This document shows positions 1 through 64,000 of a stretch of 64,000 nucleotides of DNA, one piece after another. The stretch lies in assembly GCF_025602895.1 (NCBI RefSeq), contig NW_026516236.1, positions 393,621 to 457,620 of the forward strand, in the 5' to 3' direction. The notes under the pieces are model-generated. The model saw only the letters and a program-made list of their open reading frames with translations. It was not told the DNA's origin and made no database searches. Positions within the stretch are counted from its first letter, which is position 1, and every line of letters starts with the position of its first letter. The translations under genes were made by a program, and so were the position numbers. Origin of the DNA: Polychytrium aggregatum (Eukaryota; Chytridiomycota; Chytridiomycetes; Polychytriales).

Positions 1-64
1 TCGGCTGCGGCCACATTGTCGTTCTAGATCCACATGCTGACTCTCAAGCCCTTTCCCTTTGCAG

Positions 65-3000
65 GATGCTGTTGTCTTCCACGACGGCACCAAGTGGCGC
101 GCCGTTGTGGATATCTCCCAGAGCGGCAACCTCGAAGGTAGAAAGCGATAGAGCGGTTGGGTGGGTTTGCGCGGGCGCAGCTGGCCAGATAGACTTGGGC
201 AGGCGCAGATATATGGGTGCTCCATTGAACCGAAGCACTTTGATCAGAGGATATGCGGCTCTAGTTCAGCCCTGTCTGGTCTGCTCCAGTCTGGTTTGGT
301 CCGGTCCAGTCGAACACGGCGGCTAATCGGTTTCGCTTGCAGGCCTGCCCCTGCTGACCAACTATGCCGACGAGCGGCAGTTCGTCCGGTTCGACGACCG
401 CAGCTATCTCAACTTCTCTGTCAACATTTACGATGAGGGCGAGTCGCTCAGGTAGGTGTCGAACGCTGCTCCATGGTCGGTTGTCTTTCGCTATGGCACC
501 GTTAATGGTGTGCGGGTGGATTCGCTTCCCTGGCCCTAACCTTGATCGTTGCGCCCGCAACCTGCGACCAGCATCGTGTCTCTTGCAGGTAATTGCCATG
601 ACATGCTCGTTGCGCTGCCTGCCAAGCATGAGCAGATATGCCGTGCATTATCGGTTCTGGCCTGGCATTGATCCCGGTTGTGTTTTGCCAGGTACCCACG
701 GCAACCACGTCGCAGCCATCACCGCTGCTTACTTCCCCGAAGATCCCCGACTGAACGGCGTAAGTATCGGCGTCGCTTGCTGCCCATACCGCAGCACACA
801 AATGGCGCTTTGCGCAGGCCTTACTGTGCCCTAACGGTCTGCGATGATTCCGTGAATCGACAGGTTGCTCCTGGAGCCCAGATCATCTCCCTGAAGATTG
901 GCGACAACCGTCTTGGTAAAGCTTGTTGTCCCGCTCGGTGGTCTCGGCACCTCTACTCGCACGGCCGCTCGGGAAATCAATCTTGACGACGCTGACGCTG
1001 AGCTCCCTCCTCGCACCATTCCAGGATCGGCCGAATGCAGCGCTGGCCTGGTGCGTGCTGCCATCGAGCTTGCTCGCCTCAAGTGCGACCTGGCCAACAT
1101 CTCGTACGGAGAGGCTGCTGCCATCCCAAACCAAGGGCGTTTCATCGAGATCTTGCGTGACGAGGTCATCAACAAGAGCAACTGCGTTGTTGTGTCGTCG
1201 GCCGGCAACGAGGGCCCCGCTCTCAGCACGCTTGGTGCTCCCGGCGGCACTTCCTCCGGCGTCATCGGCGTCGGCGCTTATGTCTGCCACTCGATGATGG
1301 ATGCCGAGCACTCGCTGCTCAAGCGCGTGGACGAGACTCCCTACACCTGGTCCTCCCGTGGCCCCACCACCGATGGCGACGTTGGTGTCGATATTTTTGC
1401 TCCAGGCAAGTAATCTTGAACATGCGGTGCTCACACGTGTTCATACGGGCCTATGCGTGCTGCATGTGGACGAACTTGGACTGACTTGAGTATACATACA
1501 GGTGCCGCGATCACCTCTGTTCCTCAGTACACCATCCAGGCCGCCCAGCTCATGAACGGCACATCCATGTCGAGCCCCAATGCCTGCGGCTGCTTGGCTC
1601 TGGTAAGTGGGACTGCCACGGCGGAGTTTGTGATGGCCAGCTGCAGATGCCTTGGGTGCTGGAGCAAGCGTAGTGGGGCAACGTCAGCGCTATACTCACG
1701 CAGTCGCTCTGGATTACGAACGCGCACAGCTCGTCTCGGGTCTCAAGGCCGAGGGCATCTACTACACGCCGTATCTGCTCAAGTCCGCTATCCAGTACTC
1801 CGGCAAGGATGTCCAGGACCCCCTGGGCACCAAGTTCATACAAGTCGAGCAGGCCTGGGAGCACCTGAACAAGCTCGTGGGCCCCACCAAGGGCAATTAC
1901 GATGCGAACGATGTAAGCATGATAAGCGTGGCGATGTAGCGGCGTCCCAGTCGAGCAGTTGCAGTGCTGACAGCGTCTGACCGGCCATCGCGATACCTTG
2001 GCGGCTAAACAGATTTCTCTCGCTGACCTGGAGAAGCTCGTCGGAGGCAAGAAGCTGCACTACGATGTGCATTACGATGTATGTATTCGATGTGCTAGCG
2101 GCTGATGCAGAGGCGGCGCTATGATATGTGCGGCATGCGCGCGGGATGCAGTTGATGCAAGATCGATTGCTGCGAGCTTGGATATCGTAACATAGGTCCT
2201 CGGACTGAAGTTGACGCCCGGGTGGGTCCGTTTGATTTCCAGATCTCGGTCAAGGACCGCCAGAACGCCCGCGGCATCTATCTCCGCGAGCTGCAGGAAA
2301 CCACCTCTGTCTCGCAGAGCCTTGTCAGTGTCGACCCCAAGTTCCCCAACCACGACGATCCGGCCCAGAACCCCCTGAAGCTCAAGCTGGAATGCTATGT
2401 GTCGCTCGTGACCACACAGAAGTGGATCAGCGCCCCGTCGCACATCTACATCAACAACGGCGGCCGCGCCTTCTCCGTTCGGGTCAATCCCACCAATCTG
2501 GCCCCTGGCCTGCACTTTGGCGAGGTTCTCGCCATCGACAGCACCGCCCCAGAGCTGGGCCCGCTCTTCAGAGTGCCCGTGACTGTGTGCAAGCCCGAGG
2601 TGGTCGAGAATGCCCTGGTCAAGTACAACAACCTCAGCTTCGAGCCCGGCACCATCATCCGCAAGTTTGTGAGCGTTCCGACCGAGGCCAACTTTGCCGA
2701 GCTGACCGTGCGCATCGACAACCGCGACGCCCCCGGCATCTTCATTGCCCATCTTGTCCAGCTGCAGGCCCAGACCTCGTTTGCCAAGAACGAGCACAGC
2801 TACTGGCTCGGCCTCAACAACACCGGGACCCGTGACAGCGACGACAAGAATGTCTACAAAAAGACCTTCTCTGTCCTTCCTGGCGTGACCCTCGAGGTCT
2901 GTCTGGCGCAATTCTGGTCGACGCTCGATGAGTCTACTGTCAGCGTCGAGGTTGTCTTCCACGGGATTGGCGTGGTTTCGTCTGGCTGTGCCCTCGGCGA

Positions 3001-4972
3001 CAGCAGCGTCACCGCCGGTGGAACGAACATTTGGCTCAACAGCGGCAACAACGGATTCGACCGTCTCGACATTGTCGCTGGTATCCGAAAGGAGAACATT
3101 GCCCTCAAGGCCAATCTTGGTGAGTGTGCCGAATGCCACAGTGGATTCCTGCCGTGCAGCCTCGTCTCGCCTCGTCTCTCCGATCCCGCTCGCTCGCTGC
3201 CTTTCCAGCAGACCGGACTGTTGGCTGAAAGGCTGGCTCGCTCTGATTCGTATCCATTCGCCTTTGTCATCGACAGACATCCACCGTCGCTCGATCCGCC
3301 CGTCCGAGACATTGACGGCTCCCCTCAAGTCGCGCGATGTCTTGCCGGACGGCCGCCAGCTCCATGAGCTTGTCCTGACCTACACAGTCAAGACTGCCGC
3401 CGCCGCCAAGACCACGTTCCGGTTCCCTAAACTCAATGACGTCCTGTACGATAGCGCTGTGGAGGGATTCTTTGTTGTCGTTTTTGACGCCAACAAGAAG
3501 GTGGTCTCGTCGCAGGTAAGGGTTTGCGGATCGTGTCGCCTTCCCCTCGGGCTGGAGCAAATGGGCGTGTGTGGACGCGAAGGTGGATGAAGAATCGGAA
3601 TCGGCAGACGCCAGACGACCGATGCCGGACGACAAAAATCGGCCGACAGTCACCGGGAGGCGCATGCTCTTTCGTAGGGACTCAGATCCGATTGCAATAT
3701 CGCCCCGGATAGCCGCTTGGCTCCGAAAGCTCATCGCGGCTGGTGCCTAACGCATCGAACTTGGCTTTGTCCATCCAGTATACCTTTAGCGATCGCACCA
3801 AGAACGTTGACCTGAACGAAGGCACCTACACCGTGCGAGCCCAGGTTGTCTCGGGATCCGTCGAGCTTCTCGACAAGCTCAGCAGCATGCCCTTGATTGC
3901 AGATGCCGCCTTCAAAGCCGCTTCGCTGCCGGTGTACTCAGCCATCTCGGATCTGATTGCGGGCTCGAGCGCCGGCCTCAAGACCAAGTCGCTCAAGAAG
4001 GGCGAGCGCACCGCGGCCTGGGTGGGTCCTCTGGACGACTCGAGCCTGCCCAAGGGTGCCCAGCCCGGCGATTTGCTGATTGGCACAGTGGAGGTCGCCG
4101 GGGATGGCGCCTCGATCGACGGAGGGCTCTACAAGGCCTTCTACCTCGTCCCCAGCGAGAAAAAGTCTGCCGACAAGCCCGCCAAGACCGCGGAGGAGCC
4201 CAAGAGCGATGCCGAGCAGCTCAAGGAGGCCATCCGCGATCTCGAGATCAGCTGGATCAAGAAGATCAAGGACGAGGATGTGCTCAAGGCCCTGACCGAG
4301 AAGCTCCATGCCGAGTACCCGACGCATCTGCCCCTCCTTACTACTCGCCTCGAGGCTCTTGCTGACAAGATCAAGTCTGCTGAGGACGCCGAGCTGCTTG
4401 CCGAGATCCAGACCCTGATCGACACGGTGCTGCAGGTTGTGGATCTGGACCAGCTCGCGATCTATTTCGGCGTCCAGCACGACCTCACAAGCGAGCGCGA
4501 GAAGCAGCGCAAGAAGGAAAAGGACGCCCAGAAGGATGCAGTCATCCTGGCGCTCCGAACTCGTGCCAAGGTTCTGCAACTCCAGGTCCAGAAGCTCGAC
4601 GGCAAGAAGGACGAAGCCGAAGCCCCGCAAGAGTCGGACGCCGATGTTCCTCCCGTGAGCGAGAAGGAGGACTTGACCAAGCAGTACGATCAGACCCTCG
4701 AGGAATATGCCAAGTGGCAGGCTGACCAGTACAGCAACGGTGCCTTCCTGAAGCTCTGGGCCTGGAGAGAGTCGCAGAAGGGACTCTATGGCCAGGTTCT
4801 GAAGCACCTCAACAAGTATCTCGCCGAGGCCAAGAACATCGAGTCGCCTGAGTGGAAGGAGCTCAGCGCTCTTCGACGCGAGATCTACAGCGCCCTTGGC
4901 TGGACGATCTGGAAGGACTATGAGGAGACGTGGTCTGTCCTGAACGAGCCCAAGTCGTATGCCCCGTTTTAA
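65..4972 (+). CDS. TPP2: Tripeptidyl peptidase II, 3' part (N-terminus outside window)
   Basis: Giant cytosolic serine exopeptidase that removes tripeptides from proteasome products. Twelve exons join in phase: 65-137, 343-451, 572-588, 692-759, 864-915, 1025-1405, 1502-1602, 1730-1912, 2013-2078, 2243-3119, 3277-3515 and 3779-4972. They give 1,120 codons including the TAA at 4970. Subtilase motifs seen are the catalytic His in GTHGNHVA (codon at 697) and the catalytic Ser in [10 protein letters not shown] (codon at 1564). TPP2-specific blocks include [26 protein letters not shown] and the charged helical C-terminal region. About 100 N-terminal residues, with the catalytic Asp, lie left of the window. 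Exon 572-588 is only 17 nt, and the intron at 1406-1501 starts with GC (CCAG|GCAAGT). The gene converges on the chitinase gene. Identity is very secure. Confidence 0.95.
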
Positions 4973-5654
4973 GGCCCTCTCTCGTTGCTTCTTCTCCACA
5001 CCGGAGAGGGAGGGGAATGTGTGCATGATTATGATTATGATTATGATTATGATTGACGTTCAAGCGGGAGTGAAGCAAATACCGCAACCGCGTTTGTGCT
5101 CCGCCATCCGAGATGATACATGCATATCCATGGATGAACTGCAGTTGAATACACAACCAGTCTCATGATGTGTTGGGAGAGAAACACTTTGGAGTGTCCA
5201 CAGAACGAAACGAGAGACACTCCGAGTATGAATGCTCATTGACCGTGGTTGTGTTTTCGAATGGGAATGCACACGCCCATCGATCGTTTGCCAGTGGGGT
5301 CCACGGACATTACATCCAAGACGGAGATGACTGCAACCGCTGGCGGCAACAATGGCGGGGTAATGGCTTGACGCGACAACGTCCCGATGCGACCCTCGTT
5401 GGTGAGACAGCCCGACCCTTCATTCTGTTGACTTTGCAGGGGCTGTATTTCTAGCTCCATTAGGGCAGCAAGTGCAACCAATACTTTCAGAGGATACATA
5501 GACAATGAGGACAGAACAGCCAGGGATGGTGGTGGTGGAGGGGGGGGAGCGGACGAGGTTTGGCTGGATTACACGTTGTCAAGAGCAGTCGAGACTGGGT
5601 CAAAGAGGAGGGTGCGCGAAGCTGACCCTGCGCAGATACCATCCATCAAGGGAT
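4973..5654. other. Convergent intergenic region between TPP2 and chitinase
   Basis: Holds the 3' flanks of two converging genes and one short microsatellite. I see no conserved coding frame on either strand. Confidence 0.6.
5025..5054. repeat. Hexanucleotide microsatellite (ATGATT)5
   Basis: Five perfect ATGATT units, about 50 bp past the TPP2 stop codon, probably within its 3' UTR. Confidence 0.95.
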
Positions 5655-7959
5655 TCACTTGCGGAACTCGGCCACGGCGGCGGTGATGAGCTCGCCGTGG
5701 ATGCCGGCAGCGGCGTCGTAGTAGTCCTCGCTGAGTTCCCAGGCAAAGACACCGAGGTTCCACTGCTTAGCAAACTTGACCTTCTGCTGGATCGACTTGG
5801 TGTCGTCGTAGGTGATGAAAACGCTGGTGTTGGTGTTGACGAGGGTGGGGGCCTGGATGGTGAAATTTGTCGCACGCGGCGCAGCAGCAACAGGAGAGCA
5901 GTGAGTCGAAGGCATAGCCAGCGATACCGCAGCGGAGAAGCAGCTCGATATGTGAGAGATGGCTTGGCAGCTGTCAAGTAGCTTGGCCTGTGAAACCCGG
6001 CCTTACCTGGATCTTGCCGCCGTGCCAGGTGCGGACCCAGGGCTTCTGAGCCTTGGACTTGGACACCAAGACACCCTGCTCGCGAAGGCCACGGTAGGAC
6101 CAGTCGCCCGAGACAGTGGGGACGCCGGTGCATGGGTCAGGGGCAGGAGTGTCGTACTTGTCGCCCTGGATGGGAGGGCACGCCTGCGGGTTGTTGGGAT
6201 CAACTTGGGGGAGGCAGAGCTGGAAGACGCCGTCGCCCTTGACAGGAGCACCGAGGGCGATCGAGTGGCCGTTGAATTCGAGGCCCAGACGGAGCTTGCT
6301 GGCGGGGATGCCGAGCTGCTTGACAAAAGTGGTCACGGTCTGGTTGATGGAGACGTCGCCGTTGGGGCTGCTGGCATCGCTGTAGAGCGGAGTGTTGTAG
6401 TCGGTGTAGGGGTTCCAGTTGCCGTTGTAGTCGTAGGTCATAACTGCACCAGCGCGTCGATGAGGAGGATTTCAGCGAACACATAGGCGTCAATAGAGTT
6501 GATACTGCGTGCCACAATCCGGACTGGTGGTAATGCTGGCCAGTTCGAGTCCAGACAGGGACTCGGGTGGAGGATAGCGTGTCGCTAGTGCCATTATCAA
6601 GATGATACGGACACGCTGTTGCCACATCGAGAGACATTGCTGGAGGCAGCACGACACCCGACAGACTCACTGTTGATCTTGTCGAGAGTGTTGGCGTAGA
6701 CGGGAATCCAGTTCTTGCCGGAGCCATCGGAATAGGTGGAAGCGGTGGCGCCGATGGCAGCGGTGATGGGGTGGCTGCTTCCAATCTTCTGGCGCAGCAG
6801 AACGAGGGTCTTGTTGAAGTTGGAGTAGTCGTCGGGGCTGATGACGTTGCAGCCAGCACCGTAGTTGTTGGGATATCTACGAGAGGGAGGGAGAGGGACA
6901 GCACCATGAGACAGCGAGCGATGGAATGCGATGAGACAATATCGGGTGGACTGATGGGGGCCGACGGAGAAGCAAGGTTATACTCACTCCCAATCTGGCA
7001 AAGTGAACGAAAACTGTGTGAGTGATTGGCGGCGCAGCTGCGTTGACAAAACGCCAGGAACGTTCGCCTCATGGATCAAGTCGATCGAACGTCGGTGCGG
7101 CAGTGTGCGACGCGAGACTCTAATCCGTACCAATGTCGATGCCGTCAAAGCCAAGCTGCTTGATGAGAACGTCGTAGGCCGAGTTGACAAAGGCCTGGCG
7201 GTTGGTATCGTTGAAGGCATTGGAAAAGTAGGTGGATGCGGTCCAGCCTGGCAACAGAGCCATCGACAGAGAGTGTCAGCAAGCCAGAACAGACAGGCTT
7301 GTGTCGCAACAGAGGGCCTGCAGGCAACCACCATCCATTTCCGGGCACTGGGCGTACCTCCAATCGAAGCACTTGATACCGGCAAGTTGAGGATGGAAGC
7401 AGTCGCGTGCAACGGTGATGACAATGGGTCAGGGGCGATGTGGATGGATCAGCGGCGGCGCTGGTGTGGATCGGCAGCAGCAGCCCAGAGCAAGCAGCCC
7501 GCAGCCGTGGAGGGCGCACCGGGCCAGAATCAAGGGCGAGGTAGTCTGCAGAGCAAAGACAGACAAGCGACATACAGAGTCTTGAAGCCGTATTTCTTGC
7601 GGAGCTGGCCGTTCAGCACAGGGATGAGGTTGGCATCGGCGCTGGAGTCGGTGGAGAGGACGGTGCCGTTGGAGGCAACTTGGAAGAAGGCTGCGAGACA
7701 CAGAGCGGTCAATGAGACAGTTGCAGCGGCAGGCTTGGTCTGGACGATATCCTCGGGCGAGCGACCATGGCCGCGGCCGTGGCTGCCTCGTACCGTAGAT
7801 GACCTGGTTGATGTTGCTGAAGTTGATGCTGGTGTAGTCGCGGTCGGTCCAGTTGGGGATGTAGGCGGCAAAGTCCTGCTTGGGCACGGGGGTGGACACG
7901 GCGGCGGCCGAGCAGAAGGAGGCGAGGGCAAGGACACTGCTGACGAGGGCGAGTCTCAT
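5655..7959 (-). CDS. Secreted GH18 chitinase
   Basis: Endo-acting chitin hydrolase, probably for wall remodelling or nutrition. Eight exons (minus strand, 5' to 3'): 7959-7794, 7690-7576, 7371-7358, 7247-7131, 6994-6988, 6876-6671, 6443-6007 and 5852-5655. They sum to 1,260 nt, 419 residues. A hydrophobic signal peptide (MRLALVSSVLALASFCSA) leads into FAAYIPNWTDRDYTS, INQVIYAFF, the SIGGW strand and the catalytic FDGIDIDWEYP motif (D133, D136, D138, E140), then INIMTYDYNG and FITYDDTKS. No chitin-binding module or GPI signal follows. Two exons are tiny: 14 nt (LASIGG) and 7 nt, the latter holding parts of D138 and E140 and all of W139. The start is the first Met before the signal peptide. Divergent from the Rdh54 gene. 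Confidence 0.95.
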
Positions 7960-8588
7960 GGCGGCGATGGAGATCCGTTGGAGGAGGTGGTGGCGGATGC
8001 GAGAGAGAAAGCGACGAAGGCGGCAGAGGCCAGCGGGAAGTTTGGATGGGAACGGCAACGACGGCGGGGATGTTGCTGGGGCAAACACAAGAGCAAGGGA
8101 CCGAAGGGGCGCTGAAGGGTGGCAACAGCGACAAAGGGTCGGCAGAAACAAGACCCGTGGGGAACTGGCGCCCGAAGCCAGCCCGAAGCCAGCCAGCAGT
8201 GTCTGTTTGCTGCGCACCGTTGTGTTGGCTGTGGCCCATCACGCCATCGCACATCCACGCGCTCGGCTTGTGCACGGAGTGGGACCGCGCTGCCCCAACA
8301 AGCGCTCGTGTGAGCGGCGGCGCGCGCCAGCAAGGGCGGTGCTGCGCAAAGAGAAAAGGCGCGCGCGTGACAAGCCACCCGAGTGGCACGGCTGTGCAGC
8401 GCAGCCAGATCCAGCCGGATCCAGTCACTCGAGCCAGATCTAGCCGGATCCAGCCGGATCTAGCCACAGCTCAGTCGCTGCGCAGTCCGCCCTGATCCCA
8501 TCCGATCTGCGAGGCCAGCATCCAACATCCAGCATCCAACATCCAGCATCCAACATCCAGCATCCACCAGCCCACAAGTCCTCCTGCC
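7960..8588. promoter_or_regulatory. Divergent intergenic region (chitinase / Rdh54 promoters)
   Basis: 629 bp between two start codons on opposite strands, so it must contain both promoters. It holds degenerate GATCC(A/G)GCC-type repeats near 8405-8465 and a 14-bp tandem repeat at 8519-8566. I cannot name a specific promoter element. Confidence 0.5.
8519..8566. repeat. 14-bp tandem repeat, 3.4 copies
   Basis: Three perfect copies of CATCCAACATCCAG plus a partial fourth, ending about 22 bp before the Rdh54 start codon, so probably in its 5' UTR. Confidence 0.9.
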
Positions 8589-11500
8589 ATGCGACGATCA
8601 ACAGCGCCCAGCCAGCGTCCGTCGCCGCTGCAGTCTGACGATCCGGCACCCCCTCTTGCAAAGAAACCGCGGATAGAATCCAGCGTCTTTGTCAATCCGC
8701 CCCGTGCATCCGATGTGCCTCGTGCCTCTGCCCCATCCGTCTCCAGCACACCAGCAAGCGACGCCGACATCACCTACGAGGTTGTTTGGAGAAAGAAGCA
8801 GTTCAAAAAGGTAGCATCCGCAAGCATCTGGCCGGCAACTTCTCATTTTGTGGATCTGACTTACTGCGCTGCTTCATCTTGCCTCCTCCCCTCGTCAAAA
8901 GCACAAGACCTGGGAAGGTATGGGATCAACCTGCTGCCAGCGACGCATTCGCTCTTTCAAGCTCACACGGCAGTGGCAATCTTCCTCCAACGCGCTCTAT
9001 ATATCTCTCGTATCTAATGCCGCACCAATGACCAAAATCTCCAGGAGATGGTATGTCGTCGCGCATCCTCCAACAGCTTGCCGGATCGCCACTCGCTCCA
9101 TGTGTCAGTCCTCCAGCGCCATCCAGCTCACCCGAATGACGATGGGCACCCAGGATATCTCGAAATCAAAGGCGGAACATGTATACTCCTGGATTCAAAA
9201 CGGACAGAGTGCGTATGCTGTACGACATTGGCCTTCTGCTCCGGCCCGAGAATCTCGGCCACTCGATTGTGCCAGGCTAACCCCATGATTGCTGTGGACG
9301 TCGAAGGATCGGGAGAGATGTCCTGCCAAAGACTCCCCTTGAAGCTGGAGCCCTGCTCTCATTTGGTGGAAAAGAAATCGAAGTCAGTAACCCAAACATA
9401 CTGTGCTGATGTATCTCTGTTGTATCGCTGAGATTCGCATGATCGGCATATCCGGGACCATCATTCTCCTCTGACAGCCTCATCCATTCACTCGATTGCA
9501 ACCTTACAGATTTCTGGAATCGCATCCGGTCGAGCCCAACAAGGTATGTGGTGTCGCAGCTGTTCAACATGCTGTACGGTTGAACGTCTCTGATTCAGTA
9601 CCGACCCGAGACAATCAGGCTTGCCTTCTTCAGATGAGCCTCAGCACCAAGCCGCAGCGACCCCAAAGGCCCCGTTCAAGCCACTTTCTATCAATCCCAA
9701 GGCAGTTGGATCTGCAAAAGCCACGCAGCCCAAGGTACCCGGCCGCGTGGCAGTTATTCTCATGTTCTCCCAATCCAATCGATTGCTCGTGTGGGACACT
9801 CACTCAGCAACCCTCGCTCTTTAGCCTGCAGAAGAACAATCTACTCCAGGTTAGTGATTGACCCGAATACGCAGCATCGCTTCGTCATCGAGTCTTCGCA
9901 CTGACATTAGTTGTGCTCAGATGTGCAGCAACAGCGCAGCCATGAAGTTCCACCTGATGCAAAAGCCCCAATGGCCATGTTCAAAGCCTTCCGCGGCCTG
10001 ACGAAGGCGCTGCCAAAATCGGGCTCTGCACCCAGACACGATCCCAAATCAAGCCAAGCCTATGTTTTGCCCCGGCCGCTGGATCAGAGGTACCTGGAGC
10101 CCCTGCGAGCCCTGCATGTACACATCTAATCACGGTACTCCGGCCTCGTGCTCCCAAATTAACCACAAACTGCTCAGTTCCGAAGCTGTCGATGTTGTCA
10201 TCGATCCATACCTCAACCGACACCTCCGTCCTCATCAACGCGATGGTGTCAAGTTTCTCTATGAAAGGTCTGTCCTGAATTGGCACCGATATTTCCAATC
10301 TCGTCCTGTGTACTAACTGCCAATCGCTCTGCCAATGTGCTTCTAGAATCATGGGAATCCACGGTAAGTATCTGTCCCCGACGGCCGCACATGACACCGC
10401 TCGTTGAGTTCTCACACCCTCTTCAACTCACCAGACGGCGAGTACAAAGGAAACGGCGCCATCTTGGCTGACGAAATGGGTCTTGGGAAGACCTTGCAAA
10501 CGATCACGCTCATCTGGACTCTACTAAGTACTGCATCGCCAATGGCGCTGGCTTTGCGCAGTCCGATAGCGACAAGAGACGCCCATTGACACATGTCTTA
10601 ACATGCTCGCTGCTCCTCCGTCTAACTCTTCGTCGCAAGAGCAATCGCCGAGCCCAAGTGAAGGATCGGTGATCAAGAAAGGTAGTATCTGCAGAAAGTC
10701 GAGCATGGTGGCAGCCCGCAATCTCTGTTGAGTCTCATCTACTCACCGTGGCGAATCAACTTGTGTCCTCCTTACCCTGCTGGCCAGCGCTCGTTGTCTG
10801 CCCTGCATCACTCGTTAGCAACTGGGAAAAGGAGTTCAACAAGTGGCTTGGAAAGGAGCGCATACGAGGTAATTGCCGTGTCTATCGTTACATTGCCTCT
10901 GGCCGAAGCTCGCACACCATAGTGGCTCATTCTCGGTCAACAGTCTTTGCGATGGATCAAAAATCAAACATCAAGGACTTTATTATCGGTCGTGTCTACA
11001 GCGTACTGATCATCGGGTATGAACGGGTAAGGCATGTGCATCGCTCTGCTGGTTGGCTGTGTGGCACGATCCAGCCTACGTTGCTGCCGCGGACAGCCGT
11101 CATTAACCAGCTGCGTCCTCTCACCATCCTGAATGAAAGCTCCGTTCGAGTTTGGATACCGTTATAAACTGCAAGTTTGATCTCGTTGTCTGTGATGAAG
11201 GCAAGTGGCCGGCCTCATGAGAAGACATTGACTCCGCACCGGTGGTGCCTGGATGAATTGACCATACTATCAGCTTGCTTTGATGAGTCGCCTCACTGAC
11301 AACAATACCACGACTCAGGTCATCGTATCAAGAACAGCAAAATCAAAGCGGCCTCAGCGATTCAGGTTCGGCGCATCGGCGATCTCGTCTCGTGAATGAC
11401 ACTGCAGAACCGAGTGTGCTCCCTATCTATGAGCAGCTCTGCTCCCTTTGCCTCTGCACTATCGGCCTTCTTTGATCTGATTCATGCACACACTCCAGCG

Positions 11501-14500
11501 ATTCCAAACACCTCGCAGGATCATTTTATCGGGCACTCCTATTCAGGTGCGCGTGGTAGTCTAGTCTCTGAGCGGGCCTATCCGCACCCGTGAACATTGC
11601 GTCTGCACCGACAAAGTTGCCCCAGGCTCATTCTAACCGTTGGACACCTGTATCGGGCATTTTTACTGCGCTGCAATCGCCATGCTCGCTGTTGGATGGC
11701 CTCAATGCACCGTTGTTTGAAACACCGCGCCGGGCCGGGCACCAGAACGACCTTGGTGGGTGGTCTGAGCCGTTGATTGCTGCTGGAACACGATCCCCAA
11801 GACCATGGCTAACGATGCATCATCGCTTTGGACACCAGGGGAATTCTTTGGTTTGTGATGTGCTTTGCCTGTGTCTCGTCGACCGGTTGGCTCACCGTAA
11901 TCGCTCACGCCCGGTACTTGACTTAGCCATGGTAGACTTTGTGAACCCCGGGATCCTCGGGGAATACGCATCGTTCAAGGTATCTCCCATGCAAGCTGCG
12001 CTTCCACATGCACGTCTCTCGCCCTGCCAACGACTCAATATCATATGCAATCCCGGCGCTTCTGAGATTCTTCTTGAATAAGCTCATTATGAAAGGGTAA
12101 CTCGTCTTTCGTTTATCTCCGCAGCGCAAGTTTGAGAATCCCATCGTCGCTTCGCGGGATGCCTCATGCAATCCATATCAAGCCGAACTGGGCACCACTC
12201 GTTCCGAGGAGGTATGCCGCACCAACTCGCATCCATGGCGATGTGCCTGATCGTTTGAGAGAGCGATTCGAATGCCTCAGGCAAGAGCAATCCGGGCAAC
12301 GGGCGCAAGTGGAGGATTATAACGGCATGATGCGTTCTTCTCTACAGCTCCGCAGAATCACCAGCTCCTTCATCTTGCGGCGAACAGCGGACATCAACGC
12401 CCAGTATCTGCCGAGTCGAACCGAGTACGTGCTCTTTTGTCGCCCATCGGAAGTGCAGTCGGACCTCCTCGCACAGATTTCAGCCTCGCAGTTCGTGTCG
12501 GACACGATCAACGGCTCTGGAGCAAGCATCCTTGGTAAGATGTGCTGCTGCATTGCTCTGGCCAGAGAGAAACAACGCCACCATCGTCCAGATGATCCCA
12601 AAACACCCGCAGTCTAACTAAGGATACATGATATTGTCGCCTGCTGTCAACCTGAATCGATTCAGGAATACTCAATACTATGAGAAAGCTCGCTGGAAGT
12701 CCTCAGATGGTACCACCAGTCTGCATTTTGCAATGACACAGTCTATTCGCCCGTGAGCCGGACTGGCTCGCTTGTCTGGTGCAGCTCCAAAATGCACTGA
12801 CCTACGTGCTGCGTGCAGATTGTCGACGATCTTGAAGAATGGAACCTGGCGGTTCTGCCGGAGCATGAGGATCGCTTGCTGGGCTGCCAGAATCAACTAC
12901 TGCTGGAGTTTAGTGGTAGGCACTTGATCGTGTGTGCACCGAAGCCTCCCGATTTGGTTCACCGTCGATGCACCATGATAATCATCGGGATGCACTCAAC
13001 AGGCAAGCTATGTGTTCTTGCGGATCTGCTTCATAATATCAAAACCAACACGTCCGAGAAAGTCGTTGTCGTTTCAAACTGGACCCAGATAAGTGTATAC
13101 CGCCGTCTGCAACCACTTTTGTGGCCGACATTGGCCTGCGGCTCCGTTCAAACACAATCCCCATTTCCTGCGTTTCGCTATCCACACCTTGGATATAGTA
13201 CAAGAGCTCTGCACCCAAAAGGGATACACATTTGCACGGCTGGATGGATCTGTCCCAGCGCAGAACCGGCAAAAGTAGGTCACTGTCCGCAGCACTCTCG
13301 CGACTCTCTGCAAGCATCTGATCGTACGTTGGTCTCCAGACTCGTCGACGACTTCAACAACACCTCCAGGCAATGTAAGAGGCGATATGGAGCGGTTTGA
13401 GGCTCAAGCCTTGGGAATCATGCTTGTGCGCAATGCTTGTGTCCAAACGGCACTTCACTGATGCATACTTTGACAGTCGTCTTCCTTCTCAGCTCGAAGG
13501 CTGGAGGTGTTGGCCTCAACCTGATCGGCGCCTCGAGGCTGATCATGTTCGATATTGGTAAGATGCGTTCGAGTGAATGTTGGCTGATCTGTCGGAACCC
13601 TTGTTCACTCCATAAACTCAACGGTGCTTTCAGACTGGAATCCCAGCGTGTGTCGTCAAGGTACGTTGCCAGGCCTGTCGCCGGACCATGATCTTCAGAT
13701 GGTTGCGTTTGCGCAACTCACCATCCCCCCCCCGACTCTCCAATCGTCGGGTCTGCTCGGCGATAGCCATGGCACGAATCTGGAGGTAAGTCAAGCATGC
13801 CCAGGATCTTTGTAAAGTCAACACATAAACTCTGATATCCGGCTCATCCCTGTTCCAGAGATGGCCAGAAACGACCTGTCAAGATCTATCGACTGTTGCT
13901 GTGAGTAGCCCGGCAGTGCATCTTCAAAGCGCAGTCGGCCCCCTCCTCTGACCTAGCACGTTTATACCACAGGACGGGCTCAATAGAAGAGCGTATCTTC
14001 CAAAGACAGATCAAAAAGCTCGATTTGAGCGATGCCATCGTGGTATGGTGCAGATCTTGACTGTATCGAAGTCGGCGCTGTAAAACTAGCTCGTCGACCG
14101 ACCATATGGTACCTTTCCATTCGCCCACAGGATCAAAAAGGACAAGTTATCGATGGATTTGATCCACAGGAGGTACGCGCGCCAAACGATCCGATAACAG
14201 CACACCGACGCTCTCTGGAGAGCGGATTCCCGTGTGCCAAAGAAAAGAAAAGCCGTTTTTGATTCGTCGATTCGATTATCCAGCTGAGGGACCTGTTGAC
14301 ATTTCGAGGCAACACCAAATGCCTTACACACGAGATCATGACCTGTGGCTGCCAGGTAAGCAGACGCGGCAGTGGCGAGGATCCGATGATACCGTCCCTG
14401 CATACACCATCGGGTCGCATGCACAGACATCCGCTTGACTGGCGCTACACTATGCGATATATCTAACGAGCGCACTGTCCTTTTTGCTGATCGTGTTCGA

Positions 14501-14882
14501 TTTCAAGTGGGGAGCCGAGGTACGTCGCTGTCGCAATTACCACTGGACTTTATCGTGTGGCTCTGGTGGCATCACAGAGCACATCTCGGTGTACAAGCGG
14601 AGACTTCGCTCACGTATGCGCACTGCGACACAGGAACTTGATCGTCTCATGGCGGATGAGCCTTTGGAAGGATCGGACGACTCTGGAGAGTGGAACCACT
14701 ATCTCCTTCTTGACCAAAGCGATACCCGCGAGCGCTGGAGGCAGCATCTCGAGTTACTTGTCGAGGAAGGCCGTCTCGAGGACGACTCGGTGCTCATCGG
14801 CTCGATCCTGGATCGCCCTGGGTCGCTGACGTTCATGTTCCAAAAAACGGATAGCTCGCCGGATGCCAGTGACGATGTGTAG
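8589..14882 (+). CDS. RDH54: Rdh54/Rad54B-type Swi2/Snf2 recombination translocase
   Basis: dsDNA translocase that works with Rad51/Dmc1 in homologous recombination. Conserved pieces in order: the N-terminal [25 protein letters not shown] block diagnostic of Rdh54/Rad54[15 protein letters not shown]; Walker A in [11 protein letters not shown] (about 10470); [14 protein letters not shown]; motif [95 protein letters not shown]; and a C-terminal [11 protein letters not shown] / TFMFQKT region. Securely placed exons include 8589-8810, 8902-8917, 9045-9050, 9154-9208, 9307-9386, 9510-9543, 9599-9734, 10347-10363, 10435-10527, 11319-11365, 11519-11546, 11746-11755, 11839-11850, 11927-11979 and 13634-13647. 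Not every exon was resolved. The intron splitting motif II (11201-11318) starts with GC. The stop is TAG at 14880. Confidence 0.9.
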
Positions 14883-15821
14883 TCGACCTTGACTCTTATG
14901 TTGCTGTACAGCCTGCTACGGCCTGCCCAATGGCCTGGATTCGGCCATGCCAAATTTCATCGCACGAGTCTGTCCGTCTTGAGCCTGCAGAAGGAGAGTC
15001 CCTCGCTAATCCACAGGGAATCCACAGGGAATCCACAGAGGCAGTGGCTTATTGGCGCAATTAGTCCTGTCCTGGGATGTACCGACAAACTGGCAACACA
15101 AGCGGTACTCCTGGGCAATGACACACCGCCGTCGGCCCTCTTGGTCAGTGTGATGTCAAAGCCCTGTGTGCGGCGGCCCATCATGACAAGCATGTCTCGT
15201 CATGGGATGTGAAAATGGTGGCCATGCTCTCGGTCCATTTCGCTTTGGACGTTCTGCAACCCGACCCAATCAGCGTCGAGCGTGTGAATGACCGAGCGGA
15301 TCATGTTCAGAGTGACATCGTATGTCCAATCAGCCTGGCAGCGAGGCTCTGGTCGCCCAAGCAGATGCTGCTCAGAGCCTAGCGACGGATTACATATTGC
15401 GAAACAGCGACTCAATGACCGGGGGGCGCTGCAGGGATATAGGGCATATTCAGAATGCGAGCCATTGTTGTTTCACCAGTGACGGCATTCACACCCATCC
15501 CGCTCTCTCACTGTTCCCTGCTCAAACTCCCCAAACTCGACCCAGCTCCATAGCCAGGCAGCCCGGCGCTTTGAACTGCCTCGTGAAAAAGCTCCGATTC
15601 CACTTGACCTGCAGTCCCGCTGGGTCCTGCTCCCCAGTCCAGATCCATCCAACTGCTGCTGATATCACTGGTCGGAGCTTGTCATATCGTATCCAGACCT
15701 GCACTTCAACCACTAGTGCCATTGCCGATATCATAGCTGTTGAACGCAGCTGCCAGCTAGATAACCAACTTGTGCTCAAGTCCGGTTCCCATCTCTGTGA
15801 ACACTGCATTGGGCTTCCTCG
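14883..15821. other. Intergenic region before the dynein gene
   Basis: About 940 bp with only short frames on both strands. A short direct repeat of GGAATCCACA occurs near 15015-15045. A promoter for the dynein gene is expected here, but I recognise no element or protein. Confidence 0.45.
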
Positions 15822-18800
15822 ATGGCAGCCATCTCGGACGGCGACCGGCACCCCCAAAAGCATGGGTTGGCCGAAGCCAGCCAGCTCAGCGATCGCCGCG
15901 AACAAAAGGTCGAGCTGCACCGAAAGACCGGCACGCTCAGAGGTCTGTATTGCTGCACTAATGCTGCCATGGTTCTGAAATCGGTCGACTCTGGGGTGCT
16001 ACACTGGCCAGCGAGTTGTGTTTGTCGCAGTGTTGCTTACGACCAATGATGTGTTGGATTGCGACTTGTCCATGCTCAGAGCTCATTCGCGCCTCGAAGG
16101 AGGCTCGGGCTGGACAGCGCGAGTTTCCCGACTCCCTTCTCAGCAAAATCAAGGTCAAGCCCCCGCCCCAAAAGCGAAGCCAAACCACCACGACTCAGAA
16201 AGTCGAGTATGAGCAAAAACGACAGAAGATAGAGGGCGAGACGGCCAGAACCAAGGGCGGGATGGAGATCATCCACGAGGATCCCAACGCAGCCCGTCCG
16301 TCCTCTGCCCATCGGTCCTTCAAGGAAAAGCTCGTGGACTTTTTGATGTGGGCATTCGCTACTGCTGAACCGCTCTATGCCCGCATTTGTAGCGTTGCGT
16401 GTTCGTCTCAACGACACCAGCCCTGAGCCGCTGGTCCCGTCGACGCTTGCTTGGAAATATCGCCGTTGGCAGTGCGCCACGGCCCGATCGGAAAGCATTC
16501 TCATATCCCATTTCACCTTCCATGAACGCTCCCACAGCGACAAACAGAGCCACAGAGTCAAAGTCGAGTCTGGTAACACTTGTCTACGAGTGAAAGCAGC
16601 CGCCTTTCTATCGCATGACCACCTACGGCTGACGCTTTGTACTTCTGCTTGCAGCCGACGAAACAGCGGGTATGCTTCTGAAGAACATGGACCCCAACTA
16701 TCTCCCCGATGGCAGGGTGGCTGACGCCGTCAGGGCCTCATCCAGCGATCGGCTTGAGGCTACTGACGATGAAGATGCGCACGTGATTGTAAGTTGCCGA
16801 GCGGATCGCCGGATCGCAGCACAGTTGCAGCATAGTCGCAGCATTGTTGTCGGCAATGTAATGCGGTTGTCAATATTAGATGCTGCAGGGGACAGTGTGG
16901 CATGTTGCGGCGAACTCGTAGTACCGGACACGGGGAGCTGCCTTGATTCCCGATAGTGGTTGTATGCTTGGCTGCGTTGATATGCTCATTTTGGCTCCTT
17001 CATATCATCTGGTATGTGATCGGCCCCATCCATCTGGTCGTTCCCATCACAGGCGTTCTTCAAGTACTTTGATGCAAACATCAAGTCGCACTACGTCAGC
17101 AATCTCAGCCCCCAGTGGATCGAAAACATACTGAACGCCATCCCCGACAACCTGCCGGACAAATACCCTGACGTCACCCGGAGTATTCTTGGCGAGATCC
17201 AACAAGAATACACCAACAGCGGCAAGCAGTCAGCAGGTATGTTGCATCCAACCGCACTCGCATCGAGCAGGATTCTGTGACAAGTAGAGTCTCGAAGCAG
17301 CCGATGTGTGAGCCCCACACCTCTATCTCTGTCGCCCATACTCGGACGCTTGTGCGTGTCGCCTTGAAAGCTGTTCTCACGAGAGTCGCTGTGCTGCTTC
17401 GCAAACTGCAGTGGATTATATCCTCAAGTCGCCGGTGAAGAAGTCGGACCAAAGCGAGAGGTACACTTTCGTGAGCAGTATCGCCGTGGCGCCTTCACAA
17501 CCGCACCGACCACACCTTCTCTGATACCAGCCTGCGGGTGAATTGCTTCGTCATCTAGCGCCAAGACCGCAGGCAAGCCTGTGTATTTTCCCCAGGACAA
17601 GTGCCCGTTTCCAGCTGGATGGAAGACGCAATTCATGGACGCCTATCAAAAGATGGAAAGGAACCTGTTCATCACTCATCCGCTAATGATCAGGCTCCTC
17701 GAAACGTGGGGCATATACAACAGCTTGAGCTTTGTAGATGTGGATGAGATCAAGAGCAACCCGCATGCCTTCCGTGTCTCGGGATTTAAGTCGATGCTCC
17801 TTGTCCACTCTGAAAAGTGCCGAGACAAGATGCTCAACAAGTACGTCCCTTGGCTGAGCACTCACACGCCTGTGACTATCTATCCGCGTCGGAACCAAAC
17901 TCCTGGTGCAGTGGGGTGTTTGAGGCTTTGATTTTGCGGATCGCTATCCACCGCGGTTGCCACGACGATGTGCCAACTCTTTCGACTGACATACCCACAA
18001 TCTGACCCTTCCTTGGCAGCTGGTATATGACCGTTCTGAAGCACTTTGCAGACTGCTTTCTGCGCACCAAGAAGAAAGAAGCCGCTTCTCGCCCCCCAGA
18101 CAACTTCTTTCGGTCAGCTTCCATTCTGATCTATAACCAGATTCTGTCGATCATCACAAACTCGCTCGGTCGCTATGTCAAGCTGTTTTCTGCGCGGCCA
18201 ATCGAGATGCCCTCTGAAAATACCGATCTCGTGCCGATGCGGGAACATGCCCCGCGTTTTGTTGTGCGCTTGATTTTGAACGAGTCGAAAATCGAGTTCG
18301 AGCCGCCGCTTGAAGAGATCGGAACAACGATCGTTGACTGTCTCGAGTATGTCGTGCGGACCGTCGAGTCGGTTCCCAAGATAGAAACGATTCTCTACAG
18401 CTCGCAGGGCGAGCAGCTCCTCAACAACACACTCGAAGGCATCATGCGGTCCACGGACGACCAGAACGAGATGAAAATCATTCCCGAGAGCGCAATCGTC
18501 GATGCCGCGGAGAAGCACTTGCGGCAGTACTCGCAAGAGTGCTTCGATGTTGCCAACGAGTATGTCCGACGGTACGAAAAGTACCAGGCAATGTTTGCCA
18601 GTGATGTCGATGACGACATTGCCAAGTTCTTTTCAGAGGACCATTCCTTTGAAGATTACACCGAGGTAGGGTGGGACTTTGCAGCTGCCGCGCTTGGGCT
18701 TTGAACCCAAGCTGCCCGTTTCGCTCTGGCACTCTCTACTCAATCTGCACAAGTATCAGACTCAAGGAGGCCATCATTCAATACTAACCACATTCTTGAC

Positions 18801-21800
18801 TCCTTTCCCACACAGGCGATTGGAAGATATCGCGAAAGGGCCTCCGAAATCATGAACAATCCACGCAGCGTGGACTTGCCCATGGTGGCGCTACGCTGCG
18901 ATGAGTTGCACAAGGCTCTCGCAAGCAAGTCCATGGAGCTTTCGAACCAGTTCCTCAACAAAATCATTCAAACAAATGCCGAACATCAGCAAAGGTGTGC
19001 TTCTCGGCCTTAGTTCTTGCTATTGGGGGGGGGGTGTCTTTTTGCAATCGACTTCCAAGATGACCCGTGCTCTCCACCATTGGGAACTGGAGTTCCCATT
19101 TTGCCCTATCCAGCCTCCGCTGCGATCGGCGTTTCTATATGAGTGTATCGGACTAAAATGGCATATCGAAACGGAGTAGCATGGCTAGGTGTGTCGCAGC
19201 GACTGATCCATTTTATTAATCAACACATCGACTTGGCGACCGTGGAATGCTCTCGCTACAAACCCAGCATCTGTCGGCGATACGAGGTAATCCAAGAAAA
19301 GGCCCTGCGGATTCCAGAGAACTTCAAGGAAATGGCCGACCAGATGGCTTACATGGACGAAGTCCGCAATGTCGAGTTGCCCTCCCTCCTGACCGAGCTC
19401 GAGGAGGCCCGGAAGCGCCTCTCGTATATACTCAACTTCTCGGCCTTGACCGAGGAGCACATCAATCTCAACAACGTCACCTTCACTTGGCCCGTGCGAA
19501 TCGTTCCCATCCTCGAGAGACACAACGAAATCATTGGCGAGGCTCGCGAAAAGTCCGAAGTCAGTCTGAAGGAGCGCCGCACAAAGTTTGAGCAGGAGCT
19601 GGATGAATTTGCTGCCCAGGTGGAAGATCTCAAGGACGTCGGAGACCTCGACGAAATGCCCTTCTACGTCAAGAAGGTCCAGACCCTGGCCAAGCAGCTC
19701 CAAACGGCCTCGGACACCATCGCCTCATTCAACCGCGAAGAGCAGCTCTTTGGCTGGAGCGTCACAGTCTATCCTCAGCGCAAACAAATCCTGGCCGCGC
19801 TCGAACCCTACCAGGCGCTCTATACAACAGCCGTGAACTTTCAAAAGTCCTATAAGCGGTGGATGGACGGAGGCCTGCTGGAGCTGGACGCAGAGGTGAT
19901 CGAGCAGGAGGTTGACGCCCTCAAGCGAGAAATGTACCGCGTGGTCGGAACACTTGTTCAGGCAGCAGCTCCCCAGAACTTGGCAAAACAAGTGCGTGAA
20001 AAGATCGATGAGTTCATGGTCAACATCCCCGTGATTCGAGTTCTATGCAACCCTGGTATGCGCGACCGACACTGGAACAAGCTCTCTGCTGTCGCCGGGT
20101 TTGACATCAAGCCCGACAGCACAAGTTCTCTGAGGAAGATGCTCAAGAACAACCTCGAGCAGTTTCTTGATCCTTTCCAGGAAGTTAGCGGTGAGTCATG
20201 TGCCTCGGTCACTTAGCTCTTGCTCAGCCCATGGGTCCGCCGCCGGCTTAGGCTGCAGATACCAACGAGTTACGTAGTGCAGCACAGCGCGATTCTAACA
20301 GATCCCTCGTCCTAGATGCGGCATCAAAGGAGTACACGCTCGAGAAGAACTTGACCAAGATGGTGACTGAGTGGGACCCGCTCGAGCTCACTCTCCTCGC
20401 CTACCGCGAGACAGGAACCTTCATTCTCTCCTCTGTCGAGGAGGCACAGCAGCTGCTCGACGACCAGATTGTCAAGACACAGTCCATGCGCGGCAGCCCG
20501 TACATCAAGCCGTTTGAGCAGCAGATCAAAGAATGGGAGAAAAAGCTGCTCACGACACAGGAGATTCTGGATGAGTGGCTCAAGGTTCAGGCGACGTGGT
20601 TGTACCTCGAGCCCATCTTTAGCTCCGAGGACATCATGAACCAAATGCCAGAGGAAGGCCGAAAGTTCCGAATGGTGGACCAAAGCTGGAAGAAGATCAT
20701 GGGGGTATGTCTAACGACTCATCCCGGAGCGGCGATGCTGCTAAACTCAAGCCAGCCGCATTTGCGTGTTCCAGCCTCAGGTACTGACCGTACTCTCTGC
20801 AACGCCCCCAGATTGTCAACGAAGACCGCCATGTCCTCAAGGTCACCGACATCCCCAATCTTCTTGACGACATGCAAAAGAACAACGTCCTGCTGGAAGA
20901 GATTCTGAAGGGCCTCAATTCGTATCTGGAGCTCAAGCGCTTGTACTTCCCGCGCTTCTTCTTCTTGTCAAACGACGAGATGCTGGAGATCCTGTCCGAG
21001 ACCAAGGACCCCACACGTGTCCAGCCCCATCTCAAAAAGTGCTTCGAGGGCATTGCCACGCTTGACTTTGACGACAAACTGGACATCCTGGCCATCCAGT
21101 CGAGCGAAAAAGAGCGGCTCCCGCTGGCACAGCGAATCTCGACGGCCGAGGCAAAGGGATCGGTCGAAAAGTGGCTCTCGCAGGCAAGCCCAGTCCCGCT
21201 TCTCCCATTCTGTCGTCGCACGAGACTTCATTTGTTCGGCGATCAAAACCATCCATTCTAGTTCTAAGGTCCTTTGCGCGAATGGATCGGCAGTGGCCCC
21301 AACATGTTGTCTGGGCTCAGAGCGCTGAACGCTTTGTTTTGTCTCATATCGCAATACCCAGGTCGAGTCGCTCATGCTCAGAAGTGTCCATTCGGTCATG
21401 GAAGAGGCCTACATAGCCTATCCGCAGAAGCCCCGCGCTCAATGGGTACTGGACTGGCCGGGACAAGTTATTCTGTGCGTCAGCTCTATTTTCTGGACGT
21501 CTGATGCCGAGAAGGCCATCGAAGGTGGAAAGAAGGGCCTGGAGAACTTCCACGCCAAACTGAACTCGGACTTATCTGACGTCATCCGACTCGTTCGCGG
21601 GCAGTTGAGCAAGATGGCGCGCCTGACGCTTGGTGCACTGGTCGTCATCGATGTCCACGCCCGTGATGTTATCCAGCTGCTTGCTGCCGAGGGCATCAGT
21701 GACATCAGCGACTTCAGCTGGCTCGCGCAGCTGCGCTACTACTGGGAGGATGAAAATGTCATGGTCAAAATGATCAACGCCCAGCGGCTGTACGGATACG

Positions 21801-24800
21801 AGTATCTGGGCAACTCGCCCCGCCTCGTGATCACGCCCCTGACGGATCGCTGCTACCGCACTCTGTTTGGTGCCTTGCATCTCAACCTCGGAGGTGCCCC
21901 GGAGGGCCCTGCCGGCACAGGCAAGACCGAGACAACCAAGGATCTCGCCAAGGCCCTGGCCAAACAGTGCGTCGTCTTCAACTGCTCAGATGGCTTGGAC
22001 TACCTTGCCATGGGCAAGTTCTTCAAGGGACTTGCCTCTGCTGGGGCCTGGGCCTGCTTCGACGAGTTCAACCGCATCGATCTCGAGGTGCTTTCGGTCG
22101 TCGCACAGCAAGTGTTGACGATCCAGCGCGCTATAGCCATGAAGGCGCGCGACTTTATGTTCGAAGGCACCAAGCTGGTGCTCAATCCAACGTGCGCCGT
22201 GTTCATCACCATGAATCCAGGCTATGCTGGCCGATCCGAGCTGCCGGACAACCTCAAGGCCCTGTTCCGTACCGTCGCCATGATGGTGCCCGACTACACC
22301 CTCATAGGCGAGATAACCCTGTACTCGTTTGGCTTTATCGAGGCGCGCAACTTGGCCCGCAAGATCACCGCCACCTATCGACTTTGTTCCGAGCAGCTGT
22401 CGTCGCAGGACCACTACGACTACGGCATGCGGGCGGTGAAGAGTGTCCTCACCGCTGCCGGCAACCTCAAGCTCAAATATTCAGAGGAGGACGAGAACAT
22501 CCTGGTGCTGCGGTCCATTATCGACGTCAATCTCCCAAAGTTCCTGTCGCAGGACATTGCCCTGTTTAAAGGCATTGCTACGGACCTGTTTCCGGGCGTA
22601 CAGCTGCCAAAGCCTGACTACGAGCTGCTCGAAGGTGCAATCCAGAAGGCTTGCGCCTCGATGCATCTGCAAATGGTGCCCCCGTTCCTCGAGAAGATCA
22701 TACAACTCTACGAGATGATGCTGGTCCGCCACGGCTTCATGCTTGTTGGCGAGCCATTTGCTGGCAAGACGTCGGCATACCGGGTGCTCGGGGATGCCTT
22801 GGGCGATTTGGCAGTGACCCAGGGCGGCGAAGAGTGGCAGAAGGTGCAGTTCAAGGTCATCAACCCCAAATCGATCACCATGGGCCAGTTGTACGGCCAG
22901 TTTGATCCGGTTTCGCACGAATGGACGGACGGCGTTTTGGCGACGTCGTTTCGAAGCTTCGCCAGCTCTACGAGCCCGGATCGCAAGTGGGTCGTTTTTG
23001 ACGGGCCTGTGGACGCCATCTGGGTCGAGAACATGAACACTGTCCTGGACGATAACAAGAAGCTTTGTCTCATGAGCGGCGAAATCATCCAGCTATCCAA
23101 CACAATGAGCTTGGTGTTCGAGGTCATGGACCTGGCTGTGGCTTCGGTACGTGGCTGCTCGGAGCTCACTCCACCGCTGGGATTCGGCCATTGCAGCGGC
23201 CACTCGCGGTTCTGGACTCATGCTGTATTGGGTCGTGGCTAACTGGATATTTGCTTGCAGCCTGCAACAGTGAGTCGCTGCGGAATGGTCTACATGGAGC
23301 CTGAGCGACTCGGGTGGCGGCCGCTCCTCAGTTCGTGGCTCGAGCGCATGGAAACTCTGCGCCCAGAGTATGCCAAGTACATCAGCCAGCTCTTTGAGAT
23401 CTTTGTGCCTCCGTCAATCCAGTGCGTTCGCAAGGACTGTCGTGAGCTCTCCCCAACATCCGATATCGGTCTTGTCAACTCGCTCATTCGGCTGCTCGAC
23501 AGCCAGATCGCCGAGTTCCAGGAGGCCAAGGTGACAAAAAACGACAGTCTGCTTAAACAACGACTCGAGTGCTTCTTTTTGTTTTCGCTTGTCTGGTCGG
23601 TTGGCGGCAGCGTTGATACCCCAAGCCAGCTCAAGTTCGACCACATGCTTCGTAGCCTGCTCTCGCGCCTGAGCACTCCGCTCACTCTGCCTATTCCCGA
23701 TGAGGGAACCGTTTACGACTATGTCTTCGAGACGAACGAGGATGCCGATCGATGGACGCTCTGGCTCAGCACCATTCAGCCAACCCCCATTCCAGCCGAG
23801 GCAGAGTTCAACGACATTGTCATCCCGACAAAGGACACGGCACGCTACAACTATCTCATGGACCTCTTGATCACCCACAACAAGGCCTTCCTGATTGTCG
23901 GGCCAACCGGCACGGGCAAGTCCAAGTACATCGGAAGCAAGCTCCTCACGGGGGTCTCCAAGGAACGATACATCCCGCTCTTCATCAACTTTTCAGCGCG
24001 CACGAGCGCCAACCAAACCCAGGACATTGTCATGTCCAAACTCGACAAGCGGCGCAAGGGTGTCTTTGGTGCCCCTGTCGGGCGCCGGTTCCTGATCTTC
24101 ATCGACGATCTGAACATGCCAGCCAAAGAGCAGTACGGTGCCCAGCCCCCGATTGAACTGTTTCGCCAGTGGTTTGATCATGGCAACTGGTACGACAAGA
24201 AGGACACCTCTCGGCTGGAACTCATCGACATTCAAATCATGAGTGCAATGGGTCCGCCAGGCGGTGGCCGCAATGCGGTAACACCGCGGTTTCTGCGGCA
24301 CTTCAACCAAATCGTCATCAACTCCTTTGACGACATAACCATGTCGCGCATCTTCAACTCAATCTTGGACTGGCACTTCAATCGCTTCGAGTTTACCGAG
24401 GAAGTGATCTCGCTGGGCACCAAGATCGTCGATGCCACGACCAACATCTACAAGTGGGCCGTGGAAAACCTGCTGCCAACGCCCGCAAAGACCCACTATA
24501 CGTTCAACCTGCGGGACTTTTCAAAGGTCATCCAAGGCCTAGTTCTGTCCAAGCCGGCGTTCTTCCCCGACAGCGCCAACATCATCCGGCTCTGGGTGCA
24601 TGAGGTCTACCGGGTGTACTACGACCGCCTGGTCACCGACGACGATCGATACAGCATCTTCTCGCACATCCTGGATGTTGTGAAGCAGTGCTTTGATTGC
24701 GAGCCAGACGAGATCTTTGCCCGGATCGCCACAGGAGAGGATAATGTTCTCATGGAGGAGGACATGAGATCGCTGATTTTTGGGGACATTCTGAGCAAGG

Positions 24801-27800
24801 GCAAGCCTGGAGCAGAGGCCGATTACATCGAGCTCAAGAGCTACGACCAGATCACAGAGATTGTGCAGACCTTTATGAACGAGTACAACCAAGTCAAAAA
24901 AGCCAAGCTCAACTTGGTGCTCTTCCGATTTGCTGTCGAGCACGTTGCCAAGATTTGCCGTATTCTGAAGCTGCCTGGCGGCAACGCCCTCTTGGTCGGC
25001 GTCGGAGGAAGTGGACGCCAGAGCCTCGCTCGGCTCGCCTCGTTTATATCGCAGTACGAGCTCTTCCAAATCGAGATCTCAAAGCAGTACGGCAGAAACG
25101 AATGGAGAGAGGATCTCAAACGCATCCTGCTCCTCGCCGGGGCCGACAATCGAAAGACCGTGTTCTTGTTTCCGGACACCCAGATCAAGGAAGAGTCATT
25201 CATCGAGGATGTCAGCAACCTACTCAACGCCAGCGACGTGCCCAATCTGTTTGCAGCCGACGAACGACAGACAATCATCGAGCGCTGTGTCGAGAACGCC
25301 AACGAGGAAGGAAAGGCCGGCGATGGATCCCCTGCAGCGCTCTACAACTACTTTGTCTCGCGCGTCCGAAACAACCTGCATATCATTTTGTGCATGAGTC
25401 CCATCGGCGACGCCTTCCGATCGCGACTGCGGCAGTTCTCGTCGATTGTCAATTGCTGCACCATCGATTGGTTCCAGGCTTGGCCAGACGACGCTCTCCA
25501 GGCCGTTGCCAAGCAGTTTCTGCATGACATTGACACGGACGAGTCCATCAACGAAGCCATCGTGTCCATGTGCCGCCTGTTCCACCAATCGGTGATATTC
25601 CTCTCGGAAAAGTTCCGGCTGAGCCTCTCCCGCCACAACTATGTCACGCCAACGAGCTACCTTGAGCTGCTCCATGCCTACAAGACGCTGCTGGCTGCCA
25701 AGCGCAGCGAGGTGTCGGCAATCAAGTCGCGCTATGCAAACGGCCTGAACAAGCTGCAGTTTGCGGCCGAGCAAGTCATGCGCATGCAGCGCGACCTCGG
25801 TGATCTCCAGCCCCAGCTCAAGCGCACCTCCGAGGAAACCACCGAGATGCTTCTCAAGATCCAGAAGGAATCTGTTGAAGTGGAAGCGACCAAGAGCACT
25901 GTCGCTGCGGACGAGGCTGTGGCCTCTGCCAAGGCAGAGGAGGCCCAGGCAATCAAAAACGAGTGCGAAAACGAGCTCGCCCAAGCGCTCCCACTCCTGA
26001 ACGCCGCCTTGGCAGCCCTCGATACCCTCAAGAAGAGCGACATTGATCTGGTCAAGGCGATGAAGAACCCGCCGGACGGCGTCAAACTTGTCATGGAGGC
26101 TGTCTGTGTCATGAAGGACATGAAGCCGGAGAAGGTTCCAGATCCATCCGGCTCCGGAAGGATGGTCTTTGACTACTGGAAGACCTCCCTCAAGATGCTG
26201 GGAGACCCAAAGTTCCTGGAAACCCTCAAGATGTTTGACAAGGATGATATCCCGGCGCACGTCATCAAGAAGATTCGGCAGACCTACATCCCGAATCCCG
26301 AATTCAAGCCCGACAAGGTCCGGAACGCCTCATCGGCTGCCGAGGGCCTGTGTACCTGGATCGTTGCGATGGAATCGTATGACCGCGTGGCCAAGGTGGT
26401 GGCCCCGAAGCAAATCGCCCTTGCCCGCGCCGAAGCGGAACTGGCCGAGACCATGGCAGGTCTGGCTGAGAAACGGGCAACGCTCAAATCCGTGGTTGAT
26501 CGCCTGCAGGCCCTCGACGACAACCTCACGGCGCTCTCTCGAAAAAAGGACAGGCTCGAGAAGGAGGTCAAGAGCTGCGAGGAGCAGCTCGACCGTGCGC
26601 AGAAGCTTCTGGGTGGACTCGGCGGCGAGAAGCAGCGCTGGACGGAAGTCGTCCACCAGCTCGACGGAACCCTCTATCATCTGACCGGAGATGTGCTGAT
26701 CTCGGCCGGTGTGATCGCCTATCTTGGCGCATTCACCAAAATGTATCGACTCGAGTGCATAAACGAGTGGCTGAAAAACTGTCGCGAGTACCGCATCCCA
26801 TGCTCCGACACATTCTCCCTCGACAAGACCCTGGGCGACCCGATCAAGATCCGCGCCTGGAATATTGCTGGACTGCCGACCGACCAGTTCTCGATCGACA
26901 ACGGAATCATTGTCCAGAACGCGCGCCGATGGCCGTTGATGATCGACCCGCAGGGCCAAGCCAACAAGTGGGTCAAGAACATGGAGAAGGACAACAACGT
27001 CATCATCATCAAGCTCACAGACAACGACTACATCCGCAATCTTGAAAACGCCATCCAGTTTGGCGTGCCAGTGCTGCTCGAGAACGTGAAGGAGGAACTC
27101 GATCCAATCCTCGACACCATCCTGCAGAAGCAGACCTTCAAGTCGGGCGGCACAACCTGCATCCGTCTCGGCGACGCCGTGGTTGAGTACTCGCCCAACT
27201 TTCGACTGTACATCACCACCAAACTCCGGAATCCGCACTATCTGCCCGAGCTTGCTGTCAAGGTCTCACTACTAAACTTTATGATCACGCCAGAGGGTCT
27301 GGAAGATCAGCTTCTCGGCATCGTCGTCCAGAAGGAGCGACCTGAGCTGGAAGACGAGAAAACACAGCTGATTCTGCAGTCGGCCGAAAACAAGCGCAAG
27401 CTCAAGGAAATCGAGGACCAGATCCTGCAGATTCTCTCGTCGGCCGAGGGCAACATCCTGGAGAACGAAACCGCGATCGAGGTTCTGTCGTCGTCGCGGG
27501 TTATTTCCGTTGAGCTGTTCGAGAAGCAAAAGATCGCCGAGGAAACCGAGCACAAGATCGACGAAACTCGCGAGTCGTATCGGCCGATTGCACGACACTC
27601 GTCCATCCTCTTTTTTTGCATCGCCGACGTTGGGAACATTGACCCGATGTACCAGTATTCGCTGGTGTGGTTCATTGATCTGTTTGCAAACGCCATCGTG
27701 ACATCGGCAAAGTCCAGCATCCTCAAGCGACGGCTGAAGAACCTGGAAACCCACTTCACGTACTCGCTGTACTGCAACGTCTGTCGATCGCTCTTCGAGA

Positions 27801-30800
27801 AGGACAAGTTGCTGTTCTCGCTGATGCTGTGCTACAACATTCTCAAGAGCCGCGATGAAATCGACGAGAGCGAGTTCCAGTTTTTCTTGACCGGTGGAAT
27901 CGGTCTTGCCGCCCCAAGCTCGGCCAATCCAGCTCCCGGGTGGCTCTCGGACAAATCGTGGTCGGAGATCTGCCGACTCTCTGATCTACCCGCATTCAAA
28001 GCAATGAAGGACGAATTTGTGCCAATCGAGTGGAAGATTTATGCCGAAAGCAACGAGCCACACATGCTGACGCCGCCGGGCAAGTGGTCCGCGCTCAACG
28101 ACTTCCAGAGGCTGATACTGACTCGCATTATGCGGCCCGAGAGAGTCGTCCCTGGCATCCAAGAGTACATCAAGATCAAGATGGGTCACAAGTTTATCGA
28201 GCCGCCCAACTTCAATCTGGCCGAGAGCTTTGATGACTCGAGCAACAGAACGCCGCTGATCTTTATTCTGTCACCAGGAGTGGATCCTATGGCGCAGTAA
28301 GTGCGGATGTCCTGGCGGTATTATCGTCATGGAGAGGCGCGGAGCTTCAGCACCGGCGAAGCCGAGCGCAGGCTGAGGCGAGTTGCGAGGATGGCACGGC
28401 GGCGACAGCATATGCGAGGAGTATATATGAGAAGCACTGTGATCCAAGCTGCTGGACTGGTGGATCGACGAGTGAGGCGGTGAATGCTGTGGACTGCGGC
28501 ACGATGTGTCCACACGGTGCTGGGTATGCCACGCCGTGCCTGGCGATGGGGTGCTGATGCTTCTGTTCTCGAAACAAAGGCTCCTGAAGTTTGCCGATGA
28601 CAAAGGCTTCTCGGGCGCAAAGTGCCAGTCCATTTCACTCGGCCAAGGCCAGGGTCCAATCGCCGCTGCGATGATCAAGGACGCTCAGAAGCTCGGCACA
28701 TGGGTTGTGCTCCAGAACTGCCATTTGGCGGTCAGCTGGATGGGTGTCTTGGAGAAGATTGTTGACGACATGACTTCGGGTGCTGTCCACAAGGAGTTCC
28801 GACTGTGGCTTACCAGCTACCCGAGCCCAAAGTTCCCGTCCTCCATCCTGCAGGCCGGTGTCAAAATGACAAACGAGCCGCCAAAGGGGCTGCGAGCCAA
28901 TCTGATCAAGAGCTATCTGTCCGACCCCATTTCCAACGAAAAGTTCTTCTACGGGTGCTCGAAGCCTGCCGAGTGGGAGAAGCTGCTGTTTGGGCTGTGT
29001 ACCTTTCATGCCATTGTGCAGGTACGACAGCACGGCTGCTACATCGTGCGCTCGACTGCAATCAGTGCCCTTGCAATCGAGAGTCACCGAAATTGCATGG
29101 CGTGTTGCTGATTCCACTTCGCTTCCGTGTATGTATCGGATTCAGGAACGGCGCAACTTTGGCCCACTTGGATGGAATATTCCGTACGAGTTCAACGAGT
29201 CTGACCTGAGTAAGTGCAGCATGCATAGCGCCGTGGACACATGAATGTCCCGGCCTTCGACTGACGCACCCAATCGCGCTATTTCGTCGCCGTATACAAA
29301 CTGCCTCGCAACAGGAATTAGCATCCGACAATTGCAAATGTTCTTGGACGACTATGCCGAGATCCCATTCAAGGCCCTGACCTACCTGACGGGCGAGTGC
29401 AACTACGGCGGGCGAGTGACCGACGACTGGGACCGCAGGACGCTGATGAGCATCTTGACGACGTTCTACAACCCGGCGGTGATCGAGGAGGCTCAGTACA
29501 AGTTCTCGCCCTCGGGTATATACTATGTGCCGCCGCGGGGCAAGTACGAGAGCTATCTCGATTATATGAAGGCACTGCCGCTGAACCCGAGTCCAGAAAT
29601 CTTTGGCATCCACGACAACGGCGACATTGCGCGGCAGCTCGCGGAAACAAAAGGGCTGTTTGACTCGATCCTGAAGACCATGGAGGGCAGCTCGGGCTCG
29701 TCAGGGGCCGGAGGCAAGTCCAACGACGAGATCTTGATCGAGGTCGCAACCGACATTCTGTCCCGTGTGCCCGCCACGTTCATGATCGAGGCCGCCATCC
29801 AGAAGTACCCCGTGAACTACAACGAGAGCATGAATACGGTCCTGATCCAGGAGATGATTCGGTTCAACCGTCTGATCCAAGTGGTACTCGTGAGCCTCGT
29901 CAACGTCCAGAAGGCGATTCGCGGCTTCATTGTGCTCTCGGCCGAGCTGGAAGAAGTGTGCAAGAGCATCTTGGTGGGTCGAGTGCCGGCCATGTGGGCA
30001 GCCAGGTCATATCCGTCGCTCAAGCCGCTTGCAGCCTACGTCAACGACCTGGTTGCCCGAATCAGGTTCTTCCAGGAGTGGTACGAGCAGGGTTGCCCGA
30101 AGGCTTTTTGGATGGCTGGGTTCTTCTTTACGCAGTCGTTTATCACAGGTGAGTCTCGCCGACACTGATTTCACCCAGAGATTGCCACCGTGTCCGCACA
30201 GATTCCGCTGGTGCTGACGCAGCCGCCCTTTCTCCACCAGCAACGCTGCAAAACTATGCCCGCAAAAACACCATCCCGATCGACGAGCTTGGACTCGAGT
30301 TTGAGGTCCTGAAGACTCCCAGTGATCAGGCGCAGCAGCTGCTCCCACCGACCAGCGGCGTGCATGTCTTCGGCATCTTCCTCGAGGGCGGCCGGTGGGA
30401 CCGCAACACGGGATACCTGGGCGAGTCTCTGCCCAAGGTGCTCTTCGACACCCTGCCTGTGATCTGGTTCAAGCCTGTTCGCCAGGCCGACATCAAGAAG
30501 GACAACCTGTACGTCTGTCCGATCTACAAAACCAGCGCGCGGAGAGGCGTGCTGTCGACCACGGGTCACTCGACCAACTTTGTCATTCCGATCCGGCTGC
30601 CATCGGACAAGCCAGAGAAGCACTGGATCATGCGCGGCGTCGCAGCACTGTGAGTATTGCCCAGCTATACAATGCGACGTATTCATGCGGGAGGGGCAGA
30701 GACAGAGGGGATAAACCCGACAGAGACGCCGCAGCGGTCGAGAGTATGCGGCGATCGAGAGTATGCGGCGATCGAGAGTATGCGGCGATCGACAGTATGC

Positions 30801-30898
30801 AGCGATCGACAGTACGCAGCAGTGTCTCTGCTTGGCGTTTTCCATCGCACTGACAGCCGTTCCATCCTTTGCTCTCCAGGCTGCAACTGGATGATTAA
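15822..30898 (+). CDS. DNAH7: Axonemal inner-arm dynein heavy chain, DNAH3/7/12 type
   Basis: Motor subunit of a flagellar inner dynein arm. Proposed start 15822 (exon 15822-15942 joins in phase to one at 16080); the first few exons are uncertain. The tail contains [10 protein letters not shown] and long linker helices. The motor shows AAA1 P-loop GPAGTGKT (21905), AAA2 GEPFAGKT (22748), AAA3 GPTGTGKS (23900) and AAA4 GVGGSGRQ (24998). The coiled-coil stalk and microtubule-binding tip are around 25700-26650 ([18 protein letters not shown]). The C-terminal part has [46 protein letters not shown] and [13 protein letters not shown]. Exons 21362-23146, 23261-28296, 28580-29021, 29146-29209, 29315-30148, 30241-30649 and 30880-30898 (19 nt, ends LLQLDD-stop) join cleanly. 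The C-terminal half fits the DNAH3/7/12 branch best; I cannot split that branch further. Predicted product is about 4,000 residues. Confidence 0.93.
30740..30820. repeat. 17-bp tandem repeat in the last dynein intron
   Basis: About 4.8 copies of GAGAGTATGCGGCGATC, the last two diverged (GACAGTATGCAGCGATC). It lies within the intron 30650-30879. Confidence 0.9.
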
Positions 30899-31150
30899 CT
30901 TCCCCCAAGGCAACCCGGACCGTTTTTGTCGACACGGGTGTAGGCTGGATGACTGAGTTGAGGGAATATACCCGATTGAAGGGAAACCAGAGCGACCACC
31001 GATCACGTCAGCAATATAGGCGTCTCGCTTTGCTTTGTAAGAGCTGTGAAAGCATATATTGGCGGCGTGCTACGTCGCAAGGAGAGGTGCGTGGAGGCAA
31101 AGCATGTGAGTTGGAGGGGGGGGGCTGGGCTGCCCTCGATGCGTGCCACT

Positions 31151-33509
31151 CTACTTGATGTACTTGAGGGTGTGCATCAGCCACAGCACAACAGTGAGCA
31201 GGGTGAGCGATCCGCTCTGGTGAGCAGCAGCGATAGGAACGGGAACAAAGTAGATCAGGGTGGCAATGCCCAGGGAGACCTGCAGAGCCGGCGATACATC
31301 CGGGAGGAACAGTCAGTATTGCTGTCACCGAAGTGCTGTCGACGATTGGCATGAGCGGGTAACAACAACGCCAATACAAGACCGGCGCTGCCGAAGAATC
31401 GCCATCGCCATCGCCAGTCACTGGCAGCAGCAACCGCTCCGGAAACATCGGCGCTAAGATGGGACAGACCTGGGCAACGGCGACACCGAGTAGCGTATTC
31501 ACGGCAAGGCGAGCGCCGCGTGGGAGAGGCAGTCGGCGCGACATGAACCAAAGCGAACTAATGCCGGCAAAGGTGACATAGGCCTATACATCCGCCGATG
31601 GGTGCCGGGCAGGACCACATCAAACCGTCGGGAGTGAAGCGAGTCGCATTGGAATCAGGCATCTCGTTCAGAGTCCCGAAGCAGCAAGTGTGGGGACCAT
31701 GCATGCGAAAGGTGCATCGACAACAGCAGCAGGGGAACCATTCTGCTGTGAAAGCAGCCCACGTACCAAAATACGGTGGTCGAACTGCACAGTGGCGGGG
31801 TTCTCCAAAAAGTTGCGCCAGAAAGCCTTGGGGTTGGGGTTGGTCGGCGAGGCCGTTGAGTGGGCCCAGATGTCCGAGGGCACAAAGCCGCCGCCCATGG
31901 TAGGCCATTCGTTGTAGATCAGGCCGGCGTCCAGACCGGCGACAAAAGCGCCGGACATGGCAGTCAGGAAGACCAGGCCGGCAACAATGTGGGTGTTGCG
32001 CCTAAAACTGTTGAGCTGAGGGTTGTTGACGATGGCCTTGAGAGACTGAAGCCGGGAGAGTGCAGTGAGGATGCCGCGACGTGAAGACAAAGGCAGAGCC
32101 AATCGGAAGGAGGTCGCATGGTGAATCAGTCACCATGGCAAAAACCGACAATGAATGAGGGATCGATCAAGATCAGGGTGCGCCGGTGCCCCATGTGTAT
32201 GCACGCAGCACTGGCGGCAGATTGAGGACAGGCCATAGGCACGTCTTTGCCCATCCGCTTCGATCGCGGCCAACGAAACCCACCTCGAGGGACTTGAGTC
32301 GGTTGTCGCGCAAGATTTGGAAACCATTGCTGAGCATGAACAGGTAGATGACAAAGGCACTGCCGAGATGAGCGGCGAGCCAGTACTGCGAGACACGAGG
32401 GACGGCGCCAGGGGTTTCCATGAGCTCGTGGTCCAGACCGCTCTTGACCATGTACCAGCCGAGAACACCCTGTGGGAGAGGCAGTGTTCGAAAGCAGAGG
32501 CAGACGTTAGTTGGAATGGAAAGTATCAGTTTGGAACGGCACTGTCTCTGCTCCACAGCGAGCAATCACGCCAAGTGTACTGGCCAACTAGTGCAATCCA
32601 ACGTCGTGCGGGCGATGCAAGACGGTGTCGAAAGACCGGCGTCCAAAGTGCAGCATCAGTGTCATGAGGAGGCAGAGCAGCATTCACCTGGCATCCGATA
32701 AGCGTAGCGCAGACCAACGAGCGAATCTTCATCGAGCGAGACATCCAACCCTTGTAGGCAAAGAAGGCACCGGGGATGATGAAGCTGAGGCCGATGAAGC
32801 GGCCTAGCATGCGATGGGCCCACTCAAAGTAGAAGATGCTCTTGAACTCATTGAGGGTCATGTGGTGGTTGAGACTGGGTGGTGGTAAGATTAGAATCGA
32901 GACACCGTCAGCCGGGGGAAAAGACAGCACCGAATGTGGAGGAAGGCAAGAGACATTGGCTCCTTACAGCTTGTACTCGGGAAACTGCTTGTACTTTTCA
33001 AACTCTTCTTCCCACTCCTGCTGGCTTGTGGGAGGCTTCATGCCCTTGATCAGGTTCCATTCGACGATCGAGAGGCCAGACTCGGTGAGGCGGGTGACGC
33101 CTCCGAGGGCAACGATGGCAAAGACCAGCGATCCCGAAAACAGATACCACCAGCCGACAATCGGCTTGGCAGAGGGCTCGCGCTCGTTTCCAGACGACGA
33201 TGTTGACGAGGCTCCGGCGACAGTGTCGTTGGCGGCGGAACTACTGGCGAGGCGGCGGGCCGCGAGCAAGGACGAGATCACTGATGTGCGCTGCTTGGAT
33301 GATGCTGGTGAGAGCGCCAGCAGACGCTGCTGGATACCAGCGGAGCAGCCGAGGCGAGCCGATCGGGCCCCGAGAGTCGAGAAGGTCGCCATCGGCACGG
33401 CCGAGAGCGCCTTGGGCTGGAGGAGGAGGCGAAGGGACTTTGCAGGCGAGGCCAGCGACTTGGAGGCCGATGCCCTGATGGCCGAGCAGAGCGAGAGCGG
33501 CAGCATCAT
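31151..33509 (-). CDS. COX15: Heme A synthase (COX15), mitochondrial inner membrane
   Basis: Oxidises the C8 methyl of heme O to make heme A for cytochrome c oxidase. Six exons: 33509-32968, 32874-32688, 32469-32284, 32045-31767, 31583-31470 and 31279-31151. They sum to 1,437 nt, 478 residues. The first ~100 residues are rich in Ser, Ala, Leu and Arg with few acids, as expected for a mitochondrial presequence. Signature blocks are [25 protein letters not shown], split here into [12 protein letters not shown] and [11 protein letters not shown], and FPEYKL. Candidate heme-ligand histidines lie in [28 protein letters not shown] and [24 protein letters not shown] is also present. Several hydrophobic helices are visible. 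The stop is 252 bp from the dynein stop (convergent). An alternative start is Met40. Confidence 0.96.
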
Positions 33510-34219
33510 GATACGACGACAGCCAGTGACCCGGGAGGGAGCTGAATGCTGCGAGGAAGGAGGGAGGGAGGGAAGGAAGCCGCCGCGATCTGGACAGCGA
33601 CAGCGACAGGCGCCAGCAGACGGAGAAGAACAGGATGCAGGACAGCAACGGCCAAAGGATGCTCAAAAGAGGAGTGCAGATCGGCGCGTCCGTCATTCTG
33701 AGTCGCCGGCTGCAACCAGACGATCGATCCTGCCGCGTGAGTCACGACGGGCAGGGCGGGGTGACTGCGGGAGCCGCAGGCAGCGGCAGAGAGTATCTCC
33801 GTCGTCGGGCCTGAGCGAGCAGAGCATGTATTGCCGAACGGTGACTTGACTCTGGAGACAATCAAAGAGGCCACCCGAGGGGTGCCGTCGACGAAGCGAG
33901 GGGGGGGGGGAATGGCATGGGTGAGGGGGAAAGGGAGTGCGAGAGGCAGGTTGTGCAGCAGCACGGATTCAGACAAGTCCGTGCTGCTTGCTCACACCGA
34001 TCCCGCACGCCTTCGCAACGAGACAAAACAAACGAGCTTGAATATACGCAGAGAAGAGCGAGGGATGACACCGAGGATGGCGGTGGGAGCAAAGTGCGGA
34101 GAAACTGGTGAGGCGGGCGGGAGCAAGTGCAAAGGAACCGTGCGGAATCAACTACTGGCCGCCCTGCTGCTGGCCAATCGAGCATTGCCCTCCTCCACGC
34201 TGAACGGTGAAAATGCAAT
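33510..34219. other. Intergenic region between COX15 and GH16 gene
   Basis: 710 bp containing the COX15 promoter and the 3' flank of the first GH16 gene. A run of G at 33901-33910 and general purine richness are visible. No coding pattern is seen. Confidence 0.5.
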
Positions 34220-36066
34220 CTAGATGTTCAAAAAATGCAGCGACGCCAAAACAAGGGCAGAGTAGAGCACCACGGAGGATCCCAGACGGATGGCGCCAGA
34301 GTAGGCCGGGCGGTTGAGGTTGGCAGGGTTGGAGAAGGTCGCGTTGGTGCCGCCGCTGCCGGAGGGGAGGTTGGATGTGTTGGTGCTGGGGTGGTCGACA
34401 AAGGGGTTGCTCTGGCCGTTGACGGTGCCATCGGGGTTCATGGGAGGGTCGACCACGCCGTAGCCGGCGCGATTGTCAAGTGTGTTGGCGGGCCATCGGG
34501 GCACCGGGTTGTCTTTATCATCGTAGCACTGTTGGAATCGGGCCAAGCGGTGGAACATCAATACGCCAGTCCATGATACTTCAACCGACTTGACTTGATC
34601 GCAAGGATATGACCATGGCGCCGTCATCCCCCTCGCTTCCATGTCCAGCGACGGTAGCAGGCTCAAGAATCGCTCTCGCTTGCCCGCCAACGAACCTGGA
34701 TATCAACATATTCGACAATCGCCGATCGGCCCGTCGTCGGGTTCGTGCCTGACCAGTCGGTTGCGCCTCCAGCCCAGCTCTGCAGAGCGGGCGTGTCGCC
34801 AGCATCCCAGAGCGAAATCTGCACCAGTCCGGGCTCGACCGGATACCAGTACGGAATCAATCCACTCTTGACCTGCGGCGAATTGGCACCATCGACGGCC
34901 TTGCTGAACGACTTGCGCAGGAGACCATCAACGTAGTAGCTTGATGGAAGGCCAGAAGCAACGATGGAAAATCGTTAGTCGATGCATACGCCGTGGACGG
35001 ACACTGCGGGTGTCGATCACCTGCAGCGGTCGCTCGGTGGCAGGCCACACATCATTGCTGCTGCTCCTGCTCTTACTTGATGACATCATGCTTCCAGTCG
35101 ATCACATAAATGTGCCAGTCCGAAAGGCTGCCAATGTCCTGAGCAGAGTAGTGATCGCCTTTCTCGGGATCGAGCTTGGTCAGGTTCCACGGAGGGTCGT
35201 TCTCGTTGATGTGGTAGAAAACGTTGGTCTGGGCTTGGCCGTTGACCATCTCCCAATCGATTTCGTCACCAATATCGGCCATGGTGATGAAGGAGGTCAC
35301 GAAGCCGACCTGGCTGACACTTTGGATGCGGGCCTCGATGCGGCCATAGGGCATGTAGCGGGTAGTTGACATGACCGTGCTCGCTATGGGGAGAGGAGTT
35401 TCAATCATCATTAGTGGGAGGAAAGGATGAGTCGCAACGGCCAATCAACCAAACAGAGTCAGCTCGAGAGCGGCCAGGCATGATCGAGCGCGTCACTCAC
35501 ATCCATAAGGGTTGAGGGTGTCTGGAGGCAGGGCCGAGAGCATAACACCGCCATTGGCACCGAACTGGGAGGGTGGGTGTCGGACGCAACGATTCGTCGA
35601 TGCGGAGAGCGAAGCAGGACCGCCAAGAGAGGGCAGTAGCGTTAGTACCGGAAATCAGAAATGGGGCCAAACTGCAAGCAAGCGAGGAAGCCAAGCGGAC
35701 CGAGTGGCACGGGGGTGGGATTGTAAAGCGGCAAGTCGCCAGGGCCAAGGGCAGCGGAAGTACCAAGCCCAAACCAAGCCCAAACCGAGGGAAGCGTACC
35801 GTGGCCAGACTCTTCGAGTAATCGATGGTCCAGTCGTAGATGGTGTAGTCGATCAACGGAGGAGCGCCTCGGCGCTGCGGGTTGGTGGTGGCCGGAGCAG
35901 CGATTCTCGTTCTGTCGGTGAAGTTATGGCGCATGCTGACGCAGTTGCCAACGACACTGGGGAGGCCGGTTGGCACGGGGCCCGACAGGGACTGCAGGGA
36001 CACCTGCTGGGCCTGCGTAAGGAGTGGTGCAGCGCAGAGGGCTGCGGCCAGCAACAGCGACTTCAT
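34220..36066 (-). CDS. Crh-type GH16 glycosidase/transglycosylase, GPI-anchored (copy 1)
   Basis: Family GH16 cell-wall enzyme, probably transferring chitin chains to beta-glucan like yeast Crh1/Crh2. Exons 36066-35800, 35564-35501, 35383-35077, 34939-34696 and 34528-34220 sum to 1,191 nt, 396 residues. It has a signal peptide (MKSLLLAAALCAAPLLTQAQ), a FGANGGVMLS strand, the catalytic motif GDEIDWE (nucleophile and acid/base Glu with the bridging Asp), FYHINENDPPWN, WHIYVIDWKHD and SGLIPYWYP. A Ser/Thr/Asn/Pro-rich linker leads to a hydrophobic tail ending FLNI, typical of a GPI signal. The hydrophobic end and lack of a basic tail argue for anchoring rather than secretion. It has the same exon phases and internal exon sizes (64 and 307 nt) as the paralog at 37154-38931. 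Confidence 0.93.
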
Positions 36067-36426
36067 GGATGTGCAGGGTGCAAAAGTGCGGAAGGGCGGG
36101 TGGGTTGGAGCCGGCAAAGGGCTGGGCCGCTCTGGCAAACAGGAGCCAAGAGACAGGGGAGACGAGCGGAGCAAAAGGAGATCAGGCGCCGCCAAGCCCT
36201 GAGGGACGGTGGGGAGCCGATGGATCAGGGGAGTGAGGGTGTCTGGATAGCGAAGCCGACCGAGTTTGGGCGACGGGAGTTGGCAGTCGAGCCGAGGAAA
36301 GGCCAGACGAAGACAGATGGAGGAGGAAGGACGACGACGGACCAAAGTTAGAAGAAAACCTGGCCAAACGGCGGTCGCCCCCCGCCGGCCGCCGCCCCTT
36401 GCTGCAGTGCGGCGGTGCACAAGGCG

Positions 36427-36476
<50 letters not shown>

Positions 36477-37153
36477 CACGCGTGCTGTGTGGCGCATGCG
36501 CTGTGCAGTGTGTGTGGCCGCAACACAGGCGCTGTGGCGGCGCAAAGGGCACAGCTCGCTCGGGGGCGGATCCTTGTCCGCGCCATGTGCGACACCCAGC
36601 GCGCGCCTGCCAGGCGTCGTGTGACAAGGCTGCGCGGGTGGCGCCTGCAACAGAGACTGCTGTCGCCCGGGTCCTTCCAAATCTAGAACTGCTGGCACTT
36701 GGGATCGAGATGCCTTGCGTTTGTGGGGGGCATCAACCGAGTCGAGACGCATCGGGTCGAGCCATCTGTTGGAACTGCAGCGTATCGGATCGGCAATCGA
36801 TAGGACAGTGTATTGCTGGCGGTCGGGCCCAGGCGGAGCAGCAACCGAGAGAAGCAAAGAGCAGGGATACGAAGCAGGAACGGAGGAAACATGGGACGCT
36901 CAACAAGGACGAGACACATGCAAGGATCGAGAAGAAACGGACAGCGAAATCTAGACCACGAGCAGCACGGCAGCATCGGCCTCATAGTCATGGGCAGCGT
37001 TGGCGCTGCGGGGAGCAGCATCTGCGCCTCCACATCAGAAAATGGCAGTCAGCTCGATGTGGGATAGAGAGGCGCGCATCTAGAACATAGCGGCAGATGG
37101 TGGAGGCGGAATCTCTGAGGGTTCACCCTCAAAACAGAGCTCACACGCGGAAA
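36067..37153. promoter_or_regulatory. Region between the GH16 paralogs (promoter of copy 1)
   Basis: 1,087 bp between the start of copy 1 and the stop of copy 2, both on the minus strand. It holds a 47-bp GT microsatellite and purine-rich sequence. Open frames across it are low-complexity or antisense. Confidence 0.5.
36429..36475. repeat. Dinucleotide microsatellite (GT)23
   Basis: Perfect GT run, 47 bp, about 360 bp upstream of the copy 1 GH16 start codon. Confidence 0.97.
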
Positions 37154-38931
37154 TTAGGCCATGAGAACCGCTGCGACCACAGAGATAAGGCCAGCCGCGA
37201 GTGGAATGGCGCGTGTGCCGGTGCTCATCGGTCGGTATAGGGTCGCCGGATCGATGTATGGGTTCAGGTTGGCCTGGGCGGACGGAGGTGGAAGGTTGGA
37301 GGTGTTGGTGCTGGGGGTCAGCAGCGGGTTGGTCACGCCAGGAACGCTGCCATCTGCATTCATCGGGGGATCGATGACGCCGTTGCCTTGTCGGTTGTCG
37401 ACGGTGTCTGCGGGCCACTTTGGCACGGGGCTGTCATTGTCGTCGTAGCACTGGTGGACGGGCATCCAGGAGCAGAGTCGGGTCAGTGAGGAGTTTGTAA
37501 TTGATGTGACGCGCAGAATCGCATCCAAGCCAAGACGGCGTGGATCGTCGAGCGCATCGAATCCAGCAGCAGAGCCAGACAGGGGGCAATTTGTACCTGG
37601 ATGTCGACGTATTCGAAAATGGCGTATCGTCCGTAGGTGGGATCCATGTTGGACCAGTCCGGGGCACCGGCCCAGCCAGCAGTTCCGGGGTTGTCTCCAG
37701 CATCCCAGAGGGCAAACTGGATCTGCGATGGGGTCACGGGGTACCAGAAGGGAATCAACCCCGACGAAACCTGGGGCGATTGCATTCCGTCGCCAGACTT
37801 GGTGAAGGTTTTGTAGAGAACTTGGTCGACATACCAGCTGCCAAGGTGGCGCGGAGCATGGAGTGTGAGACGGAGTGGCCCGAGCGAGCACGAATCTGAG
37901 CCATACACTGTCTGTCGAAAGGAGAATCACCCATCCAAGTGACGACGATGCTGCAGTATCACAGCGGCCAAGCAGCGACCGATACAGCGACTGATGCAGA
38001 GACTGATGTGCCGGCCGATGCAGCAACTCACTTGATCTCGTTGTGCTTCCACTCGATGGTATAGATGTGCCAATCGCCAAAGCTTGGCACGGACCAGCTC
38101 GAGTAGTGCATCGCATTCTCGGGCGATAGCGCGGGCAGGTTCCATGGCGGCTGGTTCTGCGCTTGGTGGTAGAAGACGTTGGTCTGGGAAGTCTGCTGGA
38201 CCAACTCCCAATCGATTTCGTCGCCAATGTCAGACATGGTGATGAACGACGTCACAAAGCCGCTCTGGGGCGGGGCCTTGATGCGAGCCGAAACCTTGCC
38301 ATAGAGCATGTACCGGGTCGTCGACAACCTGGAGCTGGCTGCAGCATCCAGAATGCCGCACACGGGGGGGGGTGAAAGCGAGCAGAAATGAATCAGTATT
38401 GAGCCGGATGTTATGAATGCCCTGTCACTGGTTGAGTTGGGAACACCCAGAAACATCCGATATGGAAGCCCAACGCTGGCTCAGCGGACGTACCTCCGTT
38501 GGGATTCAGGCTGTCCTTGGGCATGACGCTGAGCAGGACTCCGCCGTTGGCACCAAACTAAATCCAAGACAAGCAGCGAGTGTTGTTGTCAAAAGGAAGC
38601 CACGACCGAGACATGGTGCTGTCTGCCTGGATTCAGAATGGGGAAGCAGAGGAAAGCAGGGGAAAGGAGAGGAAAGCAGGCTCACCGTAACCAGGTCCTT
38701 GGCAAAGTCGATGGTCCAGTCATAGACGGTGTAGTCGATCAGCGGAGGAGCGCCTCGTCTATCCGACGCCGCAGGGGCAGCGACTCTGGACCGGTCTGTG
38801 AAGTTGTGTCGGGCCGAGACGCAGTTGCCGACGACGGAGGGGACGCCGGGCTGTTGAGTCTGGGCGAGAGCCTGCGGAGGCAGAGCCAAGGCCAGCAGGG
38901 CTCCGGCGACGAGCGAGCGAAGAGGAACCAT
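37154..38931 (-). CDS. Crh-type GH16 glycosidase/transglycosylase, GPI-anchored (copy 2)
   Basis: Paralog of the adjacent gene with the same probable wall cross-linking role. Exons 38931-38686, 38557-38494, 38338-38032, 37837-37597 and 37450-37154 sum to 1,155 nt, 384 residues. A signal peptide (MVPLRSLVAGALLALALPPQ) precedes VVGNCVSARHNFTDRSRV and FGANGGVLLS. The catalytic motif GDEIDWE is intact. FYHQAQNQPPWN, WHIYTIEWKHNEIK and GLIPFWYP follow. The C-terminus is a Pro/Ser/Asn-rich stretch ending in a hydrophobic GPI-type tail (AAGLISVVAAVLMA). Matching internal exon sizes (64, 307 nt) and splice phases show a tandem duplication. Protein similarity is high in the catalytic core and low in the linker. 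The paralog is about 1.1 kb away on the same strand. Confidence 0.93.
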
Positions 38932-40710
38932 CGATAGCGCAGTGTTGGGCTGGGGACGGGGCTGGAGCGAGCTGCAGGGTGCGCCTTGATGGGCAGGAGA
39001 CTCTGAGGCCAGGAGCAGGTCGGCGAGCGAGACGCAGGATCGATCGAAGGCAGGGCGAGACCGCACAGCACTGGCGGGACGCGAGGCAGCACAGCAGGCA
39101 CACACAATATAGCACGCGCAACACGTGGGCCGCACAAGCGCAAACACCGACCTCCCTCTGGCCAACGGCAGCGTGAGTTGACGCGCTTTGTGTGCCACTG
39201 TGCGACGAACGCGCTGTGTGTTGTGTCATGCAATGTCGCACCGCGAAACGGGTGGCGCACGCCAGCACACGTGGAGGCACGTGGAGCGCGCAGTCGGTGC
39301 AGTCGATCCGGATCCATCCGGCGTGGCAGCCGGCTGCGCCCTGGCCCGTGCGACAAGGGTCCGTCCGACAAGGGTCCAGACGCCGTGGCGCATGCAGCGG
39401 GCAGCCAACCAGCGCGGATCGTCAGCCAACGCGAGCCATCAACCACCGACCAACGCGAACGACGGCCGAGATGGCCATGTTCTCCGAGATCCAGCGAATG
39501 GCCAGCGGATCTGATCACCAGCAATGCGCATGCACGCCGTATGACGACAAATCGCGCCGCAAGTGGGTGCGGCCAGCGTCCGCCACACATGCCTGCCGAA
39601 CGTGTCCGCAGCAGGAAGCCCAGCCACGTTTCCAGAGCCCGACCGCATCTGCCTCTCCGCATCTGCCTCTCCGCTTCTCCGTCTGTCGTTTCTCTGGGCC
39701 TGCATCTCCGTCTCCGCCCAGAGAGAGAGCACGCTCTCGTGCATGTGGCCGATCCCGGCGGACTGCCGTGCGACATGCTGCCCCGCCGAGCCCTGCCCAG
39801 ATCCGCGGAGATGGCAGCACCCAGCAGACTCCTCCGGGGCCGCCAGCCTCACCAGCAAGGAGCCCAGCGCAAGTCCGTGGCAGCACCCGCCAGGCATTTC
39901 GGTCGCCGGGAACGTGGATCGTCCTCACCGCCGTGATGCGCGAGAAGGGTACGACTTGCGGCGTTGTTGCTGAACTCGTCGGCGCTCCCAGCCATCGTCG
40001 CCGGGCGCCCAGCAATCCACATCGGACCAGCGGGCGCAATTCGCACCAGGCTCTGATTTGTCCATCGAGACCCGTATGCAAAGCCCGCAGGGACAAGCCC
40101 GGCGGCGACGCCATTGCGCCTGTGACATTGCGGTCCGAACCAACCGTCAGACCAGAAATACAGCCGATCCGCGGGTGGCTTGACGACGAACACACCAATC
40201 GCGAGAGGATGCAGCAATGTCTGAGCCCACGGCGCCAAGGCATTGAAGCCAAGCCGAGAACATGAAGGACGTAATCAACACGAAAGATACGGGGCCGTAG
40301 CGACTGGTGGTGCCATGGGATTTGCAGGCAAAAGCCAGGCTTGTTGCGCCGGGGCGATGCCCAGGATGCGCCAGATGCACCACCCAGCGCCCTCGGGATG
40401 ATCCGGATACCACCAGCGAGAATGGCTGCAGATGTCCGAGGGGTCTGAAGAGGCGGTCCTCGCTCATCGATGGCCGGTGGGTGAAGGCCTCCCGAAGCAG
40501 GCCGTGGATGAAAAGAAAGAGGACCGCATGTGCGAGAGTGGGGCCTGCAACTGACACTCTGGCCGCAGGGAGGCGAGGCGAGGAGGCAGTCCTGGTCAGC
40601 CAGAACTTGCGACGGCGATGGCTGTTGGCAACGCACAGCGACGGGCCGCGGGTATCTTGCTTCGCCGCCCTGGCGATAACGGCAAGCAGCTCCAGGAAGA
40701 TGCGCTCGAT

Positions 40711-40770
40711 GCGTTGGCATGGTGCGTTGGCATGGTGCGTTGGCATGGTGCGTTGGCATGGTGCGTTGGC
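40711..40770. repeat. 13-bp tandem repeat, 4.6 copies
   Basis: Perfect copies of GCGTTGGCATGGT starting at 40711, 40724, 40737 and 40750, with a partial fifth. Confidence 0.95.
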
Positions 40771-41430
40771 GATTGCGCTGACGCAGACGGCCGCCAGCAA
40801 GCGATGCACAGCAAGGTTGACTCAGGGGCCGCCAGCCCCCAAAACGGCAGCAAAGCGGCAACGGCCAAGGGGCGACGGTCACGGACAACGACGGACGCAA
40901 GCGCATGGCAGATTCCGAGGCACCTCTTTGGCTCAGGGCGAGAGCAGCACCAGTCGAGAAACGAGACCAGTCCGAGTATGATGCCGGGCATGGCCGAGAC
41001 GCAGCGCCCTGGTCTGGACCGGGCTTTGGTGGTGCGATCGCGACGGACAACATCGCCAGATGGACCGGACCGAGTTGGACCAGACTTGACCAGGGCGTTC
41101 CAGGAAGGCCGCGATTCGATACTGCGGACATGTGAAGGCGGGCTGTGTGGAGCAGCCAGCCGGATCAACTACAAGTCATCCCCGGATCATCTGCGGATAT
41201 CGCTGACCGTCGCCGGACCATCGCTGGACCATCGGCCTTGCGTCCACAGGGGGCAGCCCGAGGGGGTCCGCCGGCCATCTCCATCGGACGGATCCTGGCC
41301 CCGCCAAGCACCAATCGCAGCAGCGGCGCGGACTGTTGAGCCAATAGCCCCTCTGGGAAAGAGCGCCCCCGACCCGCCCCGATGGCGCTGGCCGCTGTCC
41401 GCCAGCGGTCCGACGGAGCTTGAGCTTGCG

Positions 41431-41492
41431 GATGCTGCAAGAATGAGGATGTGACATCGACGATGCTGCAAGAATGAGGATGTGACATCGAC
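41431..41492. repeat. 31-bp direct tandem duplication
   Basis: Two identical adjacent 31-bp units beginning GATGCTGCAAGAATGAGG, at 41431 and 41462. Confidence 0.9.
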
Positions 41493-41985
41493 GATGCACC
41501 TGCGAGGGCGAATGCAGTTGCACTTGCAATTGCACCTGCGAGGACGAGCGCAACTGCAATGCGCTTGGCCTGGCATCAGATGCGTGCGGCCGTCGCCCTC
41601 GCCCACATGCACCACGCAACCGCCCACATGCAATCGCCCTTTCCCACACGCATCCTCCCGGCTGCCAACAGCCCGTGGTGGGACTGCCCCGTGCACGGCC
41701 AAATCGGACCATCGCACAGCCGGCTTGGCCCTTGCGTGCATTGGCTGATAAGCCCCCCGTGCGATCGCCCGGTCGTTGCAAGTGCACGAGGCGTTGGGGG
41801 GACCGGACAATATATATCGCCAGCGAGGCCCGACCGCCCCGAGGAGTCCCCTCCCGACCTCCACCGAGTGCGGCTCACGACCCGCTGACCCCATACCCAT
41901 AAAACCGCCGCCCTCGCCCCCCAGCCGCCGCCCGGCTGTCCTCATTTTCCCTCGCTCGCCCGTCCATCACAGCCCATCCTCGGGA

Positions 41986-43432
41986 ATGGTCTATAACTTG
42001 ATCTCTAGCCCATGGGCCTTTGGCCTGCAAAAGCCCCAGCCAAACCCGCAGGGACTCTCAAATTCCGACCCGCACCAGCCGTCCGGGCCCCGGCCAAGGT
42101 AAGCCCGTGTCCATGTCCATGTCCATGTCCATGTTGTCTCGAGCCAGCCAACCCCCCCCCGCCCGTCATGTCGCTGTCCAGCCAGCACTGGCTCCCGCTC
42201 GCTATCTCCCATGTCCGTCGCTCACCAACCACACATCCTCCGTCCTTTGCTGTCGCTGCCCCTTCCCTCTGGCGCCACCGGCACTGCCACCCGGCCATCG
42301 CAGCCCCTTCAAGCTGTGGAAGGCCTCGCTGCAGAGAATGATCAAGACCGGCTTGCATGTACCCACGAACTTTGGATTTGGCTCGTCACGACCGAGCACA
42401 AGCCCAACCCTGGTCGACTGCGGCCTCTCAGAACCCTCCTTGCCGACACAGCCTTGCTATGTCCTCTCGGAAGTCTACAACATCGAGACCAATGTTGGAT
42501 TCCCTGTCTACGTCCTCAGCAGCTCGCTTGCTGAGTGTCCCGAGCACATGCCCGGCCACTCGATGCGGCCACTCTCCAAGTACCCCGAGATTGATCTGGG
42601 CGACGACCACGTCGATCCAGCCGCCTCAGTGCGTCTGGACCACGAAGCCGATCTCACGGCCGAGGTCATCAAGGAGTTCGATATGCAGTTCCCCCGGCGC
42701 GCTGCTCGCTCCAGAGCCTTGCCGCATCCCGACGCCATGCAACTCGACATCCCCAGCAACGATACCACGCCGCGGATCACCCCCCAAGCATCGCCCATTC
42801 CGTCGCCCCCCTCACCTCCGTCGCCCCCCTCGCACGGTACCACCTGGCCTCAAGCACGGCGCACACTCCGTCGCAGAAGTACCCATCCGCTGGACACCCG
42901 AAAGAGCACCCACGTTGTTCGAAGCGGCTACAGCCTCTTTGATGATTCGAATGAGACTCTTGTTGGCGACAGCGACGATGGCGACGATTACGACGCGCTG
43001 TTCCAGAAACAGGACATCTGCCACAACCCGCAGCGCCGCCCTTCGCTGTTGACTCTGCAACTTGAAGCGTCCATGTCTTCGCTGAGCGAGCGTGACCGCC
43101 TCCTGGAGCGGAGACGCATGATCAAGGACCAGCGGCGCCGCGACCTTGAGGCCGAGGTGCTCCCGTCCAACATCAATCTAGCCTGTTTTGATGTCATCCT
43201 CTCCTCCGAAACGAGGGACTACACAAGCCGTCACGATACCCTGCGAAGGGGTGTCTCTCTGGACTACCTAGCCGAAGGCGTGCGCGGCGCTCGAGCCAGC
43301 GGCCTACCTGGCACCCTGGTTGACCCCGAGTGGCGCAACCTCTCTCACCAGATGCAGCGAGTCGGCATCCACTACGAGAGAGCCAAAGATCCGCCTCATA
43401 GTGTTCCAGACTTTCACACCCCGATTTGGTAA
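41986..43432 (+). CDS. Unrecognised protein, 413 residues, two exons
   Basis: I do not recognise this protein. The best model joins 41986-42098 to 42304-43432 (GTAAGC donor, CGCAG acceptor, phase kept), giving 1,242 nt. It removes a C-rich stretch with CCATGT repeats. The product starts MVYNLISSPWAFGLQKPQ. It has a middle region with Pro/Ser runs (SPPSPPSPPS), an acidic patch (DSDDGDDYD), and an Arg/Glu-rich helix near 43090-43165 (SLSERDRLLERRRMIKDQRRRD). It ends HTPIW. No signal peptide or membrane segment is seen. Composition suggests a partly disordered regulatory protein, but that is only inference. An unspliced start at 42020 is also open and cannot be excluded. Confidence 0.6.
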
Positions 43433-44848
43433 AGCCTGCTCTTCCTCTTCCTCCACTTCCTCTTCCCACCGTCACTGGATGACCCTGTGGATCTGCGCTA
43501 TCCCGCGGTGCGCTTTTCCTGTCTCCCATTTGCCCGCCCTTGTTGTCTGGCTGTTGTCTGCGCTGTGTTGTGTGCTGTTTCTTGCTGTCTTTGCCTCGTC
43601 TGCCTCGACCGAATGGGTTCCTCCCCTCCTTCTTCCTTGCACGTATTTATACCAAGCAAGCCTCTCGCTTTGTCTTGTACCTCTGGCTGGCCTCTGACCG
43701 GGATTGCGTTGCCCAAGGGCCGCTTTCCCTGCACCCGACCCACCACCGCCATCATTTACGACCCCTCCTTCCAGCCACGGCGCCTCTGTTCGTTTGTTTT
43801 TGTTCCATTTTCTCCTTTGCATTCACTCATTCATCCATTCATTCATCCATTCTATCATGGAGTAGCGTGACTCTTCCACGCTGACGCTCGCACTTCCTGC
43901 TCTTCGTTGCTGTCTCCGCTGGCACGAAGCACGAGTGCACCATGCTGTTGTATATACATCCACCCCCGCACTTCCCTCCCTGCATCTGCTTTGACCCGGG
44001 TCGCCTGCTGCCGTCTCTGGTTTGCTGCGTCATGCTTGCCCAAGCTCACTTGTACATTTATTAGCACACCCTCCCCCCCCCATTCGGTTTCCCCCCTCTC
44101 CCCCATCCTCTTTGCTTTCCCATCCCCACAAGCCATCAACGCCTCCCTCTGTGTATGTTTTCCACCACCACCCACCCACATCCTGGTCCTCCATTTTTTG
44201 CTCTCAGATTTTCCCATTTCTTGCTCAGTTTTCCTCTGACATTCTCGAGCCAAGCGGAAAGTAGGACATGCTGGACTGCCCTGTCTCATCCGCCCCTCCC
44301 CCGTCACTTTGGTGGTGAGGAGTCTCTTTCGTTGTTTGTTGTGGTCGAACGTTTTCTGGCCGAGTTCCCCCCTCCCCTCCATCATTGATTTGCACTTTTG
44401 TCGTATGGTTGTTTTACAATGAAAGGAAGAGTCAAAATAACAAAAAGCTGTGGTTTTCCTCTTGATCTATATGGCTCCAGCTTTGGCAACAGCGGGATTG
44501 AACGCAGTGGCATATGAACGATAGCGAGCACCATGTTCGTTTCCTGTCTTCTCTGTGCGCTCGCTTCCACAGCAGCCCGCTGGCCACCAGGCGAGAATCA
44601 TGATCTGCTGCTTGAGCGCAAACTTGACCCGCGATTGGTTGTTGGCTCATGTCCTTGCTCTGGTTCGAGCCGGCCCGAGCCAGCCTCGGCTTCTTCGCAC
44701 CCAAAACGATCTGACACTGCACTATGAAAAAAATTGTTGTTAATAAAATGAGCGAGAACGAAAAAGCGCGCTCTCGGAGCCACCTCGGTCGGCGAGAAGA
44801 GCAGTCTCTGGCGAGAGACCCCGAGGAAAGGCGAGAAGCCTCTCGCCG

Positions 44849-44918
<70 letters not shown>

Positions 44919-45080
44919 CCGCACACACACACACACTTTGCACACACACACTTTGCACAAGGGAGTCAAACACCTCCCATCGACCATCCCAAGAGGGATG
45001 GCAACCCCGAAGTGGACTGCCCAGAATATGGGCGACCCGGCATCCACTGTCGAAATGCACAAGGAACAGTGCGAGATACT
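43433..45080. other. Pyrimidine-rich intergenic region with CA microsatellite
   Basis: 1.6 kb downstream of the unrecognised gene. It is C/T-rich with CATT-type short repeats (43820-43855) and a long CA microsatellite. No supported gene. Confidence 0.5.
44850..44917. repeat. Dinucleotide microsatellite (CA)34
   Basis: 68-bp perfect CA run, followed by two shorter CA runs interrupted by TCCG and TTTG up to about 44957. It lies about 160 bp left of the Fanzor element terminus. Confidence 0.97.
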
Positions 45081-45110
45081 TACAGTCTATCCAGAAAGAA
45101 ACGGGACAGT
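45081..45110 (-). repeat. Terminal repeat, left end of element A
   Basis: Begins TACAGTCTATCCAGAAAG and continues into AAACGGGACA. It matches the inverted right terminus of element B at 23 of 28 positions by eye. The Fanzor stop codon (45087-45089) lies inside it. Confidence 0.8.
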
Positions 45111-47759
45111 CACTTTCTGGCTTCTGAAGCCCGCTGACTGACTGTAGGCCCAGCGGGTAGGCCATGGCATTGCACTCCTGTCTTCGTCGGCAATCTCCTT
45201 GATTTTCGTTGGTTTGGGAAGCACAGTCTTGAATACACCCGGTCGATCTCCTGTGGCGATGATCGACTGGCATACCGAGATCATGTTCCTGGCTGCATTG
45301 ATGTCTCGATCCCACAGCGTATGGCAGCTTGTACAGCTCCGTACATAATGTGGCTTCTCGATATCAAGATACTCGACCTTCTCGAGTCGCTTGGCTTCCC
45401 GGCAATGTGAGCACACCTGGGATGTGTTGAACTCGTTCACCGAGCACACATGGATCTTGGAGACGGATCGGTCTGGTGGGCCTCTCTGGTGGTGGTGGAA
45501 CTGCTCGAAATACTTGGCAAACCTGAGTCTCCTGGGACTGGAAGCATATCCCTTCCCCTGTTTCCAGGATGCATTCCCAAAGGCAATCACGATGTCGGTC
45601 TCCTTTGGTGCCTGGTCAATGACTTGCTTGCACATCTCGTGGACGGTGCGCTGTCGCTTGCTGTGGAGATCAAGCCGTTTGAACCGCCGTCGCCGGGTCA
45701 GGCTGAAGTACAGCTGTTTCTCCAGCATGTCTCCATCGAACACATGGCGAATGTATTGCAGGAATGAAGCCAACCCAGGGATCTTGGGACTTGGTGTGGT
45801 GCTCATCCATTTCTGCAGACCAAGGATCTTGTGGGTGCTCTGGATCCACTTGGTCGCTTGGGTGGTGCCAGTTCGATGCTGGTACTCCTTGTTGGAGAAC
45901 GACACGATCTTCTCGTTGGCACGCTGTGCCTTGGTCACCTTGACACCGTCTTGCTCCTGGATGGATGGTTGACCGGGTGCCCGAATGACAGCGGTGAAGA
46001 TCGATCCCACACCAGGGTCGATCCCGATCCATGTGGTCCGAGAGTCGTCGATGGGACCGACCCTGGTCTGGGTCTTCTGCTCAGGAGTGAGCTTGGGTGT
46101 CTTGTCGTCCTTGTCCACGGTTTCTGGCTTGACATCAGGGTCCTTCTTCAGGATCTTGTATCTGAGCGTGGTGATCGAGCACCCGACTCCATCGGTGGTG
46201 ATCTCGCAACCAAAGAGCTGCTTCCCCTCCTCCCTGGCACCAAAGAGTCTCGAATCCAGCTTGAAGTTGGTCTGCCAGAAGGTCTCTTGCTTTGTGGTGC
46301 CATTGACCTTGGTCTTCAGGTCGTCCCACTTGAGACCAGTGCCAGTCTGGTATCCAAGGATTTCCCACAATGCTTTGGTGTCGAGCTTGACATACTTGGC
46401 TCTGGCATCGCAGAGCGGGACCAAGGTGCACTGTGCTCGAGGGGCATTGTGTCGCTTCTTGGTCTGGGCAAGCCGGTCGGTGAGGCGCTTGATCCGTTTC
46501 ATGTTCACAGCGATCTGCTTGCACACCTCCTCGTGCTGGGTCTGGAGTGCGTTGTGCTTGTCAGGCAGCCTTCGTTCGATGGCGCGACACATCTCCTCAT
46601 TCAGTCGCCCACGCTCTCCTTTCAGGCCAATGGTTTCTCTCACGAGCCTGGGAATGATCATCTTCTGAAAGACCACCATGAAGAGGGCCTCCTTCAGGTG
46701 GGTCAGCCGAGAGACCTCACTGGCCAGTTTCGATACAAATCGATACAGGTCTTGGTGGCTTTCGTACCGAAACTCATACAACTGGTCGGCATGTGTGGCG
46801 TAGGCTCTCTTCAGATCAACGAGGAGTGTCTTGGAGAGGGGATTCTCCATCAGCTTGACACAATCATCGACGTGTGTATGCCGTTTGACATCCTTCGGAG
46901 CAACCAGGACCAGATTGCAGAATCGACGGAGGAGAGACCAGTAACGATCGAGAACGTGGGTCTCACAGTTGACTGCATAGGTCTTGACAGCCAAACCAAG
47001 AACCTGTGAGCCAGTACTCTTTGGGAGGGACACAGGAGGCAGGATACACGATTCGCTCCATGTACTTCGATACATCTCATAGGTGTCGATGATGTGCCTG
47101 TCTTCTTGGGTCGTGCCTTTCTTGACACTAGTCATTCCTGTCTGCACTATGTTGAAGCATTTTCGAACGAACGCGGGTTCACTCGACGACACAGTGGGGA
47201 GAGTGATACCCTCGTCCAAGCACCGCCTGAGATGAAGCTCCAGGAGACGAGATGCTTCGAACTGCACTTGAGTCATGGCCCGAACAGTCTCCTCGATCTT
47301 GTCGTGCAAGGCATCGTTCTTGATGATGGCATCGAGAGTGCACTTGATGATTGAGTACTCGGCCTTGACTTGCTCGTTGGGGTCACAGTCAGGCAAGGTA
47401 GAGCTCCAGAGTGGGTTCTTCTTGGTACACAATGAGCTGCTGCTTTTGGCATGACCCTCTTCCCCGCACGTGGCACATACAGGGACCTTGGGTGCGGGCA
47501 TCTCGACCACGAGGGCTGGGAAGGCAGTGTCCTCGCTGGGCTCGTCTGGAGGGGGTGCTTGGCTGACCATTTCAGCGACCGAGGCAGAGCCAGAGGCAGG
47601 GCTGCTGTCGATTCTGGCTGTGCACTTCTTGGTGAAGGGTTTGACGTGGTTGGTCAGTCCACAGGAGGGACACGATTTGATGGTGGGCTTTTTGGCCACA
47701 GGAGAGTCATTGGGTGATCCTGGATCGGGATCGGGGGATGTCTTTCTCTTGGGAGCCAT
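45087..47759 (-). CDS. Fanzor RNA-guided nuclease (TnpB-like), intact copy A
   Basis: Eukaryotic TnpB homolog; family members cleave DNA guided by an omega RNA encoded at the element's end. A single 890-residue frame, started at MAPKRK to match MPPKRK of copy B; a Met at 47819 is also open. N-terminal zinc knuckles: C30-C33-H38-C46 and C95-C98-H103-C111. A conserved helical region follows (MTQVQFEASRLL). RuvC-like core: WIGIDPGVGSIFTAV (D581), then IAFGNASWKQGKGY where TnpB would carry its glutamate. The alternative glutamate is E776 in NEFNTSQVCSHC. A zinc ribbon (CSHC, CTSC) and DRDINAARN (D819) follow. The last ~40 residues extend past copy B and run into the terminal repeat. Probably Fanzor1 type. 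No introns seen, unlike neighbouring host genes. Confidence 0.9.
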   Translation of the reverse strand: MAPKRKTSPDPDPGSPNDSPVAKKPTIKSCPSCGLTNHVKPFTKKCTARIDSSPASGSASVAEMVSQAPPPDEPSEDTAFPALVVEMPAPKVPVCATCGEEGHAKSSSSLCTKKNPLWSSTLPDCDPNEQVKAEYSIIKCTLDAIIKNDALHDKIEETVRAMTQVQFEASRLLELHLRRCLDEGITLPTVSSSEPAFVRKCFNIVQTGMTSVKKGTTQEDRHIIDTYEMYRSTWSESCILPPVSLPKSTGSQVLGLAVKTYAVNCETHVLDRYWSLLRRFCNLVLVAPKDVKRHTHVDDCVKLMENPLSKTLLVDLKRAYATHADQLYEFRYESHQDLYRFVSKLASEVSRLTHLKEALFMVVFQKMIIPRLVRETIGLKGERGRLNEEMCRAIERRLPDKHNALQTQHEEVCKQIAVNMKRIKRLTDRLAQTKKRHNAPRAQCTLVPLCDARAKYVKLDTKALWEILGYQTGTGLKWDDLKTKVNGTTKQETFWQTNFKLDSRLFGAREEGKQLFGCEITTDGVGCSITTLRYKILKKDPDVKPETVDKDDKTPKLTPEQKTQTRVGPIDDSRTTWIGIDPGVGSIFTAVIRAPGQPSIQEQDGVKVTKAQRANEKIVSFSNKEYQHRTGTTQATKWIQSTHKILGLQKWMSTTPSPKIPGLASFLQYIRHVFDGDMLEKQLYFSLTRRRRFKRLDLHSKRQRTVHEMCKQVIDQAPKETDIVIAFGNASWKQGKGYASSPRRLRFAKYFEQFHHHQRGPPDRSVSKIHVCSVNEFNTSQVCSHCREAKRLEKVEYLDIEKPHYVRSCTSCHTLWDRDINAARNMISVCQSIIATGDRPGVFKTVLPKPTKIKEIADEDRSAMPWPTRWAYSQSAGFRSQKVTVPFLSG
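45119..45157 (-). ncRNA. Candidate omega RNA hairpins at the 3' end of Fanzor A
   Basis: Two adjacent inverted repeats sit just inside the left terminal repeat: CCCGCTG/CAGCGGG (45130-45157) and GGCTT/AAGCC (45119-45131). In the TnpB/Fanzor family the guide RNA scaffold is transcribed from this position, overlapping the ORF end. Folding and expression are not shown here; the assignment is inferred from position. Confidence 0.4.
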
Positions 47760-47870
47760 CTGGCGAGAAAATAGCGACGATGGCTGGTTCTGCCCTTGGG
47801 GAAGAAAAATTCTCTTCAAAACCAGCGCAATTTTGGGCAGGGAGTGATGCTCACAGTGGCGTCCTTGATT

Positions 47871-47920
47871 CAGATCCAGAAACGCATCGCTCGCTCAATC
47901 AGTCGTGGGAAGACATCTTG
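47871..47920 (-). pseudogene. Residual 3' end of Tc1/mariner-like transposase in element A
   Basis: On the minus strand it reads KMSSHD-stop-LSERCVSGS, matching QMSSHG-stop-LNVRGASGS at the transposase end of element B. Only this tail remains upstream of the Fanzor gene. Confidence 0.6.
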
Positions 47921-48452
47921 TCAAGGTGAGTCTTGCCTGATAGCCAAACGATCATGTCATCTCGCTGACACACAGCCACGCTTGACTAGGTTTCCAACCA
48001 GAGAGATTCAGATGGTGGTGGTTCTTGTCCGCAATCGGAGTGGAGCTTCCAACAATGATACAATTGGTCATTCCTCCACACCAATCGCCCACCACCACCG
48101 TCAATCGGCTCAAGGTGATAACAAATGCCGTCAACCGACCATGGCCGGATTCCAACTTTTGCTGCTCCACATTCGACGTGACTTTCAGGTGACCGAGATG
48201 AGCAGCCGCGAGGGGCCGGAAAAAATTGATAGTGATGGGTGCGTCTTGAGGCCTGCATTCGAGCCGCACTCCATCCGCTATGAATGAAATGTTCATTCTC
48301 GTGCGCAGCCTGGTCGGATGGCGTGGAGCCGACGTGACTGTCGCGTGACCGCAGGGTGTTCAGCCACAGCTTCCCGCTCGTGCTTGCTGCTGCCCATGTG
48401 CAATTCGACGATGCCTGGGGCTGGTCGCTGACCTGCATCCCACGCATTTGCC
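47921..48452. other. Intergenic region between element A and MscL
   Basis: About 530 bp with no recognised coding sequence. It must hold the MscL promoter. I looked here for the missing right terminal repeat of element A and did not find it. Confidence 0.5.
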
Positions 48453-50187
48453 ATGTCCGGCCGCCGGAGAAAGCCCAGCGACGCTCCAACGCCGCCTCCA
48501 CCAGCGCAGTTTCCCACAGACAGCTACTCCCAGTTGTCCCACCAGGCGCCAGCCGCGACTGCTCCAAGCTCATCCGCGGCGGAGGTCTCGGAGCAGAGGG
48601 GACAGCAAAGTCGAGCCGATGCAGGAGCACAATCCACAGCCGCTCTGGGCCTCAAAAGGCTGCGATCGATCGATGCGATCCGCAGTTCAAGCGATCTGGT
48701 CCGGCAGATGATCCAGACGGACTTTTGGAGGGATTTCAAGACCTTTATTGTCCAGGCAAGCAACTACCTTGGCATTGGCAGACTTGCATGCTTGACGGAT
48801 GATGAAATGCCGCCATGAATCACCAGGGGTTGTCGATGAATGGCTCATCATGTTGGCCCGTGCTTGTTTCAGACTCGAGTTTTGGAGACGGGAGTTGGTG
48901 TCATTATCGGGAGGGCATTCCAGGACATGGTTAGGTAAGCCAAATCATCCGAGCTATCATGGCGACTGGACAAACGATATGATACGATATGATACGATAC
49001 GATACGATACGATACGATACGATACGATACGATACGATACGATACGATACGATACGATACGATACGATACGATACGATACGATACGATACGATACGATAC
49101 GATACGATACGATACGATACGATACGATACGATACGATACGATACGATACGATACGATACGATACGATACGATACGATACGATACGATACGATACGATAC
49201 GATACGATACGATACGATACGATACGATACGATACGATACGATACGATACGATACGATGTGCAAGTAAAAGTAGACAAGGATATTCCCCTAAAAACTCGA
49301 GCAGATGCGCTCCACACTTATATACACTTCAGAGTCGTGACTCAAAGCTCAAAGTTGCCACTGGGAATGCGGCTTCGGCTGTAACTAACGGCGCGATCAA
49401 AAACGCACAGGAGCTTCGTGAACGATGTCATGGTGCCACCGCTGACGCTGTATCTGTTTGGTAAGTCGGAGAGACGCTGCGTTGTCAGCGGATGCGTGTG
49501 CATCTTGGCCATCAAGATATGGCCGAGAATACCATAGCAGAATGATGCGGGTGAGCGCGAGTGATTCGCCGATTGGCTTACGCCCATATCAACTTGATAG
49601 GCGACAATATCATCAACTTCTTTATTTTGCTCAAGTTGGGCAAGTCCGGACGCATCCCTCGGACACTGGACGAGGCACAGACCGACGGAGCTACCACGAT
49701 CCGGATCGGCAAGTTTGTCCGCCAGCTTATCAACTTCCTGACGGTCGGGATTGCCGTGTACTGGCTCCTTGGATGTAGGTGCTTCATGAAAATGCGGACC
49801 CGGATGAGGGCGCGAGTGGCCATGAAAAGCAATGTCCAGGCTCCGATTCTGCGATCTGAGCGGTGCCATACTCCATGTCTCTCAGCCCTCAAGCGGTTTT
49901 TCCAGTGGAAGCTCGATCTGCAACAGACAAAGCGATGCACATTCTGTCAGATGGATATACATCACAGAGCCGTGAGGTCAGTGGCGCACCTAAACTGCTG
50001 CGACTCTGTGCAAATCAGACCAACAAGGGTCGTCATATGCGTGGGCGTGGCGCCATAGTTTGATGTCACTGGAAGCTGACGGCTTCCGTTCTGACGGTTG
50101 TATCGCAGATGCCCGCACTGCACATCGCATTTGGCTACCGACGAAGCCTTGTCGGAATCTACACCGATCACCGTCGAGAAGCCGTAG
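48453..50187 (+). CDS. mscL: Large-conductance mechanosensitive channel (MscL family)
   Basis: Homolog of the bacterial membrane-tension release valve. Exons 48453-48755, 48873-48934, 49411-49460, 49601-49774, 49886-49976 and 50109-50187 sum to 759 nt, 252 residues. After a ~90-residue disordered N-terminal extension come FWRDFKTFIVQ, the first transmembrane helix GVGVIIGRAFQDMV, SFVNDVMVPPL, DNIINFFILLK and GATTIRIGKFVRQLINF. The second helix is LTVGIAVYWLL. A C-terminal zinc ribbon follows, CTFCQMDIHHRAVRCPHC, as in many bacterial MscL proteins. Splice junctions rebuild the bacterial helix without gaps. The first intron starts with GC (CAG|GCAAGC). Intron 48935-49410 carries a (GATAC)56 array. 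Location in this organism (plasma membrane or organelle) is unknown. Confidence 0.9.
48976..49255. repeat. Pentanucleotide array (GATAC)56 in an MscL intron
   Basis: 280 bp of uninterrupted 5-bp units, all GATAC except two GATAT units at the left end. It fills over half of the 476-bp intron. Because 5 is not a multiple of 3, frames on both strands stay open and give long artefactual pentapeptide ORFs. Confidence 0.97.
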
Positions 50188-51000
50188 ATAGCTGACTCTG
50201 GGGTGGGGCCAGAGTGAATTGCAGTCAGTCCAGAAAGAAACGTGATTGTTCCCCTCTGGCATCAGCGGCACATCACTGAATGGTCATGGCCAGCGCACGA
50301 TGTTTTGAATCAGGACATTCACCAATGCTCATACGGCCATTGATAGAAAATACGCGCGCTGCATCGCCGAATGAGCCACCGCTCTGAGCTGTACCGGTTC
50401 GTCCCTCTCTTCAATTATCTTTGTGCGGATGGCATGTATATTGACACCGCTGATGCCGAGTCAAGAATTGGGAGAGAGGAGGTGAATCTCAACCTTAAAA
50501 TTACATAAGATATACAGGAATAAGCGGGCTGAAGAACATGGACGATAGCGCAAAGCGTCCGATCGGGCAGTTGGCTGTGGTGCACACATGGAGGTCAAGC
50601 AGGCAACTGGGCAAACAAGCAAACAAGCAAGCAGGCAAAAGAGTACGGCGCATAAATGAGCTACACGCAGGAGCAATGGCAAACATCAACTTGGCTGGCG
50701 ACTTCCAAGCTTTCAATATTCCAAGATTCCAAGACCGAAAAGCTCGATATTCGACTTGGTCCCATCTATCATCTAGGCGACACTGAAGGTCCAGACCCAC
50801 GACGAATGCCTGTTCAGTCAAACGTCATCTTGCAAGCCAGCGGGCCGAGGTTCGAGTCAACTCCGAGACTCAGGCAGTTAAACAGAGCTGTCTACAACCA
50901 ATAAAATCGGATCAAGCGTTGTCTCGGTCTTAGTCTCAATCGATCGCCTGAGCTCATAGGTTGTCGCAGTGTCAGCTGGAGCCATGTGGCGAGGCAATCT
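50188..51000. other. Intergenic region between MscL and PAM16
   Basis: Contains a small transposon-derived fragment near its left end, then about 650 bp in which I see no coding pattern. An AAACAAGCAAACAAG-type short repeat occurs near 50608-50635. Confidence 0.5.
50219..50330. mobile_element. Deletion-derivative (MITE-like) fragment of the Fanzor/Tc1 element
   Basis: A left-type terminal sequence (50221-50242, sharing TCCAGAAAGAAACG exactly with element A) is followed about 40 bp later by GAATGGTCATGGCCAGCGC. That 19-mer is identical to the sequence at the transposase start codon of element B (55723-55741). The interior is missing and no clear second terminal repeat is visible. Confidence 0.6.
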
Positions 51001-51832
51001 TCAATTCGATGGGGTTGAGTCGGGTGTACTCTTGTTAAAGTCCATCTCGATGCGCTCCTTTGCACGAACAATCTTGGACTGCAGATAGAAGGTTCCACCC
51101 GATGCAGGGTCGTTCGCCTTGAACAGATGGTCGTATTTCTATATGAAGCCAGAGAAGCGACATTAGGGGCTAGCGGAAATGCAACTCGCGGGTATCAATG
51201 AGCCCGCCAGTAAACCGACATCGTTGATCCAAGGTCACCCCCAGCTGTCTTTGCTTCTTCTGCGGGAACGCCTGATCTGGTTGCTCAGGCATGGCTGATG
51301 CCGCCTCTGCCCGAACCGAATCGGTCGCAATCCGCCACAGCCTCCGCGGTCCGCCCTGCTACTTCATTTTGCGCACACCCACCTTCATAACCTCTTCCAT
51401 CGTCAGGTTCTCCTTTCGAACAGCAAGGATCTGCTGCGCCTCATCCAGGGACATGCCCGTCTTTCGAGTGGCGACATCGGCAGCCGACCGAGCACCCGAG
51501 GCACCAGCAACGGCGCCCTTCTTGGATGCTTCACGGAAGGCCTCGACAAAGGCCTTGCCCAGAATCTGGGATCCGACAATGACGATCTGGGTGATAACTC
51601 GCGCAGCCTGCAGCACATCCGAGCAGAAGTGGCGGATATCAACAGACAGTCAGTCGAGACAGTCAGTCGATATAGTCAGTCGAAGCCGTGCTCCTCCAGT
51701 CCAAGTTTGACTGTGTCGGGAAGGATCCAGGACGCAGATGCGGCTGCGAAGGGTATGGCCGCACCGGCGGCAGCATCGCTGGAAGTGCATGGCACAGGAC
51801 AGTTCGGCTCGGAGGAGAGGCGATCTTACCAT
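51001..51832 (-). CDS. PAM16: Presequence translocase motor subunit PAM16/TIM16
   Basis: J-like protein of the mitochondrial matrix face that pairs with and restrains the J-protein PAM18 in the TIM23 import motor. Exons 51832-51830 (the ATG alone), 51607-51383 and 51138-51001 give 366 nt, 121 residues, the usual size. It shows [19 protein letters not shown] (N-terminal targeting helix), [10 protein letters not shown], then the J-like domain [21 protein letters not shown]. In that domain the J-protein HPD triad is replaced, as expected for PAM16. [11 protein letters not shown] follows. The start-codon-only exon is the best fit (ATG followed directly by GTAAGA, next exon in phase), but the exact start is the least certain part. 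Confidence 0.92.
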
Positions 51833-52083
51833 CGGGGTGGAGGTGGAGGTGTTTGGTGGGACGATGGAGTCTGAGGACAACACGGCAGGAAAGGATACCA
51901 GACAGCGGATGCCTCAATCACGACGGCTGGGCGGAAAAAGTTTTGTGTGATTAGTCAGCCGCACTGCTTGCGGGCGGCTCGAATGGACGGCTCGAATGGT
52001 TGGATCGAATGCGGTGCTGCCAACCCGAACCAGCGCCGCGTCCACACCAATCACCATCTCCCCACAAATACAGCCATAAGGCT

Positions 52084-52111
52084 TACACTTTATTCAGAAA
52101 AAAACGGGATA
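52084..52111 (-). repeat. Left terminal inverted repeat of element B
   Basis: About 20 of 28 bases match the inverse of the right end by eye, strongest in the AAAAAACGGGA core. Confidence 0.7.
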
Positions 52112-52183
52112 ATATAGCCGTTTCCATGAACATGTAGTATGTGCTGTGCTCGCGTCTAGCAAAGCCACAAGAAATAAAACAGA

Positions 52184-54551
52184 TCACTTTGGCAGCCTCC
52201 GAGTGAAGACCGCCGGTCGCTCTCCGGTCTCCACAATCGACCTGCATACTGTGATCATGTTGCGCGCCGCATTGACGTCGCGATTCCACACTGTCCGGCA
52301 GCTGGGATTCTTGCAGCTCCTGACAAAGTGGGAATTCGCAACACTGGGCGCATCGAGTCCTTCCAACCGAACTGGCTCCAGGCACTTGGAGCACACTTGC
52401 GAGGTGTTGAACTCGTTCGTCGAGGCCACCTTGACGCTTCCATGATGGTGATTGGGACGGCGACGGTGGTGCTCGAATTGCTCAAAGTACTGAGCGAACC
52501 GCTGCCTCCGAGGGCTGGATGCATAGCCCTTGCCTTGTCGCCATGACGCATTGCCAAAGGCGATCACCACATCGGTCCGTATCGGGGCGTGCCTCAGGAC
52601 GGCCTTGCACATCTTGTCAACGGCCACTTGGCGCCTCTTGTGGCCCGTGAATCGATGGTGACGGGCCTTCTTGCCAAGGTGGAAGTCGAGCTGCACTCGC
52701 AGCTCCAGTCGCAGGACATGGGTGAGATGGACCTTGAAGGCTTCCGAGGACGACACCTTGGGCGAGGGGGTGGTCGACATCCAGGTCTCGATGCTGAGCT
52801 GCTTCTTCTTGGTATTGTGCCACTTAGTATCGGACCTGTGGCCACACATGTGCTGATAGTGACCATTCGAGAATGAGACCACCTCGTCTTGGTGGCCCGG
52901 TGCTTGGATGACCGCCGTGAAGATGGAGCCGACGCCTGGGTCGATTCCAATCCAAGTGGTGCGGTTGGGGTCTGGGTTGCCGATGGCCTGGATGCGCTGC
53001 TCGGCAGTCGGAGGAGGCTCGATGGTCTCGGTGTGATCGGTTCGACGCACAAACTTGACGAGGCCGATGGTGCATCCAATGCCATCGGTGCTGATCTCGT
53101 AGTTGAACAGCTTCTTGTTCACGTCCCGCTCTTGGAAGAGGGAACTACGCAGCTTGAAGCAACTGCGCCAGAGACGATCCTGGTTGTTGACACCGTCCTC
53201 ACCTTCTTCCTTGAGCTTGTCCCTGGTGAGTCCAAGGCGCTTCTTTGGACCCAGGAGCTCCCAGAGTGCGACGGTGTCGATCTTGACATACTTGGCCTTG
53301 GCTGTGCACAGAGGGACCATCGTGCACACGGCCGGAGGAGTGTCGAGAGCGAGCTGCTTCAGTGCCCACTTGATCCTGGATGCCAGCTTGTTGATCTTGG
53401 ACTTGGTGGTGCCGAGCTCAGACTTGGCCTTGGTGAACCTCTTGTCGTCGGAGGGAATGCCTTGGGTAGTGAGCTCGTCCAGCTTGGCCTGGAGCTGCAG
53501 CTCGGTGACTCGGAGGGCGGACATGTCACAGTCGATCCACTTGTGGACATTGTCGACCATCTTGTCCCGGGCGAGGATTCTCACATGGTGTGAGAGGCGA
53601 TGGAGGGCCCGGAAGCGGTCCTGGTCGCTGCTGTACCGAAACTCGTCCAGGATGTGGCCAAACTCGGGATAGAGGAACTCGAGATCGGCCTTGGGTGGAG
53701 TCTGCCCTGGTTTCTCGAAGAGCTCGAGACAGGCCTCGATGGCTTCGTGCTTATGCTTGTTGGCTGGGAAGACGGCAGCGCAGAAGCGGCGAAGGAGTCG
53801 CCAGTATGCCAGGTTGAGGTGGGTGGTGCAGTTGGTGGCATAGGCATTGACAGCCAGTGTGAGAAGCTGACTGTGAGCACCATCAGGCAGACGAGGGGCC
53901 GGAGGCAGGTCTGCGTGCCGAGTGGACTGGTAGATGCCAAAGGAAGCGACCAGCTTCTGCTCGTATTTTTCATTGTCCCTGGCTGTCAAGAGAGGCACCA
54001 GCCTGGACGATCGTGAAGCATTGGCGGATGAATGCAGGGGTGGACTTGGAGATGACGGGGACGGGAAGATCCTGCTCGATGCACCGGAGGATGTGCAGGT
54101 TGAGCAGCCTGGATGCCTCGAACTGGATCTGGGTCATGGCCTCGACGGTGGCCTGGATCTTGTCGCGGAGAGCGGGATTGAGACAACAGCCATCCATGGT
54201 CTGCTTGAAGCAGCTGAACTGAGGGGCCGATGACCTTCCATCCACGAGTGGGACGACAGAACTCTTGAGGGGCCGGTATTTGGGACATTTGCTGGTGTTG
54301 CAGCGTTCGTGATCGGTGCCATCGCACTTGGGACATCGCTTGCCGGTACTCGAGGAAGTAGATGGACCAGGCTCGGTGGGATCGACATCCATTGGATCTG
54401 CAGAAGCAGTGGTGAGCAACGGAGCAACAGAGAAACAAGCATGCGTGGGATCAAAATACGAACCAGAGACAGGCTCCGACTGTGACTTGGCTTTCTTGGG
54501 CCTGGGTGGCCGAGGCTGGCCATCACCGGTACCCTTGCGCTTCGGAGGCAT
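52184..54551 (-). pseudogene. Fanzor nuclease copy B, frameshifted
   Basis: Homolog of copy A in two overlapping frames. 54551-53970 encodes MPPKRKGTGDG, one zinc knuckle of CX2CX4HX7C form and MTQIQFEASRLL, ending at a TGA. 53998-52184 continues with YWRLLRRFC, WIGIDPGVGSIFTAV, IAFGNASWRQGKGY, NEFNTSQVCSKC, a second Cys pair and RDVNAARNM. All nuclease residues named for copy A are kept. Alignment with copy A puts a single-base shift around 53990-54015, in a stretch where A is continuous. No splice sites bracket it. A recent inactivating indel is likeliest; a programmed shift or an assembly error is possible. Copy B ends at LPK, about 100 bp before the terminal repeat. Confidence 0.85.
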
Positions 54552-54801
54552 GGGGGCAGAGGATGCTGGATGCCTGCCAGTGGTACTGGTCAGAACAGAG
54601 ACTTCTCTTTATCGTACAATGGCGCGATGATCAGATCAAGGCGAGATGAGGGAAGAAAGCAGCAGGACGAAGGTGTGGCATTTATACCCGAGAGCAGGAG
54701 CCCGTCTTTGCGGGCTGGTTGGAAGCGACCCTGTTCAAAAATCGCCGAGAGGTTCAAGCCAGGGATGTGATCGTGAGAATGGCGGAGTTGACAGGCCGTT
54801 T

Positions 54802-55726
54802 CAGACCCAGAAGCACCTCGCACATTCAATCAGCCGTGGGAAGACATCTGGAAGCACCCTCCGAACGGCAGACTCAAACAGATGCGACCATCCCGATCCT
54901 GAACCCCTCGGACGCATTCAGCGCTGCCTGCCTTCCTGTACTGGTGCTTCACAATCCCAAAGAAGTTCTCGATGGGATTGAAGTCGGGTGAAGGCAGGTG
55001 GGGTGAAGATCACTGACCATCCTCGGCGCTCGATGCAGTCCAGGACAGCCATTGTCTTGTGCATGCTGACATTGTCCATCACAATCACAGAGTCGTCTGG
55101 GAAGCTCGCTCGCTCAAAGAACTCGACCATCGAGTGTGTCTTGAATGATGTGGGGATGTACATACGATGCAGCACACCAGAGTGGTTGATGGCAAATGCA
55201 GCCGAGACAGACTTGTGTTTCATGTGATTGCGCTGGCGAAGCAGGAGCACCCTTCGGCGAGTATCCGTAAAGAGGGAAAATGGATTTCCTGATCCCTGTC
55301 TCAGTCGACAAAGACGAATCGTCGTGGGTCGATGGAGCGGACCTGGTCCCTGAACTGTGCCAGTCGCTTGGACTTGTAGAGGTGTGTTGCCCTCTTGTGT
55401 GAGAGACCTGCTCGGTGGATGGCAGTGTGGCAGAGTGAGAGTGATACTTTCCTCTGGAGGATGGACTCGAGCTTGCATCGCAACACAGGACCAGTCTGGA
55501 ACGGGTCCTGTTCAATCAGGGTGCGAATGACTGGACATGCCTGCTCGAAGAAAGTGGATCTGCGAGCTGGGACCCGGGATGGGTCATCCAGCTTGCATCC
55601 TCGGTGCCATCGATGGATGGTGTTCTTGGATACACTGAATATGGAGGCGACCTTACGCAGGCTATGGATGAGGGCGTAGCATCGCAATGCGGCGGTGCGA
55701 AAGTCGGATGTGTGGCGAATGGTCAT
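54802..55726 (-). pseudogene. Tc1/mariner-like (IS630 superfamily) DDE transposase, broken
   Basis: An N-terminal helix-turn-helix (SLRKVASIFSVSKNTIHRWH) starts about 85 bp from the right terminal repeat. The catalytic D1 is in RRFVFVD (near 55303), D2 in VIVMDNVSMHK (near 55090), and the third acidic residue is in SPDFNPIENFFG (near 54980). At least three frame changes separate these: just after FVD, within the following ~60 codons, and between TPPA and SPDFNPIE. The gene cannot make a full transposase as it stands. Confidence 0.85.
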
Positions 55727-55784
55727 GGCCAGCGCGCGATAACATTGGGTAACAAAATATTCGATGAATGGTCAAAAACCCGGG

Positions 55785-55812
55785 TGTCCCGTTTTTTATT
55801 GGATTGCCTGTA
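55785..55812 (-). repeat. Right terminal inverted repeat of element B
   Basis: Reverse strand reads TACAGGCAATCCAATAAA then AAACGGGACA. It is about 85 bp from the transposase start and matches the element A terminus better than its own left end. Confidence 0.75.
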
Positions 55813-55863
55813 AATGTTCATGAAACGAAGCAGGGCTCTCCGTGTTCGGGTGCAATGACATAT

Positions 55864-55911
55864 GCTCTCGATCCTGAAGCCACATCCGCTCTCGATCCTG
55901 AAGCCATATCC
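55864..55911. repeat. 24-bp tandem duplication
   Basis: Two copies of a unit beginning GCTCTCGATCCTGAAGCC, differing at one base, just outside the right end of element B. Confidence 0.85.
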
Positions 55912-56128
55912 GCCTTCCACAGCACATTCTCGCCCAGCCAATCCAAGGCCTCTATCAAGCCACCAGATTGAACGGGCCATAGTTCCACCCAGAGGGCTGG
56001 AGTCATAGACAAGACAGTATTACGACTTGTTCCATCGGGCCTTGTGTACCGATAGATAGATAGGCACATGGCATCCCAAGAAATTAGTGGGGTATGCCGC
56101 GGGGTTATGCCAAAATGTTAGTCGTCGC

Positions 56129-59100
56129 TCAGTAGTATCGCGATGTTATAATTGCAGATTCGATGGGCAGATTCCTTACGAGTGTCTCGGAGTTGAGCTG
56201 CTTTTGAAACTTTTCCATCTGATCGGCCAGGACGCGCACAGTGCTCTTGGCGAATTGATCCAGCTGAGATTAAAAATCGGATTGGAGATGAGCACCGATT
56301 TTGTTTGTCGGGACGGTGTTGGCTCAGAGACTGAGTGACTCTACTTTGCCCACTGCGCTGCCACAGTGGCTGCGATATCGCTGGCTTGTGAGCGTGTGCG
56401 GCGAACTAACACAAGAAGTGGGCTTTCGTTCAAATTATCCATACCTCACGCACCTTTTTCTTGGATTCAAGGCTAGTCGCCACCGGAGACGGTAGTATTA
56501 AACCCATCATGGCGACGGGCAGCTGGAGACTCGATGCTCGCAAGCTATGCTGCAGCGTCATCGTACTGTTGAAAAAGGAGTCTATTGATTCCTGGGTATT
56601 GAAGTAGAGCCTGCGAGTGACCATCAAAGACGTGAGCTCAGGTTATCTGTCCAGCTAATCGAGACATATCCACAAGCCGGCAGCGAAAGCAGCTCCGTAC
56701 CTGATGGCATCGGCTCGGTCCCTCTCATCGCAACAGTTGTCGTCAGACCATTCGATAGTCAGTTCGTATCCCTGATCCACTGAAAACAAGTGGCCAAATA
56801 TCGGCATCAGCGCATGCCAGTGGATTGGGGGCACATCGTGGATCAGTCGCAGCATCCGTTTGATGATGCACTGACGCCACAGCCTCTGCTCAAGCATATC
56901 GCTGTGCAAGAGCTCGACAAACAACAGCGCCACAAAAGCATGTGGAAAAACAAATCATGAAGTGAAAGTACACTCTGATTCTGGTACTTGGCAGTAGTAG
57001 TGACACAGCCATCGGGCAACAGAGGAGCGTCAAATCAGCCGGTCCACTCAAGTGCTTACATTCCGAACAGGTCATGCCAGATATGTCTCGAAGTGGGAGG
57101 GCCCACTTGAACAGGTACTGATTTGATGCCTTGAATCGTGATTTTTCAGCGCTCACGAGAATATCGCTGAAAATGAAGAGGTGCCGTGCCCTTCGTGCAG
57201 AAGCCAGGACATCTTTGGTTTCGGCCACGACAATCTCCGCGGCCTGGCACTGGCTGACGAGATGCCGGCCAGGAACATTTAGTTCCTGAAAATTATCAAT
57301 GTAACACCGTCAGCATAAATTTAGTGGCATTGAAATCTGTTTAAGAGCCAAAAGCGAGGTAGTGGGCCCACCACCGTTCATCCTTGCAGACCATCGCAAA
57401 GCCCTGCGGCCAATGGCTTACAAACGGGAGATCGTTGACGAAGCACTGCTCGAGATGGCTGAGCTGATCGGAGACACCCTTGCGCTCATTCAGATAGAGC
57501 ACGATATCGCTGAGATTCGAAACAGCCTCTTCCAGGTTCGTAAAGTCTGGATGGTGCCGTTCCGTGGCTTTCAGTAGTTCCTGGTTTGGGGAAGGTGAGA
57601 TATAGACCATGAGGCAGTGCAATAGCCACATACACCTGAGAAGATGGAGTGACTTTCCCGGGGCGATGTGCCTTGCGATAGTAGCAGCGTTTATGCACCC
57701 ATAATCGGGCCCTACCTGTAACAGTAGCTTATACCGTGGCAGCTGCTGAACGGGAGTGATGAGGAGGTCGTTGATGTTGACGAATCGTTTGCCGAGACGC
57801 TGGCCCATTGCCTGGTGACGAGAATCAATGGCGCGAATCATCAGTTTTCACGACCAGCGACAGAGAAGGCCACATTTCGCATATATCGCTTGTAAAAACG
57901 CCGCAGTGACGAGCGCGCGTATGCACGCAACAGCGGATTCGATTGAGGTACAGTGGCAGTCGGAGGGGTTACCAGGAGAAACAACTTGTATCCACCGTCA
58001 GATTGGGCCATACTTGAGAGCATGTCTTTTATCTTTTGGTAGTTGACGATGAAATCGGAATATATGACCATGTCAGGAGCCTGTGAATAGATATGGATAG
58101 GTGTAAGGACACAGGGGCGACATCTTCCGACTCTACAGCTGTCAACTGAGAGGCCCAACTGGCTCTGGACTGTTAGAATTGTACTTGATCGTGGCTTCGC
58201 TGGGGACTGAACTTCCAACGGCATACCTTGTTCGCGAAGATATCGCCGATCATCTGGTCGACATGCCAGCTGGACACACGCTGCTCCAGCTCCGAAAGCA
58301 GCGAGGCATTAAAGTCATGGATCCGATTGATCGGATCGAATATTGTTTCGAAATCCTCTTCGCTCATGATGTTTCGCCCCTCCTTCATTCTTTGACAAAT
58401 TGGCCGTATGTACTGCTGCTCAATCTTTGCGAGCCCACTGACGAAGGACCTTTCGATCTTGACAATCTCCTGCACCTTCATCATCCGAAATATGTGATTC
58501 CGGTACAGCTTGCGGGCACTTTCGCCTCTCCACAGCGCCTGGACCGTTGTAATTAGGGATACTTCAAAGGGGTTTGAGTTCCAGGAGTGACGATTGGGCG
58601 TCTGTTTTAACCGCAGATGCTCAAGTCAAATAGTGGATCGCGACTGGGAGAGTCACCGCTCTCATGCCTTACGCTCTCACAACAGCAGGCTCACGACACA
58701 GCGTCAGAACCGCAGTCTTGCAGGATGAGGCAATCAATAACAATCAGGATAAGGTAATCAATAACAATCAGGACGAGGAACTTACCGTTGTAGCGACATT
58801 AATCAATTGACTGCCACGAACATCTTGCGGCGCGGATGCTCGTGCCTTTGGCTGAACTCGCTCGTGTGCAGCCGTCAGCGCAAGCTCTGTCGCATCCGGT
58901 ACGATGGATGGGAGAGGCTTGCGCGCAGACAGCCGCCTTGGCATTTCATTCAAAGATGTCATTGATGTTGCGTTTGGTTCGTGTAGTGTAATAGACTGTA
59001 CCCGGGAGACGGGTCCAACAGATTCGCGGGACCTCTTTGACAGTGCCTTGTTTAGATTCTTGAGTTCTGCATTCTTGGCTTTGAGATCTTTGACTTCTTG

Positions 59101-60848
59101 TTTCGTTCGGAGGATTTCAAACTGCATCCGGCTCATCTCAGATTCCTTGGCCAAAAGCTTTTCTGACGATTCAGTCAGCTGTGCTTCAAGCTGCTGGGTT
59201 TGTGCAAGCGTTTGCGTGACGATTTCTTGAATGGAGCTCCTGACGGTGGAGTTCAGTGATACAAAATCTTTGACACAGCTCTGTTGGATGGGTAGCGGGT
59301 ATGGACATATGCGCCAGTGCGTAAGTAAATCATGGTATCCAGCTCAGCGGCAGGATTGGAGTAGCACGGAACTGAACGCCTAGCGACTGGGGTCATTGCA
59401 TCCAGTGCTGCCGCACTTACATCGTAACAGCGCTCGAGTATTTCAATGTCCATGACGACCCCAGGCGGCACCTGTCCTTCTGCTGACAGATGGTTCTTGA
59501 CGACTCTCAGCTCTTCAAGATTGCTTTGCATCACTGCTTTCATTGAGCCTAGCTTACTGACAACGCCGGCGAAATCCAGAGGCACACCCGAGTCTCCGTT
59601 TTGGGCGAGATCCAGAAGCGGATTGTAGAACTGCTCATTGAGCTCAACAAACTCCCCTCTGTTGTTGCACCGAATGGTGTCATAGTTTGAGTGGCCGAGG
59701 GGTGAATGTCGCTTGGGATAACGAACACTAGATTTGTTGCGGATGGATCCGATATCATAAGGAAGGCGCCCCTTCCGCTTTTCTGGAGCGGGCGATGAGT
59801 GGTCGAGACTTGCAAGCTTAACGACTCCGGCGTAGCTTCGCTTCAGAGTGTCGATAAAGCCACTCATAGAGCGTCCAAAGATCCCGTCAGGCTGCTCAAG
59901 CGCACCGGCGCTGCCGGGGGCTGATTTGGCCCTCGGAATCCGGATTGTGCCCAGCGAGTGAGGCACAAATTCGCCAGCGAGAGGCTCCTTGGTCGAACCC
60001 GAATCCTCGCTGTTCGGAGAGCTGAGGCTGCATACAGCCTCGCCAAGGACTCCTAGGGACATCCGAATTGCATCCTCGTATTCAGAGAGCATTTGGTAGA
60101 TCGTTGAGTGAGCGGCGGCGCTTGTCTGAGGGTTTTCGGGGTAGACTCGGTGCCTGTTTTGTCCCGCGGCGGGCATTGGGGATCTCTGACAGGTCATCGT
60201 GCGAGAGACGAGCAGAAAATCCATTGTGGCAAGGACCAGGGCCTGGTACTGCGACACGAGTGATGAAACACTTCCAAAGCGGTAGTGAACCGAGAGGCGG
60301 CTGGCGGTGTGGCATACAAGGGCGTGTGCTCTGGAAAGGCAAACGGGCACTTGATACTCGTGCATCTCGTGGATGGCAGCAGCCGAGACGGTGTTCTTGG
60401 CGGGTTCGTGCTCACTCATATCACCACCGGCTGCTGTCGGGAAGAGATCGCGCGACTGTTCTGATACTGGCGACTTGAGCGAGCACGGAGGACTGATTCT
60501 TGACTCGTCCGAGGCAGAGCCGGGTTGCGATCCGTGCGAGCTGGCTGGGGGAATAAAGAGATCCTCGAGAGGATGTCGAGAAGATTTGATTTGGACGGAC
60601 TCTCTGGCATTGCCCTGCGCCGGCGCATCGGCCGGCGCATCGGCTGCATGGGTGGAGCTTGATGATTCGGCTTCCGATTTGACATGGCGGGCTGAAGGCT
60701 TGGCGCGGGGTGATGCCAATGCAGTAGGATCCAGCAGCCGTAGTTTTCCCTTGGTCTTGATCATTGGACTGATCATTGGATTGATGCCTTGGGATGGGGC
60801 CGATATGGCAGAGGGGCAGTCGAAGAGGACAGAGGGGCCGCCGTCCAA
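56129..60848 (-). CDS. RhoGEF (DH domain) protein with probable PH domain
   Basis: Predicted guanine-nucleotide exchange factor for a Rho/Rac/Cdc42 GTPase. The first exon (60848-59421) codes for a long, partly disordered N-terminal region. A coiled coil follows (LEAQLTESSEKLLAKESEM... to KNLNKALSKRS, about 59250-58795). The DH domain runs from about 58485 to 57400: VQEIVKIERSFVSGL, NASLLSELEQRV, the signature LLITPVQQLPRYKLLL, then ELLKATERHHPDFTNLEEA. A PH-like segment (HLFIFSDILVSA) sits near 57180. The last exon ends ESAIITSRYY with TGA at 56129-56131. Junctions 59421, 58793 and the one at ALWRGESARKLYRN join in phase; exons in the PH and C-terminal parts are only approximate. The target GTPase cannot be told from sequence. 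Confidence 0.85.
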
Positions 60849-62040
60849 GCTTGGCTATTTTGAGGTGGATCACCAGACTCTTATGCTGCCCTGCAGGAGC
60901 GGCAGCCGAGCGGGGATGGTCGCTCGGGAGGTGTTGTAGGAGACTCCCGAGGCAACTCCGACAACACGAGACCAGCCTGGCCGAGGGCAGCCGGACGGGA
61001 TCGGGTTGTCCGAACTCCATCCAAGGTCCTCCGAGCGACAAGCCGCTGCTGAAATCTGGACATGGACATGCACGACGCTGGGCAGCCTCGAGACATCGAA
61101 CACCGTGAGTATTGCATGCATCGGGCATTGCATGCATCGGGTCGACTGCCGCGTGGTCTGCGGGAACTGTACCTGTCGAAGAACAGCATCGTTCAGACAC
61201 CATGCCAGAGGCTGGCTGCCCCGTCATGTGCAGTCTGGATGCAGGTCAGTTGCAAGGCGCGGCCGAGGTCAACCAGAACACTAATGAACCGCATTTGGTT
61301 GTAACAACACACCTCCAGAGCTCCAGAGCCAAGGCCGTTCCATCATCTCCCAAGGGTGGGAACTGGAGCAGGTGGCTGCTTCGCTTGCGGCAGTCCAGGG
61401 GGCTCTGCAATTGATCCGGGGTGAGTCACCCAGCTGCAGAACAACATCGCCCGAACACCAGCTGAATTCATGCTCCTCTACTGCCCAGCACAAATATACG
61501 ACATGCGGCTGAAGGCATCGTTGAATCTCGATGGGATGGGCGAGGGTTCTCGGGCTTCAGCGCCATCAAGGGCTGGGTCCTGTGCGGCATGTCCCGCCAG
61601 CTCAGGTCTGGATGTGCTGGACAGAACCATAATTGCCCAACAGCCCGGCTCATGAGTCAGCATGGGCGCTCACCCAGTTCGGCAAACTTTAACCGGCGGA
61701 TCAGTACCCGAGGTTGCGACTCGACCTCGGATGCGAAGCAACTGGACCGAAAGACCCCGATACCACTGCAAGAACATGATGACGCTCAGCGAGTGCTATT
61801 TGGCACAACTATTCGAATGCCTTGACAACAGCCGAGACAGAGCCACCTGCTTGCTCGGAGAGTGACGGAGAGGGCACGGTTTAAATAGCCCAGCACCGAT
61901 CGATCAATACCATCCATGCTTCATCAAAATGACATCCGAATGTCATTGGAAATCTATTCAAAATGCTTTTCAAATGTTTTAGCAAACGGACAATGCGACA
62001 TCGTGTCGATGCCATGCAGCAACCCCCACCACAGATACCC
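60849..62040. other. Intergenic region upstream of the RhoGEF gene
   Basis: About 1.2 kb. It has a small direct repeat of GCATGCATCGGG near 61115-61140 and otherwise only short frames. It is expected to contain the RhoGEF promoter. Confidence 0.45.
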
Positions 62041-62600
62041 TTACTTCCTCAACCCCCCTCCCAGAACACGACTGCGGATAGGCGGAGTGGATTTGAAGGT
62101 CTGCAGCGTCATCTCGGCGGCGTATTCGCTCTCGTTGGTACCAGCAGGCGTGGAGCGTCCCGATACGAGCGGCGTGGTGCGGGGTGCTTGAGGTGCGTGT
62201 CCCGACACCATGCGCCAAACTGTCCGGGGTACTGCATCGGCTCGGATCCATTGACTGGGATGGTGATGGATGTGGCGATGGAGGCTTTGAAGGGGCAGGC
62301 GATCTTGGAAGCTTGGCTGGAATGAATCAATGGCGGAGTAAGCATCATCGAAAGATTGAGGGCCTGCGAGACGATTCCCCACACCGCAATCCACAATCCA
62401 CAACCCACAATCCACAATCCACAATCCACGCATCCATGTTGGCGGGATGTATGATGGACTTGCCGGTGGCTGCATTGATGGCTTCGAGACTAAATTTGAG
62501 TGCTTCTACGTTCCAGCGTTCCGCCGGCTGGGTGTTTTTGACAACAACAATGGAGTTGTCGTGTTCTGGGTCAGTCAAGGCATGCGACTGACCCCCGCTG
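62041..62600 (-). CDS. Possible small gene of unknown function
   Basis: Two minus-strand stretches read like protein: HDNSIVVVKNTQPAERWN through LEAINAATGKSIIHPAN (about 62580-62440), and GTNESEYAAEMTLQTFKS ending at GGGLRK-stop (62041). Between them lie a heptanucleotide repeat and a frame change that an intron could explain. I recognise no family and could not fix a start. This may be spurious. Confidence 0.3.
62387..62428. repeat. 7-bp tandem repeat, six copies
   Basis: Six units of CAATCCA, the third as CAACCCA. Confidence 0.9.
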
Positions 62601-62879
62601 GGGGGCATGGGGTGAGGCACGGCCCTTCTTGGAATGATGCGACAGTGAATCGCCTTTGGACTGTGCGCTTGGGGCCCTGGGTCGGTGGAGAGAACCATCG
62701 AACAGGCGGGACACCCACTAAGACGCCATGCACCCTCCGCGCTAGTGTAGATATCCCTGAAACGTAGAGTGCGATAGGAGGAGTCTAAAGAGCAGATCCA
62801 ACATCTCGCAAATAGTGGAGCCCCTGCTCGCGCGAAGAATCAATGCAGAAGCCGGCCGCGCAGCTCCAGGAGATTTGGT

Positions 62880-63990
62880 TCAACAGCCGAGACCGATCTG
62901 GAAGTGGGCACCAAGTGTGGGATCGCGGATGATGGCGCTCTTACAAATACCGCGTCTATCACTACGTTCCTTGGTCCTCCCATGGTAAACGTTGCTGGCA
63001 TAACTCACTCCGCTAAGCAGTCGCACGTTTTCATATCCGCGCTCCACGAAAAAACGAATCATCGCGCTCGAAGTGCGCTCGTCCTCGTCGACGATCACAA
63101 TCAGAACACTAGGGGAGTTTTTGAGTCTCAGCACTTCGCCTGAGAACTGGAAGCTTCGCGAGAGAGTCGAAAAACCGGATAGTTTCTTGGATGTGACGAT
63201 ATGACTGAGGGCGAGGGCGGAATACGAGCATGTACGGGTCAGTTCAAAAAGCGAGCTCCATCGCTGGGATAATCGGGCTGCTCCAGCAGGATACACGGCG
63301 GCGGCTATCTGAAATGCCATGTTGCTGTCGTCGGAAACGGTCAAAAGTGCCCGCGGTATGGACCAAACCGTCCACGCGCCATGTGTCGTTCAGCCAAAGT
63401 GCACATACCATTCCTCAAACTCCGCGGGTTTCGCGCACATCGAGGATCAGCAGGTGGCAGCGCTGAGTGTGTCGGCTCAGTTGCATCGGACCTATGGGCG
63501 CCACCGTCGCTCTCGGCTGCGGACGCCATATCGGGCGTGATTGTCGGGCATGGGCTTTCATGATCCGGCTCATGTTTTTCGCGCGAGCTCTGACGGTCAG
63601 AGAGCGTTATCTGTCGCTTCAAGACGTTTGGCGTTTGGATTGGATTGTCTTTCCTTGACAAAGACGTCTTCCCAGTACTGAAAGTCGCACGTCTCAGCGC
63701 CTTGCAGCATCAGAGCAGCCAGTGCCTGTGTGTTAAGAAAGACTCAGCTCATGAAGCGCCCTCTGGCCACACTATCGACAAAGCGGTCAGGCCTTGTACC
63801 CGGGACTTATACCGGTCGGCATCAAGGCAATGTTCTTGGCGATCTTACCCGCGGCGTGAGCCTCTGAAAGGGCTCGTTGGACTTGGTGACAATGCCGTCT
63901 GTTGAGCCGAGCATACTCCATGTCAATCCGTCGGCTGTTGAGGTGGAACATGGGCGGCGACGTGACAGAATCGCCCACAAAGACATTGCC
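62880..63990 (-). CDS. Rhodanese-domain protein resembling CEP41 (structure partly resolved)
   Basis: CEP41 is a centrosome/cilium protein linked to tubulin glutamylation. The clearest block is VLIVIVDEDERTSSAM followed by FFVERGYENVRLLSG (about 63100-63009), which matches the CEP41 rhodanese core, where the usual active-site Cys is absent and DEDER stands in that place. A donor GTGAGT follows LLSG, and an acceptor near 62899 gives a short end IGLGC-stop at 62880. Upstream, CHLLILDVRE and PAEFEEW look like the rhodanese start but lie in different frames one base apart. Further right, MLQGAETCDFQYWEDVFVKE and an exon ending LTPR|GTAAG (about 63850) may be its 5' exons or part of another gene cut by the window edge. 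Confidence 0.5.
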
Positions 63991-64000
63991 GCAGACGAGG

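Follow-up and report, generated by a model that had tools for sequence, protein, structure and literature searches.

A Fanzor1 gene in a non-autonomous CACTA-type transposon of Polychytrium aggregatum, with a proposed change of carrier and a proposed nuclease role

Fanzor proteins are eukaryotic relatives of CRISPR enzymes, and ends beginning with CACTA are the defining feature of CACTA (EnSpm) transposons. As far as the available parts of PMC3627910 go, Fanzor1 occurs in a number of transposon superfamilies and also in chimeric elements, with mariner and chimeric Fanzor elements represented by the PGv-1, PUl-1, PUl-4, DFa and PPa sets. Those parts describe mariner-Fanzor1 elements as a Tc1/mariner transposase plus a Fanzor1 between repeats, with TA duplications, and they name neither CACTA nor EnSpm. 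Spu-1, which carries SpuFz1 in Spizellomyces punctatus, appears in the accessible portions of PMC10432273 and PMC3627910 as a non-autonomous chytrid element with Fanzor1 as its sole ORF between inverted repeats, present in tens of copies and in “ghost” copies in which the 3' end is retained.

We analysed a stretch of 64,000 nucleotides from P. aggregatum, an aquatic chytrid, here called the window. Its Fanzor element is like Spu-1 in all these respects and has the same D-E-D residues. Spu-1 has putative TA duplications and repeats of ~30 nt (same portions of PMC10432273 and PMC3627910), whereas the ends found here read CACTAT and the duplications are of 3 bp. Compared with Spu-1, P. aggregatum also adds a Tc1 relic, a protein of 890 aa with N-terminal zinc knuckles and a ghost class of ~1.5 kb with one common deletion. 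Near the window ORF there is a second Fanzor, frame-broken and inside a Tc1 element. This one and the A2 copies L009 and L029 share the mariner-Fanzor1 layout, to the extent that PMC3627910 is available; the window copy differs, being bounded by CACTA-type ends and lacking the left Tc1 end and, but for its last codons, the transposase. CACTA (EnSpm) elements are alike in their CACTAT termini and 3-bp target duplications, but the Fanzor element has no transposase and its ends only partly resemble those of its larger relatives. Our literature search did not find Fanzor and CACTA together, and found Fanzor and EnSpm together only as separate elements. The Fanzor survey of Jiang et al. (2023, Science Advances) reportedly may list more carriers.

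We read the locus as a Fanzor1 gene in a non-autonomous CACTA-type DNA transposon, with a proposed history of carrier switching and a proposed nuclease role, and we give this reading a probability of roughly 0.7. The real oddity of the locus is its carrier, which lies outside the coordinates of a preliminary description made from the sequence; these were correct for the ORF but gave neither its strand nor the extent of the mobile unit (Table 1). What is new here is this carrier, with CACTA-type ends and 3-bp duplications around a Fanzor.

Table 1. Features of the Fanzor element in window coordinates.
Feature	Position	Strand	Basis
Whole mobile element, subfamily A1, 3515 bp	44720..48234	-	borders from 30 fetched copies
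Element 5' end, CACTATCAATTTTTTCC	48234		
Element 3' end, CATAGTG (minus strand)	44720	-	
5' carrier DNA without Tc1 homology, element 1-316	47919..48234	-	
Relic, last codons of Tc1 transposase (DVFPRLIERAM.FW)	47869..47918	-	
Fanzor1 ORF, 890 aa	45087..47759	-	translation and profile/fold matches
N-terminal zinc knuckle 1, CPSCGLTNHVKPFTKKC, residues 30-46	47622..47672	-	
N-terminal zinc knuckle 2, CATCGEEGHAKSSSSLC, residues 95-111	47427..47477	-	
Codon of RuvC aspartate D581	46017..46019	-	aligns with SpuFz1 D383
Codon of displaced RuvC glutamate E776	45432..45434	-	aligns with SpuFz1 E541
Zinc ribbon CSHC...CTSC, residues 783-812	45324..45413	-	Pfam PF07282
Codon of RuvC aspartate D819	45303..45305	-	aligns with SpuFz1 D606
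Relic, Tc1 right terminal repeat and TA, overlapping Fanzor stop codon	45081..45109	-	
Conserved non-coding block 1, candidate omega RNA part	44955..45079	-	
(CA)n microsatellite separating the two blocks, differing strongly from copy to copy	44850..44936	.	
Conserved non-coding block 2, to element end, overlapping last CA units	44720..44862	-	

The ends are of CACTA type (CACTATCAA / CACTATGAA). With up to 2 mismatches, the assembly holds 135 matches to the 5' terminus and 122 to the 3' terminus, and each terminus occurs once within the window. Reversed-pattern controls gave 0 and 0, so chance termini were rejected. At least 51 copies are present in the 64.7-Mb assembly (best 51 of 1675 candidates scored), in addition to shortened ghosts. 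A one-off pseudogene is thereby rejected, and the locus was rightly called a transposon. Genome searches scored the best candidates only (51 of 1675, 73 of 1312 and 40 of 310), so copy counts are lower bounds; size classes come from termini paired by eye among the first 100 matches listed.

Counting full elements and ghosts together, 42 distinct insertion sites were compared; 28 carry an exact 3-bp target duplication and the other 14 do not. In three overlapping batches the exact duplication was seen at 14/20, 4/5 and 12/20 sites, against 57/380, 3/20 and 18/380 when partners were exchanged. Duplications of 2, 4, 5 or 6 bp were absent from the 20 sites examined. The window copy is flanked by CAT and CAG, an imperfect 3-bp duplication. 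Among copies, the 5' carrier DNA is 98.2-99.2% identical at element positions 121-300 and 87-91% at 1-120.

The window element has no transposase gene. The candidate helpers are 5.68-kb elements with a match to PF02992 (Transposase_21), a domain with 29 matches in the genome, 28 of them over the cut-off. The larger relatives of CACTA type combine PF02992 with a PF13960 match below its cut-off. Helper insertions are flanked by 3-bp duplications in 10 of 17 cases (3/272 with exchanged partners), and the helper end CACTATGAAAAAAA equals the 3' end of the Fanzor element over 14 bp, or 13 in most copies. The other end of the Fanzor element (CACTATCAATTTTTTCC) and its subterminal TCTCGCC motifs were not found in the helper, which thus shares a terminal motif only, and on one side only. 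The two also differ in site preference, with [AC]T at -4/-3 in 22 of 28 Fanzor-family sites versus 2 of 10 helper sites (Fisher p 0.002), so that the true helper may be a different transposase. Judging from sequence, a transposase of PF02992 type is a candidate mobiliser.

The middle of the element is a truncated Tc1/mariner: the tail of a transposase, the Fanzor, and the right Tc1 end. The transposase relic is 84% identical over 50 bp to the element of the second Fanzor, and the right-end relic matches the family B terminal repeat at 24 of 28 positions. Homology to the Tc1-bounded copies L009 and L029 begins at element position 317 and ends at 3158 and 3154, respectively, with a Tc1 end and TA followed by unrelated flanks. 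Both these copies have the two Tc1 ends around the same Fanzor in the same genome. L029 also keeps an open Tc1 transposase frame of 324 codons (DDE_3, 8e-24), while the transposase of L009 is not whole. The window copy itself was rejected as a Tc1/mariner element, since no more than the right end and the final codons of the transposase were found.

Since the window copy retains these last codons and the right end, we infer that the Fanzor changed transposon superfamily, from Tc1 to CACTA-type. A Tc1 element with Fanzor would have landed in, or been captured by, a CACTA-type element, and would then have lost its left end and nearly all of the transposase. A CACTA transposase acting in trans may have multiplied the product. 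Several results count against this best explanation: the imperfect duplication of the window copy and the 14 sites without an exact one, the limited likeness of the helper, the incomplete transposase of L009, RNA folds free of compensatory changes, and the failure to find a carrier free of Fanzor among the best 40 of 310 candidates scored. Intermediate steps in the passage of Fanzor between superfamilies are rarely visible. Here one genome shows both the state before (Tc1, transposase frame, Fanzor) and the state after (CACTA-type, Tc1 scar, same Fanzor), which suggests how Fanzor nucleases pass between kinds of jumping DNA.

The protein is a Fanzor1 with a complete D-E-D site. Minus-strand translation of the ORF gives 890 residues with a single terminal stop, so the frame is intact as proposed, and GIDPG (D581), NEFNTS (E776), DRDIN (D819) and the zinc ribbon stand at the residues first assigned to them. 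PF07282 (E 3.6e-10) is the sole Pfam match above its own cut-off. All 23 frames longer than 780 codons, from 30 fetched copies, share the three acidic residues, as do all 8 rows of an alignment of the window protein with seven homologues, which excludes chance motifs. In the accessible part of PMC10711439, Fanzor1 is recognised by a DPG motif at RuvC-I and a glutamate six residues before the zinc ribbon. The window protein has GIDPG, and six residues separate E776 from C783, in agreement with the displaced glutamate that had been suggested.

A profile built from the 8-row alignment was searched against all solved structures. SpuFz1 came first (7.5e-61), followed by PpFz1 (1.3e-51) and GtFz1 (1.3e-35), with L79 TnpB-like far behind these three Fanzor1 structures at only 5.2e-06. 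The other 20 structure rows (TnpB, Cas12 and others) had C-terminal matches only, from profile position 599 of 707. The protein is therefore placed within the TnpB/Fanzor clade, with a Fanzor1 match over most of its length. As for the fold, a first full-length model was poor (pLDDT 54.4), and a model of residues 126-848 was used; it matches the Fanzor1 fold, SpuFz1 aligning over model residues 132-846. The SpuFz1 equivalents of the acidic residues, counted by hand, are chain positions 777, 935 and 1000 (offset 394). In the portion of PMC10432273 available, D383, E541 and D606 of SpuFz1 coordinate Mg2+. Through this alignment and the fold match, D581, E776 and D819 probably meet in one site, an indirect confirmation of the predicted clustering. 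Read from its sequence, the window frame could encode an active nuclease.

Bacterial TnpB was rejected, with 22.4 bits for NCBIfam guided_TnpB (cut-off 100), 22.2 for IS200_TnpB (425) and 16.8 for IS607_TnpB (350). The window protein is similar in sequence to TnpB of IS200/IS605 and IS607 only near the zinc-ribbon end, and differs in that its glutamate adjoins the ribbon. Its N-terminal half, described earlier as unusually large, is indeed much longer than in bacterial TnpB but normal for Fanzor1. Viral contigs, searched for further homologues, gave 21 loci, all limited to residues 646-876, and an additional protein search gave no matches.

In terms of the 3' non-coding region, block 1 has a mean identity of 98.3% in a 60-bp window at element positions 3181-3240 (19 copies), compared with 88.5% at third codon positions, and its fold z is -2.88, with 2 of 200 shuffles equally stable. 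Block 2 has 93.7-98.5% identity per 60-bp window, and with a fold z of -1.16 its structure is not supported. Compensatory base changes number 0 in each block. Rfam gave nothing over the gathering score, with one row at 21.3 bits versus 45, on the opposite strand. Fanzor may bind an omega RNA from this part of the element, with a guide taken from flanking DNA. The complex would cut DNA that matches the guide, for instance an element-free copy of the insertion site, and repair would restore the element. An omega RNA ending at the old Tc1 end would have constant element DNA as its “guide”, and the nuclease would then be unable to locate the empty site of its own element.

The ~1.5-kb ghosts share one deletion in 15 of 15 copies read, removing Fanzor codons ~10-630, so an element need not encode a Fanzor itself in order to multiply. 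The ghost flanks come from L051, L052 and 20 of the 30 short pairs that were listed. Fanzor copies differ by ~7% (median identity 93.1%). Same-site pairs on two contigs have flanks that are 99.8-100% identical right to the element border, while the element itself differs by 2.5-5.2% in 4 of 5 pairs, mostly through variants also present in other copies. Linkage between variants drops to background within about 50-100 bp. This patchwork reflects either ectopic conversion or assembly mixing. A full element and a ghost at apparently the same site on two contigs, a structural difference of 1.9 kb, are seen for L025 vs C166 and for L028 vs C378:245674, the latter judged on 15 bp each side. Such same-site pairs, with full, shortened and empty alleles, make the use of Fanzor to its carrier testable in one culture.

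The Fanzor family is under purifying selection. Within A1 the dN/dS (sum ratio) is 0.346 (120 pairs, 16 frames), with second alleles L014, L020, L024 and L027 and the near-identical copy L004 dropped; between A1 and A2 it is 0.332, and the median without drops, A2 included, is 0.343 (252 pairs, 23 frames). Only frames of more than 780 codons were used, so these values and the residue conservation lean towards intact copies. They still argue against a passenger with an inactive nuclease, its frame open by accident and kept so by gene conversion without selection, as do the catalytic residues intact in all 23 long frames. Stops inside the match in 20 of the 51 scored copies, the apparently free swapping of sequence and the spread of the ~1.5-kb class all fit such a passenger, which we consider clearly unlikely. 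Mixing of reads from similar copies into one haplotype's consensus is, on balance, also unlikely as the source of the patchwork, though less so. The loss of linkage is fast for ordinary conversion tracts, and the pattern was judged from the assembly; as a control repeat of similar divergence, reverse-transcriptase repeats seem too alike, most of the 150 matches listed scoring equally. Mixing would sit poorly with the near-identical flanks up to the element border, the 1.9-kb differences and the size of several contigs (C364 1.21 Mb, C24 1.04 Mb, C157 0.65 Mb).

It is improbable, to our judgement, that Fanzor acts as a homing nuclease which, by cutting element-free alleles, renders insertions homozygous and leads to conversion between copies. 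Among scored matches, an empty second copy exists at 0 of 14 Fanzor insertions versus 10 of 12 helper insertions (Fisher p 1.2e-5); an empty site could be among the unscored candidates, although a match running across the site should head the ranking. The shared [AC]T motif is also of a kind that a target-adjacent motif of Fanzor could produce. Age explains the difference equally well, however, Fanzor copies being ~7% apart and helper copies only 0-2%, so that helper insertions may simply be young. A recognisable two-flank second copy was moreover present at only 6 of 14 Fanzor sites, all occupied (L003, L005, L025, L026, L030, and L028 by 15-bp flanks; best 40 of 46 candidates scored). For the helper, the best 40 of 92 first-look candidates were scored, in 41 rows. 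Of the 28 flanks used in the Fanzor search, 1 did not have its own place among the matches listed. Doubtful to a slightly greater degree is the wider scheme for a diploid fungus, where a flank-guided nuclease would make insertions homozygous, breaks would drive constant copying between dispersed elements, the pool would recombine freely and the carrier would be changeable. In this scheme, any transposon carrying Fanzor would be restored by repair, so the nuclease could change carrier.

Lastly, zinc-binding motifs vary among relatives. Among the 23 frames, 1 has a serine in place of one of the four ribbon cysteines. N-terminal knuckles like those of the window protein are absent from the homologues P0008, P0012 and P0013; P0003 has two, and P0009, P0010 and P0011 have one each.

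A Fanzor1 protein in a chytrid transposon is an already known kind, and chimeric Fanzor elements are already described in PMC3627910. No CACTA-type carrier bearing a Tc1 scar was found in the literature searched, which took in little subscription literature. CACTA transposons are marked by CACTAT ends and 3-bp target duplications. Read inwards, the ends of the Fanzor element in the window are CACTATCAATTTTTTCC and CACTATGAAAAAAATT. A search of the assembly allowing up to two mismatches gave 135 matches to the 5' terminus and 122 to the 3' terminus, and none to the reversed pattern of either. Exact 3-bp duplications were found at 14 of 20 distinct sites in a first set (57/380 with partners exchanged) and at 4/5 and 12/20 in two further sets (3/20 and 18/380), which makes 28 of 42 sites for the family once duplicates are removed. 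The duplication of the window copy itself is imperfect, CAT versus CAG, and the element (44720-48234) is without transposase.

A probable switch of carrier is seen from L009 and L029, two fetched copies of the sister subfamily A2, which have 85-87% DNA identity to the window copy and lack CACTA ends. Similarity runs from element position 317 (counted from 48234) to 3158 and 3154, respectively, where a Tc1-type end CTGTCCCGTTTCTTTCTGGTTTGACTG is followed by TA and then by unrelated flanks. The opposite Tc1 end is present upstream in both. L029 has a 324-codon transposase frame (DDE_3, 8e-24), and the transposase of L009 is not whole. In the window copy, position 317 falls within the last codons of a transposase of this type. 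The window copy thus contains a truncated Tc1 element: of this relic, the left end and nearly the whole transposase are gone, while the transposase tail, the Fanzor gene, the right Tc1 end and TA are kept. The Fanzor stop codon falls within it, and CACTA-type carrier DNA surrounds it with 316 bp and about 360 bp. Exact matches to the A2 right end number 25 in the assembly, 8 of them 84 bp downstream of Fanzor matches (best 51 of 1675 candidates scored). A carrier without Fanzor was not found in the genome search (best 40 of 310 candidates).

In terms of coding capacity, the uninterrupted frame of the preliminary description was recovered by translation, with 890 open codons, and the catalytic residues D581, E776 and D819 stand where it had placed them. 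The only Pfam family above cut-off in this frame is the Cas12f1-like TNB domain. Frames above 780 codons are present in 23 of 30 copies fetched from the 64.7 Mb assembly (418 contigs), and 31 of 51 scored matches (best 51 of 1675 candidates) have no internal stop. For the CACTA-ended subfamily A1, dN is 0.068 and dS 0.197, a ratio of 0.346 (range 0.23-0.47; 16 frames and 120 pairs, second alleles and one near-identical copy left out), and the comparison of A1 with A2 gives 0.332, all from long frames only, which biases these values towards intact copies.

As for a candidate guide RNA, the best 60-bp windows of the two conserved 3' non-coding blocks reach 98.3% and 98.5% identity, compared with 88.5% at third codon positions. 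Only 2 of 200 shuffles fold as stably as block 1 (z -2.88), the fold of block 2 is unremarkable (z -1.16), and no compensatory base changes were seen in either block of the aligned copies. What is now a block downstream of the Tc1 relic was formerly flanking DNA, so the end point of the RNA is the key to the guide question. Unless the RNA now extends to the CACTA end, the switch would have turned the guide position of its ancestral form into constant sequence of the element.

Among the matches listed, termini pair into size classes of about 1.44-1.64 kb, with 26 pairs, and of 2.2 kb and 280 bp, with two pairs each, in addition to 3.4-3.9 kb; L051 adds one copy to the first class and L052 one to the 280-bp class. 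A common deletion spanning element positions ~500-2368 was found in all 15 of the ~1.5-kb copies read (14 junction stretches and L051) and takes out Fanzor codons ~10-630. L052 (295 bp) carries a different, larger deletion. The 3' end is retained in the short classes having one, as in the Spizellomyces ghost elements presented in PMC10432273. L053 (C51:45700-46870) is an inverted variant: the stretch read shows a pair of 5' ends inverted relative to each other and lacks a 3' end.

Possible helpers are 5.68-kb elements matching PF02992, a family of CACTA transposases that has 29 matches in the genome. Where compared, these elements have 98-100% identity; their ends are CACTATGAAAAAAA and CACGATGAAAAAA, and 3-bp duplications flank 10/17 of their sites against 3/272 with partners exchanged. 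They remain only candidates, not proven helpers, because they share only one end with the Fanzor element and differ from it in subterminal motifs and target-site preference: [AC]T at -4/-3 precedes 22 of 28 duplicated Fanzor-element sites versus 2 of 10 helper sites (p 0.002).

Six same-site pairs on two contigs occur among the fetched copies. Both ends are known for five of these, which agree at 99.8-100% over flanks of 652-1000 bp. L013 and L014 are identical throughout; elements of the other four pairs diverge by 5.2, 2.5, 3.7 and 2.8%, in patches where identity over 200 columns can be as low as 82%. Both variants are present among other fetched copies for 434 of 507 differences (8-9% expected for random substitution). 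In a 24-copy pool, variant association drops from r2 0.37 for sites less than 20 bp apart to 0.05 for those more than 200 bp apart, and incompatibility of neighbouring variant sites is below all 1000 permutations. This patchwork reflects either very frequent conversion between copies or assembly mixing. The L025 site holds a full element on one contig and the common ghost on the other, as does the L028 site, judged by 15-bp flanks. For L004 and C82, and for L007 and C413, a full element and a ghost share the right flank and apparently not the left, as if different sites had been joined by recombination between elements.

Among the scored matches to joined flanks, a second copy without insertion was found for 0/14 Fanzor sites and 10/12 helper sites (p 1.2e-5). 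Homing would be the bolder reading of this lack of empty sites. A recognisable second copy exists for only 6 of the 14 Fanzor sites, all six occupied, and age is enough to explain the contrast, since the helper insertions are younger.

Features of the window, with the Fanzor1 element and its surroundings
Feature	Position	Strand	Description
Dynein heavy chain frames	21374-30168	plus	AAA_6, AAA_8, AAA_9, MT stalk, Dynein_C; ordinary host gene
Fanzor1 element (A1)	44720-48234	minus	borders by alignment of copies: 5' end 48234, 3' end 44720
Block 2	44720-44862		conserved, non-coding
Block 1	44955-45079		conserved, non-coding
Fanzor1 frame	45087-47759	minus	
ACGAT array	48974-49258		57 copies, 98% matches; 740 bp beyond Fanzor element
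Tc1-end-like sequence	50224-50250		CAGTCAGTCCAGAAAGAAACGTGAT; between both Fanzor elements
Second Fanzor	52184-54551, in element 52083-55813	minus	other family, 42% identity over 634 columns

The second Fanzor has a frame shift near codon 193. The Tc1 element that carries it has a decayed transposase, and its 27-nt ends show 74% complementarity; copies of its family were scored as the best 73 of 1312 candidates. The Tc1-end-like sequence is perhaps a further Tc1 remnant. Lastly, the public P. aggregatum gene models P0002 and P0004-P0007 fuse Fanzor pieces with other domains, a kinase and a male sterility protein among them to judge from Pfam accessions and names, and these fusions are probably annotation artefacts.
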